The translations under genes were made by a program, and so were the position numbers. Below the pieces are notes generated by a model that was not told the DNA's origin, ran no database searches, and worked only from the letters and a program-made list of their open reading frames with translations. Shown piece after piece: positions 1-57,891 of a stretch of 57,891 bases of DNA. Every line of letters begins with the position of its first letter. Position 1 is the first letter of the stretch. This stretch comes from Muribaculaceae bacterium (lineage in GTDB: Bacteria; Bacteroidota; Bacteroidia; Bacteroidales; Muribaculaceae), in contig JAFYNZ010000063.1 in NCBI GenBank assembly GCA_017547845.1, positions 1-57,891 on the forward strand. Reading direction: 5' to 3'.

Positions 1-33
1 AACACAAATTTACTAAAAATCCATGACATGACA

Positions 34-77
34 AAGGCTTTCGCGCTGAAAATCAGCATGAAAGCCTTATTTTTTTC
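34..77 (+). terminator. Rho-independent terminator of an upstream plus-strand gene
   Basis: A 9-bp perfect outer stem (AAGGCTTTC at 34-42, GAAAGCCTT at 60-68) encloses a 5-bp inner stem (GCTGA at 45-49, TCAGC at 53-57). It is followed directly by ATTTTTTTC. The T-tract is on the plus strand only, so it should end a transcript that enters from the left edge. Confidence 0.8.
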
Positions 78-104
78 GTTGTTTTTTGCAGTACAACAAA
101 AATA

Positions 105-146
105 GAGGCCGACTAACGGACTTGTTAGACAGCCTCTCTCTTTTTT
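105..146. terminator. Second hairpin terminator, possibly bidirectional
   Basis: GAGGC (105-109) pairs with GCCTC (132-136) around an inner CTAAC/GTTAG stem. TCTCTTTTTT follows on the plus strand and TATTTTTGTT on the minus strand. Its right arm contains a 15-nt sequence (122-136, minus-strand reading GAGGCTGTCTAACAA) that recurs in the terminator at 57756-57794. Confidence 0.65.
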
Positions 147-238
147 CTATAAGCCCAAATCCATTGCGTCAGGAAATGCTATGATGCACTGCTGTAGAAC
201 TCTTGAATTCATGGCTGTCAGCGCGTTATTAGGCACTT

Positions 239-273
239 AAAAAGAAAATGCACCTGATTCTCATCAGATGCAT
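239..273 (-). terminator. recA terminator
   Basis: On the minus strand an 11-bp stem with one G-U pair (248-258 with 263-273) and a 4-nt loop is followed by TTTTCTTTTT. It lies about 50 bp past the recA stop codon and is a canonical intrinsic terminator. Confidence 0.8.
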
Positions 274-320
274 CTCCATGTCTATTTTTAATCATTCATA
301 ACATGAGTTATGAAACCAAA

Positions 321-1472
321 CTATTCTTCTTCTATGACATCATCAATGGAGTCAAACTCTTCCTCCTCAGGCACACGTCGAGACTCGACATCACGAGGCA
401 GGAACGGAGTCGCTGCAGTGCGAGGTTTCTCCTCAGGCTTCTCATTGAGTTTCTCCTTAATCTTTTCTGTCAATTCTTCCATCAACTCAGGATTGTCGGC
501 AAGCACTTCTTTAGCCGAATCACGGCCTTGAGCAATCTTGGTGCCGTCGTAAGAGAACCATGAGCCTGACTTCTTAACGATGCCCAATTCGACACTCATA
601 TCAAGCACTTCGCCGGTGCGAGAAATACCTTCGCCAAACATGATTTCAAATTCGGCACGACGGAACGGAGGTGCCACCTTATTCTTGACCACCTTCACCT
701 TCACAAGGCGTCCGAGCACATTCTCACCCTCCTTAATCAATGAGGAAGGACGGATCTCAAGACGCACCGAAGAATAGAACTTCAATGCGTTACCGCCGGT
801 CGTAGTCTCAGGATTGGTAAACGGCATTGCGCTAATCTTCTCGCGAATCTGATTGATGAAAATACATGTAGTGCGAGTGCGTGAGATCGAAGCAGTCAGC
901 TTACGCATTGCCTGCGACATCAAGCGAGCATGCAGACCGACATTCTTGTCGCCCATTTCGCCCTCAATCTCAGTCTTAGGAGTCAACGCAGCTACGGAGT
1001 CGATGACGATAATATCGATAGCACCCGAATTGATAAGCTGCTCAGCGATGTCGAGAGCCTGCTCGCCACAATCAGGCTGAGCAATCCAGAGATTGTTGAC
1101 ATCTACACCGAGTTGCTCAGCATAGAAACGGTCGAAAGCATGCTCAGCGTCAATGATAGCAGCCACGCCGCCATTCTTCTGAGCCTCAGCGATAGCATGG
1201 ATTGCAAGCGTAGTCTTACCCGATGACTCAGCGCCGTAGATTTCGATAATACGGCCGCGTGGATAGCCACCCACGCCAAGCGCCTGGTCGAGCGCAATTG
1301 AGCCAGATGGGATCACCTCCACGTCCTCTATCGAATCGTCGCCTAAACGCATGATAGAGCCCTTACCGAAGTCCTTCTCGATATGTTCCATCGCCATCTG
1401 AAGAGCCTTCATCTTCTGATCGCTATTGTCAATGCGGCCACCTGCCGCCACTGCTGATTTCTTCTTTGCCAT
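321..1472 (-). CDS. recA: Recombinase RecA
   Basis: RecA forms ATP-dependent filaments on single-stranded DNA. It catalyses strand exchange in homologous repair and stimulates LexA-type self-cleavage. The 383-aa product has the Walker A motif GAESSGKT at about residues 80-87 and a Walker B segment (IIVIDS) at about 154-159. The conserved GGNALKFY segment is present, as is the usual acidic C-terminal tail, which ends in a run of Glu/Asp. The length is slightly above the usual 345-355 aa because of that tail. The start ATG opens the typical MAKKKS-type N-terminus. The gene stands alone with its own upstream -7 element (1644-1651) and a strong downstream terminator (239-273). The identification is certain. 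Confidence 0.99.
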
Positions 1473-1841
1473 TGTAAGTATAAAAAATTAAGAGTTAAAA
1501 GCACTGAGCACTGACGACAACCGGCATTGATACACCATATGTTCACCACACGCAGCCACGGCCACAGCTCAGAAATAATTGTTTTGGAAGCCGATAAGGA
1601 GTCTCGACCATTCATGGGTTGCGCACCTCGTCGTTTCACACTGCAAAATTAGCATCTCACCACTGCAAAAGACTTGCATTCATTGGTTAAAAAATGCAAA
1701 TATTACACTAAAACAAATGTAATGCAATATTACAAAATATATATGATACTACAAAGCAACTCCCTAAAAAGTTTTCCAAAAACCTTCAATATTGGCCGGG
1801 TAGCGAAGATTTGTGAGGAGGGGAAGATGGAGTCGGGAGTG
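1473..1841. other. recA upstream region
   Basis: A 369-bp gap between recA and the preceding minus-strand gene. It is AT-rich at 1680-1790 and contains a -7 element for recA at 1644-1651. An inverted repeat, TGTAAT-5 bp-ATTACA, lies at 1718-1734, with a further partial copy (ATATTACA) near 1700. Small ORFs here are not convincing as genes. Confidence 0.5.
1644..1651 (-). promoter_or_regulatory. Probable recA -7 promoter element
   Basis: The minus strand reads TAATTTTG, matching the Bacteroidetes -7 consensus TAnnTTTG, about 170 bp upstream of the recA start. No TTG/TTTG element lies at the standard 19-21 bp spacing, so this is a weaker call than the other promoters in the window. Confidence 0.4.
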
Positions 1842-2300
1842 TTAGAGGGTTTGGTTGGGCCAGGATATGTAGGTCGATTTGTCCATGAAGATGGATTCGT
1901 TGTCATCGATGCGATAGCGTATGCAGAGGTTGTCATCTTCCGGATAATAAAGGATTTCAAATTCTGTAAAGCCACAGTTGTGGGCCTGGCAACCGAATGT
2001 GTGGTACGCACCATCGCCGTATTCTATCGGAGTTTCGACTTGGAAGTATTCGACCAGCATATCGTAGCGTTGCTGTCCGAGCAGGCGTATCAGGCGTTGG
2101 CGAAGGGTGGGGTTGTCAAATAGTTTTACATCATATGGATACTCGCCGAGAGCGTCGCGAAAGACTTTGTCCAAAGCCGGGTTTTCCATTGTCCGACTAC
2201 TCTGCGTAGCCGCTGTGGCTGCTACGTTGCTCACGATGTTTGTGCTGATGGTCAATGCGATGGCGAGGGTGATGCATCGCAGGATTGCTTCTATTTTCAT
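1842..2300 (-). CDS. Small exported protein of unknown function
   Basis: A 152-aa protein that I do not recognise. The first 25-30 residues look like a cleavable Sec signal peptide: Lys/Arg near the start, a hydrophobic core, and small residues at VAATAA. There is no lipobox cysteine. The mature part of about 120 aa is acidic and contains Cys in QAHNCGF and near the C-terminus (DNLCIRY). It begins 19 bp after the TrmH-family methyltransferase on the same strand and is probably co-transcribed with it. A periplasmic or surface location is inferred from the signal peptide only. Confidence 0.7.
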   Translation of the reverse strand: MKIEAILRCITLAIALTISTNIVSNVAATAATQSSRTMENPALDKVFRDALGEYPYDVKLFDNPTLRQRLIRLLGQQRYDMLVEYFQVETPIEYGDGAYHTFGCQAHNCGFTEFEILYYPEDDNLCIRYRIDDNESIFMDKSTYISWPNQTL

Positions 2301-2319
2301 AATGTGTTATGGATTTATT

Positions 2320-2862
2320 TTATGGTCGGAGGTGGAGGGATTGGAGGAAGTGCCAGAGGGCGAGGCCGGCTGATACGGCTACGTTGAGGGAGTGTTTGGT
2401 GCCGAATTGTGGTATCTCAAGCACTGTGTCGGCGTTGTCGACCACTTCTTGCGCGACACCTTCTACTTCGTTGCCCACGACGATGGCATAGACCTCATCG
2501 GGAGATGGTCGGAATTGATGCAACGGCACGCTGTTGTGGGTCTGCTCAAGGCAGCAGACTTTCACTCCTTGTGAGCGCAGCTCTTTGACTATTTCGACTG
2601 CCGACTCGGCGTAGCGCCATGCGACGGAGTCTTCGGCTCCGAGGGCTGTCTTGTGGATTTCGGGGTGGGGCGGTGTCGATGATATGCCGCAGAGGATGAT
2701 TTCGTCGATGAGGAAGGCATCAGATGTGCGAAATATCGAGCCTATATTGTTCATCGATCTGACGGAGTCGACGACTATTTTGAGGGGTAGTTTGCGCTCT
2801 TTGCGATAGTCGTCCATGGTGACGCGTGTCAATTCCACAATGTTTTTCTTTCTCTTTTCCAT
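2320..2862 (-). CDS. TrmH/SpoU-family RNA 2'-O-methyltransferase
   Basis: A 180-aa SPOUT-class methyltransferase, expected to methylate a ribose 2'-OH in tRNA or rRNA using S-adenosylmethionine. The three family motifs are visible: NNIGSIFRTSDAF (motif 1), VVGNEVEGV (motif 2), and IPQFGTKHSLNVAVSAG (motif 3, part of the trefoil-knot SAM site). At 180 aa it is a minimal catalytic domain without the N-terminal substrate-binding domain of RlmB, so the substrate cannot be assigned. It lies between ychF and a small exported protein. No clear promoter was found in the gap to ychF. Confidence 0.9.
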   Translation of the reverse strand: MEKRKKNIVELTRVTMDDYRKERKLPLKIVVDSVRSMNNIGSIFRTSDAFLIDEIILCGISSTPPHPEIHKTALGAEDSVAWRYAESAVEIVKELRSQGVKVCCLEQTHNSVPLHQFRPSPDEVYAIVVGNEVEGVAQEVVDNADTVLEIPQFGTKHSLNVAVSAGLALWHFLQSLHLRP

Positions 2863-2928
2863 GTCTCTGATGCTTTTTTGGGGGTCTAACGGCGTTTATG
2901 CTACTTTGTGGGGATTTATTTTTGAGAA

Positions 2929-2958
2929 GAGAGAAGCCGACCGATGTCGACCTCTCTC
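2929..2958. other. Strong 13-bp hairpin between ychF and the methyltransferase gene
   Basis: The arms at 2929-2941 and 2946-2958 pair over 13 positions, including two G-T pairs, with a 4-nt loop. Neither strand has a T-tract right after it, so it is not a classic intrinsic terminator. It may stabilise the ychF mRNA end or act as a leaky terminator. Confidence 0.5.
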
Positions 2959-2992
2959 CTATTGTTGTCTGTGGTTGAGATGTTTTGCTTGT

Positions 2993-4096
2993 TTAGACGT
3001 TGAAGCGGAAGTGCATGATGTCGCCATCTTGTACGACGTATTCTTTGCCTTCTACGCCCATTTTGCCGGCTTCTTTGACTGCTGATTCGCCACCGAGGTT
3101 TACGAAGTCGTCGTATTTGATGACTTCAGCGCGAATGAAGCCTTTTTCGAAGTCGGTGTGAATGATTCCGGCGCATTGAGGTGCTTTAGAGCCTTTCATG
3201 AATGTCCATGCGCGTACTTCGACTTCGCCTGCTGTGAAGTAGGTCTGGAGGTTGAGCAATGCGTAAGCTGCGCGAATGAGGCGAGCCACGCCCGACTCTT
3301 GAAGGCCGATTTCTTGGAGGAATTCTTGGCGTTCTTCGTAGGTCTCGAGTTCAGCGATTTCGCTTTCGGTCTGAGCTGCTACAATCATGAGTTCGGCGTT
3401 CTCGTCCTTGATAGCCTCACGCACAGCCTCTACATATTTGTTGCCTGTCACGGCTGATGCGTCATCTACGTTGCAGACATAGAGCACAGGCTTGTTGGTG
3501 AGAAGGAAGAGTTCGCGAGCGAATTTCTGCTCATCTTTTGTTTCAAACACTACTGAGCGAGCAGGTTTGCCTTGGAGGAGTGCTTCCTTGTAGGCCAAGA
3601 GCACATCGGCTTGAAGGCGAGCCACTTTGTCGCCGCCGGTCTGTGCTTGTTTGAGAGTGCGTGCGAGGCGTGCTTCTACTGTCTCGAGGTCTTTGAATTG
3701 CAATTCGTAGTCGATAATCTCTTTGTCACGTACCGGATCGACTGAGCCGTCGACGTGAGTGATGTTGTCGTTGTCGAAGCAGCGTAGCACGTGGAGGATT
3801 GCGTCGGTCTCACGGATGTTGGCGAGGAACTTGTTGCCAAGACCTTCACCTTTGGAAGCACCTTTCACGAGGCCTGCGATGTCTACGATTTCGACTGTAG
3901 CAGGGACTACGTTGCGTGGATTGACAATGTCGACAAGCTTGTTGAGTCGCTCATCTGGCACTGTGATTACGCCCACGTTTGGCTCGATGGTACAGAATGG
4001 GAAATTAGCTGACTGTGCCTTAGTGTTGCTAAGACAGTTGAAAAGGGTGGATTTGCCGACGTTAGGCAGACCCACTATGCCGCATTGTAATGCCAT
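2993..4096 (-). CDS. ychF: Redox-regulated ATPase YchF (Obg-like)
   Basis: YchF is a ribosome-associated P-loop ATPase of the Obg family with roles in translation and oxidative-stress response. The 367-aa length is typical. The P-loop GLPNVGKST is at residues 9-17. The G3 region reads [14 protein letters not shown]. The usual GTP-specifying NKxD is replaced by NVDD, the change that makes the family prefer ATP. The C-terminal 80 or so residues form the TGS domain. A consensus promoter lies about 27-57 bp upstream of the start (4123-4153), so the leader is short. Confidence 0.97.
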
Positions 4097-4122
4097 ATTT
4101 TTCTCTTAGTTTAATTAGACTG

Positions 4123-4153
4123 CAAAGTTACTCATTTTTTCTCATATCCCCAA
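4123..4153 (-). promoter_or_regulatory. ychF promoter (Bacteroidetes sigma type)
   Basis: On the minus strand TTG (4151-4153), exactly 20 bp, then TAACTTTG (4123-4130). The whole 34-bp block 4121-4154 is repeated identically at 7746-7779 upstream of nfnA. Confidence 0.8.
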
Positions 4154-4247
4154 CTTTCGCTCGCTCTCCCCCACTCTGTGAATGCGACTTTTGGGATTTC
4201 TCGGGAGGCTAAGTAGCTTTAGGGGCATAAATTGATGGGTCGATTTC

Positions 4248-4278
4248 TTGCGAGAATGAGTCGCTTTGTCTAATTTTG
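4248..4278 (+). promoter_or_regulatory. tatA promoter
   Basis: TTG at 4248-4250, 20 bp, then TAATTTTG at 4271-4278, about 30 bp upstream of the tatA ATG. This is a full match to the Bacteroidetes -33/-7 pattern. Confidence 0.75.
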
Positions 4279-4307
4279 TGGTGATAAAAGAAAATTAGGT
4301 TTAAATT

Positions 4308-4520
4308 ATGACAATATTGCTCACTATTTTAGGGTTGTTGGGACTTGGAATGCAGGAGTTGCTCATCATTGCATTCATCGTACTTCTGCTATTTGGCGCT
4401 CGCAAGATTCCGGAGTTGATGCGTGGCATCGGCAAAGGTGTACGCTCATTCAAGGAGGGTATGAAAGATATCGGCGACGAGGTCAACAAAGACTCTGACG
4501 ACGCTTCGCAGAAGAAATGA
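4308..4520 (+). CDS. tatA: Sec-independent protein translocase TatA
   Basis: TatA forms the pore-like component of the twin-arginine translocase, which exports folded proteins across the inner membrane. The 70-aa product has an N-terminal membrane segment (about residues 10-28) followed by the family hinge FGARKIPEL. An amphipathic helix follows ([16 protein letters not shown]), then a charged tail. No separate TatB is visible here, as is usual in Bacteroidetes. Its TGA overlaps the tatC ATG by 4 bp (ATGA), giving a two-gene operon under the promoter at 4248-4278. Confidence 0.95.
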
Positions 4521-5311
4521 GCCACCCGTCGGACAATCTATCGTTTTGGGACCACCTCGATGTGTTGCGCTCCACGCTGATGCGCATTTGCATCGTGGCA
4601 GTGGTCTTTATGCTTGTTGCGTTTTGTTTCAAGGATGAAGTGTTTGCCATCATCTTTGCTCCTCGCGACACATCGTTTCCGACCTATCGGCTTTTCGACC
4701 AAATCGCTGTGCTTATGGGGCACACGGCCGATGCGTCAGACTTCGCTGTTTCGCTGATTAATACGGAGTTGACGCGTCAGTTTATGGTGCATCTACAGGT
4801 CTCGTTGTGGGTAGGACTGCTGGTCGCTTCGCCCTATATATTGGTGGAGATATTCCGGTTTGTTTCGCCGGCACTTTATAGTGCTGAGCGACGCTATGCT
4901 GTCGGGGTCATCGTGTCGGGCTACTTGATGTTTATGTTTGGCGTAGCGTTATGCTACTTTCTGATATTTCCGCTGACGTTTCGTTTCTTGGGTACATATC
5001 AGGTGTGCAACGATGTCACCAACCTCATCTCACTTGAGTCTTACATCGATACACTGACGATGCTCACGCTGATGATGGGACTCATGTCGGAGTTGCCTGT
5101 AGTCGGGTGGTTGCTTGCCAAGCTTGGCTTTATCAATGCCGGTCTGATGCGTCGATTTCGTCGCCATGCCATCGTCGGCATCTTCATCGTAGCGGCCATT
5201 ATTACGCCCACCACTGATGCCATGACGCTTTGTGTCGTCGCTCTCCCCATAATGCTCCTCTACGAGCTGACCATCCTCATCGTCTCGCGCACCACAGCCC
5301 GCACCGCTTAA
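4517..5311 (+). CDS. tatC: Sec-independent protein translocase TatC
   Basis: TatC is the polytopic receptor of the Tat system and recognises twin-arginine signal peptides. The 264-aa protein opens with the conserved cytoplasmic segment [14 protein letters not shown], where the family has the H-L-xE/D-LR signature. About six membrane helices are visible, and a conserved periplasmic [12 protein letters not shown] motif lies near residue 115. It is translationally coupled to tatA by an ATGA overlap. Confidence 0.96.
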
Positions 5312-5374
5312 GGCCATGAAGTATTTAGGAGGAATAGTGACCGCCAATACCCACTAAACCATAAACATTACACA

Positions 5375-5412
5375 TTAAACAAAAGCGACCGCCTTGGGAT
5401 AGGCAGCCGCTT
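5375..5412 (-). terminator. Terminator of the nfnA-nfnB operon
   Basis: On the minus strand AAGCGG...CGCTT arms (5408-5412 with 5383-5387, plus an inner TGCCT/AGGCG stem) are followed by TTGTTTAA. It lies about 45 bp past the nfnB stop codon, between the convergent tatC and nfnB genes. Confidence 0.65.
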
Positions 5413-5457
5413 GTGATAGTATTTGCGTCGGAGCGTGATTGCTTAATCTATGCCCGA

Positions 5458-6846
5458 TTACTTTGACTGAATGTATTCGTGGATAGCCTTGGCAGCTTTG
5501 CGACCTGCACCCATAGCGAGGATAACTGTCGCAGCACCTGTCACAGCGTCACCACCGGCGAATACGCCTTGGCGTGATGTCTGGCCCATCTCGTCGGCTA
5601 CGATGCAGCCACGACGGTTGGTTTCGAGGCCTTTTGTAGTCGCTTTGATCAATGGGTTAGGCGATGTGCCGAGAGCCATGATTACCACGTCGCAGTCGAT
5701 GCGGAAATCGCTACCCTCTTTGACTACAGGCGAACGACGTCCTGACTCATCAGGCTCGCCGAGTTCCATTTCCACACAGCTGATAGCTTCTACCCAGCCC
5801 TTTTCGTTGCCGATGATTTCGGTAGGGTTGGTGAGCATTTTGAAGACGATGCCTTCTTCTTTAGCGTGGTGCACTTCTTCGACACGAGCAGGGAGCTCAG
5901 CTTCGCTACGACGATAGACGATGTAGGCTTCAGCGCCGAGGCGTTGAGCTGTGCGCACAGCGTCCATAGCCACGTTGCCACCGCCGACTACTACTACGCG
6001 TTTGCCGGCATAGATAGGAGTGTCGTATTCGTCATCGTAAGCCTTCATGAGGTTGGCACGAGTAAGGAATTCGTTGGCAGAGAAAACGCCGTTGAGGTTT
6101 TCGCCCGGGATACCCATGAAGCGAGGGAGACCTGCGCCTGAGCCTACGAATACAGCGTCGAAGCCGTCGCGATCCAAGAGGTCGTCGATAGTCATGGTGC
6201 GACCAACGATTACGTCGGTCTCAATCTCAACGCCGAGACGCTTCACTGCTTCGACTTCCTTAGCCACGATAGCATCTTTAGGGAGGCGGAATTCAGGGAT
6301 ACCATATACGAGTACGCCGCCAACTTTGTGGAGTGCTTCGAAGATTTTCACCTCATAGCCGAGACGAGCGAGGTCGGAAGCACAAGCGAGACCTGAAGGA
6401 CCTGAACCTACGACAGCGACACGGTGGCCGTTGGGAGTGATTTCAGGCTTAGGGAGTGAGTCGGCGTTAGCGATACGCCAGTCGCCTACGTAGCGTTCGA
6501 GTTTACCGATAGCCACGGCTTCGCCCTTGATGCCGAGCACGCAAGAGCCTTCGCATTGGCTTTCTTGAGGACATACACGACCGCAGACACTTGGCAACGA
6601 GCTGTCGACCGCGATAGTGTCGGCTGCCTGTTGGAGATTGCCTTCAGTGACGTGTTTGATAAACTCAGGGATATTGATTGACACCGGGCAAGCTTGCACG
6701 CAGCGTGGATTCTTACAGTTGAGACAGCGAGATGCTTCGAGAGCAGCCTCCTGGTCGTTGTAGCCGTAGCATACTTCTTCAAAATTTGTAGCGCGCACCT
6801 TAGGGTCTTGTTCGCGCACAGGGACACGAGGGATTCTGTTAGCCAT
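5458..6846 (-). CDS. nfnB: NADPH-dependent glutamate synthase-like / NfnB flavoprotein subunit
   Basis: A 462-aa iron-sulfur flavoprotein of the GltD/NfnB family. The N-terminus carries two cysteine groups for Fe4S4 clusters (CLNCKNPRC..CP and CGRVCP..CEGSC, about residues 41-110). A first dinucleotide fold follows (VVGSGPSGLACA) for FAD, then a second (VVGGGNVAMDAVR) for NADPH. The FAD-closing GGDAVTGAATVILAMGAGR motif is near the C-terminus. Such proteins are annotated as the glutamate synthase small subunit. However, the immediate neighbour is an NfnA-type subunit with an 8-bp overlap, which supports NADH-dependent reduced ferredoxin:NADP+ oxidoreductase. Assignment to NfnAB rather than glutamate synthase is inferred from context. 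Confidence 0.88.
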   Translation of the reverse strand: MANRIPRVPVREQDPKVRATNFEEVCYGYNDQEAALEASRCLNCKNPRCVQACPVSINIPEFIKHVTEGNLQQAADTIAVDSSLPSVCGRVCPQESQCEGSCVLGIKGEAVAIGKLERYVGDWRIANADSLPKPEITPNGHRVAVVGSGPSGLACASDLARLGYEVKIFEALHKVGGVLVYGIPEFRLPKDAIVAKEVEAVKRLGVEIETDVIVGRTMTIDDLLDRDGFDAVFVGSGAGLPRFMGIPGENLNGVFSANEFLTRANLMKAYDDEYDTPIYAGKRVVVVGGGNVAMDAVRTAQRLGAEAYIVYRRSEAELPARVEEVHHAKEEGIVFKMLTNPTEIIGNEKGWVEAISCVEMELGEPDESGRRSPVVKEGSDFRIDCDVVIMALGTSPNPLIKATTKGLETNRRGCIVADEMGQTSRQGVFAGGDAVTGAATVILAMGAGRKAAKAIHEYIQSK

Positions 6847-7693
6847 GGCAGTTACATTTATGAGTTTCCGGATTGGTTTTCTTGTTATCGCGATACATTG
6901 CTTGGCGACGCATAGCCTCGTCGAAGTCTACTTGGTGGCCGTCAAATTCAGGACCATCAACGCAAGTGAACAAAGTCTTGCCACCGACAGTCACACGACA
7001 AGCGCCACACATGCCTGTGCCGTCGACCATCAAAGCGTTGAGCGACACGATGGTAGGAATGTCGTATTTCTTAGTGGTCAAAGCAGCAAATTTCATCATA
7101 ATCATAGGGCCGATGATGACGCAGACATCGTATTTCTTGCCTTGATTGACGATGAGGTCTTCCATCAAGCCTGTCACCATGCCGTGGAAGCCTTCAGAGC
7201 CGTCGTCTGTGCAGAGGTAGACATTGCCCACCTTGCGCATAGGCTCAACATAAGTGAAGAGATCTTTGGTCTTAGCACCGATGATGACATCAGCCTCGAT
7301 GCCACGCTCGTGGAGCCATTTCACTTGTGGATAGACAGGAGCAGTGCCGACACCACCTGCCACGAAGAGGAATTTCTTCTTCTTCAATTCTTCGATGTCT
7401 TCTTCGACCATCTCAGATGGTTGACCCAACGGACCGGCGAAGTCAGCGAAGCAGTCGCCGACATTGAGGTCGCAAATCTTTTGTGAAGAGATACCGACAA
7501 TTTGAGTAACGATAGTGACAGTTCCGGCTTGGGCGTCATAGTCACAGATTGTCAACGGAATGCGTTCGCCCTTCTCGTCAGTGCGAACGATGATAAATTG
7601 GCCAGGCAATGCCGATTGAGCCACGCGTGGAGCGAGCACTTTCATCTCAAAGATGTTGTTGGCCAATTCATTTTTTTCAACTATTTCAAACAT
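6839..7693 (-). CDS. nfnA: Sulfide dehydrogenase-like FAD/NAD-binding protein, NfnA subunit
   Basis: A 284-aa ferredoxin-NADP reductase-fold protein. It has an N-terminal FAD-binding beta-barrel (RIPLTICDYD region), an NAD-binding domain (FVAGGVGTAPVYPQ), and a C-terminal [2Fe-2S] site (GMCGACRVTVGGKTLFTC). This arrangement is the NfnA / sulfhydrogenase gamma pattern. The extra C-terminal tail contains CNC. It is the first gene of a two-gene operon with nfnB, overlapping by 8 bp, and has a full promoter at 7748-7778. The pair is expected to couple NADH, NADPH and ferredoxin pools. Confidence 0.9.
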   Translation of the reverse strand: MFEIVEKNELANNIFEMKVLAPRVAQSALPGQFIIVRTDEKGERIPLTICDYDAQAGTVTIVTQIVGISSQKICDLNVGDCFADFAGPLGQPSEMVEEDIEELKKKKFLFVAGGVGTAPVYPQVKWLHERGIEADVIIGAKTKDLFTYVEPMRKVGNVYLCTDDGSEGFHGMVTGLMEDLIVNQGKKYDVCVIIGPMIMMKFAALTTKKYDIPTIVSLNALMVDGTGMCGACRVTVGGKTLFTCVDGPEFDGHQVDFDEAMRRQAMYRDNKKTNPETHKCNCHG

Positions 7694-7747
7694 GTAGCTG
7701 ATAGTTATTTAGTTAGTTTTCAGTTTAATCACTTGGTTAAGAGTGTG

Positions 7748-7778
7748 CAAAGTTACTCATTTTTTCTCATATCCCCAA
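7748..7778 (-). promoter_or_regulatory. nfnA promoter
   Basis: On the minus strand TTG (7776-7778), 20 bp, then TAACTTTG (7748-7755). The block 7746-7779 is identical over 34 bp to the ychF promoter block. The expected leader is about 50 nt. Confidence 0.8.
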
Positions 7779-7861
7779 CATCACTGCACGAAACTTCTTG
7801 TCTGCACCCAAACTCGGAATATTAACGGAGTCGGATGCGGGTAGCGAGGCAATGAATTTAA

Positions 7862-7997
7862 GGTTGCTTTTTGTTTGCCATGCAACTTTTGTGCAACCCC
7901 TATCGGGGTAGGTTTATACATGTGCTGTCATTCCGGTGGTGGCATTCGCTTTGCTCGTTTACCACCGGTTATCGAGATTTTACCCCTATTCGGGGTA
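7862..7997. repeat. Cluster of four inverted repeats, probable REP-like intergenic element
   Basis: Within 136 bp there are four short stem-loops, including a perfect 8-bp pair (7933-7940/7961-7968) and two near-identical CCCCTAT(T)CGGGG hairpins (7896-7909 and 7981-7997) that flank it. The symmetric arrangement suggests one folded unit. The copy number elsewhere in the genome is unknown. Confidence 0.5.
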
Positions 7998-8118
7998 TTG
8001 CTTGCCAGGTGTAATTATAGCAACAATCGTGTTTGAGTCACCCTGAAAGGATGACCAAACCATAAGTGGTTGCATATCAGTAGATTAAAGTAAGGATTGA
8101 CAATTTTTTTTGTGTTCC

Positions 8119-8198
8119 TAACGCCATAAGTCGGGGATTTTCGGGATTTGTAACGCCATAAGTCGGGAGTTTTTGACATTTCTAACGCCATAAGTCAG
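8119..8198. repeat. Three direct repeats with exact 32-bp period
   Basis: The core TAACGCCATAAGTC(G/A)G occurs at 8119-8134, 8151-8166 and 8183-8198, each exactly 32 bp after the last. The 16-bp spacers are only partly alike. The third copy contains the pdxB stop codon (8195-8197). Confidence 0.8.
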
Positions 8199-9277
8199 AG
8201 GTGGGGCTCGCGGCGATAGTCGTAGCGGGCACGGAGTTGCTCGAAGTCGGCGGGGGCGTTGCGAAGGGCTCGGGTGTCATTGCGAGGGTCGTATGATGCC
8301 ATGATAGCGTGGCGTAGTTTCAGGGATTTATCGCCCGGGAGGTTGTATCGGAAGTAGTCATCTTCGGAGAAGGAAGCGTATTCGCCCGGGAGGTCGGAGA
8401 GGTCGATTTCGATTTCGACCGTTGGTGGCAGCATTCCGGCTTCGATGAGGTGGTCGATGGTGGCTTCGATGGCCATGCGTGTGGCGCGTTGTTTGCCCTC
8501 GAGTGAGTAGCCGGCGATGTGGGGTGTGGCTATGCCGGAGAGGTCGAGGAGGTCGAGGTTGATGTCGGGCTCACCTTCCCAGCAGTCGATGATGGTGGAG
8601 CAGGAGCTGTTGTGGCAATGCTCGATGAGTGCTTCGGTGTCGACAACGGGTCCGCGTGCAGCGTTGATGATGATGCAGTCGTTGCAACATAGGCTGAGCA
8701 TCTCTTTATTGAGGAGGTGGAAGGTGGGGTGAGGGCCTGTCTTTGTCAGGGGTGTGTGGATGGTCACAACGTTGCATTGAGGCAATAGTTGCTCAAGTGG
8801 AGTGTGAGGAAATGACGGCTCGGCGATTTTGCGAAGGGGGTCGCAGACGATGACGCGAGCACCGAGTTCCCTACCCCATTCGGCTACGATAGAGCCTACG
8901 TTGCCACATCCGATAATGCCTATGGTCATATGTGAGGGGTCGAGGCGAGCGTGTAGCAGTGATGCCCAGACATATTGTGCCACAGCCGGAGCGTTGCAGC
9001 CCGGAGCGTTGTAGACTGCTATGCCTTGCGAACGACACCAGTCGATGTCGATATGGTCGGTGCCTATGGTGGCAGTCGCTATGCAGCGCACGCGTGAGTC
9101 GCTGAGAAGTTGTGCATCACAGCGAGTGCGGGTGCGTATAATCATCGCGTCGGCGTCTTTGACGGCTTGCGGTGTGAATTCTTGTGGAGCGAGGTAGCGC
9201 ACGTCGGCATAGGCTTCAAGACGGCCCTTGATGAAGGGTATCTTGTCCTCGATAAGGATTACGGGCTTGTTAAGCAT
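8195..9277 (-). CDS. pdxB: 4-phosphoerythronate dehydrogenase PdxB
   Basis: PdxB oxidises 4-phospho-D-erythronate in the DXP-dependent route to pyridoxal phosphate. The 360-aa protein is a D-2-hydroxyacid dehydrogenase with the NAD-binding motif GIIGCGNVGS (about residues 118-127). The catalytic Arg is in NAARGP, and Glu and His residues follow (CWEGEP, TPHIAGYS). The C-terminal extension of about 80 residues after the catalytic domain is the PdxB-specific dimerisation domain, which separates it from SerA. It overlaps the upstream membrane-protein gene by 8 bp. Its stop codon lies inside a direct-repeat unit. Confidence 0.93.
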   Translation of the reverse strand: MLNKPVILIEDKIPFIKGRLEAYADVRYLAPQEFTPQAVKDADAMIIRTRTRCDAQLLSDSRVRCIATATIGTDHIDIDWCRSQGIAVYNAPGCNAPAVAQYVWASLLHARLDPSHMTIGIIGCGNVGSIVAEWGRELGARVIVCDPLRKIAEPSFPHTPLEQLLPQCNVVTIHTPLTKTGPHPTFHLLNKEMLSLCCNDCIIINAARGPVVDTEALIEHCHNSSCSTIIDCWEGEPDINLDLLDLSGIATPHIAGYSLEGKQRATRMAIEATIDHLIEAGMLPPTVEIEIDLSDLPGEYASFSEDDYFRYNLPGDKSLKLRHAIMASYDPRNDTRALRNAPADFEQLRARYDYRREPHL

Positions 9278-10256
9278 ATAGGCTTAGGCAGAATAGGGTG
9301 ATAACGATGGCCAACGCTGATCCGATGAAGAGCGATGCGTGGCGTATCGGGGTGATATTGAAGAAGTGGGAGGTTTGAATGCCTGTCATCAAGAAGAATA
9401 GGGGCAGATAGGTGGTGAAATTGGAGAAGTCGAAGAGCATATACCAGAAGAGAGCCACGGCTACGAGGTTGAAGATACTGTTGTAGGCGCGTGTCTGACT
9501 ATTGGAAGCAAATACCTTCAGCGCGTTGTTTAACGCCATCATGAGCGTCAATAGAGATGCGAGAGCGACCGATAGCATTATCGATAGCGGAATTCGGTCG
9601 ATAAACCCTGCAAAGAAGATGCTGTTGAGGTCGGGCATACGGATGTCGGAGGGCTCAATGAGTCCAAATCCCAGTGCTATCCAGTAGGGAGAGATGATGC
9701 CGAGAATGATGGCTGTGAGTTGCTTGATGCGCAGTTCGACGATGTACATTGATGCGATGATGTAGATGGGTATCATCAGCGCAAAAGCGTATTCAAACAT
9801 TGAGCCTATGGCAAAGGTGGAGAAAGCCAAGAAAAGCCCTGTCGAGGCGTTGCGAGAGCCGTGGTGGGCAAAGAGTATGGCTGTGCCGATGAGCATCACC
9901 AGTGTGAATGCAGCGGGCGAACCGAAGCCACAGGTCAGCCAAGGGTTGGCTCCTGTCAGGACGAGGAATATCGATGCGAAGAGCATCGTGTGGTCGTGGA
10001 TAAAGCGAAACACGCTGTTGAGCCATAGCGCGATTACCGAGCAGATTCCAAGCGTGAGGAAATTGAGCATCCACGATAGGAAAACAGGCATCTGCCACCC
10101 ATTGATTGACGGGAAGCAGATGCCGTAGTCGGATTGCAAAGCGACCGGCGGCTCAAAGCCGTAGCCCATGATGGAAAAGACCAGCAGCAATATGACTGCC
10201 ACCAGATAGCCGGGCTTGTCGGCATAGGGACGATTGTTGAAGCTTGAAGTGCGCAT
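9270..10256 (-). CDS. Polytopic inner-membrane protein of unknown function
   Basis: A 328-aa, very hydrophobic protein with roughly nine or ten membrane helices and short loops. The start is MRTSSFNNR, with positive charge before the first helix. No transporter or enzyme signature is visible. It resembles the uncharacterised multi-spanning proteins common in Bacteroidetes (possibly the DUF6427 group, from memory). It sits between purD (33-bp gap) and pdxB (8-bp overlap), so it is probably co-expressed with nucleotide and cofactor genes, but that does not define its role. Confidence 0.75.
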   Translation of the reverse strand: MRTSSFNNRPYADKPGYLVAVILLLVFSIMGYGFEPPVALQSDYGICFPSINGWQMPVFLSWMLNFLTLGICSVIALWLNSVFRFIHDHTMLFASIFLVLTGANPWLTCGFGSPAAFTLVMLIGTAILFAHHGSRNASTGLFLAFSTFAIGSMFEYAFALMIPIYIIASMYIVELRIKQLTAIILGIISPYWIALGFGLIEPSDIRMPDLNSIFFAGFIDRIPLSIMLSVALASLLTLMMALNNALKVFASNSQTRAYNSIFNLVAVALFWYMLFDFSNFTTYLPLFFLMTGIQTSHFFNITPIRHASLFIGSALAIVITLFCLSLYA

Positions 10257-10289
10257 CGTTGAGTCGGTGAGGTCGCTTAGGGATATGTG

Positions 10290-11549
10290 TTAACGCAAGA
10301 GGTCGTTGGCGATATCGTTGCGCAAGTATTTACCTTCGAAGTCTACCAATGCAGTGGCAGCCTTGGCCTTAGCCGCAGCGTCGGCAATGTCTTCGCCGTA
10401 AGCGACGAGAGCGATGACGCGACCGCCGTTGGTCAATACGCGACCTTCAGCGTCGAGCTTGGTGCCTGCATGGAATGGGAGTACATCGCCGATGCCATCA
10501 AGACCGGTGATGACCTTGCCTTTCTCGTAGTCGCCCGGATAGCCTGCAGATGTGAGCATTACAGCTACAGCGGCACGCTCGTCAAACTCGATTTTCTTCA
10601 AACCCAAAGTCTGGTCGGCTACACCTTCGAGAAGGTCGACGAGGTCGCTCTTGAGGCGTGGCATAACGACTTCAGTCTCAGGGTCACCCATACGGCAGTT
10701 GTATTCGATCACCATCGGATCACCATCGACATTGATGAGGCCGAGGAAGATAAAGCCACGATATTCGAGGTTTTCTTCTTTAAGACCTTTGAGGGTAGGC
10801 TCAACGATGTGGTTGACCACCTTCTGCATGAACTTGTCGTCGGCAAATGGCACCGGAGATACAGAGCCCATGCCGCCTGTGTTGAGACCTGTGTCGCCCT
10901 CTCCTACTCGCTTGTAGTCCTTGGCAACCGGGAGGAGTTTATAGTCCTCGCCATCGGTCATTACGAAGACAGAGCATTCGATGCCACTGAGGAATTCTTC
11001 GATAACCACTGTAGCCGAAGCGTTGCCAAACATACCCTCGAGCATATCGCTGAGTGTGTCCTTAGCGTCGGCGAGAGAGTCGAGAATGATTACACCCTTG
11101 CCGGCTGCGAGACCATCGGCTTTAAGCACATAAGGGGCGTTGAGCGACTCAAGGAAGTGGTAGCCTTCTTCGAGAGTTTCGGCTGTGACGCTCATGAAGC
11201 GTGCAGTCGGAATGTGGTGACGGAACATAAATTCCTTGGCAAATTCCTTGCTGCCTTCGAGTTGAGCAGCCTTTTTAGAAGGACCGATCACCTTGACAGA
11301 GTGGTCGGCAAAGTAGTCGTAGATGCCCTCAACGAGTGGGTTTTCAGGACCTACGACAATCATGTCGATAGCGTTGGCATCGACAAACTCCTTAACGGCG
11401 TCAAAATCCATCGGATTGAGAGCCACATTGGTGCCATACTGAGCAGCGTTGCCCGGTGCGACATAGAGGTGTTCAAGACGAGGAGACTGGCTGATCTTCC
11501 AAGCGATGGCGCATTCGCGACCGCCACTGCCTAAAAGCAATATTTTCAT
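10290..11549 (-). CDS. purD: Phosphoribosylamine-glycine ligase PurD
   Basis: PurD joins glycine to 5-phosphoribosylamine with ATP, the second step of purine synthesis. The chosen start gives MKILLLGSGGREC, the canonical N-terminus with the family's GSGGREHA-like motif (Cys replaces the usual His). An in-frame ATG four codons upstream (11561) is the alternative. ATP-grasp features include KADGLAAGKGVII and the family signature RMGDPETEVVMPRL. The length of about 419 aa is normal. It lies 24-36 bp behind an RNA methyltransferase gene. Confidence 0.97.
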   Translation of the reverse strand: MKILLLGSGGRECAIAWKISQSPRLEHLYVAPGNAAQYGTNVALNPMDFDAVKEFVDANAIDMIVVGPENPLVEGIYDYFADHSVKVIGPSKKAAQLEGSKEFAKEFMFRHHIPTARFMSVTAETLEEGYHFLESLNAPYVLKADGLAAGKGVIILDSLADAKDTLSDMLEGMFGNASATVVIEEFLSGIECSVFVMTDGEDYKLLPVAKDYKRVGEGDTGLNTGGMGSVSPVPFADDKFMQKVVNHIVEPTLKGLKEENLEYRGFIFLGLINVDGDPMVIEYNCRMGDPETEVVMPRLKSDLVDLLEGVADQTLGLKKIEFDERAAVAVMLTSAGYPGDYEKGKVITGLDGIGDVLPFHAGTKLDAEGRVLTNGGRVIALVAYGEDIADAAAKAKAATALVDFEGKYLRNDIANDLLR

Positions 11550-11585
11550 TTTATCTTTCATATTCTTGAGATGTTGGATAGTTGA

Positions 11586-13166
11586 TTAATCTTCGTTGTT
11601 TTCTTCTATCGGTTTGTTTTTGTTGTTCCAAGACTTGCGAGAGCGCATCAAAGCCTTGGTTATGACTGTAGTCGACTCGGCAGGGAGTTTTGGACCCTTA
11701 TTGGTGATTTCGATGTCTTTACGAGACTGATGCACCGAGCGAGAGTCCTTCTTCCATTCGCGTTTTTCTTCGCGGTCGTCGTTGCGACGGTCGCGGTCGA
11801 ATGGACGGCGGTCATCTTTGCGGAATGGCTTACGGTCGTCCTTACCGAAAGGTTTCTTGAAGTCACGACCACCTTTCTTGTCGTCGCGACGGCGGTCGGA
11901 CGGACGGCGATCGTTGCCAAACTTGCGAGTCTCTCTCTCCCACTCTTCGTCGGTCATGCGACGCACTTTAGGCTTGGCATCGCGATTGAAAGTCTTGTTT
12001 TGAACGCTACCGCCGGCAGTCTTAAACTCGTTGTATTTGCCGTCGAATAGCACATACTCACGCAATTCGCATTCCAAAGAGCCGTTGAGGATAGGGAACT
12101 TCACAGAAGCCTTCAGACCGATCTCTCTGAAGTGCTCATCTTTGTAGCCGAGAATCCATGCGTGGTAGCCCTTGAACTGCTGTTTGAGCGTGTCGCCGAT
12201 GGATTCGTACAATCCTCCGATGTCGGTCGGGTTGATGCGCACATCGTAAGGAGGATTGGTGATGAGGATACCATCAGCCGGAGGGTTTTGCCATGTGTCG
12301 AATGGTTTGCATTCGAGTTCCACCATGCTTTCCACGCCTGCAGCCTTGATGTTTTTGCGAGCAGCAGCGATGGCAGCCTGAGCGATGTCGCCACCATAGA
12401 TTTTGTGGGCAAATTCGCGTTCTTGAGAGTCGTCGTTGTAGAGCTCTTCAAACAACTCTTTGTTGAAGTCCGGCCATGTCTCGAACGCATAGTGCTGACG
12501 GAAGATACCGGGGTTGATATTAGCAGCGATGAGAGCGGCTTCGATGAGGAATGTGCCCGAGCCACACATCGGGTCGACAAAGTCAGACTCGCCTCTCCAT
12601 CCGGTCTTGAGGATGATGCCGGCAGCGAGCACCTCGTTGATAGGTGCTTCGGTCTGAGCGACGCGATAGCCACGCTTGTTGAGGCTTTCGCCGCTTGAGT
12701 CGAGTGAGATAGTGACACGGTCTTCAGCGATGTGGACGTTGAGGTTGATGTCGGCACCATTTAGACGAATCGATGGGCGACGACCATACTTGTCGTTGAA
12801 ATAGTCGGCGATACCATCTTTGACACGATAGGTGACAAAACGAGAGTGGGTAAATTCGCTACTGTTGACAGTAGAGTCGATGGCAAACGTCTTGTCGGGA
12901 GTGAGGAATTGGTCCCACTCGAAGTCGCGCACCATGTCGTAGAGTTCATCAGAATTTGATGCAGTGAATTTACTGATAGGCTTTAGGATTCTCAGAGCTG
13001 TGCGACAGCAAAGATTGGCCTTGTACATCATTTCAAGGTCGCCTTCGAAGGTGACCATTCTCAGACCTGCCTCGACGTTTTGAGCACCAAGCGCGATGAG
13101 TTCTTCGCTCAGCACATCTTCCAAGCCTTGGAAGGTCTTTGCCACCATTGGGTAAATCTGGTTCAT
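11586..13166 (-). CDS. THUMP-domain class I rRNA methyltransferase, RlmL-like, with basic tail
   Basis: A 526-aa protein. The N-terminal 160 residues or so form a ferredoxin-like plus THUMP RNA-binding region. A Rossmann methyltransferase domain follows, with DPMCGSGTFLIEAALIA (SAM motif I) and the NPPYDVR catalytic motif of N2-guanine methyltransferases. This matches the RlmL/YpsC group (m2G2445 of 23S rRNA) without the second, RlmK, domain. The last 140 residues or so are unusual: a low-complexity Arg/Lys/Asp-rich tail with repeated DDR, KPF and RPF motifs, probably disordered and RNA-binding. It lies 60 bp after the second ftsZ and before purD. Confidence 0.9.
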   Translation of the reverse strand: MNQIYPMVAKTFQGLEDVLSEELIALGAQNVEAGLRMVTFEGDLEMMYKANLCCRTALRILKPISKFTASNSDELYDMVRDFEWDQFLTPDKTFAIDSTVNSSEFTHSRFVTYRVKDGIADYFNDKYGRRPSIRLNGADINLNVHIAEDRVTISLDSSGESLNKRGYRVAQTEAPINEVLAAGIILKTGWRGESDFVDPMCGSGTFLIEAALIAANINPGIFRQHYAFETWPDFNKELFEELYNDDSQEREFAHKIYGGDIAQAAIAAARKNIKAAGVESMVELECKPFDTWQNPPADGILITNPPYDVRINPTDIGGLYESIGDTLKQQFKGYHAWILGYKDEHFREIGLKASVKFPILNGSLECELREYVLFDGKYNEFKTAGGSVQNKTFNRDAKPKVRRMTDEEWERETRKFGNDRRPSDRRRDDKKGGRDFKKPFGKDDRKPFRKDDRRPFDRDRRNDDREEKREWKKDSRSVHQSRKDIEITNKGPKLPAESTTVITKALMRSRKSWNNKNKPIEENNED

Positions 13167-13226
13167 CTTTTATATCGTATTATTATGTTTATTATCGTAT
13201 GGATTAGTGTATATGGTTGTCGGATG

Positions 13227-14498
13227 TCAAAATATGATGGTCCGATTGCCGGTGCGACCGGTCGCTATCTTGTCATCGTCGGGGGTATTTACAGTCTCTG
13301 CAGTCGATTCTTCAGCAGTGTGACGCATGCAAGGTGGCTGCTCAAGTGAATTGATCACCTTGTCGTCATCCATTGTCTCGGGGGTGAGAATCATATACGA
13401 CGGCACTCTGCGAGGGTTGTCGACGATTTCGGTGTTTTGTGATGCCTCGTCTGTATTGCTTTGAGGGTTGTCGGAGGGTAGCGTCGAACGGAATCCCGTC
13501 AGCAGAATCGACACCTTGACTTTCTCGCCGAGAGTCGAGTCCTTGCCGTATCCCCATTTCACCCAGAGGTTGTCGGAAAGTCCTTGAGTGAATTTCGACA
13601 GTTGTTGAAGCTCTCCGATGCCCATTGATTTAGGATACCAGAAGAAGAGCACCAACTTCTTGGTCGAAGAGATGTCGCAGTCGCTAAGCATCGGAGAATT
13701 GATGGCATTCTCGATGGCTTTGGAGATGCGATTTTCGCCTTCGCCGTAGCCTGTCGAAATAATAGCTGTCTTACTATCTTCGAGGGCCGACTTGATGTCT
13801 TCGAAGTCGACGTTTATCACACCATCGGCATAGACGATTTCGGCGATGCTTTTGACGGCGTTGACCAGTGGTCGGTCGGGCTCGTCCATTCCGTCGTCGA
13901 ATTGGACGTTTTGGTAGTGTTCGATGAGGTTTTGATTATTGATGACGATGAGTGCGTCGACATTCTTGCGCATATCTTCGACGGCACTGAGGGCAATCTG
14001 TCGTTTCTGTTTGCCTTCAAATTCGAAGGGCAGTGTGACTACGCCGACAGTGAGTTTGCCTGCTTCTTTTGCCAAGCGAGCGACGACAGGTGCAGCGCCG
14101 GTGCCTGTACCACCACCCAGTCCTGATGTGACAAACACCATTTCAGAGCGGTCGTTGAGGTTGTCGATGATGACCTGTGCGGACTCTTCGGCTATCTCTC
14201 TACCCTTCTCTACCTTGTTGCCGGCTCCGCGACCTTTCTTGCCGATGTATAGTTTCTCGGGCACGCTGCAATTGCGTAGCACATCGTAGTCGGTGTTGCA
14301 GGCCACGAGTGAGAAATTATGGCTCGCGTTGTCGGCAGATTGCGTCTGACGAGAGGCGAGATTTTCTCTATGAAGACGTTCGACAGCATTACAGCCACCA
14401 CCGCCCACACCAATCACTTTGATGATGTAGGGGTTATTGCCGGCATCCTCGTCGATAAACTGCTTCGGATCGGTGATTTCTGCGTTGTCGATATTCAT
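13227..14498 (-). CDS. Second FtsZ paralogue (tandem to ftsZ)
   Basis: A 423-aa tubulin-like GTPase encoded 12 bp after ftsZ. The GTP-binding loops are intact: GVGGGGCNAVE (T1, about residues 30-40) and GGGTGTG (128-134). The catalytic T7 loop NVDFED (229-234) keeps both acidic residues. By eye about half of the core residues match the first FtsZ. Differences are an insertion of about ten residues after T1 (around 45-62) and a different linker. The tail keeps the Y-x-L-x-P...DDD-x-VI..LE pattern seen in the first FtsZ, and both proteins end in a short hydrophobic I-x-F. It therefore looks functional, not decayed. It could co-polymerise with or modulate FtsZ; this is inference. Confidence 0.93.
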   Translation of the reverse strand: MNIDNAEITDPKQFIDEDAGNNPYIIKVIGVGGGGCNAVERLHRENLASRQTQSADNASHNFSLVACNTDYDVLRNCSVPEKLYIGKKGRGAGNKVEKGREIAEESAQVIIDNLNDRSEMVFVTSGLGGGTGTGAAPVVARLAKEAGKLTVGVVTLPFEFEGKQKRQIALSAVEDMRKNVDALIVINNQNLIEHYQNVQFDDGMDEPDRPLVNAVKSIAEIVYADGVINVDFEDIKSALEDSKTAIISTGYGEGENRISKAIENAINSPMLSDCDISSTKKLVLFFWYPKSMGIGELQQLSKFTQGLSDNLWVKWGYGKDSTLGEKVKVSILLTGFRSTLPSDNPQSNTDEASQNTEIVDNPRRVPSYMILTPETMDDDKVINSLEQPPCMRHTAEESTAETVNTPDDDKIATGRTGNRTIIF

Positions 14499-14510
14499 TG
14501 GTCTTGAGGT

Positions 14511-15932
14511 TTAGAACATGATAGGAGCTACGCCTGAGTCGTTGGAAGGTGCAGCAGGTTTAGCGATTGTCGCAGCGGCAGGTGTCGCAGCAACGGTGGT
14601 GTCCTGCTGATCGTTGGCAACGACTTGTTCGGTCTTTTCTGAGACGATCAGTTCGCGGATGCGAGGGTCGCGATTGAACGCCGGAGTCTTCTCGAGCACA
14701 GAGATGACCTCGTCGTCGTCGTATTGCGACGGACGAAGCACAATGTATTTGGAGTTGGCAACGCTTTGAGTGTGGCTGACCACCTTCTCTGTGCCGTAGA
14801 CCTCCTTGAGCATTTGCTGACGCTCATCGTGGTTCTTCTTAGGGCGCACATCTTCAGCGACTACTTCGTCGTCGAAAGTCGCATGGCTTGGGAATGTGAT
14901 AGTCTCCTTGTTTTCGCTGATGGTCACATCGAAGCCTGAAGCAAGGATAGTCATCTTCACCTTTTCGCCGAGCGACTCGTCGAAAGTTGCACCCCACTTT
15001 ATCTTGATATTCTTGGAGAGATTGGCGGCAAACTGTGTGATTTCGTTCATTTCGCCCATCTTGAATGATTGTTGCGCCTTAGGGTTGAAGTGCAGATAGA
15101 AGAGGAGGCGTTTGCTTGAACGGATGTCGCTATTGCGGAGCAATGGAGAGTTGAGAGCGTCGTTGATGGACTTTGTGACGCGGCCTTCGCCCTCGCCGTA
15201 GCCGGTCGAGATGACAGCTGTGCCACTATCTTTGAGCGTCGTCTTCACATCTTGGAAGTCGACGTTGATATAGCCTTGAGTATTGATGATTTCGGCGATG
15301 CTTCGCGCTGCGTTGGAGAGTGTGTCGTCCGACTTAGCGAAAGCGTTGGTGAAGTCGAGGTCGGGATAGATGTCGGTGAGACGCTCGTTGTTGATGATGA
15401 GCAACGAGTCGACATATTTGCGCATCTCTTCCGCACCCTCGAGTGCCTTGATAATCTTAGGCTCGCCTTCGAAGAAGAATGGGATGGTGACGATACCGAT
15501 GGTGAGCATACCGGCTTCTTTAGCCACTTTAGCCACCACTGGGCCGGCACCTGTGCCTGTACCGCCACCCATACCGGCAGTGATGAAGACCATCTCGGTC
15601 TCATCTTGGAAAAGGTTGCGGATTTCTTCCTCGCTTGCCTCTGCGGCAGCCTTACCGAGTTCAGGTTTGTCACCGGCACCGAGACCTTTGGTTACGGTGT
15701 TGCCGATGAGAAGTTTGGTTTCTACCTTCGAGTTGCCGAGGGCTTGTTTATCGGTGTTGCAGACCACAAATGTCACGTTGTCGACATTCTGGTTGTGCAT
15801 ATGGTTGACAGCGTTACAACCACCACCACCCACTCCGACTACTTTGATAAGAGAAGGGAGGTTGAATTGATCGTCTGCAAATGCTGATGCGTCAGAGATA
15901 TTTCCCATATTATTCGTTTGGTTTTCTTCCAT
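14511..15932 (-). CDS. ftsZ: Cell division protein FtsZ
   Basis: FtsZ polymerises with GTP into the cytokinetic ring. The 473-aa product has GVGGGGCNAV (T1, about residues 33-42), GLGAGDKPELG (T3), GGGTGTG (122-128) and the T7 loop NVDFQD (223-228), so nucleotide binding and hydrolysis residues are complete. A long variable linker precedes a conserved segment (YIVLRP...DDDEVISVLEKTPAF) and an Ala/Pro-rich end. It follows ftsA by 25 bp, in the order typical of Bacteroidetes dcw clusters. The unusual feature is the second ftsZ right behind it. Confidence 0.98.
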   Translation of the reverse strand: MEENQTNNMGNISDASAFADDQFNLPSLIKVVGVGGGGCNAVNHMHNQNVDNVTFVVCNTDKQALGNSKVETKLLIGNTVTKGLGAGDKPELGKAAAEASEEEIRNLFQDETEMVFITAGMGGGTGTGAGPVVAKVAKEAGMLTIGIVTIPFFFEGEPKIIKALEGAEEMRKYVDSLLIINNERLTDIYPDLDFTNAFAKSDDTLSNAARSIAEIINTQGYINVDFQDVKTTLKDSGTAVISTGYGEGEGRVTKSINDALNSPLLRNSDIRSSKRLLFYLHFNPKAQQSFKMGEMNEITQFAANLSKNIKIKWGATFDESLGEKVKMTILASGFDVTISENKETITFPSHATFDDEVVAEDVRPKKNHDERQQMLKEVYGTEKVVSHTQSVANSKYIVLRPSQYDDDEVISVLEKTPAFNRDPRIRELIVSEKTEQVVANDQQDTTVAATPAAATIAKPAAPSNDSGVAPIMF

Positions 15933-15957
15933 TTCTATATGTCTATTTAGTGAGTGG

Positions 15958-17304
15958 CTAATTGTTGTTGTCTTTACTGATCAAATCGTCATCGGCATCG
16001 TCGCGTGTAATCAATTGGATAATTTTTGCACCTAAGTCCTTAAATCTGCTTGGTTTTTTAGGGACTACAGGCTTTTCCGGAGTCGCAGGTGTCGATGGAG
16101 GTAGCGGGTTGTTGCCGACATAGCCGGTTTCGGCAGGAAGCTCTTCTTGCACAGGGGTGATGAGACAGTTGTTGTCGTCGAGCTTGCTTGCGGCATGGAG
16201 AAGACTGATGACTTGAATGTACTCCATCTTAGAGGCGTTGGTGTCTTCAAGTCGGATGTATTCAGGCACTTTGCCGAGGCGCACTTTGAGCAGACTTTGC
16301 TGCTCGAGCAGTTGAGTCATGCCGTTGAGTTTGAAACCACCTCCGACAGCGATTACGCCACCCGGCAACTGCTTGCCATCAGGCTCAGCGTAGGTGAGTT
16401 GCTTGATGATGTTGGCCACAATCTCTTCGGAGCGAGCCGCCACAAGGTTTTGCACATCAGAGAGCTTGATGCCGCCGATATTCAGAGGCGATACGGTCTC
16501 TGCAGCGATGGCGTTGCCCGACGATGTCTTAATCTCTTCGGCGCGTTCTTCGAGCACGTTGAGAGTGGTGATGTCGCGAGTGATGTTGCGAGAACCCAGA
16601 GGCAGAGTAGCGAGATAGTTGAGGTTGCCGTTTCGATAGATAGAGACGGTGGTGACTTCAGCACCCATATCGACGAGCATACATCCCAGACGCTTCTCTT
16701 CGTTGCTAAGCACGAGGTCGGCGACAGCCAACGGAGTCACGATATAGTCCTTGATTTCGATTTTGGTCTTCTCGTGAAACATTTTTGCCAAGTTGCGGCG
16801 GATCTGTTGGCGACAAGCGATGATGTCAAACGATCCTCTGATATTGTTGCCCATCGAGCCGATAGGCGACTTTGTCTCGCTCTTGTCGATGAAATATGAG
16901 CGAGGGACGGCTTGAATGACCTCAAGCGAGCTGTCGATATTGGCTCTCAGCACTTCCTCCTTGATTTGCGACACGATTTGCTCGTTAATTTCGGTGTCTT
17001 CAGGGAGGTTGCGGTTGACTTCATAAGGTATATTGCGAAGCGAACGACCTGAGATGCCTACATAGACGGCTTTGATGAGGCGTTTGTTGAGGCAGGTCTT
17101 CTGGTTGAGACGGTTGATGATGCGACTGAGGGCAGTGTTGACCTCTTCGACATTCTGAATGATGCCGTAGCGCACATATTCGACGATTTTGTCTTTCTCG
17201 AGGGCGATGACATTGAGCTCGCCTGTGGCCGATAGTTTACCGATAGCTCCGACAATCTTGGAGCTACTGATTTCGATGGCTGCAATATATCTGTCTGTTG
17301 TCAT
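15958..17304 (-). CDS. ftsA: Cell division protein FtsA
   Basis: FtsA is an actin-like ATPase that tethers FtsZ filaments to the membrane and recruits late divisome proteins. The 448-aa protein starts with the phosphate-1 region (AAIEISSSKIVGAIG). It has VDMGAEVTTVSIY (phosphate 2) and VGGGFKLNGM near residue 320. Close to the C-terminus, after a Pro-rich linker, is an amphipathic stretch (FKDLGAKIIQLIT) that fits the membrane-targeting helix. It lies between ftsQ (45 bp) and ftsZ (25 bp). Confidence 0.97.
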   Translation of the reverse strand: MTTDRYIAAIEISSSKIVGAIGKLSATGELNVIALEKDKIVEYVRYGIIQNVEEVNTALSRIINRLNQKTCLNKRLIKAVYVGISGRSLRNIPYEVNRNLPEDTEINEQIVSQIKEEVLRANIDSSLEVIQAVPRSYFIDKSETKSPIGSMGNNIRGSFDIIACRQQIRRNLAKMFHEKTKIEIKDYIVTPLAVADLVLSNEEKRLGCMLVDMGAEVTTVSIYRNGNLNYLATLPLGSRNITRDITTLNVLEERAEEIKTSSGNAIAAETVSPLNIGGIKLSDVQNLVAARSEEIVANIIKQLTYAEPDGKQLPGGVIAVGGGFKLNGMTQLLEQQSLLKVRLGKVPEYIRLEDTNASKMEYIQVISLLHAASKLDDNNCLITPVQEELPAETGYVGNNPLPPSTPATPEKPVVPKKPSRFKDLGAKIIQLITRDDADDDLISKDNNN

Positions 17305-17349
17305 ATTGTGTTAGCTGGTTTTATGGGATGTGGCTAATGATGATGTTTC

Positions 17350-18222
17350 TTAGTGGGTTGGTTGTTGTTGAGGTTGAGAGGAGTTGGTTGTGGTGGTTTC
17401 CACCGTCAAGTCTTCGATGCCTTGGAGACTCATTTCTTCGCGGTCGGTGCTATCTTCTACGACTGTGGAGTGCACTTTGAGGGCCTTATTGCGACGACTT
17501 GCGACGACTTGGTCCTTAAATTTGACGGAGATGGTGTCATACATTTCCCAGCCTTTGTATTTGAGCACATTGTGGTAGAAGAGCATGAGATTGTCAAACT
17601 TGGTCGCGAGGTCGGTCGTGTCGCCGATATTGATGATCTGTCCCTTGACGCGTGGGTAGAGGAGTATATCGGTCGCTGACTTGGCTTCGACCATGGTGAT
17701 GAGTCGCGACATGGTCTCGTCGGCAGAGATGTGGCGAGTGACAGGGAGCAATGACTTGGCGTTGAAATTTTCGTCAAATTGTCCGCATATCACAGGCACA
17801 TCGACAAAGAAACCGTTGCCGGCGTCGATGCGTTTGCCGTCTTTGTTGATGTAGTAGCTGTTTCCGTCGTTGGTGATGACTCTGACTTCGGGTATCATCG
17901 GAACGATATCGATGTGGAGACGGTCGTCAGATGAGATATAGCATTCGACCTTTTCGTAGCTGTTGTCAATGGATAGGGCGTTCTCGATGTTGTCGAGATC
18001 GAGGTCGGCTACCGGAGTTGAAAGTATCTGAGCATCAATGCGTTGGAGTTTTTCTTTGACGCCGTCTACGGTGACGAAGTTGTATTCGGAATTGTTCTCG
18101 ATGGCGATAGCGATGTCGGCGATAGTGCGTTGCGAGGCCTTGTCGATAGCCCATATGGAGGCGATTGCTATGTAGGATAGCAATATCAAGAGTATCAGCC
18201 ATTTACAGATAATCTTTACCAT
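17350..18222 (-). CDS. ftsQ: Cell division protein FtsQ
   Basis: FtsQ is a bitopic inner-membrane scaffold of the divisome. This 290-aa protein has one membrane helix near residues 7-27, followed by a periplasmic region. That region has a POTRA-like start (FVTVDGVKEKL) and a conserved YYINKDGKRI segment, as in Bacteroidetes FtsQ. The tail after about residue 250 is Thr/Gln-rich. Sequence identity in this family is low, so position between murC and ftsA carries much of the call. Confidence 0.88.
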   Translation of the reverse strand: MVKIICKWLILLILLSYIAIASIWAIDKASQRTIADIAIAIENNSEYNFVTVDGVKEKLQRIDAQILSTPVADLDLDNIENALSIDNSYEKVECYISSDDRLHIDIVPMIPEVRVITNDGNSYYINKDGKRIDAGNGFFVDVPVICGQFDENFNAKSLLPVTRHISADETMSRLITMVEAKSATDILLYPRVKGQIINIGDTTDLATKFDNLMLFYHNVLKYKGWEMYDTISVKFKDQVVASRRNKALKVHSTVVEDSTDREEMSLQGIEDLTVETTTTNSSQPQQQPTH

Positions 18223-18232
18223 TTCCGACAGT

Positions 18233-19609
18233 TTATAGTTGTTGCAAAATCGCTTTTATATCCGGAAGCAAAACGTTAATGTCCGCAGCCCCAAGGGTCA
18301 TTAGGATGTCAAAGTTACGAACTTTTATCAAATCAAGCAAATCTTTTCGCATGCAAAGTGTCTTTGATGCGTTTTTGATGTCGTTGAGTATGATTTCGGA
18401 GGTGACACCTTCGATGGGTAATTCGCGGGCAGGATAGATTTCACAGAGGATGACATCGTCGGCTGTCGACAGTGCTTCGGCAAATCCCGGCGCGAAGTCG
18501 CGAGTGCGTGTGTAGAGGTGTGGTTGAAACACGACGCAGAGTCGGCGGTCGGGATAGAGCGCCTTGACCGATGCGATAGATGCCTTGACTTCATTGGGGC
18601 TATGTGCGTAGTCGTCGATGAGCACTTTGCCGTCAGGACCTTCCTCTCTGAGCCATATCTCGAAGCGGCGTTTTGCGCCGAGGAATGACTGCATGGCATT
18701 GCGGATAGTCCGGTCGTCGACGCCCAAGCGATGAGCAATGGCGATAGCTGCCACGGCGTTGTCGATGTTGATGTCGATAGGCACGCCGAGCTCAATGTCG
18801 CAGATGCGACAGTCGGGAGCTACGAAGTCGAAGTATAGGTGTCCGTCGATGTGACGAATGTTGGAGGCGTGGTAGTCCCCTACCCCTTCGCTGCTGTAGG
18901 TCGCAATCTCTACCCCCTCTGCCACTCTGGGACGGAGTTTGAGGCCTGTGTGCATCAGCAGAAATCCGCCCGGCTTGATGAGCGAGGTGAAGTGAGCGAA
19001 GCTTTCGAGGTAGTTCTCCTCGTTGCCGTAGATGTCGAGGTGGTCGGGGTCGGTCGATGTGACCACAGCGATGTGAGGGCTGAGGTGATGGAATGAGCGG
19101 TCGTACTCATCAGCTTCGATCACCGAGTAAGGCGATGTCTCGCTGAGGAGCAGATTGCTGTCGTAGTTGCGAAGAATGCCACCGAGAAAAGCGTTACAAC
19201 CGATTGGCGACGAGTGTAGCAAGTGGGCCACCATCGACGATGTGGTGGTCTTGCCGTGAGAGCCTGCGATGCAGATGCCCTCGCTTTGGAGCGTGATTTT
19301 GCCCAACAAGGCTGCACGCTTTATGATTTCGAAACTGTTTTGACGGAAGTAGGTCAGAATACGATTGTCGTCGGGAATGGCAGGGGTGTAGACCACCAGT
19401 GTCTTCGACGGATCGCGAAACGCCTCGGGAATGAGTGCTTCGTCGTCATCATAGACGATGCTTGCCCCCTCATCGATAAGAGCGCGAGTGAGGTCGGTCG
19501 CAGTGCGGTCGTAGCCTGCTACGCTATAGTCGTTGGCAAGGAAGTATCTGACCAGATTGGCCATTCCTATGCCGCCGGCTCCGACGAAATATATGTGTCG
19601 ATATTGCAT
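18233..19609 (-). CDS. murC: UDP-N-acetylmuramate-L-alanine ligase MurC
   Basis: MurC adds the first amino acid, L-alanine, to UDP-MurNAc using ATP. The 458-aa protein has an N-terminal UDP-binding fold (FVGAGGIGMANL), where MurC has its GIGG-type motif. It also has the Mur-ligase P-loop GSHGKTTTSSM, the DEYDRSF segment typical of MurC, and a C-terminal domain with DDYAHSPNEVKAS. It lies 8 bp behind murG and 10 bp ahead of ftsQ. No murB or ddl is present in this cluster. Confidence 0.97.
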   Translation of the reverse strand: MQYRHIYFVGAGGIGMANLVRYFLANDYSVAGYDRTATDLTRALIDEGASIVYDDDEALIPEAFRDPSKTLVVYTPAIPDDNRILTYFRQNSFEIIKRAALLGKITLQSEGICIAGSHGKTTTSSMVAHLLHSSPIGCNAFLGGILRNYDSNLLLSETSPYSVIEADEYDRSFHHLSPHIAVVTSTDPDHLDIYGNEENYLESFAHFTSLIKPGGFLLMHTGLKLRPRVAEGVEIATYSSEGVGDYHASNIRHIDGHLYFDFVAPDCRICDIELGVPIDINIDNAVAAIAIAHRLGVDDRTIRNAMQSFLGAKRRFEIWLREEGPDGKVLIDDYAHSPNEVKASIASVKALYPDRRLCVVFQPHLYTRTRDFAPGFAEALSTADDVILCEIYPARELPIEGVTSEIILNDIKNASKTLCMRKDLLDLIKVRNFDILMTLGAADINVLLPDIKAILQQL

Positions 19610-19617
19610 AGTCTTAA

Positions 19618-20724
19618 TTAGTGTTTTGAGTGAATGATTTCAAGCACATGGTCGACAATCTTCTCGTCGCTGTTTTCGAGAGCCAATTGTCTGACATTTT
19701 GAGCCATCTGATTGAGTCTGTCGGCATCTTTGACCGTAGAGAGCACTGTGCCGACAAGTTTCTCACGGGCCTCGTTGTCGGCTATCATGATAGCGGCATT
19801 CTTGTTGGCCAAGGCGAGAGCATTTTTGGTCTGGTGGTCTTCAGCCACATTGGGCGAAGGCACGAGGATACAAGGCTTGCCGAGCAATTCGAGTTCGCTG
19901 ATAGAACCTGCACCGGCGCGAGAGACCACGAGCGAGGCTGCTGCGTATGCCACCGACATGTCGGTGATGAACTGTGTCACGATGATACCTTTCTTGCCTT
20001 TGGCAGCGACCACTCCCCTATCTCCGAAGTTTTTGCCTGTCTGCCAGATGAGTTGCACGCCGTTGTCGACAAATTTCTGTAGTTGGTCGCACAAGGACTC
20101 GTTGAGTGTGCGAGCACCCAGACTGCCGCCTACGACGAGCACCGTAGGAAGGTCGGGTTGCAAGCCAAACGAGCGGCGCGCCTCTTCGGCCGTCTTAGTG
20201 TCGATGAGTATCTCTTTTCTGACCGGGTTGCCTGTCATCACAATCTTGTCGGCAGGGAAGAAACGTTCCATGTCGGGATATGCGACACATATCTTGCGGG
20301 CCTTTTGTGCCAAAAGTTTGTTGGTCACTCCGGCGTAGGAGTTCTGCTCTTGAAGCAAAGTCGGAACGCCCATCTTCTGTGCTGCTTTGAGTGTCGGACC
20401 ACTCGCATAACCTCCGACGCCGATGGCGATGTCGGGCTTGAAATTGCGAATGATAGATCGTGCCTTGTGAATACTCTTCATGAGCTTTATGATGACAGCG
20501 AAGTTCTTGAAGAGGTTTTTGCGGTTGAAACCGGCGACCGGCAAGCCCTCAATAGGATAGCCGGCAGCAGGCACTTTCTCCATCTCCATACGATTTTCCG
20601 CACCGACAAAGAGTATGTCGGCGTCTACTCTGCGCTTGATGGCGTTGGCAATGGAGAGAGCAGGGAAGATATGTCCTCCTGTACCACCTCCGCTAATCAA
20701 TATTTTATATCGTCTCTGGGTCAT
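19618..20724 (-). CDS. murG: Lipid II synthase MurG
   Basis: MurG transfers GlcNAc from UDP-GlcNAc to lipid I on the cytoplasmic face of the membrane, giving lipid II. The 368-aa GT28 enzyme has the N-terminal Gly-rich loop SGGGTGGHIFPA. It also has GVGGYASGP, the GGSLGART loop, and the C-terminal donor-binding RAGAGSISELELLGKP. Its ATG overlaps the ftsW TGA by 4 bp (ATGA), so the flippase-neighbour polymerase and lipid II synthase are translationally coupled. Confidence 0.98.
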   Translation of the reverse strand: MTQRRYKILISGGGTGGHIFPALSIANAIKRRVDADILFVGAENRMEMEKVPAAGYPIEGLPVAGFNRKNLFKNFAVIIKLMKSIHKARSIIRNFKPDIAIGVGGYASGPTLKAAQKMGVPTLLQEQNSYAGVTNKLLAQKARKICVAYPDMERFFPADKIVMTGNPVRKEILIDTKTAEEARRSFGLQPDLPTVLVVGGSLGARTLNESLCDQLQKFVDNGVQLIWQTGKNFGDRGVVAAKGKKGIIVTQFITDMSVAYAAASLVVSRAGAGSISELELLGKPCILVPSPNVAEDHQTKNALALANKNAAIMIADNEAREKLVGTVLSTVKDADRLNQMAQNVRQLALENSDEKIVDHVLEIIHSKH

Positions 20725-22103
20725 TTCTTTATATCGTTATAAGTGAATTGAGTCGGGTTGATAGCCTGCATATCTTTAGGCAATTCTTTGGATTCGATCT
20801 TGATATCCTCTTTGTTTTTGTTGGTAGCGGCGTATTTGCTGACACTGAGCATGATGCCGATGGCGGCACTCATCACCAGCACCGACGTACCCCCCTTGGA
20901 GATAAACGGCAACGGCTGTCCCGAGACAGGGAACACGCCTGTGGTGATGGCCATATGTACCAATGCCTGGAACACTATCAGCATGCCACACCCCAGAATC
21001 AATATCGCCGGGAATGCACGCGTACATTTGCCTGCCAGGTACATGGCTCGACCTATCAGCACCAGATATAGCGACAACAATATGATGCTGCCGACAATGC
21101 CGATATCTTCGACCACAATCGAGAATATATAGTCGGAGAATGCCAGTGGTAGGCGAGAGCGTTCTTTGGAGTTGCCCGGTCCGTGGCCGAATAAGCCTCC
21201 ACGAGCTTGAGCAAAACAGGAGTACATCGCTTGACGATTGTAGTCATTGATAGTGTCTCCGGGATTCACCCCTTCTATGTAGCGCTTGATACGATTGCTC
21301 CATGTCGCTTCACGATTGACTTCACCTCCGACCGTCATTGTCTCGTTGTTGTGAGCAAGCTCGGTTTCTTCCGGGCCGTTAAGTTCTTCGATTTTATCGC
21401 GAACCCACAAGAATCCGCCGCCGGCAATGCCATATATGACCAGGATAAACAACACTTTGCGTAGCTCCATACCTCCGATAATAAACATTGCCAGCGATAT
21501 GCAGAATATCAAGAGCGTGTTGGTCATACCATTCCTGACGAGCAATCCGCAGAAGACAAGCACCACGATGGCACATTGCCACACCCCTCGTGTGGTCACT
21601 CCTCCCACCTTTTGATTCTTGGCAAGGATGGCTGAGAGTATCACCACGATGCTCAACTTGGCAATTTCGGGTGGCTGAATGGTGATGCCTGCTATCTTGA
21701 TGGCTCGTTGAGCGCCATTGATAGTGGCACCTCCGAATAGTGTAAACAAGAGCAATATGACTGTCACAATGGCGACAATCCATGCCAAATTCTTAAAGTA
21801 CTTGTAGTGAATGTTTTGGAACATAATCACTATGACAAATCCGACGGCAAGAAACATGCCGTGACGGATCAGCGGACCATAGACATTGTTGCCATCGACC
21901 TCAGTGGCCGATGCGCTGAAAATCTCTACGATTGCTATAAGCAGCAGTCCGATGTATGTACCCCAAATGAAGCGGTCAGCTTTCGGCTTAGTGGGGGCGT
22001 CAGCTTTTTCCGACTTCTTGTCACGCACAGAGTCACCGACAGGCTTTCCGTCGATGGTCTCGTTGATGACAATCTTGTCGTTTTCAGTAGGTAGTTTAGT
22101 CAT
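20721..22103 (-). CDS. ftsW: Septal peptidoglycan polymerase FtsW
   Basis: FtsW is a SEDS-family glycosyltransferase that polymerises lipid II at the septum with FtsI. I chose the ATG at 22103 because the longer reading frame upstream runs into murD, while this start leaves a 34-bp gap and gives 460 aa. The first 65 residues or so are hydrophilic and cytoplasmic (MTKLPTENDK). About ten membrane helices follow, with the family motif PFISKGGTSVL near residue 405. A long periplasmic loop lies around residues 230-310. It overlaps murG by 4 bp. Confidence 0.96.
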   Translation of the reverse strand: MTKLPTENDKIVINETIDGKPVGDSVRDKKSEKADAPTKPKADRFIWGTYIGLLLIAIVEIFSASATEVDGNNVYGPLIRHGMFLAVGFVIVIMFQNIHYKYFKNLAWIVAIVTVILLLFTLFGGATINGAQRAIKIAGITIQPPEIAKLSIVVILSAILAKNQKVGGVTTRGVWQCAIVVLVFCGLLVRNGMTNTLLIFCISLAMFIIGGMELRKVLFILVIYGIAGGGFLWVRDKIEELNGPEETELAHNNETMTVGGEVNREATWSNRIKRYIEGVNPGDTINDYNRQAMYSCFAQARGGLFGHGPGNSKERSRLPLAFSDYIFSIVVEDIGIVGSIILLSLYLVLIGRAMYLAGKCTRAFPAILILGCGMLIVFQALVHMAITTGVFPVSGQPLPFISKGGTSVLVMSAAIGIMLSVSKYAATNKNKEDIKIESKELPKDMQAINPTQFTYNDIKK

Positions 22104-22137
22104 GTCAATTAATAGTGGATAAAAGAGTTGTTGTTTA

Positions 22138-23484
22138 TTATTTAAGTTTGAGTACTTGTTGCTTGAATTGGCGACCGCGGTCTTCGTAGCTCTTGAAGAG
22201 GTCGAAGCTTGCGCAGCATGGCGAAAGCAACACGGTGTCGCCTTTTGTCGCGATGTCGTGACATGCCTTGACTGCATCTTCGACTGAGTGAGTGTCGACG
22301 ATTTGTGCCACCTTGCCACCAAAGAACTCAAGCAACTTGCTATTGTCCTTACCCATGCAGACGATAGCCTTGACGCGAGACTTCACGAGTTCTTCGATTT
22401 CGCTGTAGTCGTTGCCCTTGTCCTTGCCGCCGAGAATGAGCACGGTAGGGGAGGTCATGCTTTCCAAAGCATACCATGTGGAGTTGACATTGGTAGCCTT
22501 TGAGTCGTTGATGTATCTGACGCCTTCGATTTCTGCCACAAATTCCAATCGGTGTTCGACAGCCTCAAAGTCTTGCAACGCTTCGCGAATCTTTTCGTTC
22601 TTGATGTCCAAAAGCGATGCCGACAGACCTGCTGCCATAGAGTTGTAGAGATTGTGAAGGCCTTGGATTGCAAGTTGGTCGCGTGGTATTTCCCACACAT
22701 CTTGCGGAGTGGAGTAGTGCACCATCTTGCCATCGACCCACGCTGCCGAGTCAAATAGTTTATCCTCATTGAAAGGCATCATCTGTGCTTCGATATGAAG
22801 TTGTGCTATCTGTGCTGCGATTACAGGGTCGCCCTGCCAATAGATGAAGTAGTCCTCCTTGGTTTGGTTTTGAAGGATACGGAATTTGGCAGAGACATAG
22901 TTCTCCATCTTGTAGTCGTAGCGGTCCATATGGTCGGGAGTGATGTTCATAATCACAGCGACATTGGCCTTGAAGTCGTACATGTTTTCGAGCTGGAAGC
23001 TTGATAATTCGATGACATAAACATCGTGGTGGGTAGTTGCCACCTGGAGCGCAAGACTCTGTCCGACATTGCCTGCCAAGCCGACATTCAAGCCCGCTTT
23101 CTTGAGAATATGATAGATCAGAAGGGTAGTGGTGGTCTTGCCATTTGAGCCTGTGATGCAGACCATTTTTGCATCTGTGTAGCGACCGCCAAACTCAATC
23201 TCTGAGATTACAGGGATGCCACGCTCGGCGATTTTGAGCATCAGTGGGGTAGTGGGCGGTATGCCCGGACTTTTGACCACCTCATCGGCATTAAGTATCA
23301 GTTCTTCGGTGTGTTGCCCTTCTTCCCAAGCGATGTGATGCTCGTCGAGCATCTCCTTGTATTTAGGGGCAATCATGCTCATATCTGATAGGAACACGTC
23401 CATGCCTTTGACTTTGCCCAATACGGCAGCACCGACACCTGACTCGCCGCCACCTAATACTACCAATCTTTTAGTTGCCTCCAT
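22138..23484 (-). CDS. murD: UDP-N-acetylmuramoylalanine-D-glutamate ligase MurD
   Basis: MurD adds D-glutamate to UDP-MurNAc-L-Ala. The 448-aa protein has an N-terminal Rossmann-like domain (LGGGESGVGAAVLG), the P-loop GSNGKTTTTLL, and ELSSFQLE and NITPDHMDRY in the central domain. A C-terminal domain follows with YINDSKATN, the MurD version of the substrate-binding motif, and GGKDKGNDY. It sits between mraY (23 bp) and ftsW (34 bp). Confidence 0.97.
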   Translation of the reverse strand: MEATKRLVVLGGGESGVGAAVLGKVKGMDVFLSDMSMIAPKYKEMLDEHHIAWEEGQHTEELILNADEVVKSPGIPPTTPLMLKIAERGIPVISEIEFGGRYTDAKMVCITGSNGKTTTTLLIYHILKKAGLNVGLAGNVGQSLALQVATTHHDVYVIELSSFQLENMYDFKANVAVIMNITPDHMDRYDYKMENYVSAKFRILQNQTKEDYFIYWQGDPVIAAQIAQLHIEAQMMPFNEDKLFDSAAWVDGKMVHYSTPQDVWEIPRDQLAIQGLHNLYNSMAAGLSASLLDIKNEKIREALQDFEAVEHRLEFVAEIEGVRYINDSKATNVNSTWYALESMTSPTVLILGGKDKGNDYSEIEELVKSRVKAIVCMGKDNSKLLEFFGGKVAQIVDTHSVEDAVKACHDIATKGDTVLLSPCCASFDLFKSYEDRGRQFKQQVLKLK

Positions 23485-23507
23485 AGAGTTATATAATGAG
23501 TGTGTGA

Positions 23508-24773
23508 TTATCTGATTTTAAGTGTTACAAATGTCAATACAGCCAAGAGAATACCGACAATCCAGAAGCGAGTCACAATCTTTGACTCCGGAACAGGGCG
23601 TATCGGAAACTGTATCAATGCGTCGATGCCTGCGTTGCCCGCCTTCTGGAAGTGGTGGTGAAGCGGTGTCATCTTGAAGATGCGCTTACCCTCGCCATAG
23701 CGACGCTTGGTCAGCTTGAAGTAGGCGACTTGAAGGATGACTGAGAGGTCTTCGATAAAGAATATCATGCATAGCAATGGGATGAGGAGCTCTTTGCGAA
23801 TAAGAATGGCAAAGACTGCCAATATAGCTCCGAGCGTCAGACTGCCTGTGTCGCCCATGAAGACTTGTGCCGGGAATGCGTTGTACCACAAGAAGCCGAC
23901 CAATGCCCCGATGAATGCCGCAGCAAAGACCACCAACTCTTCCGACCCCGGAATGTACATGATGTTGAGGTAGGATGAGTAGATGATATTACCTCCCAAG
24001 TATGCCATTATGGCGAGTGCTACGCCGATAATGGCCGATGTCCCGGCGGCCAGACCGTCAAGACCATCGGTGAGGTTGGCACCGTTGGATGTGGCTGTCA
24101 CCACCAGCACCACAACGAAGATGAAGACGAGCCAACCGGCTGTCTCAGCAGCTTCGCCGTCCATCCATGATGTGAGCCACTGATAGTTGAAGTTGTTGTT
24201 TTTGACAAATGGTATTGTCGTCTGAGGACTCTTCACATCGTTGGCTTTATGGACGATTTCGATCTCGTGGTTGACGGTGTTTTCCACCTCTATGTTTTCG
24301 CGCATCACGATTGTCGGGCTGAGCCACATGGTGATGCCGACGATAAGACCGAGACCGACCTGTCCCGAGATTTTGTATTTACCTTTCAGACCCTCTTTGT
24401 TGCGGTATTTGAGCTTGCGCCAGTCGTCGAGAAAGCCGATTGCCCCCATCCAGACTGTTGTCACAATCATGAGCATCATGTAGATGTTGGAAAGGTTGCC
24501 GATCAGAAGGCATGGGACCAATATCGAGATGATGATGATCACGCCGCCCATGGTCGGAGTGCCCTTCTTCTGCATTTGCCCTTCGATGCCGAGGTCGCGC
24601 ACGATTTCGCCGACTTGCATGAGTTGCAAGCGGTCGATGATTTTACGACCAAACACGAGTGCTATAAGTAGCGACAACACGAGTGTAGTGCCGGCACGGA
24701 AGGTGATGTAGTTCATCAACCCTGCGCCGGGCAAATCCATATCTTGTAAGTTTTGAAATAAGGCGTATAACAT
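23508..24773 (-). CDS. mraY: Phospho-N-acetylmuramoyl-pentapeptide transferase MraY
   Basis: MraY moves phospho-MurNAc-pentapeptide onto undecaprenyl phosphate, making lipid I. The 421-aa polytopic protein has KKGTPTMGG near residue 70 (Mg2+/substrate loop). It also has NLTDGLDGLA with the catalytic aspartates, GDTGSLTLG, and the HHHFQ histidine cluster near residue 375. It is longer than E. coli MraY (360 aa). An extra hydrophilic loop around residues 160-210 accounts for most of the difference, as seen in Bacteroidetes homologues. Confidence 0.97.
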   Translation of the reverse strand: MLYALFQNLQDMDLPGAGLMNYITFRAGTTLVLSLLIALVFGRKIIDRLQLMQVGEIVRDLGIEGQMQKKGTPTMGGVIIIISILVPCLLIGNLSNIYMMLMIVTTVWMGAIGFLDDWRKLKYRNKEGLKGKYKISGQVGLGLIVGITMWLSPTIVMRENIEVENTVNHEIEIVHKANDVKSPQTTIPFVKNNNFNYQWLTSWMDGEAAETAGWLVFIFVVVLVVTATSNGANLTDGLDGLAAGTSAIIGVALAIMAYLGGNIIYSSYLNIMYIPGSEELVVFAAAFIGALVGFLWYNAFPAQVFMGDTGSLTLGAILAVFAILIRKELLIPLLCMIFFIEDLSVILQVAYFKLTKRRYGEGKRIFKMTPLHHHFQKAGNAGIDALIQFPIRPVPESKIVTRFWIVGILLAVLTFVTLKIR

Positions 24774-24835
24774 TGCTGTAATTGTTGTGGTTTAGACGTT
24801 ACAAAATCGATGGGAGATGGGGTAGAGGCGAGGGA

Positions 24836-26293
24836 TTAGATCTCCATCGCTTTGCGTATTTCTTCCTTGTCGTCGAAGTGATGACGCACTCCTTCGATTT
24901 CTTGGTAGGTCTCGTGTCCTTTGCCTGCGACCAGAATCACAGTGCCTTTCTTTGCAAATTGACACGCTGTGCGGATAGCCTCACGACGATCTGTGATGCA
25001 GAGAGTGCGGCGCAACTCGATGTCGCTGAGTCCGGCTCTCATCTCCTCGATGATGGCCTCGGGCTTTTCGTGACGAGGGTTGTCGCTTGTGAGGATGAGA
25101 CGATCGGTGCGACAAGCCGCTTCTTGAGCCATGATAGGGCGTTTGCCTGTGTCGCGATTGCCACCTGCGCCTACGACTGTGATGATTTCGCCATCAGGAC
25201 CGACGATTTCGCGGATTGTGTCAAGCACGTTGACAAGAGCATCAGGAGTGTGAGCATAGTCGACGATGGCTGTGTAGCCGGCAGGGGAGTGGATGGTCTG
25301 GAATCGACCTGCCACAGGGATGAGACGGCTCATGTTGACAAGCACCTCTTCAGGGTCAAAGCCTGTCAAAATCGCAGCGCCATAGACTGCTGTGAGGTTG
25401 TAGGCGTTGAATTTACCGGTGAATAGCACTTCAAGCTCTCTGCCGTTGATCATCATCGATGTGCCATCGAGGCGGGTTTCAAGAATTTTGCTCTTGAAGT
25501 CGGCATCTGTGCGAAGTGAGTAGGTGTATTTCTTTGCCTTAGTGTTTTGCACCATTACTGCGCCTGCTTTGTCGTCGGCATTGACGAGTGCAAACGCTGT
25601 GTCAGGCAGCATATCGAAGAATTTCTTCTTGGCGTTGAGATAGTTGTCGACTGTGCCGTGGTAGTCGAGGTGGTCGCGTGTGAGGTTGGAGAATACGCCA
25701 CCTGCGAAATGCAAGCCTGCGACGCGCTTTTGCTCTGTAGAGTGGGAGCTGACTTCCATGAATGCATAGTCGCAGCCGGCGAGCACCATGTCGTTGAGCA
25801 ATGAGTTGAGTGTCAACGGGTCGGGAGTGGTGTGAGTCGTCGGGATAGCGCGGTCGTGGATATAGTTGCACACAGTCGAGAGCAACCCTGCCTTGTAGCC
25901 TTCAAGTTTGGCCATTTCGTAGAGTAGGGTAGCAGTGGTGGTCTTGCCGTTGGTGCCTGTCACGCCGACGAGTTTGAGCTTCTTCGACGGATGGTCATAC
26001 CATGCTGATGCGAGCAGACCGAGAGCCTCAGCTGAGTCGCTGACGCGTATATAAGTGACACCCTTTTCAAGGCTTGAAGGCATCTCTTCACACACCACAG
26101 CACCGACATGGTTGCTGACCACCACAGGGATGTATTTGTGTCCGTCGGTGGTCACACCCTTTACGGCGACGAAGATGCCGTCTTTGGCTGCTTTGCGTGA
26201 ATCACTTTCGAGGCTGACAACGTTCTTGTCGATGTTGCCAATCACCTCGAGCACTTTGATCTCTTCAAGTAGGCGTGATAGTTTCTGTTTCAT
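24836..26293 (-). CDS. murE: UDP-MurNAc-tripeptide synthetase MurE (meso-DAP type)
   Basis: MurE adds the third stem-peptide residue. The 485-aa protein has [13 protein letters not shown] (P-loop), DYAHTPDAL, and the specificity motif [13 protein letters not shown] is the signature of meso-diaminopimelate-adding enzymes (Lys-adding enzymes carry a different motif), so a DAP-type peptidoglycan is predicted. It lies 22 bp behind ftsI and 62 bp ahead of mraY. Confidence 0.97.
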
Positions 26294-26315
26294 ATTGTGA
26301 GTCGATTATTTTTGT

Positions 26316-28463
26316 CTATGTATTTAGTGTTAATGTGATTTTCTGTCCTTTCTTAACGCTTGCTCCCGGAGCGACGCTCTGCGACTGCACATAGCCCTTA
26401 CCCTTGACGACGACGCTAAGTCCTGCTCGTTCAAGGATGTTGATGGCTGATGCGACATCGTAGCCTCTTACGTCGGGCATTACGCCTGTCGAGTGCTTGC
26501 CGTTGGCCTTCATCTGCTTGGCACTCTGTGCGCCAAGGTCGTTCTTGACTTTGCCGACGTTGTGCTTGTCGGAAGCGTAGAGTGTCGGCATGGTGTTGTC
26601 GCGCTCGTCAGTGAAGTTGCTTGTATTGTTGAGCATACCGCGAGAGTATAGCTTGAGAGCGATGTTTTTGACCACTTGACCAGATGTGCGGTTGGCACTT
26701 GTTCCGCCTGATGCAAGCACCAGAGCCATGCAGCTATAGCGTGGCTTGTCGTAAGGGAAGAAGCCTGCGAATGCGTAGCGACGCTTGGCTTTGTTGTAAC
26801 CGATACCCGGTTCGACAGGGAATGCTGTACCGGTCTTACCGGCTATTTCGACGCGGTCGTCTTGCACCAATCGCGCTGTGCCGTGCTTGCCCCACACCAC
26901 TTCGCGGATACACTCTCTGACCTTGCGTGCTGTCTCCGGTGAGCAGATGCTTTCGCGGATGTAGTCGATAGGTATCACAGAGTCGTTGCCGTTCTCGTCG
27001 ATGAGCGAGTGGACGAGGTGAGGACGCACATATTTGCCGTCATTGGCCAATGCGTTGTAGATAGAGAGCATGTAGAGTGGCGGAATGGCTGTGTTGTAGC
27101 CATAAGCCTGACGAGCCAAGTCGAGGTGACGAGCTGTCATTGTGATGTTGCGACCTTTGGAGTCTTGAGGTAAGAGTTTGCGAATCTGAGGGATTTGCTC
27201 GCCCGCAATACCTGAGTTCATTTGGTCAAAGAAACCGATTGACGCCAAGCGGTCGTGGAATTTCGAGGGGTCTTCTCGATAGCCACGGAAGATGACGCGA
27301 GCAATGCCGGTGTTGGACGACATCTCGATGACTTGCTTCATGTCTTTGACGCTTGGAGCGTGAGGGTCGGATGTGCGTTGGAACGGACTGCAGTCTACTC
27401 TGTCGTGGACTGAGCGTACCAAGCCGTCTTCAAAGGCAATCATCAACGACAGTGGTTTCATTACAGAGCCCGGTTCGTAAGGCAATACGGCACGGTTGAG
27501 TGCTTCGATGTAGGTGCCTTTTTTGCTGCGTTCAAGGTTGGAGATAGCGCGAATTTCACCTGTCGCAACCTCCATGACGATGACTGTGCCCCACTCTGCG
27601 TTGCATTCTTGACACACCTTCATGAGTTCCTCTTCGGCTATGTCTTGAATGTCGATGTCGATAGTGGTGCGTATGTCGTAGCCTCGTTGAGCAGGCGTGT
27701 GAACCCAGTCGGTAAAGCCTCCTGTCAATGGTATCTTTGTCGCTTTGCCGGGCTTGCCGTAAAGCAATGAGTCGAGGTATTTTTCCAGACCCGAGTAGCC
27801 GTGGATTTCGCCTACAGAGTCGGTTGGGCTAAGTTTGACTACGACTTCGTTGACGCGACCGATGCTTCGTTTTGCCATCTTGCCGTAGGGGTACAATCGC
27901 ACGTTTTTAGCCTCACGGTATAGCGGAATACCGCCGTTCATGTCTTTGAAGAATGGGAAGTTGCGGATACGCTCATAGTCCTCCAAAGGCGCTTTTCGAC
28001 GCAGACGGAAGACGCGAGTGCGTTCTTTGGGGCTTTTGTTGATGGCCTCTCTCAAAGCCGGCTTCCATGAGTATTTCGCCACAGAATCGGGGTGTGTAAA
28101 CTGTGGGCGGCGAGGGTAGTAGTAGTCAAGCGAATCTGCAAGACTGTCGACTGAAGCCCAGTTGATTTTGTTGGCTGGTTTGATTTTGGGGTGTTGAAGG
28201 TCGATGGAGATGTCGTAGACCTCCAAGTTGCATGCCAAGATAGAGCCGTCGTGAGCCAAGATGCTGCCACGTTCAGGCTTGATGATGGTGGTGTCGGACA
28301 AAGCTTTCTCTGCATCTGCTCGCCATTCGTCTGCTCGGAAGATGGTGGTATCGAGCATTTTTAGGATGATAAGCAGCGACAGCAGAAGCAAGGCAGCGAC
28401 TATAATTGCAAATCGCAACAGGGTGCGAGCTTGATTGCTTGAAAGTTTGTGTGGTTTTTTCAT
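26316..28463 (-). CDS. ftsI: Penicillin-binding protein 3 / FtsI transpeptidase with PASTA domain
   Basis: FtsI is the septal D,D-transpeptidase partnering FtsW. The 715-aa protein has an N-terminal membrane anchor (about 15-35) and a dimerisation region. The transpeptidase domain has SVMK (333-336), SSN (382-384) and KTG (543-545), so all three active-site motifs are present. One PASTA domain follows at the C-terminus (about 663-715, starting MPDVRG), typical of Bacteroidetes FtsI and absent from E. coli FtsI. It follows the ftsL-like gene by only 6 bp. Confidence 0.96.
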   Translation of the reverse strand: MKKPHKLSSNQARTLLRFAIIVAALLLLSLLIILKMLDTTIFRADEWRADAEKALSDTTIIKPERGSILAHDGSILACNLEVYDISIDLQHPKIKPANKINWASVDSLADSLDYYYPRRPQFTHPDSVAKYSWKPALREAINKSPKERTRVFRLRRKAPLEDYERIRNFPFFKDMNGGIPLYREAKNVRLYPYGKMAKRSIGRVNEVVVKLSPTDSVGEIHGYSGLEKYLDSLLYGKPGKATKIPLTGGFTDWVHTPAQRGYDIRTTIDIDIQDIAEEELMKVCQECNAEWGTVIVMEVATGEIRAISNLERSKKGTYIEALNRAVLPYEPGSVMKPLSLMIAFEDGLVRSVHDRVDCSPFQRTSDPHAPSVKDMKQVIEMSSNTGIARVIFRGYREDPSKFHDRLASIGFFDQMNSGIAGEQIPQIRKLLPQDSKGRNITMTARHLDLARQAYGYNTAIPPLYMLSIYNALANDGKYVRPHLVHSLIDENGNDSVIPIDYIRESICSPETARKVRECIREVVWGKHGTARLVQDDRVEIAGKTGTAFPVEPGIGYNKAKRRYAFAGFFPYDKPRYSCMALVLASGGTSANRTSGQVVKNIALKLYSRGMLNNTSNFTDERDNTMPTLYASDKHNVGKVKNDLGAQSAKQMKANGKHSTGVMPDVRGYDVASAINILERAGLSVVVKGKGYVQSQSVAPGASVKKGQKITLTLNT

Positions 28464-28469
28464 AGTCGT

Positions 28470-28823
28470 TTAATTTTTTGTGTTTCGGTAGATTTCGTAG
28501 GGTGGTTGCTCTTGAAAGTAGAGGTTTAAGCCTTTTTCGCTCACCATGCGTCGCATCTCCGTCTCGCGGATAAGACTCATGTAGAGTGATTTCTGATGCA
28601 ATTTGTAGCTCTCTGCACGCTTTAGTTCTGTGTTAAGTCGGTTGATTTCTTCCATCTTCGACTGCGTGCTATAGCGCATGCCGATAAGACCGATTACGGA
28701 AATCAGCGTAATAATCAGTAGCCAAGCATTCTTTTTGAAGAACTCCAACGGCACACCGCGCCCTTGCACAATGCTGGTGGCGATTGAGTTGGTCTTCTTT
28801 TTGGTTGTTGTCTTTTTTGCCAT
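28470..28823 (-). CDS. ftsL: FtsL-like bitopic divisome protein
   Basis: A 117-aa protein with a Lys/Thr-rich cytoplasmic start (MAKKTTTKKK) and one membrane helix at about residues 34-52. A periplasmic coiled-coil-like segment follows (STQSKMEEINRLNTELKRAE). The topology, size and position between rsmH (27 bp) and ftsI (6 bp) match FtsL of other Bacteroidetes. FtsL proteins share little sequence, so the call rests on topology and synteny. FtsL would link FtsQ and FtsB to activation of FtsWI. Confidence 0.85.
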   Translation of the reverse strand: MAKKTTTKKKTNSIATSIVQGRGVPLEFFKKNAWLLIITLISVIGLIGMRYSTQSKMEEINRLNTELKRAESYKLHQKSLYMSLIRETEMRRMVSEKGLNLYFQEQPPYEIYRNTKN

Positions 28824-28850
28824 GTCTGTCAGTTATGTTTTGAGTTTGAT

Positions 28851-29768
28851 TTATTCGTTGACAATCAGTTCGGCAACACGTAGTTTTGCACTTCTTGAGC
28901 GAGGGTTGCGATCGATTTCTTCCTGTGACGGAGCGACTGCGCCCTTGGTGATTTGACGCCACGGAGTGTTGACTTTGCCGAAGAAGTCTTTGTCGACGAT
29001 GCCTTCGGTGTTGCCTGTCTTGATGAAGTTTTTGACCATTCGGTCTTCAAGTGAGTGGTAGGTGAGTACGACGAGTCGTCCGCCCGGGCGGAGCACTTCA
29101 AGTGTCGACTCAAGAAATCGCTTGAGTGCATCCATTTCGCCGTTAACCTCAATGCGGAGGGCTTGGAATATCTGAGCGAGCTCTTTTTTCTCTTGCTTGG
29201 GGTTGATGAGTGGTCGGATCACATCGAGCAATTGACCGGTAGTCGTCACAGGCTTGTTTTCGCGAGCCTTGAGGATGGCTCTGACGATTGGCATCGGACG
29301 GCGCATGTCGCCATAGTCGGCCATGATGCGTAGCAATTGCTCTTCGGTGTAGGTGTTGACCACTTGTGCGGCGTCGACGCGTGCAGAGCGGTTCATACGC
29401 ATGTCAAGCGGAGCATCTGCACGGAATGAAAATCCTCGTTCCGCTTCGTCGAAGTGGTGAAACGATACACCCAAGTCGCCAAGTATGCCATCGACTTTGT
29501 CGACCTTGTGGAAGCGCATGAAATTGGTCAGGTAACGGAAATTGCTGTGTACAAATGTAAATCTCGGATCCTCTATGCGATTAGCATAGGCATCGAGATC
29601 TTGGTCGAATGAGAAGAGTCTTCCACCCTCTCCGAGCTGCTTTACGATAGCACGAGAGTGACCACCACCTCCGAAGGTGACGTCGACATATGTTCCCGAC
29701 GGGCTAATCTGCAGTCCGTCAATGCATTCCTGCAACATCGCAGGTATGTGATAAACCGGTTTTTCCAT
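28851..29768 (-). CDS. rsmH: 16S rRNA m4C1402 methyltransferase RsmH (MraW)
   Basis: RsmH N4-methylates C1402 of 16S rRNA using SAM. I use the ATG at 29768 (MEKPVYHIPAML); a TTG three codons upstream is less likely. The 305-aa protein shows HIPAMLQECID, DVTFGGGGHSRAI (SAM motif I), the FDQDLDA segment, DLGVSFHHFDEAERGFSF and, near the C-terminus, LVVLTYHSLEDRMVK. It heads the dcw run. The mraZ regulator gene that usually precedes it is not found in the adjacent stretch. Confidence 0.97.
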   Translation of the reverse strand: MEKPVYHIPAMLQECIDGLQISPSGTYVDVTFGGGGHSRAIVKQLGEGGRLFSFDQDLDAYANRIEDPRFTFVHSNFRYLTNFMRFHKVDKVDGILGDLGVSFHHFDEAERGFSFRADAPLDMRMNRSARVDAAQVVNTYTEEQLLRIMADYGDMRRPMPIVRAILKARENKPVTTTGQLLDVIRPLINPKQEKKELAQIFQALRIEVNGEMDALKRFLESTLEVLRPGGRLVVLTYHSLEDRMVKNFIKTGNTEGIVDKDFFGKVNTPWRQITKGAVAPSQEEIDRNPRSRSAKLRVAELIVNE

Positions 29769-29809
29769 TGTTCTCAACTATAGTTTTTGCGCATTCCTCA
29801 ATTTCGGTG

Positions 29810-29817
29810 TAAAGTTA
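29810..29817 (-). promoter_or_regulatory. Weak candidate -7 element for the dcw run
   Basis: The minus strand reads TAACTTTA, one base off TAnnTTTG, about 42 bp upstream of the rsmH ATG. No TTG/TTTG is seen 19-21 bp upstream. Listed only because a promoter must exist in this region. Confidence 0.25.
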
Positions 29818-29941
29818 AGAAATTTCGCAAAGAATTTACATATCAAAACTGTAATTTTTTCGTCTTGTCATAAAAAAACTTATCAACAAGCCTCTTTTAT
29901 TTAGTATTTTAGCACCAATTGTTGCCCTCAAGGATTAGGCA

Positions 29942-30052
29942 ATGGAGCTATTTCTATCATTTGGAATTGTTAATTTTCTATTGACATTTGCACTTTTCGC
30001 AGTCTTCTTCCGGAGATTTTCGTCTCCCTGTAAGTGTCTAAAAAATGAATAG
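29942..30052 (+). CDS. Possible 36-aa single-helix membrane peptide
   Basis: An ATG-initiated 36-codon ORF. Residues 2-23 are almost entirely hydrophobic (MELFLSFGIVNFLLTFALF), followed by a positive RR pair and a short Cys-containing tail. This fits a small inner-membrane peptide with the tail inside. The stretch is AT-rich, which favours chance Phe/Leu codons. No full promoter or conservation can be shown. Treat as a candidate only. Confidence 0.2.
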   Translation: MELFLSFGIVNFLLTFALFAVFFRRFSSPCKCLKNE

Positions 30053-30413
30053 CATTTATAGTAATAATATTATTTATAGAAATCGCAAAGTATCAAATCT
30101 GATAGCGATGCAGTGAGCCTTATCCGTTTTATGAATAGTCGTGATTGTATGCCGGTCGATGTCTTGATGGAGCGTTCTATGGCGAGAGTTATTGCGCTTT
30201 GTATCAATCTGATGAAGCACCGAGCAGTTTGCTTGCACAGTCGCATCTTAGAGCATACTCATTGAGACGTATTTTATGATCTTCATTGGTAGTATTAAGC
30301 TGTTATCGGTCCATTTTTCTCGTTACACGTCCCATTCCCCTATTTGCATAAAAATCACCAATAACTATGCCGAATTGCAATCCTTGTTGTCAAGGTGTTG
30401 CGATAGCTTCCTC

Positions 30414-30453
30414 ACAAAAAAATAATCGGCATCGATGGAGGATCGGTGCCGAT
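30414..30453 (-). terminator. Terminator of the PQQ lipoprotein-hydrolase operon
   Basis: On the minus strand ATCGGCA...TGCCGAT arms (7 bp, 30425-30431 with 30447-30453) enclose an inner ATCG/CGAT stem and are followed by TTATTTTTTTG. It begins 9 bp past the hydrolase stop codon. Confidence 0.8.
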
Positions 30454-30461
30454 ATGGAAGG

Positions 30462-31472
30462 TTAGCGTTTCTTGCTACTCTTTTTGCGTTTGGAGGATTT
30501 ACGCTTTGCAGATTTTTTCTTCGATGATTTCTTCTTTGAAGAGGAGAGTTTGAGCCCCTTGTAGGCGTTGTTGAGAGTTTGGTTGGTGATTACAATCTCT
30601 TTGTCGACTTGACGAGGAGCATCGAGCAGTGAGTGGCGTAGGAGCCATTCGTAGGTCTCCGGGATATAGAACATACGAGCGAGACGGCCATGGTTGACAC
30701 CCGCCCATTCGTCGTAGCGCAGCAGAGGTGTCTCTCCGGCTTTTTTCATTGCGTTGACCACTTTGCGTGACTCCCCTACTCCCACGGCACGGTCGGCTGT
30801 GCCATGGATAATCCACAAAGGAACACTGTTGAGACCGCTATAATCCTTTACTGACCCTCCGCCACAAAGTGCCATGGCAGCAGCCACGTGTTGAGGATAG
30901 GTAGCTACGAAGTCGATAGTGCCGTAGCCTCCGAGGCTCATGCCGAGCACATAGATGCGAGTGGTGTCGATCGGACAGTTGTTGATGGCCCAATCCATAA
31001 TGTCGGCTACTTTCGATGGTTTCCACGCTCCGCCCGGGTTTTGTGGTGCGACGACATATGCATCAAGGTCTCGACCACCTTTAATCGCCGCCATTGTGCC
31101 ATAACTCATCACGCGGTCGAGGTTGGTGCCACAGAGACTTTGACCATGAAGGAATATGATGAGCGGTTTCTTATCAGATGGCATGATGACGGTGGTGTCG
31201 TTTGTCGCTTTAACTATGCTGTCGCAAGCATTTACGATTGAGGTGTCGCACGACTGTGAACAGATGGTGTCGCTCTTTGCTTGAGTTAAACTGTCGCATG
31301 GAGCCACAGTGTCGGTCTCTGCTTTGACTTTTGTGGCTTTTTTGTCCGGCTCATATAGCCAGAAGTTATAGCCATTTTTTACTTTGCCACGCATGGCTGT
31401 GATTTTGGCTTCGCTTGCGATTGAACAGGCGAATGCTATAAAGAGAAGCGTTGCTAATGTCTTGATTTTCAT
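30462..31472 (-). CDS. Secreted alpha/beta hydrolase (esterase) with Lys/Ser-rich tail
   Basis: A 336-aa exported hydrolase. Residues 1-22 look like a Sec signal peptide. A Thr/Asp/Ser-rich linker with several Cys (about 44-100) precedes the catalytic domain. That domain has an oxyanion FLHG motif (107-110), nucleophile Ser179 in GMSLGG, probable acid Asp227 in HGTADRAVG, and His261 in NHGRL. This is the pattern of polysaccharide-linked esterases and dienelactone hydrolase-like enzymes; the substrate cannot be told. The last 25 residues are nearly all Lys, Ser and Arg, which is odd for a secreted enzyme and may bind a polyanion. Its ATG overlaps the stop of the PQQ-propeller lipoprotein gene (ATGA). 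Confidence 0.85.
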   Translation of the reverse strand: MKIKTLATLLFIAFACSIASEAKITAMRGKVKNGYNFWLYEPDKKATKVKAETDTVAPCDSLTQAKSDTICSQSCDTSIVNACDSIVKATNDTTVIMPSDKKPLIIFLHGQSLCGTNLDRVMSYGTMAAIKGGRDLDAYVVAPQNPGGAWKPSKVADIMDWAINNCPIDTTRIYVLGMSLGGYGTIDFVATYPQHVAAAMALCGGGSVKDYSGLNSVPLWIIHGTADRAVGVGESRKVVNAMKKAGETPLLRYDEWAGVNHGRLARMFYIPETYEWLLRHSLLDAPRQVDKEIVITNQTLNNAYKGLKLSSSKKKSSKKKSAKRKSSKRKKSSKKR

Positions 31473-33076
31473 TGGATTGATAGTTTGTAAATTTCTTGAC
31501 CTCGTGAGCCCACGATTATGCAGCTGTCGACTGCGATAGGTGATGACTCAAAGTTATTGCCGATTTGTGAGCGATGTAGCACTTTACCGTCCTTACCGCT
31601 GATGATGTAGATGTTGCCATAGGTGTCGCCGGTGACGATAAACATCTCTGACTTTTCGTTGTAGAATGCCACCGGTGATGACCATGAATAGAATTTCAAA
31701 GGTGTGCGATAGCGTATTTCGCCGGTCGCTTTGTCAAATGCGATGAGGTTGCACCAGTTGTCCGGTTGCATTGGGCTGATATTGCTGAATATGAGTCCTT
31801 CGCAATCGCCGTGACCAATGAGTGGAGTGGCAAACATGCCCCCTTCGGTGGTCTTGCCAAGTTCTGCTTTGCGACCTTCGATTTTTTGCTCCCACACGAC
31901 TTCTCCGGTCAGTCCGTTGAGTTTGACAAAGTAGCAGAAACCATTGTCGCCTTGCTTGTCGATTTCACAACCGGTATAGATGAATGGGGTGCCGTTTTCT
32001 TCTTCTACAACGATGGTTGCGTCGGTGTCGTCATGGTTGCGGTAGTGCCATACAGGACGCATTGTCTCGAGGTTTACAGCTACGATATTGCCGTGATTAT
32101 CTGAGAGATAGCCATAGTTGCGACTGACTGCCATAGAGGATTCGAATCCGGGTGCAGCGCCATTGATGCGATAACGAAGTGTGGAGTGCAGACGCACTGT
32201 GTCGCCATTGGTCCATAGCTTGTAGAGAGTGCCATTTTCGCCCGGTCGGAACATGAATTGACCGACTCTGACAGGCGATGAGTCATAGGCTCCCCAGCCT
32301 CTCCATGCCTTGGAGTCGCGACCAAATGTGTCGACTCGACGATGGTCGAAGAGGTTGACGATAAGTGCTCCGAATGGCTGTCGTGCAGGCACTCCGTGAC
32401 CAATATAGAGGTTGCCACAGTAGGTCGGGTCGAGCGACATTGTGCCCTTGATGGGGTTGCCGACGTTGTAGGATTTGCGAGATGCTTTGCCTGTCAGGTA
32501 GTCGATAAAATAGACTTTACCACAAAGTGATCCGACGATTATTTCGCGATTTGAAAGGTGGTCGGTCACATATTCTGAAGCCGATGTGCGAATGTGATTT
32601 AGTTGCTCGTTGTCCCACTCGGCAAGCAAGGGTTGGCCGGTCCATCCGGTGCCGCCACCCCAGACTCCGTAGTCGGTGCGAGTGGTATCAACGTCTGTCT
32701 TGAACACCCATTCCACGTTGACTTTTGATGGTGTGCCCTTCACTCTCCCGCTGAATGGCATATTTCGCGTCGGTGCTCCTCTAAAGGTCAAAATGCCTGG
32801 TGACTTTTCATAGTAGTCGGTGAGTTGTAGCAGACTGCCTGAGATATCGTTCAGAAAGGTGTCAACGCGAAAGTCGACTTGCTTGACCGAACTTAGCATT
32901 GTGTCGGGATACGCCATAATGATTGGCTCATCGGTTGTCATTACGCATGCCGTTGAGTCAACAGAAGCATCATTTGCTTGGTTGCTGTCTGCGCCATCTT
33001 TGCTCCCTGAAGCACAACTTGCTACAAGCGTGGCACATGCACACGATGTCAAAAAATGTCTGAGAAATTTATTCAT
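31469..33076 (-). CDS. PQQ-like beta-propeller lipoprotein
   Basis: A 535-aa protein with a lipoprotein signal peptide: hydrophobic start and lipobox LVASC with Cys21. A Gly/Asp/Ser-rich linker follows. The rest shows repeated propeller-type segments, for example IIVGSLCGKVYFIDYLTGK, EMFIVTGDTYGNIYIISG and CIIVGSRGQEIYKL. These match PQQ-like WD-type repeats as in BamB-like and related proteins. It is too long and too different to call BamB. It is translationally coupled to the downstream secreted hydrolase, suggesting a shared envelope role. Confidence 0.82.
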   Translation of the reverse strand: MNKFLRHFLTSCACATLVASCASGSKDGADSNQANDASVDSTACVMTTDEPIIMAYPDTMLSSVKQVDFRVDTFLNDISGSLLQLTDYYEKSPGILTFRGAPTRNMPFSGRVKGTPSKVNVEWVFKTDVDTTRTDYGVWGGGTGWTGQPLLAEWDNEQLNHIRTSASEYVTDHLSNREIIVGSLCGKVYFIDYLTGKASRKSYNVGNPIKGTMSLDPTYCGNLYIGHGVPARQPFGALIVNLFDHRRVDTFGRDSKAWRGWGAYDSSPVRVGQFMFRPGENGTLYKLWTNGDTVRLHSTLRYRINGAAPGFESSMAVSRNYGYLSDNHGNIVAVNLETMRPVWHYRNHDDTDATIVVEEENGTPFIYTGCEIDKQGDNGFCYFVKLNGLTGEVVWEQKIEGRKAELGKTTEGGMFATPLIGHGDCEGLIFSNISPMQPDNWCNLIAFDKATGEIRYRTPLKFYSWSSPVAFYNEKSEMFIVTGDTYGNIYIISGKDGKVLHRSQIGNNFESSPIAVDSCIIVGSRGQEIYKLSIQ

Positions 33077-33152
33077 TATAGTTGATATTCGATTTTCTTA
33101 TCTGTTTTGTATTTGAGAGTTAAGTGATTGTAATTAGTTGAATACTTGGTGG

Positions 33153-34706
33153 TTATTCTTCTATCGCCCAGCGGTCGATAGACTTTGTTTCGGCAGAGAA
33201 ATTCACGCCGATTTTGTACACTTTTTTGTCACTGCTGAGGAATGGCAAGGCATATCCTTTGTCGTTGATTTGTTGTAATGCATCTTCGGCAGTGCCATCG
33301 AGTTTGAACTCCATAACATAGACATAGTCATAGGTCTCGAGCACCATATCGATGCGACCTGCTGCAGTCTGATATTCTGCCTTGACATAGAAGCCCATAA
33401 GTCGGGTGAGTAGGTATATCACGTTATGGTAGTGACGCTCGCGATCGCCACCATGCACCAAGAGGTAAGGAGTGTCGGCAAAAAGCGACTGCAAGCGTGT
33501 CATGAACTCCTCTACTCGACCACCTCGCAAGTCTTGCACAAATCTGCGCAAGTCGAATGTGTTGTGGCGTTTGTTTTGCGTGTAATATGGCAATAAGAAT
33601 CGTATAAAACCCTCCTTCACTTCTCGATTTGGGTAACAAAGAGTGAAGGTGTTAAATTCTTTGTCGTAGCTCTTAATCGTGAGGTATCCACTTTGGAAAA
33701 TCACCGGCAGAGGATTGTCGTTGTCGAATATGCAATCGAGTACATCTGTAGTCACCTCTTCGCTTGTCAAAGCAGCAAGATCGTAGTCACAGTTACGAAG
33801 CATGTCGACCAATAGGGTAGGTGTTCCGGTTTCAAACCAATAGTCGCGGAATTGCCTGTTTTTAAGAGTATTAAGGACGCTGAACGGATTGTAGATCCCT
33901 TCCGAATTCTGACAGAAATGATAGCCGTCATAGTCTTCTCGGAGTTTATCGTAGGCTTCCTCTTTAGTCATTCCGTTATCTTGTGCGAGCTCCTCAATTT
34001 GCAGGTCAAAATACTGATGCAACTCGTCGTTTGTAATGCCACAAATACCGGTGTAGTTTTTTAGCATCGAGATGTCTTCCAGATTGTTGAGGTCAGAGAA
34101 GACGCTGACTTTGCCGAATTTGGTGACGCCTGTAAGGAGAGCAAATTTAATGTACTTATCGCAGCTCTTGAGGTTGCCATAAAATGCCTTCAGAGTGCCT
34201 CTATAGTCGTCGAGAAGGTCATCGTTGCCATATGCCTGAAGCAATGGTTTGTCATACTCGTCAATGAGCACAACCACTTGTCGACCAGTCTTTTCGTAAG
34301 CGCGTTGCATCACCCCGCCGAAACGCATACCAAGAGACTTTTCGGTCTCTACGATGCCATAAGTTTGTTCCCATTGAGACACGGCATTATTCAGAATGTC
34401 GGTCAAGGCTTCCGGAGTGTCATATTTTTGTGAATTGAGGTCGAGATGAAGAATAGGGTACTGAGTCCACTCCGTTTCCAATTTCTCAAGAGCAAGACCT
34501 TCAAATAGGTCCTTACGGCCACTGAGGTAAGCCTCGATGGTCGACATGAGCAAAGACTTTCCGAATCGTCTCGGACGACTCAAGAAATAGTAGCAACCAC
34601 GGTCGACAAGGTCATAAATATATTTGGTCTTGTCGATATAGACATACCCTCCTTGTCGAAGTTTTTCGAATTGTTGTATTCCTACAGGAAATTTCATCTC
34701 GCTCAT
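33153..34706 (-). CDS. AAA-ATPase / PD-(D/E)XK nuclease-like protein, copy 1
   Basis: A 517-aa protein of the AAA-ATPase-like plus PDDEXK-9 (DUF1703) group, abundant in Bacteroidetes gut bacteria and of unknown function. The N-terminal ATPase domain has a P-loop variant SRPRRFGKSL (43-52) and Walker B VVLIDEYDKPL (144-154). The C-terminal domain has D453 in GRIDMVLE and E466-x-K468 in MEFK, the nuclease-fold core. It is a tandem near-duplicate of the next gene (32-bp gap). No mobile-element ends were seen. Confidence 0.88.
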   Translation of the reverse strand: MSEMKFPVGIQQFEKLRQGGYVYIDKTKYIYDLVDRGCYYFLSRPRRFGKSLLMSTIEAYLSGRKDLFEGLALEKLETEWTQYPILHLDLNSQKYDTPEALTDILNNAVSQWEQTYGIVETEKSLGMRFGGVMQRAYEKTGRQVVVLIDEYDKPLLQAYGNDDLLDDYRGTLKAFYGNLKSCDKYIKFALLTGVTKFGKVSVFSDLNNLEDISMLKNYTGICGITNDELHQYFDLQIEELAQDNGMTKEEAYDKLREDYDGYHFCQNSEGIYNPFSVLNTLKNRQFRDYWFETGTPTLLVDMLRNCDYDLAALTSEEVTTDVLDCIFDNDNPLPVIFQSGYLTIKSYDKEFNTFTLCYPNREVKEGFIRFLLPYYTQNKRHNTFDLRRFVQDLRGGRVEEFMTRLQSLFADTPYLLVHGGDRERHYHNVIYLLTRLMGFYVKAEYQTAAGRIDMVLETYDYVYVMEFKLDGTAEDALQQINDKGYALPFLSSDKKVYKIGVNFSAETKSIDRWAIEE

Positions 34707-34738
34707 TATAATATAAATCTAATTGACTGATTACTAAT

Positions 34739-36292
34739 TTATTCTTCTATCGCCCAACGGTCGATAGACTTTGTTTCGGCAGAGAAATTTATGCCGATTT
34801 TGAACACTTTTTTACCACTGCTAAGGAATGGCAGGGCATATCCTTTGTCGTTGATCTGTTGCAGTGCTTCTTCGGCAGAGCCATTGAGTTTGAACTCCAT
34901 GACATAGATATAGTCAGAGGTCTCGAGCACCATATCGATGCGACCTGCTGCAGTCTGATATTCTGCCTTGACATAGAAGCCCATAAGTCGGGTGAGTAGG
35001 TATATCACGTTATGGTAGTGACGCTCGCGATCACCGCCATGCACCAAGAGGTATGGTGTGTCTGCAAAAAGCGACTGCAGTCGTGTCATGAACTCCTCTA
35101 CTCGACCACCTCGCAAGTCTTGCACAAATCTTCGCAAGTCGAATGTGTTGTGGCGTTTGTTTTGCGTGTAATAAGGTAATAAGAAGCGTATAAAACCCTC
35201 CTTCACTTCTCGATTTGGGTAACAAAGAGTGAAGGTGTTAAATTCTTTGTCGTAGCTCTTAATCGTGAGGTATCCACTTTGGAAAATGACCGGCAGAGGA
35301 TTGTCGTTGTCGAAGATGCAATCAAGTACATCTGTAGTGACCTCTTCGCTTGTCAAAGCAGCAAGATCGTAATCACAGTTACGAAGCATGTCGACCAATA
35401 GGGTAGGTGTTCCGGTTTCAAACCAATAGTCGCGGAATTGCCTCTTTGCCAGCGTATTGAGAATGCTGAAAGGATTGTACATACCTTCGGCATCTTCATG
35501 GAAGTGATAGCCGTCGAAATCTTCTTTCAGCTTGGCATAAGTTTCCTCGACAGTCATTTTTTGAGCCTCGGCAAGTAGCTGAATTTCGTTGTCGAAATAG
35601 TCATGCAACTCGCCTTCGGTGATACCGCAGATTGGGGCATAGCGAAGGTCCATGGAAATATCCATTAGATTGTTGAGGTCGGAGAAGACGCTGACTTTGC
35701 CGAATTTTGTGACGCCTGTAAGGAGAGCAAATTTGATGTACTTATCGCAGCTCTTGAGGTTGCCGTAAAAGGCTTTCAATGTGCCTCTATAATCGTTGAG
35801 AAGGTCATCGTTACCATATGCCTGAAGCAATGGTTTGTCATACTCGTCAATGAGCACAACCACTTGTCGACCTGTCTTTTCGTATGCGCGTTGCATCACC
35901 CCGCCGAAACGTCTGCCAAGACCAATCTCTGCATCATTACTGCCATAGACAGTCTCCCACTTCGTAAGTGTTTCGTCAAGTACTTCGGTCAAGGCTTCCG
36001 GAGTGTCATATTTTTGTGAATTGAGGTCAAGATGAAGGATAGGGTATTGTGTCCACTCCGTCTCCAATTTCTCAAGAGCAAGACCCTCAAACAAGTCCTT
36101 GCGACCACTGAGGTAAGCCTCGATGGTCGACATGAGCAAAGACTTTCCGAATCGTCTCGGACGACTCAAGAAATAGTAGCAACCACGGTCGACAAGGTCA
36201 TAAATATATTTGGTCTTGTCGATATAGACATACCCTCCTTGTCTAATCTTTTCAAACTGTTGTATTCCTACAGGAAATTTCATCTCACTCAT
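34739..36292 (-). CDS. AAA-ATPase / PD-(D/E)XK nuclease-like protein, copy 2
   Basis: A second copy, 517 aa from the ATG at 36292. That start matches copy 1 exactly (MSEMKFP); an in-frame ATG four codons upstream at 36304 is the alternative. The P-loop SRPRRFGKSL, Walker B LIDEYDKPL and the C-terminal GRIDMVLE/MEFK nuclease motifs are all retained, so both copies look active. The N-terminal 100 residues and the C-terminal half are almost identical to copy 1. Two internal segments (about 102-128 and 216-280) differ strongly. A -7 element TATATTTG lies at 36324-36331. Confidence 0.88.
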   Translation of the reverse strand: MSEMKFPVGIQQFEKIRQGGYVYIDKTKYIYDLVDRGCYYFLSRPRRFGKSLLMSTIEAYLSGRKDLFEGLALEKLETEWTQYPILHLDLNSQKYDTPEALTEVLDETLTKWETVYGSNDAEIGLGRRFGGVMQRAYEKTGRQVVVLIDEYDKPLLQAYGNDDLLNDYRGTLKAFYGNLKSCDKYIKFALLTGVTKFGKVSVFSDLNNLMDISMDLRYAPICGITEGELHDYFDNEIQLLAEAQKMTVEETYAKLKEDFDGYHFHEDAEGMYNPFSILNTLAKRQFRDYWFETGTPTLLVDMLRNCDYDLAALTSEEVTTDVLDCIFDNDNPLPVIFQSGYLTIKSYDKEFNTFTLCYPNREVKEGFIRFLLPYYTQNKRHNTFDLRRFVQDLRGGRVEEFMTRLQSLFADTPYLLVHGGDRERHYHNVIYLLTRLMGFYVKAEYQTAAGRIDMVLETSDYIYVMEFKLNGSAEEALQQINDKGYALPFLSSGKKVFKIGINFSAETKSIDRWAIEE

Positions 36293-36323
36293 TCGGTCAG
36301 GCATTTACGATTAATATGAACTG

Positions 36324-36331
36324 CAAATATA
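36324..36331 (-). promoter_or_regulatory. Candidate -7 element for the ATPase pair
   Basis: The minus strand reads TATATTTG, a full TAnnTTTG match, 32 bp upstream of the preferred start codon. No TTG at the usual spacing is visible. Confidence 0.4.
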
Positions 36332-36753
36332 ATCATTTGTTTTCAAATTTGGTTTATGCTTCTCCAAAAATCTTTACTCATCGTGAAATTGTCAACTCTT
36401 AAAAATTTCCAAGAGCCAATGTCTATCGCGTCGTTAACTCGCTTGTGCACAAAAAATGCCTTCGATGTAAGATTTGACATATTGCTCGAAGCGAGACTTG
36501 AAACTTGTCAAAAACAACTCGTTTAAATCCCAAAAATGCTGACCAAAGTATCGAAAAGTGACAAATTTTCAAATCTCAGCGAGTTGAGATTTCGTAAAAA
36601 GCCGTCTAAGCAATTGATAATCAGGAGAATACTATGTTTTGAATGTTGGTGTGGATTTTGTGTCTAAAAAATCTGAAAATTGGACTAATCGGTCGAAAAT
36701 TGGTGTCAATAATTTTTTTGGCGTTTGATGACCGATGTTAGGCAAAAAATTAG

Positions 36754-36761
36754 TATTTTTG
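36754..36761 (+). promoter_or_regulatory. Candidate -7 element for ybeY-mnmG
   Basis: TATTTTTG matches TAnnTTTG and lies 27 bp upstream of the ybeY ATG. The nearest TTTG upstream (36724-36727) is 26 bp away, longer than normal. Confidence 0.4.
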
Positions 36762-36788
36762 TAGGTTAAGTATTAAACAAAAAAATAA

Positions 36789-37223
36789 ATGATAGAATTT
36801 CAGATTCAAAACGTGGAGATGCCTCAGATTGATGTTGAGTTGGTAAGGACATGGATTGGTGAGGTTGCAGCTCGTCATGGAAAGACGGTCGGACCTCTGA
36901 CCTACTGCTTTTGTGACGATCCACACATCATCGAGGTCAATCGTCAATTTTTGCAACATGACTTCTACACCGACATCATCACATTCGACTACACCCGTCG
37001 CAACCGTATTTCGGGCGATATGTTGATTTCTCTCGACACAGTTGCTTCGAACGCTGAGATGCTTGGCATGGCATACGACCAGGAGTTGCATCGCGTGATA
37101 ATTCATGGTGTGCTCCACCTTTGCGGCATAGACGACAAAGGGGAGGGTGAACGCGAGATAATGGAGGCTCATGAGGATGATGCTCTGTCTATTTTTCAAC
37201 GCTTAAAACAATCTGAATCATGA
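36789..37223 (+). CDS. ybeY: Endoribonuclease YbeY
   Basis: YbeY is a single-strand-specific metallo-endoribonuclease needed for 16S rRNA 3'-end maturation and ribosome quality control. The 144-aa product contains the UPF0054 zinc site H-x3-H-x5-D in HGVLHLCGIDD near residues 105-115, and the upstream DIITFDY segment. Its stop overlaps the mnmG ATG (37220-37223, ATGA), so the two are translationally coupled. Confidence 0.95.
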   Translation: MIEFQIQNVEMPQIDVELVRTWIGEVAARHGKTVGPLTYCFCDDPHIIEVNRQFLQHDFYTDIITFDYTRRNRISGDMLISLDTVASNAEMLGMAYDQELHRVIIHGVLHLCGIDDKGEGEREIMEAHEDDALSIFQRLKQSES

Positions 37224-39157
37224 GATTTGAATATGATGTGATAGTGATTGGAGCGGGACATGCAGGATGCGAAGCAGCGGCTGCAGCGGCTCGTTTGGGT
37301 TCTGAAACGCTCCTGATTACATCTGATATGAACCGCATTGCGCAGATGTCGTGCAACCCCGCTGTGGGGGGTATTGCCAAGGGTCAGATAGTGCGAGAGG
37401 TCGATGCTTTGGGTGGTCAGATGGGTATCGTGACTGACCGAACGGCTGTGCAATTCCGTATGCTTAATCGCTCAAAAGGACCTGCTATGTGGAGCCCTCG
37501 TGCGCAGTCCGATCGCACACGTTTCATCGATGAATGGCGAAAAATTCTCGACGCAACGCCCGGTCTTTATATCTTCCAAGATACTGCTATAGAGTTTGTG
37601 TTTGACCAAAAATCGGAGAATGGAAGACCTGTTGTAACAGGTGTCAAAACGCTTTTAGGGCTCACATTCAAGGCTAAATCTGTAGTTTTGACTGCAGGCA
37701 CTTTTCTCAATGGATTGCTGCATTTCGGAGAGACTCAGATACCCGGTGGTCGTATCTCCGAACCGGCTTCTTACGGCTTGACTGAGCAACTCAAAGCTAT
37801 CGGATTTGAGACTCAGCGCATGAAGACAGGTACGCCTGCGCGCATAGATGGTCGCACGGTCAATTTCTCGCTTGCACAGGCTCAGTCTGGCGATGATATA
37901 GTATCGACTGATGCTGATGGAAATGTCAGTGTTGCGCGCGATTTTCACAAGTTTTCGTTCCTTCCTAAAGAGGGTAGAACGCTGATGCCTCGTGAGTGTT
38001 GGATTGTTCATACCAACCCCGATGTGCATCGTCGACTTCACGATAATCTTGATCGTTCACCTTTATATAATGGTCAAATCCAGAGTATAGGACCTCGTTA
38101 TTGTCCAAGTATTGAGACCAAAATTGTGACCTTTGCTGATAAGGATAGTCATCAACTATTCCTCGAACCGGAGGGCGAAACGACAGAGGAATACTACATC
38201 AACGGCTTCTCTTCATCGCTTCCTTGGGATGTCCAAATCGATGCTCTCAAGCAAGTGGAAGCACTCAAGGATGTACACTTTTATCGTCCCGGATATGCCA
38301 TTGAGTATGACTATTTCGACCCGACGCAACTTCGTCACACATTGCAGACAAAGCTCGTCGACGGACTCTTTTTTGCCGGTCAAGTCAATGGTACGACAGG
38401 CTATGAAGAGGCGGCAGGGCAGGGTTTGATTGCCGGCGTGAACGCTCATAATTATGTCAAAAATCTCCCTGACTTTGTGCTAAAACGTGATGAGGCCTAC
38501 ATCGGTGTACTCATAGATGACCTCGTTACAAAGGGCGTAGATGAGCCATATCGTATGTTTACATCACGCGCTGAATATCGTATACTCTTGCGTCAAGATG
38601 ATGCCGATATGCGTCTCACTCCTCGTGGTTATGAGATAGGTTTGGTGACAGAAGAACGCTATCAACTCATGGTCGATAAGCGTCGTCAGCGAGATGAATT
38701 GATTGAGTTTTGTCGCGGATTCTTGGTGAAGGCTGATAAGATTAACCCCCATCTTCCGGCTCTTGGTTGTGTCGAATTGAAGGCCTCTCAGCGTCTATAT
38801 GATCTTATACTTCGTCCCCAACTCGACTTTGAAAAATTGCGTCGATTGATACCTGCTTTGGATCGACAGATAATGTCGATAGAAGAGGAGAGACGTAGTG
38901 AAATCGTCGAATCTGCTGAAATATTGATAAAGTATTCCGGCTATATTGAACGTGAGCGATTGCTTGCCGACAAGATACAGCGCTTGGAGAATCTTCCTCT
39001 TGGAGATAAGATAGACTATGACCAAATCTTGTCGCTTTCGACAGAGGCGCGCCAGAAGCTCGCTAAGATACGTCCAATGACTATCGCTCAGGCATCGCGT
39101 ATACCTGGCATATCTCCTGCGGATATCAACATCTTGCTAATGCTGCTCGGAAGATAG
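37220..39157 (+). CDS. mnmG: tRNA uridine-5-carboxymethylaminomethyl modification enzyme MnmG (GidA)
   Basis: MnmG, together with MnmE, installs the carboxymethylaminomethyl group at wobble uridine U34 of certain tRNAs using FAD and NADH. The 645-aa protein starts with the FAD-binding motif VIGAGHAGCEAA. It has CNPAVGGIAKG with the catalytic Cys and GPAMWSPRAQSDR near residue 90. It also has GQVNGTTGYEEAAGQG and a helical C-terminal MnmE- and tRNA-binding domain. The length is normal. It overlaps ybeY by 4 bp and is followed by the parS-like palindrome. In many bacteria gidA lies near the chromosome origin. Confidence 0.98.
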   Translation: MRFEYDVIVIGAGHAGCEAAAAAARLGSETLLITSDMNRIAQMSCNPAVGGIAKGQIVREVDALGGQMGIVTDRTAVQFRMLNRSKGPAMWSPRAQSDRTRFIDEWRKILDATPGLYIFQDTAIEFVFDQKSENGRPVVTGVKTLLGLTFKAKSVVLTAGTFLNGLLHFGETQIPGGRISEPASYGLTEQLKAIGFETQRMKTGTPARIDGRTVNFSLAQAQSGDDIVSTDADGNVSVARDFHKFSFLPKEGRTLMPRECWIVHTNPDVHRRLHDNLDRSPLYNGQIQSIGPRYCPSIETKIVTFADKDSHQLFLEPEGETTEEYYINGFSSSLPWDVQIDALKQVEALKDVHFYRPGYAIEYDYFDPTQLRHTLQTKLVDGLFFAGQVNGTTGYEEAAGQGLIAGVNAHNYVKNLPDFVLKRDEAYIGVLIDDLVTKGVDEPYRMFTSRAEYRILLRQDDADMRLTPRGYEIGLVTEERYQLMVDKRRQRDELIEFCRGFLVKADKINPHLPALGCVELKASQRLYDLILRPQLDFEKLRRLIPALDRQIMSIEEERRSEIVESAEILIKYSGYIERERLLADKIQRLENLPLGDKIDYDQILSLSTEARQKLAKIRPMTIAQASRIPGISPADINILLMLLGR

Positions 39158-39198
39158 AATTTCGTAAGTTGCGATAAATAAAGAGGTTAACAAAGAAT

Positions 39199-39214
39199 TG
39201 TTCCACGTGGAACA
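39199..39214. promoter_or_regulatory. parS centromere site (ParB-binding palindrome)
   Basis: TGTTCCACGTGGAACA is a perfect 16-bp palindrome. It fits the widely conserved parS consensus (TGTTTCACGTGAAACA and its variants) with one symmetric base change per arm. It lies in the 87-bp gap between mnmG and apt. No parA or parB gene is in the window. Loading of ParB here would nucleate the segregation complex, typically near the origin. Confidence 0.8.
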
Positions 39215-39244
39215 TAAAACGATCATAATTAAATTACAGATAAT

Positions 39245-39769
39245 ATGACAGTAGAAGAATTGAAATTGAAGATCCGTGACATCGTGGATTTTCCGTCAAA
39301 GGGTGTTGTATTTAAGGATTTGACAACCCTCATCAAAGATGGAGTGGCTTTGCACGATATGGCCGATGCTATCGCAGAAATTTACAAGGATAAGGGCATC
39401 ACAAAGGTGGTGGGTGTTGAATCTCGTGGTTTTATCACAGGTTCTATCCTTGCGTACAAATTTGGCTGTGGATTTGTGCCTGCTCGTAAGCCGGGTAAAT
39501 TGCCGGCTGTAACTATCAAGAAGTCGTATGCCAAAGAATATGGCGTCGATACAATCGAACTCCATAGTGACGCAATCACCGAAGATGATGTGGTATTGAT
39601 TCACGATGATTTGCTTGCTACCGGCGGTACAATGGCTGCTTGTGCAGAGTTGGTGAAAAGCATGAATCCTAAGAAAGTATATGTTAACTTCGCGGTAGAA
39701 CTTGAATTTTTGGAAGGTCGCAAAAATCTTCCATCAGATTGCGAGGTGACTGCTCTGATGAAATTCTAA
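39245..39769 (+). CDS. apt: Adenine phosphoribosyltransferase
   Basis: Apt salvages adenine to AMP with PRPP. The 174-aa length is typical. The sequence shows the DFPSKGVVFKDLT start motif (family FPxxGIxFxD), GVESRGFITGS, KPGKLP, and the PRPP-binding loop VVLIHDDLLATGGT. It is 87 bp downstream of mnmG; the gap holds the parS palindrome. Confidence 0.97.
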   Translation: MTVEELKLKIRDIVDFPSKGVVFKDLTTLIKDGVALHDMADAIAEIYKDKGITKVVGVESRGFITGSILAYKFGCGFVPARKPGKLPAVTIKKSYAKEYGVDTIELHSDAITEDDVVLIHDDLLATGGTMAACAELVKSMNPKKVYVNFAVELEFLEGRKNLPSDCEVTALMKF

Positions 39770-39895
39770 TCATAGATTACATGCCTCGCGATTTCCCTCG
39801 ATTTCATCGGGTGTATATGAGGGTGGGGTATTACATTGTGTCGTTTTACGAGATAATAGGGTGAATAGAGATGATACTCTTTTCACTCGCTAAAT

Positions 39896-41875
39896 ATGAC
39901 AGATATGTGCGATGAATCCATCGGGGGATATCTCCCGAAAAATACCGATGAATCCACGAATGACTTGCAGTCTCTATCATCGCCGACAATGGGGCGTGAG
40001 ATAGATGAAGCGATAGAAGTGGATTCACGGTCGGTGCGTTCGCGTGATGATTTGATCAACAATCGTCCCGGGGCAGTGCTCAGGCAGAAAATACTTTCTT
40101 TGCCGGAGTCACCGGGTGTTTACCTCTATATCGATAAGCATGGCAAGGTGATTTACGTCGGTAAAGCCAAGCGTTTAAAGCGCCGTGTATCCTCCTACTT
40201 CAATCGCATTCATGATTCGGCAAAGACCAATGTGCTTGTCCGAAATATTGCCGACTTGCGATTTATCGTCGTATCCACCGAGGAAGATGCCCTGCATCTC
40301 GAAAATGCGATGATAAAGGAGTATAAGCCTCGCTACAACATCTTACTCAAAGATGATAAGTCCTATCCGTGGATTGTAGTGACATCTGAACCCTATCCTC
40401 GCATTTTTATGACCAGAAACAAGAGTGAAATCGGCGGAAAATACTATGGTCCATATTCCAATGTGCAGTCGGCAAAGGTGGTGATGGATCTTATACGCGA
40501 ACTGCTACCTATTCGCAGTTGTCGCCATTTCATCGATGCTGATAGTATCAGACGAGGCAAAACGCGTATTTGTCTGGATTATCACATCAAGAAATGTGAA
40601 GCACCCTGTGTGGGGTATGTGTCGGAGAGTGATTATGCGCGCCATATAGTTCAGGCTCGTCAGATACTGAACGGTGAAACTCGATTGCTAATCGGTTATT
40701 TACGCGATGAAATGGGGCGTTTAAGTGATGAATGGCGATTTGAGGAGGCTCAGGCGGTAAAAGAAAGGCTTGCTATCGTTGAGAAATTCAATGCTAAGAG
40801 TTCGATAGGAGGCAATAGTGTCGATGAAGCCGACGTTTTCGCCTATGATGAGACATCGGAGTCGGGCTACATACATTTCATGCATCTTCGACATGGGGCA
40901 GTTGTGCAGAGCATGAGTCTTGAATATCGTCGTCGTCTTGCCGAGCCGAAGGAGGAAATCCTGAGTATGGCCATCGGTGAAATCCGACAGCGCTTCGAAC
41001 GAGAATATACCGAAGTCATCGTGCCTTTCATGCCTGACGTGGAGTTTGAGGGTGTCAAATTTGTGATTCCTCAGCGTGGTGACAGAAAGAAATTGCTGGA
41101 TGTCGGCATGAAAAATCTTCACCAATTTATGACCGATCGCGAGAAGCAAGCCGAAATGCTCGATCCTGAGCGAGGCGTGAAGAGACTGATGGAGCGTATG
41201 AAGGCAGACTTTAGATTGTCGGTTGAGCCGCGACACATCGAGTGTTTCGATAACTCCAACATCCAAGGCACCAATCCTGTGTCAAGTTGTGTGGTGTTTA
41301 AGAATGGTCGACCGAGTAAGCGAGACTATCGTCATTTCAATATAAAGACTGTTGAGGGGCCCAACGATTTCGCTTCGATGAAGGAAGTGCTTCATCGTCG
41401 TTATACGCGAATGATGGCCGAGGGTGAGTCTTTGCCGCAGCTTGTAGTGGTCGATGGTGGTAAGGGACAATTGAGTGCTGCTGTCGAAGCGTTTGAAGAG
41501 ATGGGTATTCGTGGAGTGGTTGCCTTGGTCGGAATTGCAAAACGACTTGAAGAAATCTATTTCCCAGGAGATAGTTTGCCACTCTATATCGACAAGAAGA
41601 GCGAGTCATTGCGAGTAATCCAAGCGTTGCGCGACGAGGCTCACAGATTTGGTATCACACACCACCGCAATCGTCGTTCCAAATCGCAAGTTGTCGGTGC
41701 ATTAGATGGTATTAAAGGGATAGGAGAGCGCACAAGTCAGGCATTGTTGCGACATTTCAAGAGCGTCAAGCGATTACGTGAGGCGACAGAGGAGGAGATT
41801 GCTTCGGTCGTCGGGGTGGCCAAAGCGCACATCATAGCCGAGGCACTGGGGATTAGTGACAGCGCGAAGGACTAA
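39896..41875 (+). CDS. uvrC: Excinuclease ABC subunit C (UvrC)
   Basis: UvrC makes both incisions in nucleotide excision repair. The 659-aa protein has an N-terminal GIY-YIG nuclease domain starting SPGVYLYIDKHGKVIYVGKAK (about 75-95). It also has a Cys-containing segment (DYHIKKCEAPCVGY), a UVR motif for UvrB contact (about 260-295), the RNase H-like 5'-incision domain (HIECFDNSNIQGTNPVSS, VVVDGGKGQL), and C-terminal helix-hairpin-helix motifs (GIKGIGERTSQALLRHF). The first 60 residues or so precede the usual family start. Either the protein has a non-conserved acidic extension or translation begins later, for example at the ATG near 39989. Confidence 0.95.
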   Translation: MTDMCDESIGGYLPKNTDESTNDLQSLSSPTMGREIDEAIEVDSRSVRSRDDLINNRPGAVLRQKILSLPESPGVYLYIDKHGKVIYVGKAKRLKRRVSSYFNRIHDSAKTNVLVRNIADLRFIVVSTEEDALHLENAMIKEYKPRYNILLKDDKSYPWIVVTSEPYPRIFMTRNKSEIGGKYYGPYSNVQSAKVVMDLIRELLPIRSCRHFIDADSIRRGKTRICLDYHIKKCEAPCVGYVSESDYARHIVQARQILNGETRLLIGYLRDEMGRLSDEWRFEEAQAVKERLAIVEKFNAKSSIGGNSVDEADVFAYDETSESGYIHFMHLRHGAVVQSMSLEYRRRLAEPKEEILSMAIGEIRQRFEREYTEVIVPFMPDVEFEGVKFVIPQRGDRKKLLDVGMKNLHQFMTDREKQAEMLDPERGVKRLMERMKADFRLSVEPRHIECFDNSNIQGTNPVSSCVVFKNGRPSKRDYRHFNIKTVEGPNDFASMKEVLHRRYTRMMAEGESLPQLVVVDGGKGQLSAAVEAFEEMGIRGVVALVGIAKRLEEIYFPGDSLPLYIDKKSESLRVIQALRDEAHRFGITHHRNRRSKSQVVGALDGIKGIGERTSQALLRHFKSVKRLREATEEEIASVVGVAKAHIIAEALGISDSAKD

Positions 41876-41976
41876 AAGGTCAAAAGGGTGGCAAGGTCCA
41901 AAATGGCTCTAATATTTCTATGGGGATTGACGACTTGAAGTCAAGGGGGGATTTCGTGTATTTGGATAATGTCTGT

Positions 41977-42702
41977 TTAGTCAAACAATTGACGAAGCAC
42001 TTCTGCGGAGCGTAATGGTTTGAAGCCGGGTGTGTGAATTTCGTAATATCGGATTATTCCCTCAAGCAGTCGTTGGCGATTATCGCGTGAGAGTTTCCAC
42101 AGATGCATGTTGGAGTAGTTGATGCGGTCGAGCAGGCAGGGGATGCGTGCTTCGTCACCGCGGAGGATGGCGTTATGTCCCGGGTGGATAGTGGTGTAGC
42201 TACCTGCCACCATGTCAAACACTGCTCCTTCACGATAACTACGAGTGTCGGGAGCAATGCCGACAAACGTTGCCAACGAATGCAGAAATGTGATATGGAA
42301 ATTTGCCACGCTATTGCGAGTAGCGTCGAGAAGGCGCAACGAGTCAGCGATGAACGACCATAGGCGGCGGTCGGGCACAGTGTCGCGAAGCAAGTGGTCA
42401 AGAAACTCAGCGATAAATAGTCCCAAAGCATTTTTAACCGGGTTGAAATAGAGGTCGCGATAGACGACGAGAGTCGAGGCGTTTTTAAACATTTGCAACT
42501 CGCGAGTCTCGCGAATCTGTACCGCCATTTCGATAATCGACAGAGGCATCAGCATGGCATTGCGCATGCGAGCAGTTTTGCCTGAGCCTACATTGACGAT
42601 GACAGTCATACGTCCTCGAGTTGGTGTGTAGACCGTCATCACATTGCTCTTGTCGGAGTGCTTGATAGTGCCAAGCACGATAGCATGTAGTTTCTCTTCC
42701 AT
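41977..42702 (-). CDS. recO: DNA repair protein RecO
   Basis: RecO works with RecR to load RecA on SSB-coated single-stranded DNA. The ATG at 42702 gives the characteristic N-terminus MEEKLHAIVLGTIKHSDKS and a 241-aa protein. A longer frame from 42735 would extend into the promoter. The OB-fold start (IVLG..K..D....V.TP..G) and helical C-terminal half fit the family. The zinc-finger cysteines of some RecO proteins are not evident. It converges on uvrC, with a complete promoter just upstream (42720-42750). Confidence 0.92.
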   Translation of the reverse strand: MEEKLHAIVLGTIKHSDKSNVMTVYTPTRGRMTVIVNVGSGKTARMRNAMLMPLSIIEMAVQIRETRELQMFKNASTLVVYRDLYFNPVKNALGLFIAEFLDHLLRDTVPDRRLWSFIADSLRLLDATRNSVANFHITFLHSLATFVGIAPDTRSYREGAVFDMVAGSYTTIHPGHNAILRGDEARIPCLLDRINYSNMHLWKLSRDNRQRLLEGIIRYYEIHTPGFKPLRSAEVLRQLFD

Positions 42703-42719
42703 TATCTGAATATCTGCCA

Positions 42720-42750
42720 CAAAATTACTCCACACTCCTCAAACCACCAA
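42720..42750 (-). promoter_or_regulatory. recO promoter
   Basis: On the minus strand TTG (42748-42750), 20 bp, then TAATTTTG (42720-42727). The -7 lies about 18 bp from the recO ATG, so the leader is very short and supports the ATG at 42702. Confidence 0.75.
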
Positions 42751-42812
42751 ATCCTGCTTGCTTAAAATACAAATACAAATTTCGGTTCTGAGTGAAAAAA
42801 TGTGAAAAAAAG

Positions 42813-42844
42813 TTGGTGTATTTGAAAAAATGATACTATATTTG
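42813..42844 (+). promoter_or_regulatory. Promoter of the 1208-aa Ig-array protein
   Basis: TTG at 42813-42815, 21 bp, then TATATTTG at 42837-42844. The transcription start is expected near 42850, giving a leader of about 165 nt. Confidence 0.7.
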
Positions 42845-43017
42845 CGTGCAGATTAGTAGGTTAGGTCGGATTTGGTGGCTTGCCGAAATGTTTAAAAATT
42901 CGGAGTCGCAATTCGCTAATTCTCGCAATTACAAGTTGTTACGCCAATCTACAAAATCGACATACATGAAAAATTTAAAATTTATTTAATTATATTGTTT
43001 AACTAAAATCTTTTATT

Positions 43018-46000
43018 ATGCGTAAATTTACAGCTTTAGGTCTGTTCCTTCTTGCTTTGATAGGTTTTACTGCTAAGGCAGATATTACTTGCACATGGAG
43101 CATTGAAGAAGGAGCAACAGTTGAAAGTTTCACAGAAGCTACGTTTACCCTTTCAGGTATTGACATGGCTTTTGACGGAAACTATGGTAACTCAAGTGAT
43201 TGCGGTCTTTATAGCGAAGATGGCACACAAATCTCTTCATTCGGTTGGAGCTGGTGTCCATACAGCATGGACATCGTTGATGGCAGTGTATCATTCACAG
43301 TTGCGGTTCAGTCAGACCAAACATACCCTGACTATCCTGTAGCAACAAAGGGTAACTATTATTTGAAGATTTGCAAGGGTTTCTTCCGTTCATTCCCTAA
43401 CGGTTCTTCTGATTGGCAGAATTATATTGAACTACCTGAGCTTCGTGTAAATTTCAAGATTGAGCCAACTCCTGGTTATGTATCAAGAGACAACGTGACA
43501 GCGACTCCTGCAGAAGGCAACCTCACAAGCTTGCCTGAAGCATTCGTTATCACACTTGACAACGAAGACCTCACTTCAATCGAATTTGTAGGTGACGAAA
43601 AGCCTAAGTACTATCAAAACTCATGGACAAGCTACGACCTCGACGTTGAAATCGAAGGCAACACTATCAAGTTGATTCCTTCAGAAACATTGAAGAATGC
43701 TTTCGCTGACATGTACGAAGGTAACTATCGTGTGATTTTGTTTGCTAACTCATTCAAGTTCAATGGTGATGACGCTAAGACTAACGACTTGATCCAACTT
43801 TGGTACACAATCCCTGAAACAGCAGAATGGAATACTTACTTGACATTCCCTGCTCCTCCGGAAAGAAGATGGGACTATGATATCTATGACTATGTCACTA
43901 TCCCAAGTATCGTATCAAGCCTTGGTCGCGTAGAATTGTATGTTTACGAGCAAGGTGCAGAAATGATTGTTCCTGAAGAAGCTCAAGACATGAGCAATGT
44001 TCCTTACGTTGCTTACTATGACGAACAATTCTCTCAATGGATTCCTATCGCATTCTATGACGAAGAAGTAATTCCTTCTGTAATGGATCAAAACGGTGAA
44101 TTGTCTTATCCTGGTGTTAAACTTTCATTTAAACCTGAATATGCAGGTATGGTATTCCCTGAAGGTACTTACCGCGTTATAGTTCCTGCAGGTGCATACA
44201 CTGTAAACGTTCCTGAATCAAGATATGGCGACCCTGCTAAGACTCTTCCAACAAAGGCTTACTCAGTAGAATATCAATTGGCTACTGCTCCTGAAGTATC
44301 AACAACTGCTGTTTGGGGTATCGAAGACGGTGCTGTATTGGAAAGCTTCGAAGGCACAACTCTCAAGTTTGAAGGCGTTAAGAACGTTAAGTTGGTAGAT
44401 GAATATGGCGTTTCTGCTATGCTCTACAAGAAGAATGCTAACGGTACTGAAACAGAACTTGGTAAGATGACTATCGGTGTTTGCGACTCATCTACAGACT
44501 GGAATACAGTTATCGAAGTTGCTGAAGATGGTACATTCGGCGTAACTATGGACCCAGACGTATTCAACCCATACTATCCACTTGATGTTGATGGCGAATA
44601 CTGCATCCGCATGCCATTCAACGCATTGAAGTTCGAAGGTTTCTCTGACCTCGTGAACGAAGCTTCAGAAGTTAACTTCTCTATCAGCAGCAAGTCATTG
44701 CTTAAGGACGCTCAATCAACTATCGACCCAGCTCCATGTGAAATTTCAGCATTCCCAGAAAAGTTGACTATCACATTCACAAACGAAGAAATCAAGACAT
44801 TGGATCTCGGTATCGTGACTGAACAAAGATACTATGACGAAGAAGGTAACTACAATCCTCACACAGTAGAAGTTCCTGCTAAGGCTGGTCTTATCTGTGA
44901 CTTTGGTTACTATGCTTACCAAGTAGGTTCATACTTGATGGAAATCAACCCTGAAAATCCAAAACAAGTAATCCTTACTCCTGACCCATCTTCAATCTCA
45001 TCTGACGCTACACTCCAATATGGTTCTTACAAGTTCCGTATCTCTCGTGGTGGTTTGATCGCAAACAAGGGTACAGAAACTGAAAGCGCTTGCTCTATCA
45101 TGGAATGGGGTAACTACGACAATATTCAACGCTTCCCTGGTCAAATCTACAACCCGGTAGTAGGTGAAGAAGTAGAAGAGCTCTACTCATTCAGCATTAA
45201 GTATACAGATGGCAGCGGCAACGACGCTTATGGCGAACTCCAACTTGGCGATGCTACTGCAGCAATGTACGCATTCGACGCAATGACAAACGACTGGGTA
45301 CACTACTCAGACCTCGTTTCTGAAATCGTAGTTGACAAGACTATGGGTATCGAAGTACCTACAGTACGTCTCCCATGGGAACCAGTATTCGGCTCAGGTC
45401 GTTACAAAGTGGTTATCCCACGCAACACATTCAAGTTCTACGACTATGGTGCAACTATCCCTGGCGACGCTATCGAAGCTGAATACGAAATCAACACAGG
45501 TGTTAAGCCTTACGATATCACAGTGACTCCAGCTGAAGGTGATGTTCCATTCATCGACGATATCACATTCACATTCAACGACTGGTGGATGTCATCTGTA
45601 TGGGTAGCTAACCCAGACTGGTCAATGCGTATGGAAAATGCTGCTGTGGCAGTTGACGCTGAAGGCAACGTTCTCGGTTATGCAACAGTTTCTACTGAAT
45701 ACGGTGAAAACTGGGCAATGTACCAAAAGATCGACTTCGAACCAGCTATCCGTCAAGAAGGCGCTGTTAAGGTGATCGTAGGTTGGAACGTATTCGACTC
45801 TGACTACGACATGGTAGGCGACACTGAAGGCTTCACATTCAACTACAACATCGTTCCTGGCGCTCCTGAACTCGTTGTTACTCCAGCTGACGGCGAAGAA
45901 GTTAAGGAACTTGTAAACTTCACACTCACTTGGAATGGTGCTACAGAAGTAGAAATCAACCCTGACTTGATGGTAGGTGGTGCTAAGCTTTACGCTGTAA

Positions 46001-46644
46001 CAGAAAATGGTAAGGAACTCCAATCAGACCTCATCTGCTCACCTGCAGGCGACAAGTCAGTAGTTCTCGACATCATGGATCTCGCTAAGCCAATGCCAAA
46101 CGGTCAATACGTTCTCGAAGTACCTGCTGAAATGTTCACAGCTAACGGTTTCGCTAACGAAGCGCTTACAGCTACTTACACTCTCGCAGGCTTAGTTTAC
46201 AACTTCGAAGTTCTCGAAGCTCCATTCAACAAGATTAAACTTACTGTTGAAAACTGCGACGAACTCAAGGTTAGAGAAGACTGCGCTGAAAAGGCTACAT
46301 TGTGGTACGTAACAGGTGGTGAAAAACAAGTTGGTGAATACAATGTTGTATCTGTAGGTGACAACGTAGTAGAACTCACTCTTACTGAAGCTGTAGAAGC
46401 AGTAGACGGTGACTACATCGTATGGTTGCCAGAAGGTTACTTCTGGGTAGGCAACGACCAATCTAAGGACATCAAGTTTGCTATCGACGGTGTTGTTTCT
46501 ATCGAAGACATCGCTGAAGACGCTAACTTCGATATCGTTAACGTAAACGGTATGGTAATCAAGCGCAACGGCAACAAGGCTGACCTTAAGGCTCTCGATC
46601 CAGGCATCTACGTTGTAAATGGTAAGAAGGTACTTGTGAAATAA
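43018..46644 (+). CDS. Giant exported Ig-like array protein with T9SS-type sorting domain (A)
   Basis: A 1208-aa protein of unknown function. Residues 1-22 form a Sec signal peptide (MRKFTALGLFLLALIG, cut near AKAD). The body is a chain of about nine beta-rich modules of 100-130 aa. Each ends in a strand pattern like YRVIVPAGAY or QYVLEVPAEMF, resembling bacterial Ig-like (SbsA/Big_5) domains. The last 50 residues or so (IVNVNGMVIKR... PGIYVVNGKKVLVK) match a type A T9SS sorting domain, so surface display is predicted. Codon use is strongly biased (Glu mostly GAA, Lys mostly AAG), suggesting high expression. It is clearly related to the 1928-aa protein downstream: shared MRK(F/L)TAL start, LATAPEVSTT segment and C-terminus. 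Confidence 0.85.
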   Translation: MRKFTALGLFLLALIGFTAKADITCTWSIEEGATVESFTEATFTLSGIDMAFDGNYGNSSDCGLYSEDGTQISSFGWSWCPYSMDIVDGSVSFTVAVQSDQTYPDYPVATKGNYYLKICKGFFRSFPNGSSDWQNYIELPELRVNFKIEPTPGYVSRDNVTATPAEGNLTSLPEAFVITLDNEDLTSIEFVGDEKPKYYQNSWTSYDLDVEIEGNTIKLIPSETLKNAFADMYEGNYRVILFANSFKFNGDDAKTNDLIQLWYTIPETAEWNTYLTFPAPPERRWDYDIYDYVTIPSIVSSLGRVELYVYEQGAEMIVPEEAQDMSNVPYVAYYDEQFSQWIPIAFYDEEVIPSVMDQNGELSYPGVKLSFKPEYAGMVFPEGTYRVIVPAGAYTVNVPESRYGDPAKTLPTKAYSVEYQLATAPEVSTTAVWGIEDGAVLESFEGTTLKFEGVKNVKLVDEYGVSAMLYKKNANGTETELGKMTIGVCDSSTDWNTVIEVAEDGTFGVTMDPDVFNPYYPLDVDGEYCIRMPFNALKFEGFSDLVNEASEVNFSISSKSLLKDAQSTIDPAPCEISAFPEKLTITFTNEEIKTLDLGIVTEQRYYDEEGNYNPHTVEVPAKAGLICDFGYYAYQVGSYLMEINPENPKQVILTPDPSSISSDATLQYGSYKFRISRGGLIANKGTETESACSIMEWGNYDNIQRFPGQIYNPVVGEEVEELYSFSIKYTDGSGNDAYGELQLGDATAAMYAFDAMTNDWVHYSDLVSEIVVDKTMGIEVPTVRLPWEPVFGSGRYKVVIPRNTFKFYDYGATIPGDAIEAEYEINTGVKPYDITVTPAEGDVPFIDDITFTFNDWWMSSVWVANPDWSMRMENAAVAVDAEGNVLGYATVSTEYGENWAMYQKIDFEPAIRQEGAVKVIVGWNVFDSDYDMVGDTEGFTFNYNIVPGAPELVVTPADGEEVKELVNFTLTWNGATEVEINPDLMVGGAKLYAVTENGKELQSDLICSPAGDKSVVLDIMDLAKPMPNGQYVLEVPAEMFTANGFANEALTATYTLAGLVYNFEVLEAPFNKIKLTVENCDELKVREDCAEKATLWYVTGGEKQVGEYNVVSVGDNVVELTLTEAVEAVDGDYIVWLPEGYFWVGNDQSKDIKFAIDGVVSIEDIAEDANFDIVNVNGMVIKRNGNKADLKALDPGIYVVNGKKVLVK

Positions 46645-46669
46645 TCGAGTATTAACCTTGAAATAACTC

Positions 46670-46704
46670 AGCGGGTGGGACATCAGTCTCACCCGCTTTT
46701 TTCT
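46670..46704 (+). terminator. Terminator of the 1208-aa protein gene
   Basis: AGCGGGTGGGAC (46670-46681) pairs with GTCTCACCCGCT (46686-46697) with one G-U pair and a 4-nt loop, followed by a T-run and C. It starts 26 bp past the stop codon. Confidence 0.9.
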
Positions 46705-46719
46705 TTAGGCATGATGGTA

Positions 46720-46800
46720 GAGTCGATAGAGTCAATAGAGTCAATAGAGTCAATAGAGTCGATAGAGTCAATAGGGTCGATAGGGTCAATAAGGTCTATG
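46720..46800 (+). repeat. 9-bp tandem repeat (minisatellite)
   Basis: About eight copies of a unit like AGAGTCAAT/AGAGTCGAT, becoming degenerate towards the right (AGGGTCGAT, AAGGTCTAT, then TATCTATAA-type remnants). In one frame it would read Glu-Ser-Ile repeats, but the frame has no support as a gene. Confidence 0.85.
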
Positions 46801-46878
46801 GTATCTATAATATCTATATCCTTGACGGTCAGAAATGTCACAAAATGCGGGGGTGGAGGGTAAAAAGAGAGAGACTTG

Positions 46879-46910
46879 TTTGGGTAATTATGGGTTTTGA
46901 TGTAATTTTG
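46879..46910 (+). promoter_or_regulatory. Promoter of the LRR surface protein
   Basis: TTTG at 46879-46882, 20 bp, then TAATTTTG at 46903-46910, about 42 bp upstream of the ATG. A full -33/-7 match. Confidence 0.8.
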
Positions 46911-46952
46911 CGAAAAATAACTTTAATAACAAAATCTTAGTATTAATTAGAG

Positions 46953-49900
46953 ATGAATTGTACATGTAAATGTAGCATACGCTTGACGCTATTGATGGCG
47001 TTGGTGATGCTACTCAATCTCTCTGCTTCAGCCGCAGAAAGCGTCATCGGCTCGACAGAGAACACTACACAGTATCTTCCGATAGCTCCCAACAAGGAGT
47101 ATGTCTATTCGGAGATGGTTTATGACGCAACGTCGTTGGCATCGATATCGTCGGGCTCAACGATTCAGAAGATTGGATTCCAAGGTTCGACTACCGAAAC
47201 CGGCGCTGTAGAGCAATTTGACCTCTATATCGCTAACTCAAGCCTTGGCAGTGCTCCATCGGAGCATAGCGATCTCTCAGCTATGCAGCACGTCTACTCG
47301 GGCGCATTAACGCTTGAGAAGTTCTCCGGCTTGGGTACAGTGTTTGAGGTAGCATTTGATGAGGAATTTGTCTATACAGGTGGCAGTCTTCACTTGGTGG
47401 CAATTGCCAAGATGACAAGCGGCACAAGCTATTTTGCTTATCAGAAAGTGGCAGGAACAGTCAACTTTGGCTACACCGAGGAGCAACTCTATGGTAGCAC
47501 TTATGGCTCATATCGCCCTGTGATCAATGTCACATACCAAGGCGATGTCGTAGTGTCTACGACTCAGACTTCAGTGGTCGGTGTGGCTGATGGCTACAAC
47601 TGCTCTTACTATGGTGCTCCACTCACGACTATTTCCAATAAGTCAATGAGCGAGACTGTTTACACTGCCGACGAACTCGGCATGGGTGGTCAGAAACAAC
47701 TCATCAAGAAGCTCGCCTACAAAGGCTTCTGCACAGCAGCCGACAATGGAGAGCAGTTTAATGTGACTGTATGGATGGGCAACTGCAAGGCCGGCAAGTA
47801 TGACGAGGCTGACTTTGCAGCGACGTCTACCGAAAAAATGAAGCAAGTCTACAATGGTGTCATCACCTTTGCTAAAGAGGGTGGCTATGGAAACTATGTC
47901 GACATCATGAGCCTTGACCTAGGCGAAGGATTTGCTTACGCAGGTGGCAACCTCAAAGTGGTGATTAAGTGTGAAAACACAGCGACTAAGCGTGTCTATT
48001 GGGCGTACGATGAGTCGATGGAATACTCGTCTATCTACGAAGATGCTACAGGCGATGCAGAGCTTCAAGGCGCTTGCAAGATGTATACCAATGGTATGCC
48101 TGTGACTAAATTCGAATACGAAGCCTACGAAGGTGTGGCTGAACCTTATATCGACGTGGTGGAATTTGATAGAGAGCCATCAATCGTTATCTACACTGAC
48201 AAGCCTATCGACTCAATGCTTGGCATGATATTCTACACTCGTTCAAGTGCAATCGATGGTAACACAAGTGGTGTAATCGTTGACTGGGGTGATGGTGATT
48301 TGAAGGACTATCCTCACGCCGGCACATTGTCAGTCAATAGCGACGTTAAGGGCCCTGTCATCAAGGTCTATCGCAGCAATCCGGACATCGCTATTGAGCA
48401 GTTCTATTGTTTCGGAGCAGAGTTGACAGATGTCGAACTCTACGAAGAGCAATTGAAATTGGTGGACTTGCACAACAACAAGTTGACCGCTATCGATCTT
48501 TCAAATTGTCCTAATATTGAACGTTTGAGCCTGGCTCAAAACAAGTTCTTCGAATTTGAATACAACAACTCTAACCTTAAACAACTTTATTTGAGCAAAA
48601 ACGAATTGGAGCAGTTGAGAATCAGTGGTTGTAGCAATTTGGAAGGTCTCGACGTATCAATCAACCTCCTTCGCTCACCTATCTGGATCGAAATGCCATC
48701 GTCTAAGGCGTTGAAATATCTCGACGTGTCGTACAACATGCTTAGCGAGTTTGACATCTCTAAATGCACTGCATTGCAGACATATATCTGCAACCACAAT
48801 CGCATGGAAAGCATCGACCTTCGCCTCAATACAGAGCTTAAGGTCCTCAAAGCATTCTACCAAGGGTTGACATCTATCTCTACCAAGACTTGTCCTGAAC
48901 TTGAGACACTCGATGTCAGCGGCACTATGATTACAGACCTGGATTTGCGTCAAAACTCTAACCTCAAAGACTTGAACGTGTCGATGACTCAGATGACCGA
49001 CATCTCATTGAAGAAAGCGACCAAATTGGAAACGCTCAAGATTTCAGACTGTCAGTTTGAAAACATCGACCTCTCAGCAAATACAGCGTTGAAGCACTTC
49101 GAATGTGTCAATAATGCTATTGCCGACCTCGACTTGTCGTATAACACAATGCTTGAATATCTCGATTGTAGCAACAACGGTATTGAGTCATTGGACGTAA
49201 CACTCCTTCCTAACTTGGTCACTTTGAAATGTGCCAACAACCGTCTCAGCGCAATCGATACAGAGCTTAATGCCAACCTTGCTTATCTCGATATCTCAAC
49301 CAACAATTTCAGCACTTTCGACCCTACTCTCAATCCAAGCCTCTACTATCTCAACTGTGCCAACAATGCGTTGACAGAGCTTTCTGTGGCAGATATGGTC
49401 GACATCGTCGGCATCAATGTAAGTGCCAATCAGATGGATAAGGCATCGTTGGAAGAACTCTTCTTCTCGCTACCCGATATCAACGGCCTCTATGTAGACG
49501 AGCAAGACCTCTCATGGAAGGGTGTCGTTAACTTTAATGGTAACCCTGGTGCTAAGGAAGCTGACACAGAGTTTATGGTTGCTAAGGGTTGGAGACACAA
49601 CTTCGTGCAAGATATGCTCGGCGACGCATCAGCGATGATCGTAGTGCCACAGGAACTTGTCAATACACGATTGATATTCAGTATGCAGACCGGCGACGAG
49701 ACTGTCGATGTAGATTGGGGTGACGGCAAACGTGTCACTTATCAGGTAGAGACCTACGAAGGTTCATTCACTAATCCTGAAGGTGTAGTGGCCGGCACAA
49801 ACATCAAGATCTATGCACCGGAGACTACATTGTTGGCTCTTGCTAACTGTGGTGTGACAGCAGTGTTGGTTGACAATATGCCTCGTTTGGAAGTATTGAG

Positions 49901-51662
49901 CTGTTCAAGCAATAGCATTTCGGAAATCAACTTACTCAACAACCCTGAAATCATAGAACTTCAATGTGGCAAAAACCCGTTGACAATCATTGAGCTTCCT
50001 GAAGAAAACAAGTTGGAAAAACTCTATTGCGACGATACGCTCATCAAGCAGTTGGACCTCTCAGGCATGAAGAGCCTCCGCGAGCTTGATTTGAATGAAA
50101 ACAATCTCACAACGCTTGACCTCAGCAGTAGCACAGAGCTTGTATATCTCAGCGTCTATAACAACGACCTGCAGTCGATCGACCTTTCGGCTTGTAAGCA
50201 GCTCCAAGAAGTCTATTTGTCGAAAAATGCGCTCACAGAGCTCGACCTTTCAGGCAATAGCCGTCTCACAGTAGCCTCATTCACCGACAACGCCATCAAG
50301 AGCTTCGATGCATCGACACTCAAAATGCTCCAGTATCTCTATGTGACCAACAACGGTATGCAAGAGCTTACGCTCAACAACGAGCACCTCGTAGAGCTCG
50401 TGGCAGGTGGTAACGAGTTCACAAGTATTGATCTCTCGACATGCGAAAGCCTCGGTGTGGCAGAGTTCTCAAAGTGCAACCTCTCGACTATCGATGTCAG
50501 CAAGAACTCACGTTTGGACTGGTTGTTTGTCGGCGACAACAAGCTTGAATCAATCACATTGGCTGATAATCAGTATGAGCTCAACCTCCTCCATGCAGAA
50601 AACAACAAGTTGACATCGATTGATTTCGACCGTATCCCTCAAGTGGCTGAATTGATCGTATCGGGCAACCAACTTTCAGGCGAGGTTGACCTCTCTGCAT
50701 GTAGCTTGCTCAACTATCTCGACATGTCCTACAACTCTATCAGCTCAATCAAGTTTGCTTCATCGGTGCCTAACTTGCAGTCGGTCTATGTACGCAATAA
50801 TGAATTGAAGACCATTTCTATTCCAAGTGGCAGCCTCGGTATCCTTGATGCTACTCGCAACCAATTGGCAGCACTCAACATCAGCGAGTGTAACTTGGTG
50901 ATTGCGCTTCTTCTTGACTTCAATAACCTCAATAGTCTCAATCTCGAAGGCAAGAAAGAGTTGCTCGGATTGTCAATCCGTCAAAACAAGTTTGGTAAGA
51001 ACACACTCAATAATATCTACGACCAACTTCCTGATATCTCAGGCATCACACCGACATCGCAATACTCGTCATGGATGTGTCAAGTCAATGTCAGTGGCAA
51101 CCCTGGCGCTGAGGAGTCAAACAGAATCGTGGCTCGAGATAAGGGATGGACTGTCAACTACGACGAAGAGCTTCCGGAGTTGCGCAATATGACAATCACA
51201 GTCACAGGCGTTAACGGCGAGGCTGTAGAAGATGCGACATTCACATTGCTTCTCGAAGGCTATGAATTTGCAATCACTCCTACTACACAAGAAGATGGTG
51301 TCTACAAATTTATCGACTTCGAAGTGTTCACATCATATGACTATGTGTTCAGAGTATCTCACCCTGACTACGAGCCGGTAGAGACAGGCGTAATCGACTT
51401 CACTAATGACAACGTTGAGGTAGTGGTATCATTCACCAACGTGGGTGTCGAAGATGTCGAAAAGACCGAAGCTGTGGTGTATGGTAGCAATGGTTGTATC
51501 ATCATCAAGACTGAAGCGCCTGCGATGATTGCAGTCTACGATATGATGGGAGGCTGTGTTCGTCAGCTCGAAGCAGAGGGCGACATTCAGATTGCCGACC
51601 TCAACCGTGGCATCTACATCGTTCGCATCAACGACAAGGCACATAAAGTGTTTGTGAGATAA
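46953..51662 (+). CDS. Giant exported leucine-rich-repeat protein with T9SS-type sorting domain
   Basis: A 1569-aa protein of unknown function. The signal peptide (about 1-27) has an unusual start, MNCTCKCS. Two related beta-sandwich domains follow (about 30-190 and 205-370). Then the architecture repeats: a DWGDG-containing domain (motif near 443 and again near 921), a leucine-rich-repeat block (about 485-850 and 958-1370) with units like LKYLDVSYNML and LVTLKCANNRL, and a cap with PDI-x-G...GNPGA. A carboxypeptidase-regulatory-like Ig domain (about 1410-1480) precedes a T9SS-type C-terminal domain (IAVYDMMGG... NRGIYIVRINDKAHKVFVR). Surface adhesion or binding is the likely role by analogy with other LRR surface proteins. 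It has its own promoter and terminator. Confidence 0.88.
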   Translation: MNCTCKCSIRLTLLMALVMLLNLSASAAESVIGSTENTTQYLPIAPNKEYVYSEMVYDATSLASISSGSTIQKIGFQGSTTETGAVEQFDLYIANSSLGSAPSEHSDLSAMQHVYSGALTLEKFSGLGTVFEVAFDEEFVYTGGSLHLVAIAKMTSGTSYFAYQKVAGTVNFGYTEEQLYGSTYGSYRPVINVTYQGDVVVSTTQTSVVGVADGYNCSYYGAPLTTISNKSMSETVYTADELGMGGQKQLIKKLAYKGFCTAADNGEQFNVTVWMGNCKAGKYDEADFAATSTEKMKQVYNGVITFAKEGGYGNYVDIMSLDLGEGFAYAGGNLKVVIKCENTATKRVYWAYDESMEYSSIYEDATGDAELQGACKMYTNGMPVTKFEYEAYEGVAEPYIDVVEFDREPSIVIYTDKPIDSMLGMIFYTRSSAIDGNTSGVIVDWGDGDLKDYPHAGTLSVNSDVKGPVIKVYRSNPDIAIEQFYCFGAELTDVELYEEQLKLVDLHNNKLTAIDLSNCPNIERLSLAQNKFFEFEYNNSNLKQLYLSKNELEQLRISGCSNLEGLDVSINLLRSPIWIEMPSSKALKYLDVSYNMLSEFDISKCTALQTYICNHNRMESIDLRLNTELKVLKAFYQGLTSISTKTCPELETLDVSGTMITDLDLRQNSNLKDLNVSMTQMTDISLKKATKLETLKISDCQFENIDLSANTALKHFECVNNAIADLDLSYNTMLEYLDCSNNGIESLDVTLLPNLVTLKCANNRLSAIDTELNANLAYLDISTNNFSTFDPTLNPSLYYLNCANNALTELSVADMVDIVGINVSANQMDKASLEELFFSLPDINGLYVDEQDLSWKGVVNFNGNPGAKEADTEFMVAKGWRHNFVQDMLGDASAMIVVPQELVNTRLIFSMQTGDETVDVDWGDGKRVTYQVETYEGSFTNPEGVVAGTNIKIYAPETTLLALANCGVTAVLVDNMPRLEVLSCSSNSISEINLLNNPEIIELQCGKNPLTIIELPEENKLEKLYCDDTLIKQLDLSGMKSLRELDLNENNLTTLDLSSSTELVYLSVYNNDLQSIDLSACKQLQEVYLSKNALTELDLSGNSRLTVASFTDNAIKSFDASTLKMLQYLYVTNNGMQELTLNNEHLVELVAGGNEFTSIDLSTCESLGVAEFSKCNLSTIDVSKNSRLDWLFVGDNKLESITLADNQYELNLLHAENNKLTSIDFDRIPQVAELIVSGNQLSGEVDLSACSLLNYLDMSYNSISSIKFASSVPNLQSVYVRNNELKTISIPSGSLGILDATRNQLAALNISECNLVIALLLDFNNLNSLNLEGKKELLGLSIRQNKFGKNTLNNIYDQLPDISGITPTSQYSSWMCQVNVSGNPGAEESNRIVARDKGWTVNYDEELPELRNMTITVTGVNGEAVEDATFTLLLEGYEFAITPTTQEDGVYKFIDFEVFTSYDYVFRVSHPDYEPVETGVIDFTNDNVEVVVSFTNVGVEDVEKTEAVVYGSNGCIIIKTEAPAMIAVYDMMGGCVRQLEAEGDIQIADLNRGIYIVRINDKAHKVFVR

Positions 51663-51699
51663 TAGATTAGTTGCTCGCATAGATATACACCTTGTCAAG

Positions 51700-51741
51700 T
51701 GGGAGGGGAATACCATCGTATTTCTCTCCCATTTGTTTATT
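51700..51741 (+). terminator. Terminator of the LRR protein gene
   Basis: A GTGGGAGGGGAATAC-type arm pairs with GTATTTCTCTCCCAT around a short loop (51700-51732). It is followed by TTTGTTTATTG. It lies about 40 bp past the stop codon. Confidence 0.8.
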
Positions 51742-51818
51742 GTAGAGGGTGTTGGGAATTAAGATATATTAAAAAATGCGGAAAGTAAACGAAAAATTTG
51801 CGAAAAGTCACCTAAATT

Positions 51819-51849
51819 TTGTGGGATTCGTTTAAAAGCAGTATATTTG
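51819..51849 (+). promoter_or_regulatory. Promoter of the 1928-aa Ig-array protein
   Basis: TTG at 51819-51821 (within TTTTG 51817-51821), 20 bp, then TATATTTG at 51842-51849. The transcription start is expected near 51856, with a leader of about 80 nt containing ATTGTTTAACTAAA (51910-51923). Confidence 0.8.
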
Positions 51850-51933
51850 TCCACTAAAACCATGCTAAAGCCCCAAATACCAAGGTAAGAATACATCTAA
51901 ATTAATATTATTGTTTAACTAAATTATCAACTT

Positions 51934-54900
51934 ATGAGAAAATTAACAGCTCTATGCTTGGCGCTTGTAGCGATGTTCTCATTCTCGGTGGCATCAGCCG
52001 ATGTGACTGCGAAGTGGGAAGTCCTCACAGGCACTGACGCATCAGGTGCCGATGTCTGGACAGAAGTTGCAGATCCTATCGACACCGGTATCACTGTGTC
52101 TGCTCTCTCAAAACTTCGTGTCACCTTTGATGGTCTTCATGCGGTGGCAAACTCTTACTCAGCTTATGAGTATTTGTACAAAGAAGATTTGGAGACAAAG
52201 GCGTTTACTAACTCTCCGACCACTTCTATCTCTAATTTGAGAACAGTGGTGTTTGACGTGACTGGTGCTTACTATTCGCCAGACAAGCCATTCACAACAG
52301 AAGGCACTTACTACATGGTGGTGCCTGAAAAGGGTCTTACATTCTATGCGACTGAAGCAGACTACACTTCAAGTCCTAAGGTGTCATACCCTTCTCCAGA
52401 TGTGTACGCTTGTAAGGTGACTATCGACAACGATTTTGCTATCCAGCAAGATATGTGCTCAATCAACATCGCACCAACATGGTTCAAGCAAATGCCTACA
52501 GAATTTGAAGTGACTATCGATGGCGTTTCATCTTTGGCTGTCGCTGAAGGTGCTCAATTCGGTATTTACAAGAGTTCTACAAAGCAAGTCAGCTTGATTC
52601 CTACTATCGAAGGCAACAAGATTAAACTCGTTGTTGACGGTAGCATGCCGGCAAATGCTACAGGCGACATGTATGTATGGATTTTGGCTAACTCACTCAT
52701 CGTAGATGGTGACGCTGCTAAGTCAAACAACCACCTCAAGTTTGGTGCATACGTATTGCCTTCAGGCACAAGCTTCCGCGACAACTATCCTGAAAAGGAC
52801 AGCAAGGTATTGTCGCTTGACAAGTTCTACTTAAACGTGGGTTCATCTACAGGTACATACTTCTTCGAAGAGTCTAATCCTGCTGTGCTCAACAAGTACA
52901 ACGAGGAAACAGGTGCTTACGAATACTTCTGCGACCTCGCAGGTAAGCAAGTAGATGGTCCATCATCACCACTCGGTGCTAACTATATCACTATCGAATA
53001 TTCTCCTGCTGTAACTCCTGACGGAGGTTTCGCTCTTGGTAAGTACCAAGTGTCAGTGCCTGAAAAGTCTGTGTTCTACGAAAAACCTGGCACATCAAGC
53101 ACATCTTACTACTACCTCAAAGCTAAAACTATCAACTACGAGTTGGCTACAGCTCCTGAAGTATCAACTACTCCGGTGTGGAGCATTGAAAATGGTGCTA
53201 CATTCGAATCATTGTCAGAAGTGACAGCAACATTCGAAGGTGCTACTTCTGCTAAGTACTACTCAATGAAGCCTGCTGAAATCTACAAGAAAATCGGTGC
53301 TTCATACGTTTACGCAGGTAGCGTTTCATACTCAGGTTTGAGCACATCTGCTTACAATGCATTGGAAGAAGGCAATGTGAAACTAACATTCACTGCTCTC
53401 AACCAAGAAGGTGAATTCAAAATCACACTTCCTGCAGGTGCATTGGCATTCGATGGTTTCGGCTCATTGAACAACGAAGCTTCTGAAATCAGCTTCAAGA
53501 TTAGCTCTAATGCTCCTGTTAAGGGTAGCAACGTTATTGTCAGCCCTGCGACAGGTTCTGCATTCAGCAAAATCCCTGAAACATTCACGCTCACACTCAA
53601 CAATCCTGAAATCGTATCAGTTGAAATTGCTCAAAAGCAAGACTACGATGAAAGCTGGAATTATGTATGGATGGATTATGTAGCGACATTCACTTCTACT
53701 GACAGTTATGTGTCTCACAAGTATGCTATCGCAGTTGACCCAACAGACTGCACAAAGCTTACTTTGACTAAGAAGGACGGTGGCTATGGCGAAATGGATC
53801 CTACTAAGGAATACTATCTCACACTCCCTACAGGTGCGTTGATCATCAACAAGGACGCTGAAACAGGCGAATACACTACAAACGACGAACTCAACCTCGG
53901 TTCTTACTACGCAGACTACATCTATGAATGGGAAGTAAGAACAGGTGTTGATGCTGAAGGTGCAGACGTTTGGACTAAGGTGGCTAACCCTCTTGAAGAC
54001 GGCATCACAGTGTCTGGTCTTGATAAGGCTCGCCTCACAGTAGTCGGTGCTCACTCAGTGAAAGCTGCTTGGAATGCTTACTGCTACCTCTACAAGTCAG
54101 ACCTCGAAACCAAGGTGTTCAACAATGGTGCAACTAAGACTGTGACAGGTAACCAAATTGTATTTGACTTCACAGGTGCTTACTACACTCCTGATAAGCC
54201 TTACACTGTAAATGGCGAATACTGCGCATTGATCGCTGAAAACCTTATCGAAATCTTCCGCACAGCTGAAGATGTGACTGCTAAGGTATCAACTAAGAAC
54301 CCTGACGCTCTCGGTTGCTTCATCACAATCGACAACAACAGCCTTGTAGGTGTAGAAGACTGCTCTATCGACGTTGCTGCTGGCTGGTACAAGTCAATGC
54401 CAACTGAATTCAACATCACAATCAACAATGACGAAGTTCTTAAGACTGCTATCGCTGACGCTTCTAAGGTGGGTCTTTACTCAAGCTCTACTCTTAAGTC
54501 AGCATGCACAGTAGCTATCTCAGAAGATGGTAAGACTCTTACTCTTACTCCTACTGCAGCTATCACTTCATCAGGTGACTTCTACCTCTATATCCTTGCA
54601 AACACATTGACATTCAATGACGATGCAGCATTGACCAACAACCACCTCAAGTTTGGTCCTTACACATTGCCAAGCTCAACAAGCATCAATGAGATTGCTC
54701 CTAAGGCTGGTGGTAAGGTGACTAAGTTGGATTCATTCAGCGTTAATGTGCGTAAGACAAGCGGTACATTCATCTTCGACGAAGAAAACGTGGCTGTCCT
54801 CAACAAGTACAACGATGAGACTGCAGCTTGGGAAAAGGTTTCTAACCTCGTTGCAGCTGAAGCAGAAGGCTACAGCTACAAGACAGTCAACTACACATTG

Positions 54901-57720
54901 CCGGAAGATTTCGAAGGCGAACTCGCATTGGGCAAGTACCAAGTATCTATCCCTGAAAAGTCATTCTTCCTTGAAACAGTTTCTGCAACAAGCACATCAG
55001 TAAGCTACAACAAGGCTTACGCTGCTGAATACGAATTGTGTGAAGTGCCTAACATCGAATTGCTCCCTGTATGGGATCTCGAAAATGGCGCTACATTCAC
55101 TTCACTCGCTGAAACATACGTGACATTTGCAGGTGCTTCTTCAGCTACCTACAACTCAATGAACGCTGTTCAAGTCTATAAGAACATCGGTGGTCACTAT
55201 GCATACGTGACAGACGCTAACTGCGCTGAATACGACTACAACACTTACAAGTATGTTGTCAACATCGAAGCAGGTGGTCGCATCAAACTTACATTCGGCG
55301 AAGAATTGAAGGAAGAAGGTGAATACAAGATCGTATTCCCTGCAGGCGCATTGGCATTCGACGGCTTCTCTGACGTAATGAACCAAGCATCTGAACTCAA
55401 CTTCGCAATCGAGTCTAACGCTCCTATCCGTCCAAGCAACGTGACTATCACTCCTGCTGTCGGCGGTATCACAGACTTCCCTGCAACATTCGAAATGACT
55501 ATCGACAACGCTGACATCGCAACAGTCGAAGTTGGTCAATTCCAAGACTACGATAGCAATTGGGATCTCGTTTGGATGAACCAAAAGGCTCGTTTGACTT
55601 CAACAGACAACTACATCACTGTTCAATATGACATCACAGTAGATCCAACAGACTGCAAGAAGGTGACATTCACTAAGGTTGCAAGCAGCTACACATTCGA
55701 TGCTACTAAGAAGTACTACTTCGAATTGCCTTCAGGTGCACTCCTCGTAAACAAGGATGCTGAAACAGGCGAATATACTCAAAACGATGCTATCACTCAA
55801 GGTCTTTATGAGACAGTAGCATTTACAGTTGCTCCATCAGTAGATGAGGTGCTCTACTCAGTGAAGGATTTCGTCATCACTGCTAACACACCTATCACAT
55901 TCGCATTTACAGACGAAGCAATGCCAATGCTCAACTACGAAGATCCTGAATTTGGCATGATCTCTCCACTTCCGGTGGCTGTAGTAGCAGTAGAAGGCAC
56001 TGACAACCAATACTTGATTACAACAGGTATGGATGTTACTATGGCAGGTAACTACTCTCTCTACATCCCTGCAGGTGCATTCCTCCACAATGGTACAATC
56101 GCTTCAGCTGAATACAGCGCAGTTTACTCAGTAGTAACTGAGCCAATCGACGCTGTGACAACAGCTCCTGCTCAAGGTGAACTCGACATCAACAACGTCG
56201 GTGGTACATTCCGTTCAGTCAACGTACTCTTCCCAGCAGCAGCAAGTCCAAACCCAGACTTCAAGGGTGAAATCACACTTGCTATCGATGGCACAGTAGT
56301 TACATCAGTTGACAAATACTCTAAGGGCGAACTTTACAACGAGCTTGGTATTATTTTCCCTGACAAGTTCACACGCAATGGTGTTTACACAGTGACAGTT
56401 CCACGCGGTGCGGCTATCTACGCTGACGGCACTTTGGCATCTTCACAAGTATTTACATGGAACGTAACAGGTGGCTTTACTCCTGGCGAAGGCGTAAGCG
56501 TTGACCCAGAAGAAGGCGAAGTGGCATCACTCTCTGTGATTACTCTTACATTCAACGAAAAGGAAATCGTGTCTAAGAACGTGTTCTACAACACTTCTGC
56601 TCTCGCTGTAGGCGGCAATGTAGTTCTCCGCAACGCAGCAGGTGAAGTAGTGGCTGAATGCGCAACTGGTGACATGGGCAACTCAGAAGCCGGTTACAAC
56701 ACAATCGAAATTAAGCTTTGTGAGCCTGGTACATCAACTCAGACTGAAATCACAGCTCCTGGTCTTTACACAATGACAGTTCCTGCAGGTATCGTTAACT
56801 TCAACAAGAACGGTGCTAACCCTTGTACTTGCGGCGAATGTTATGCTTGCATAACATCTCGCACTGGTGCCGGCAACGGTAACTACAACGAAGAGTTGAC
56901 ATTCTCTTGGGTTATCCCAACTCCTGCTGAACTCGTAGCAACTCCTGCTGATGGCTCTGTAGTAGAAAGCCTCATCAATGTTATCCTTGACTGGGCTGAT
57001 GCTAAGTCAGTAGTTCTTGATGACACTATGATGATCGGTGGTGCTAAACTTTACAAGGTTGTAGAAGATGCAGAAAACGAATTCGTTTCTGACATGATCT
57101 GCTCACCTGTAGGCGAAGGTAGCACAACAGCTGTACTCGACATCCTTAACATTCCAACAGAAGACGGCGTTTACGTTGTTGAAATCGCTGAAGGTATGTT
57201 TACAGTTGATGGCCGTCCAATCGAAGCTACAACTCTTACTTACACAATCGAAAGCGTAGTGGTGACACTCGAACAGACAAGCGTTGAAACATTCCTCAAT
57301 ATGTTGATGACTGTTTCTCCATGCGAAACTCTTGAACTCAACACTGAGTCAACTGCTCAAATCACTCTCGCTTACCTCGATAATACTATCACAGAAGTAG
57401 GTTACTACGAAGTAGAAATCCTTTCTGGCAACACAGCAGCTCTTACATTGTCAACTAACCGTGAACTCGTTAACGGTGACTATGTAATCTGGATTCCAGA
57501 TGGTCAATTCTTCTTCGACGGCAAGCCAAACAACGATATTAAGATCTACTACGAAGGCGTTTACGTAGTTGGTATCGAAGGTATCGATATGGATGCTAAG
57601 AATCTCAACATCTACAACGTGAACGGTATGCTTATCAAGCGTAATGGTAGCCTCCGCGACCTTAACGAACTTGAACCTGGCATCTACGTTGTAAACGGTC
57701 AAAAGGTAATGGTGAAGTAA
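51934..57720 (+). CDS. Giant exported Ig-like array protein with T9SS-type sorting domain (B)
   Basis: A 1928-aa protein of unknown function, a longer relative of the 1208-aa protein. A signal peptide (about 1-22, ending ASAD) is followed by about 15 beta-rich Ig-like modules. These are recognisable by terminal strands such as EFKITLPAGALAFDG, EYKIVFPAGALAFDG and VYTVTVPRGAAIY. Residues about 28-665 are duplicated in tandem at 666-1292 (both start WEV-x-TG, contain GADVWT, and end near KDAETGEYT). A four-Cys motif, CTCGECYAC, lies near residue 1631. The end (IYNVNGMLIKR... PGIYVVNGQKVMVK) is a type A-like T9SS sorting domain. Codons are strongly biased (Lys nearly always AAG, Glu mostly GAA), pointing to high expression. 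A structural surface-layer or adhesin role is inferred. Confidence 0.86.
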   Translation: MRKLTALCLALVAMFSFSVASADVTAKWEVLTGTDASGADVWTEVADPIDTGITVSALSKLRVTFDGLHAVANSYSAYEYLYKEDLETKAFTNSPTTSISNLRTVVFDVTGAYYSPDKPFTTEGTYYMVVPEKGLTFYATEADYTSSPKVSYPSPDVYACKVTIDNDFAIQQDMCSINIAPTWFKQMPTEFEVTIDGVSSLAVAEGAQFGIYKSSTKQVSLIPTIEGNKIKLVVDGSMPANATGDMYVWILANSLIVDGDAAKSNNHLKFGAYVLPSGTSFRDNYPEKDSKVLSLDKFYLNVGSSTGTYFFEESNPAVLNKYNEETGAYEYFCDLAGKQVDGPSSPLGANYITIEYSPAVTPDGGFALGKYQVSVPEKSVFYEKPGTSSTSYYYLKAKTINYELATAPEVSTTPVWSIENGATFESLSEVTATFEGATSAKYYSMKPAEIYKKIGASYVYAGSVSYSGLSTSAYNALEEGNVKLTFTALNQEGEFKITLPAGALAFDGFGSLNNEASEISFKISSNAPVKGSNVIVSPATGSAFSKIPETFTLTLNNPEIVSVEIAQKQDYDESWNYVWMDYVATFTSTDSYVSHKYAIAVDPTDCTKLTLTKKDGGYGEMDPTKEYYLTLPTGALIINKDAETGEYTTNDELNLGSYYADYIYEWEVRTGVDAEGADVWTKVANPLEDGITVSGLDKARLTVVGAHSVKAAWNAYCYLYKSDLETKVFNNGATKTVTGNQIVFDFTGAYYTPDKPYTVNGEYCALIAENLIEIFRTAEDVTAKVSTKNPDALGCFITIDNNSLVGVEDCSIDVAAGWYKSMPTEFNITINNDEVLKTAIADASKVGLYSSSTLKSACTVAISEDGKTLTLTPTAAITSSGDFYLYILANTLTFNDDAALTNNHLKFGPYTLPSSTSINEIAPKAGGKVTKLDSFSVNVRKTSGTFIFDEENVAVLNKYNDETAAWEKVSNLVAAEAEGYSYKTVNYTLPEDFEGELALGKYQVSIPEKSFFLETVSATSTSVSYNKAYAAEYELCEVPNIELLPVWDLENGATFTSLAETYVTFAGASSATYNSMNAVQVYKNIGGHYAYVTDANCAEYDYNTYKYVVNIEAGGRIKLTFGEELKEEGEYKIVFPAGALAFDGFSDVMNQASELNFAIESNAPIRPSNVTITPAVGGITDFPATFEMTIDNADIATVEVGQFQDYDSNWDLVWMNQKARLTSTDNYITVQYDITVDPTDCKKVTFTKVASSYTFDATKKYYFELPSGALLVNKDAETGEYTQNDAITQGLYETVAFTVAPSVDEVLYSVKDFVITANTPITFAFTDEAMPMLNYEDPEFGMISPLPVAVVAVEGTDNQYLITTGMDVTMAGNYSLYIPAGAFLHNGTIASAEYSAVYSVVTEPIDAVTTAPAQGELDINNVGGTFRSVNVLFPAAASPNPDFKGEITLAIDGTVVTSVDKYSKGELYNELGIIFPDKFTRNGVYTVTVPRGAAIYADGTLASSQVFTWNVTGGFTPGEGVSVDPEEGEVASLSVITLTFNEKEIVSKNVFYNTSALAVGGNVVLRNAAGEVVAECATGDMGNSEAGYNTIEIKLCEPGTSTQTEITAPGLYTMTVPAGIVNFNKNGANPCTCGECYACITSRTGAGNGNYNEELTFSWVIPTPAELVATPADGSVVESLINVILDWADAKSVVLDDTMMIGGAKLYKVVEDAENEFVSDMICSPVGEGSTTAVLDILNIPTEDGVYVVEIAEGMFTVDGRPIEATTLTYTIESVVVTLEQTSVETFLNMLMTVSPCETLELNTESTAQITLAYLDNTITEVGYYEVEILSGNTAALTLSTNRELVNGDYVIWIPDGQFFFDGKPNNDIKIYYEGVYVVGIEGIDMDAKNLNIYNVNGMLIKRNGSLRDLNELEPGIYVVNGQKVMVK
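52015..55811 (+). repeat. Internal tandem duplication of about 1.9 kb within the 1928-aa protein gene
   Basis: The unit 52015-53928 is repeated as 53929-55811. Both begin with TGG-GAA-GT and encode the same order of modules. Protein similarity is clear across the unit, but the copies have diverged, so the duplication is not recent. Confidence 0.8.
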
Positions 57721-57755
57721 TCTCACACTGATATCAATCACTCTTAATATGTCAT

Positions 57756-57794
57756 GAGGCTGTCTAACAACAAAAGTTGGACAGTCTCTTTTTT
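57756..57794 (+). terminator. Terminator of the 1928-aa protein gene
   Basis: GAGGCTGTCTAAC (57756-57768) pairs with GTTGGACAGTCTC (57776-57788) over a 13-bp stem with G-U pairs and a 7-nt loop, followed by TTTTTT. Its first 15 nt recur in inverted orientation at 122-136. Confidence 0.9.
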
Positions 57795-57891
57795 GTGCGA
57801 AAAATTGGGGCATTTAAGCAGCTTTCGCTCCACAAAAGTATTTTGTTGTGTAAATGTTTAAATCGAGGTTCACACAATGTCTTTTTTGTGA

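Follow-up and report, generated by a model that had tools for sequence, protein, structure and literature searches.

The window, by which we mean the whole 57,891-nucleotide stretch of DNA from a Muribaculaceae bacterium that we analyzed, has two ftsZ genes in tandem at the end of a dcw cluster (Table 1). FtsZ is usually single-copy and essential. An earlier note on this DNA had pointed out the pair, and we confirmed both open reading frames, on the minus strand and 12 bp apart. The gene order is murE-mraY-murD-ftsW-murG-murC-ftsQ-ftsA-ftsZ1-ftsZ2; these assignments rely on profile matches, except that ftsQ was identified by position and synteny only (it had no NCBIfam match at 1e-20). Before the cluster there is a penicillin-binding-protein gene at the place of ftsI, and after it there are rlmL-type and purD genes. 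The listed open reading frame of ftsW overlaps murD, so its annotated start is probably too early.

Table 1. The tandem ftsZ genes, features of FtsZ2, and neighboring genes, in positions of the window.
Feature	Position	Strand	Evidence or remark
ftsZ1, canonical copy, 473 aa	14511..15932	-	TIGR00065 334.3 bits, over cut-off 295.2; 75/77 near-invariant FtsZ positions kept
ftsZ2, divergent tandem copy, 423 aa	13227..14498	-	PF00091 and PF12327 over cut-off; 65/77 near-invariant positions kept
ftsZ1-ftsZ2 gap, 12 bp	14499..14510	-	Co-transcription likely
FtsZ2 12-residue insertion between H1 and S2, residues 48-59	14322..14357	-	Segment of 26 residues vs 14 in FtsZ1
FtsZ2 T4 loop GGGTGTG, residues 128-134, GTP binding (predicted)	14097..14117	-	G128-G130, T131, G132, G134 invariant in alignment A1
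FtsZ2 T7 loop NVDFED, residues 229-234	13797..13814	-	N229, V230, D231, F232, D234 invariant and E233 nearly so in A1
FtsZ2 tail segment P-x3-DDD-x-VI-x2-LE, residues 373-386	13341..13382	-	Model has a short helix at 378-385, in a tail of low confidence
FtsZ2 C-terminal I-I-F	13230..13238	-	[IVL]-x-F in last 7 residues of 70/80 other family FtsZ rows
ftsA	15958..17304	-	TIGR01174 183.5 bits, over cut-off 175.85
ftsQ	17350..18222	-	Position; syntenic matches to the same slot in relatives
murC	18233..19609	-	TIGR01082 over cut-off
murG	19618..20724	-	TIGR01133 over cut-off
ftsW	20721..22331	-	PF01098 over cut-off; TIGR02614 224.9 bits, under cut-off 337.5
rlmL-type rRNA methyltransferase, next gene after ftsZ2	11586..13166	-	PF01170 and THUMP; synteny

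The two proteins are 44% identical (186 of 421 aligned columns, E = 2e-94), which excludes a chance likeness. Together with Pfam matches over the cut-offs, this also rules out ftsZ2 being a chance open reading frame. FtsZ2 scores 141.8 bits for PF00091 (cut-off 33) and 38.5 bits for PF12327 (cut-off 27), as compared to 155.4 and 48.4 bits for FtsZ1. Against TIGR00065, the FtsZ equivalog model of NCBIfam, FtsZ1 is over the cut-off and FtsZ2 is under it (273.1 bits), so we call FtsZ2 an FtsZ paralog rather than an FtsZ equivalog. The codon usage of ftsZ2 is native: its GC content (0.515), GC3 (0.608), and codon adaptation (0.680) are within the range of the neighboring genes. A third FtsZ-like candidate in the same genome (G000:C24:13527; PF00091 at 17.0 bits, under the cut-off) was rejected; the gene there contains a P-loop and looks like a uridine kinase.

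FtsZ2 has both the T4 loop (GGGTGTG) and the T7 loop (N-x-D-x-x-D, here NVDFED), as the earlier note had reported. The T7 loop completes the GTPase site of the neighboring subunit. With these loops intact, FtsZ2 looks like a functional GTPase, which agrees with the prediction of the note, and one with its own family's tail. The note's description of the tails also holds: the motif P-x3-DDD-x-VI-x2-LE is common to FtsZ1 (PSQYDDDEVISVLE) and FtsZ2 (PETMDDDKVINSLE), and both proteins end in I-x-F (IMF in FtsZ1 and IIF in FtsZ2). In the other rows of the family, [IVL]-x-F is found in 70 of 80 tails versus 116 of 7485 7-mers from linkers. FtsZ2 thus carries its own family's I-x-F docking tail, even though its linker has diverged.

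The predicted structure of FtsZ2 (mean pLDDT 75.8, pTM 0.73) has the order of strands and helices that is expected of FtsZ, and the pLDDT of blocks in the core is mostly above 80. The earlier note had placed an insertion after the T1 loop. There is an insertion of 12 residues, and it lies between H1 and S2 instead of directly after T1. In the model, this region includes a helix at residues 32-52 and is of low confidence at 56-58. Among the aligned rows, only one other protein (L062, from G041) matches the 26-residue length of this segment. The T3 loop of FtsZ2 is three residues short, and the FtsZ of L137, from another family, has the same deficit.

The strongest matches of FtsZ2 are FtsZ proteins from its own genus. 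Among the congeners listed, their main FtsZ is 46-53% identical to FtsZ2 (best E ~1e-97), while the other matches listed are at most 49% identical (the best of those is from G013, with E = 2e-88). Identity to the main FtsZ of 26 genomes of the family is 42-48%. In a careful tree of 38 rows, FtsZ2 lies within the genus clade (30 rows, support 100/98), on an end branch of 4.12 as compared to 0.32 for FtsZ1. In a quick tree, the end branches are 2.64 and 0.26. FtsZ2's end branch is 10-13 times as long as FtsZ1's, although these branches may cover different lengths of time. (The quick tree has 154 of 188 duplicate-freed rows; we removed the rest by hand, namely nine rows that were partial or duplicate and 25 loci whose rows were near-identical, distant, or congeneric.) The unconstrained tree puts FtsZ2 beside the other 24 congeners and not beside FtsZ1 and the FtsZ of G181, which is the nearest sampled relative (its FtsZ is 72.7% identical to FtsZ1). 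None of four placements of FtsZ2 is rejected, as all AU p values exceed 0.05: joined with FtsZ1 and G181 (0.141), joined with a five-row subclade (0.127), joined with FtsZ1 alone (0.071), or outside the genus (0.075).

How widespread is the second copy? Of 111 genomes of the genus that we searched, only the window's own has two full-length FtsZ proteins, and the full tandem pair is present in just 1 of 149 genomes of the family. A second full-length FtsZ was absent from the other 110 genomes of the genus, but at least 23 genomes are less than 80% complete and 7 of the 111 had no FtsZ match, which means that we may have overlooked a second copy in some genomes. Three near relatives (G198, G184, and G086) have ftsA, a single ftsZ, and then the rlmL-type gene. 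In G181, a 247-amino-acid FtsZ with only the N-terminal domain is encoded directly after ftsZ, at the same spot as ftsZ2. This fragment keeps 26 of the 77 near-invariant positions; its T4 loop is damaged; the T7 loop, C-terminal domain, and tail are missing; and its gene is AT rich (GC of 0.386 versus 0.471 for the main ftsZ of G181). The earlier note had suggested that a two-FtsZ system might be found in this lineage and had proposed a phylogeny to see if the duplication is old and lineage-wide. With the whole pair in just one of the genomes searched, the distribution leads us to reject an old genus-wide or family-wide duplication. (As discussed below, systems of two or three FtsZs do exist elsewhere in the Bacteroidales.)

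Is the fragment in G181 an ortholog of FtsZ2? If we count the family-rare residues that are shared with the fragment, then FtsZ2 narrowly beats all 81 other rows at each of three thresholds (5 versus 3, 8 versus 7, and 12 versus 10 for the next row). By plain identity, the core of the fragment has more matches to FtsZ1-type proteins (73 and 72) than to FtsZ2 (61), so the case for orthology rests on its position and on a few rare residues that it shares with FtsZ2. G181 may instead have had a duplication of its own.

We set aside other candidates for a second copy. In a congener (G244), most of the tandem partial copy is identical, letter for letter, to the beginning of the genome's ftsZ, and this probably reflects either a misassembly or a partial repeat that arose very recently. 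In G304 and G496, the two pieces are on separate contigs, at contig ends, and we did not count these as tandem. We also note that the window's family has a range of additional FtsZ-like proteins, some of which are N-terminal or C-terminal halves on their own, and that these were near WYL regulators in 2 of the 3 loci that we read.

FtsZ2 agrees with FtsZ1 at 64 of 77 near-invariant positions, as compared to 100 of 255 other core positions (Fisher p = 7e-12). In a branch codon model (nine genes, 316 columns, and two tree shapes), omega = 1 was rejected for FtsZ2 on both tree shapes (2dlnL of 39.0 and 33.8), and its omega was above the background (2dlnL of 18.5 and 13.7). Synonymous sites are saturated and the length of the FtsZ2 branch is at its bound (12.18), so the absolute values of omega are unusable, and the rejection of omega = 1, and hence of neutral drift of ftsZ2, carries the same caveat. 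In pairwise comparisons (NG86), FtsZ1 and FtsZ2 have dN of 0.483 and dS of 1.827; FtsZ1 and its counterpart in G181 have dN of 0.175 and dS of 1.549; and the dS between FtsZ1 and its counterpart in G198 is 3.374. By synonymous distance, the split of FtsZ1 from FtsZ2 thus lies between the species splits from G181 and from G198. The earlier note had listed findings that would speak against a two-FtsZ system: a second copy in this strain only, disrupted orthologs in relatives, or dN/dS near 1. The first two came partly true, given the single genome and the broken copy in G181, while the last did not.

Our preferred explanation, in which we have modest confidence, is that ftsZ2 is a young local duplicate under relaxed purifying selection whose product probably co-assembles with FtsZ1 and would tune the Z-ring. 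The ftsZ gene that ends the dcw cluster would have been duplicated locally, most likely in the ancestor that this species shares with G181. ftsZ2 would then have evolved several-fold faster than ftsZ1, with purifying selection remaining on its ability to bind GTP, its T7 loop, and its docking tail at the C terminus. Both proteins are probably made from one transcript. FtsZ2 may join the protofilaments of FtsZ1 via the conserved nucleotide and T7 faces, and the tail-binding partner of FtsZ1, probably FtsA, may also recruit FtsZ2 to the membrane. The altered T3 loop, the H1-S2 insertion, and the different linker could change the turnover or the bundling of the polymer. If so, FtsZ1 would be the essential scaffold, and FtsZ2 would modulate the Z-ring but be dispensable.

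Instead, ftsZ2 might be a redundant duplicate that is heading for loss, so that the constraint on it is left over from the past and its product is no longer under selection for any role. A whole copy in just 1 of 111 genomes, the long branch, and the raised omega would all fit, and so would the AT-rich copy in the same place in G181, with its damaged T4 loop and without the T7 loop, C-terminal domain, or tail. Nevertheless, we consider this unlikely: the frame of 423 codons is intact, 65 of 77 near-invariant sites are kept, omega = 1 was rejected, the codon usage is native, and the I-x-F tail was retained despite the diverged linker. The native tail and codon usage also argue against the acquisition of FtsZ2 from outside the genus (from another family or genus of Bacteroidales) and its insertion beside ftsZ, as do its best matches, its placement in the tree, and its position directly adjoining its paralog. 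So this seems very unlikely, even though the branch is very long and a position outside the genus was not rejected. Finally, FtsZ2 might no longer act in cell division and have another role, such as diverting FtsZ-attacking factors as a decoy or working in a special cell form. The variety of FtsZ-like proteins in the family, with their separate halves and the nearby WYL regulators, gives some reason to consider this. But ftsZ2 is still in the dcw cluster beside ftsZ1 and ftsA, and a mere decoy would not need the full set of polymerization and docking features that FtsZ2 keeps, so we view another role as improbable.

Within dcw clusters, we found tandem pairs or triplets of ftsZ in eight other families of Bacteroidales (f14, f20, f28, f65, f68, f80, f86, and f99). 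Every sampled genome of f20, f28, f68, and f99 has tandem FtsZs, and this includes two large families (39/39 and 41/41). As in the window, the copies are in the slot of the dcw cluster after ftsA, and they are full length or nearly so. In f20, f28, f65, f68, f80, and f99, the extra copies are upstream, and the usual tail is replaced in most of them by a putative amphipathic helix. By contrast, FtsZ2 of the window is the downstream copy and has kept its family's tail. (The short second FtsZs of f77, in G326, G418, and G493, and of f38, in G389, do not form tandems and were left out.)

An FtsA-like amphipathic pattern (of the W-[FLIV] type, within the last 26 residues) occurs at the C terminus of 51 of the 59 upstream copies but in none of the 55 last copies and none of the 41 single copies. 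We drew up this pattern after inspecting the tails, so these counts describe and do not test. The 59 include L303, which is cut by Ns and was scored as lacking the pattern, and the 55 include L294, which is cut at a contig end and could not show it. One upstream copy without the pattern is L207 (G329, f80). A variant of the pattern without the tryptophan gives 48/59, 0/55, and 0/41, respectively. None of the 82 rows of the window's family (which include FtsZ1 and FtsZ2) has the amphipathic pattern. The ranges of the hydrophobic moment overlap (0.19-0.65 for upstream, 0.18-0.53 for last, and 0.16-0.54 for single copies). A narrower acidic-end pattern was weaker than the amphipathic one; it was found in 15/19 upstream, 0/15 last, and 1/59 single copies of a first set, and in f99 (11/20 upstream and 1/20 last) and f68 (18/20 upstream and 2/19 last). 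The usual LHDNVD-type end is present in 0/19 upstream, 10/15 last, and 29/59 single copies, so some single copies lack it as well. The 19 upstream rows form one group only weakly in a quick tree (SH-aLRT 82), which is compatible with one or several origins.

These tails suggest that the upstream copies are putative self-anchoring FtsZs. Artificial constructs of this kind, known as FtsZ-mts, exist. We tentatively propose, at slightly less than even odds, that the window's pair is a young case of a recurrent tendency of Bacteroidales to have two or three tandem FtsZs in the dcw cluster. In the mature form found elsewhere, a canonical FtsZ and one or two upstream paralogs with FtsA-type membrane helices at the C terminus, instead of the usual tail, would form a self-tethering mixed Z-ring, a natural counterpart of FtsZ-mts. 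In the open-licence literature, we found no report of tandem ftsZ genes in the dcw clusters of these families or of an upstream FtsZ with an amphipathic tail.

The chloroplast pair of FtsZ1 and FtsZ2 is old. According to PMC9871819, the archaeal pairs are old as well. The pair in the window, in contrast, seems young and has almost no parallel within its genus. Labor is divided in these established pairs: the chloroplast FtsZ2 stabilizes the ring and FtsZ1 speeds it (PMC12343686), and OdinFtsZ1 binds the membrane by its own amphipathic helix while OdinFtsZ2 does so through SepF (PMC12583498). The Odin helix is N-terminal, in contrast to the putative C-terminal helix of the Bacteroidales upstream copies. 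Among bacteria, Agrobacterium tumefaciens has three FtsZ homologs, of which one is essential and only one is full length with a linker and CTP, according to PMC13170164. The partial copy in G181 resembles the shortened homologs of A. tumefaciens, while FtsZ2 of the window differs from them in being full length, with a tail, and in tandem within the dcw cluster.

A passage of PMC9871819 states that a few bacteria carry two ftsZ genes and that the additional copy is outside of the dcw cluster. The tandem copies within the dcw clusters of the window and of eight other families of Bacteroidales qualify that statement, at least as it is worded there. An apparently recent tandem duplication, along with a relative that has a broken half, gives a direct view of how a second FtsZ is retained or lost. 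And if the upstream copies of the other families are indeed self-anchoring partners, then the question of why a Z-ring needs a separate anchor would become testable in natural bacteria.

At the end of the dcw cluster, on the minus strand of the window, the final genes are ftsA, ftsZ1, and ftsZ2; an rlmL-type gene and purD come next. The two ftsZ genes are 12 bp apart, and their products (473 amino acids for FtsZ1, the canonical copy, and 423 for FtsZ2, the divergent copy) are 44% identical in a pairwise protein comparison. Both proteins have the two FtsZ domains above Pfam's cut-offs, and the GTP-binding and T7 loops of FtsZ2 are intact. The earlier note correctly observed a tandem second FtsZ that keeps its motifs. 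FtsZ2 scores 273.1 bits against NCBIfam's FtsZ equivalog, below the cut-off of 295.2; 12 extra residues are inserted between its H1 and S2, and three residues of T3 are absent. These changes need not be damaging, because an FtsZ from another genus (L062) has an H1-S2 segment that is just as long, and one from another family (L137) lacks the same three T3 residues. In the predicted model of FtsZ2 (mean pLDDT 75.8), the order of strands and helices is as expected for FtsZ, with low confidence in the linker and in the middle of the insertion.

Rival, less likely readings of FtsZ2 are decay, arrival by transfer, and a role outside of division. It keeps 65 of 77 near-invariant FtsZ positions, and it is identical to FtsZ1 at 64 of these 77 versus 100 of 255 other core positions (Fisher p = 7e-12). 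In a branch codon model with two tree shapes, omega = 1 was rejected for FtsZ2 (2dlnL 39.0 and 33.8), and its omega was raised relative to other branches (2dlnL 18.5 and 13.7); the model was purpose-written and the FtsZ2 branch length reached its bound, so absolute omega values are unusable. The GC, GC3, and codon adaptation of ftsZ2 are native. Given the kept sites, both results for omega, and the native codon usage, FtsZ2 is constrained but relaxed.

A careful tree places FtsZ2 within the genus clade (support 100/98). Its end branch there measures 4.12 versus 0.32 for FtsZ1; in a quick tree of 154 rows, these are 2.64 and 0.26. Because the two end branches need not cover equal time, the difference in rate is smaller than these ratios, yet it is several-fold on both trees. 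AU tests of four placements rejected none at 0.05: p was 0.141 for FtsZ2 with FtsZ1 and G181 (the nearest sampled relative), 0.127 with a five-row subclade, 0.071 with FtsZ1 alone, and 0.075 outside the genus. Synonymous distances from FtsZ1 are 1.55 to G181, 1.83 to FtsZ2, and 3.37 to G198 (from the same subclade), and, within the limits of saturation, these fit a duplication between the splits of G181 and G198.

The FtsZ1 of G181 is 72.7% identical to the window's, and an open gene of 247 amino acids immediately after its ftsZ has a match to FtsZ in the N-terminal half alone. In this fragment the T4 loop is damaged (GGETGTD), the T7 loop and the tail are missing, and 26 of the 77 near-invariant positions are kept, with 19 of the remaining 51 deleted. 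At each of three thresholds, it has more family-rare residues in common with FtsZ2 than with any of the other 81 rows, though the margins are small; by plain identity it is closer to FtsZ1-type proteins. It is probably the orthologue of FtsZ2, and it shows that the second gene is easily reduced. Three other members of the subclade (G198, G184, and G086) have a single ftsZ between ftsA and rlmL.

More broadly, when 111 genomes from the genus (that of the window among them) were searched with FtsZ2, 104 gave a match, and only the window's genome has two full-length FtsZs. The earlier note had called a two-FtsZ system possible in this lineage; the claim of an old, lineage-wide one is wrong for this genus. 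Across the family, 147 of 149 genomes have a PF00091 match. When the 26 others with at least two such matches were searched again with FtsZ2, a second full-length FtsZ was found only in G095 and G017, on a different contig and not in tandem. These are two species of another genus (two of nine genomes examined); their second FtsZs end in ITF and ITFD, and the preceding gene in G095 is presumably glnS.

Several other FtsZ-like genes were seen. Three members of the window's genus (G160, G174, and G206) encode divergent proteins (L210, L211, and L212; frames of 281-293 amino acids) on contigs other than that of ftsZ, and their match to FtsZ2 begins only at about residue 85-118. At three loci with split genes (L270, L271, and L215), an N-terminal-half protein, above the PF00091 cut-off in all three, lies close to a separate protein that matches the C-terminal half. 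Near those of L215 and L270 there are also a WYL regulator and a protein that matches DUF6557 (above the cut-off in L215 only); among eight proteins scanned, PADLOC matched just the two regulators. Elsewhere in the window, an adjacent pair of genes, which we take to encode AAA-ATPase-type proteins, is a recent tandem duplication. Three large proteins have signal-like starts, and the first and third of these share the ending PGIYVVNG[KQ]KV[LM]VK, which reminds us of the sorting domains of secreted Bacteroidota proteins.

Coordinates of ftsZ-related genes and other features
Feature	Locus or genome	Position	Strand	Remark
ftsZ1	window	15932-14511	-
ftsZ2	window	14498-13227	-
Adjacent gene pair	window	33153-34706 and 34739-36304	-	proteins 89% identical
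Large protein	window	43018-46644	+	1208 aa
Large protein	window	46953-51662	+	1569 aa
Large protein	window	51934-57720	+	1928 aa
Split FtsZ-like genes	L270	4125-5899
Split FtsZ-like genes	L271	4045-5849
Split FtsZ-like genes	L215	4603-5945
Second full-length FtsZ outside dcw	L158 (G095)	8206-9504
Second full-length FtsZ outside dcw	L159 (G017)	7944-9215
Second FtsZ far from the first	G690:C1	2293293-2294246
Tandem or triple ftsZ in dcw	L192-L207, L272-L311			families f20, f28, f65, f68, f80, f99

Other families of the order are a different matter. An order-wide search with FtsZ2 (1e-20; 294 genomes, the window's own counted) gave a match in 288 genomes and at least two in 24, including the window's own. 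For the other 23, we searched with FtsZ1 and read the loci, and 17 genomes from eight families have pairs or triplets in tandem after ftsA: pairs in f14 (one genome), f20 (four), f68 (three), f99 (three), f80 (one), and f86 (one), and triplets in f28 (three) and f65 (one). We did not count as tandem G304 and G496, where FtsZ is in pieces at contig ends, or G326, G418, G493, and G389, where the only second FtsZ is short and located elsewhere. In family-wide searches of genomes that are at least 90% complete, with adjacency judged by eye from the listed coordinates, there were two adjacent matches in 39/39 genomes of f99 (15 genera), 41/41 of f68 (22 genera; G878 has a distant third), and 8/8 of f20 (2 genera), and three matches in 3/3 of f28; the second match was shortened in a few genomes, for example by a contig end (G826, G867, and G864) or by Ns (G876). 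The idea of an old, lineage-wide two-FtsZ system fails for the window's genus, though such systems exist in other families of the order. In trees, the window's FtsZ2 groups with its own genus, apart from these tandem sets. Among 283 genomes from other orders of the class (1e-35, at most five candidates scored per genome), 280 gave a single match and no genome gave two or more; the remaining three, which all belong to family f161, had no match. Separately, G690, a one-contig genome from family f56, has a second FtsZ that is 52% identical to the window's FtsZ1 across the matched part.

In the tandem sets, the upstream copies differ from the last ones. In a tree, the 15 last copies (f20, f28, f65, f68, f80, and f99) fall among FtsZs from other families that have a single copy, and this set of 48 rows is modestly supported (80); the 19 upstream copies form a separate set whose support is likewise modest (82). 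The tail is of the LHDNVD type in 10/15 last, 29/59 single, and 0/19 upstream copies; the last copies of f99 end differently. When more rows were included, an amphipathic end with W-[FLIV] (for example WFKRKLGNMFNED or WFVRQFNSFFEED) was present in 51 of 59 upstream copies, versus 0/55 last copies, 0/41 single copies, and 0/82 rows of the window's family, using a pattern that was drawn up only once the tails had been viewed. In the first set, the last 24 residues have a mean hydrophobic moment of 0.49 in upstream copies, compared with 0.32 in last copies (p = 9e-5) and 0.31 in single ones (p = 3e-8), although the ranges overlap. Upstream copies are again higher in the second set (f99, p = 5e-6; f68, p = 9e-7); all these p-values count related rows as independent. 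At the tandem loci, ftsA adjoins the ftsZ genes, and the FtsA tails are likewise amphipathic. We infer that the upstream copies may be FtsZs that carry a membrane helix of the FtsA type as their tail.

In published work, two-ftsZ bacteria are few and carry the extra copy outside dcw (PMC9871819); of the three FtsZ homologues in Agrobacterium, one is full length (PMC13170164); Odinarchaeal FtsZ1 binds membranes via an N-terminal amphipathic helix (PMC12583498); and Mycoplasma FtsZs do so via their N- or C-terminal ends (cited in PMC12583498). Our searches of open-licence PMC papers listed no report of tandem ftsZ in dcw, or of Bacteroidales FtsZ pairs.

The window pair is a young, constrained, and fast-evolving tandem FtsZ. 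Because FtsZ2 keeps its nucleotide face, T7 face, and tail, it could enter FtsZ1 filaments and dock on FtsZ1's partner, and its altered T3 loop, insertion, and linker would change the dynamics. FtsZ2 would then be a dispensable modulator, and FtsZ1 the essential scaffold.
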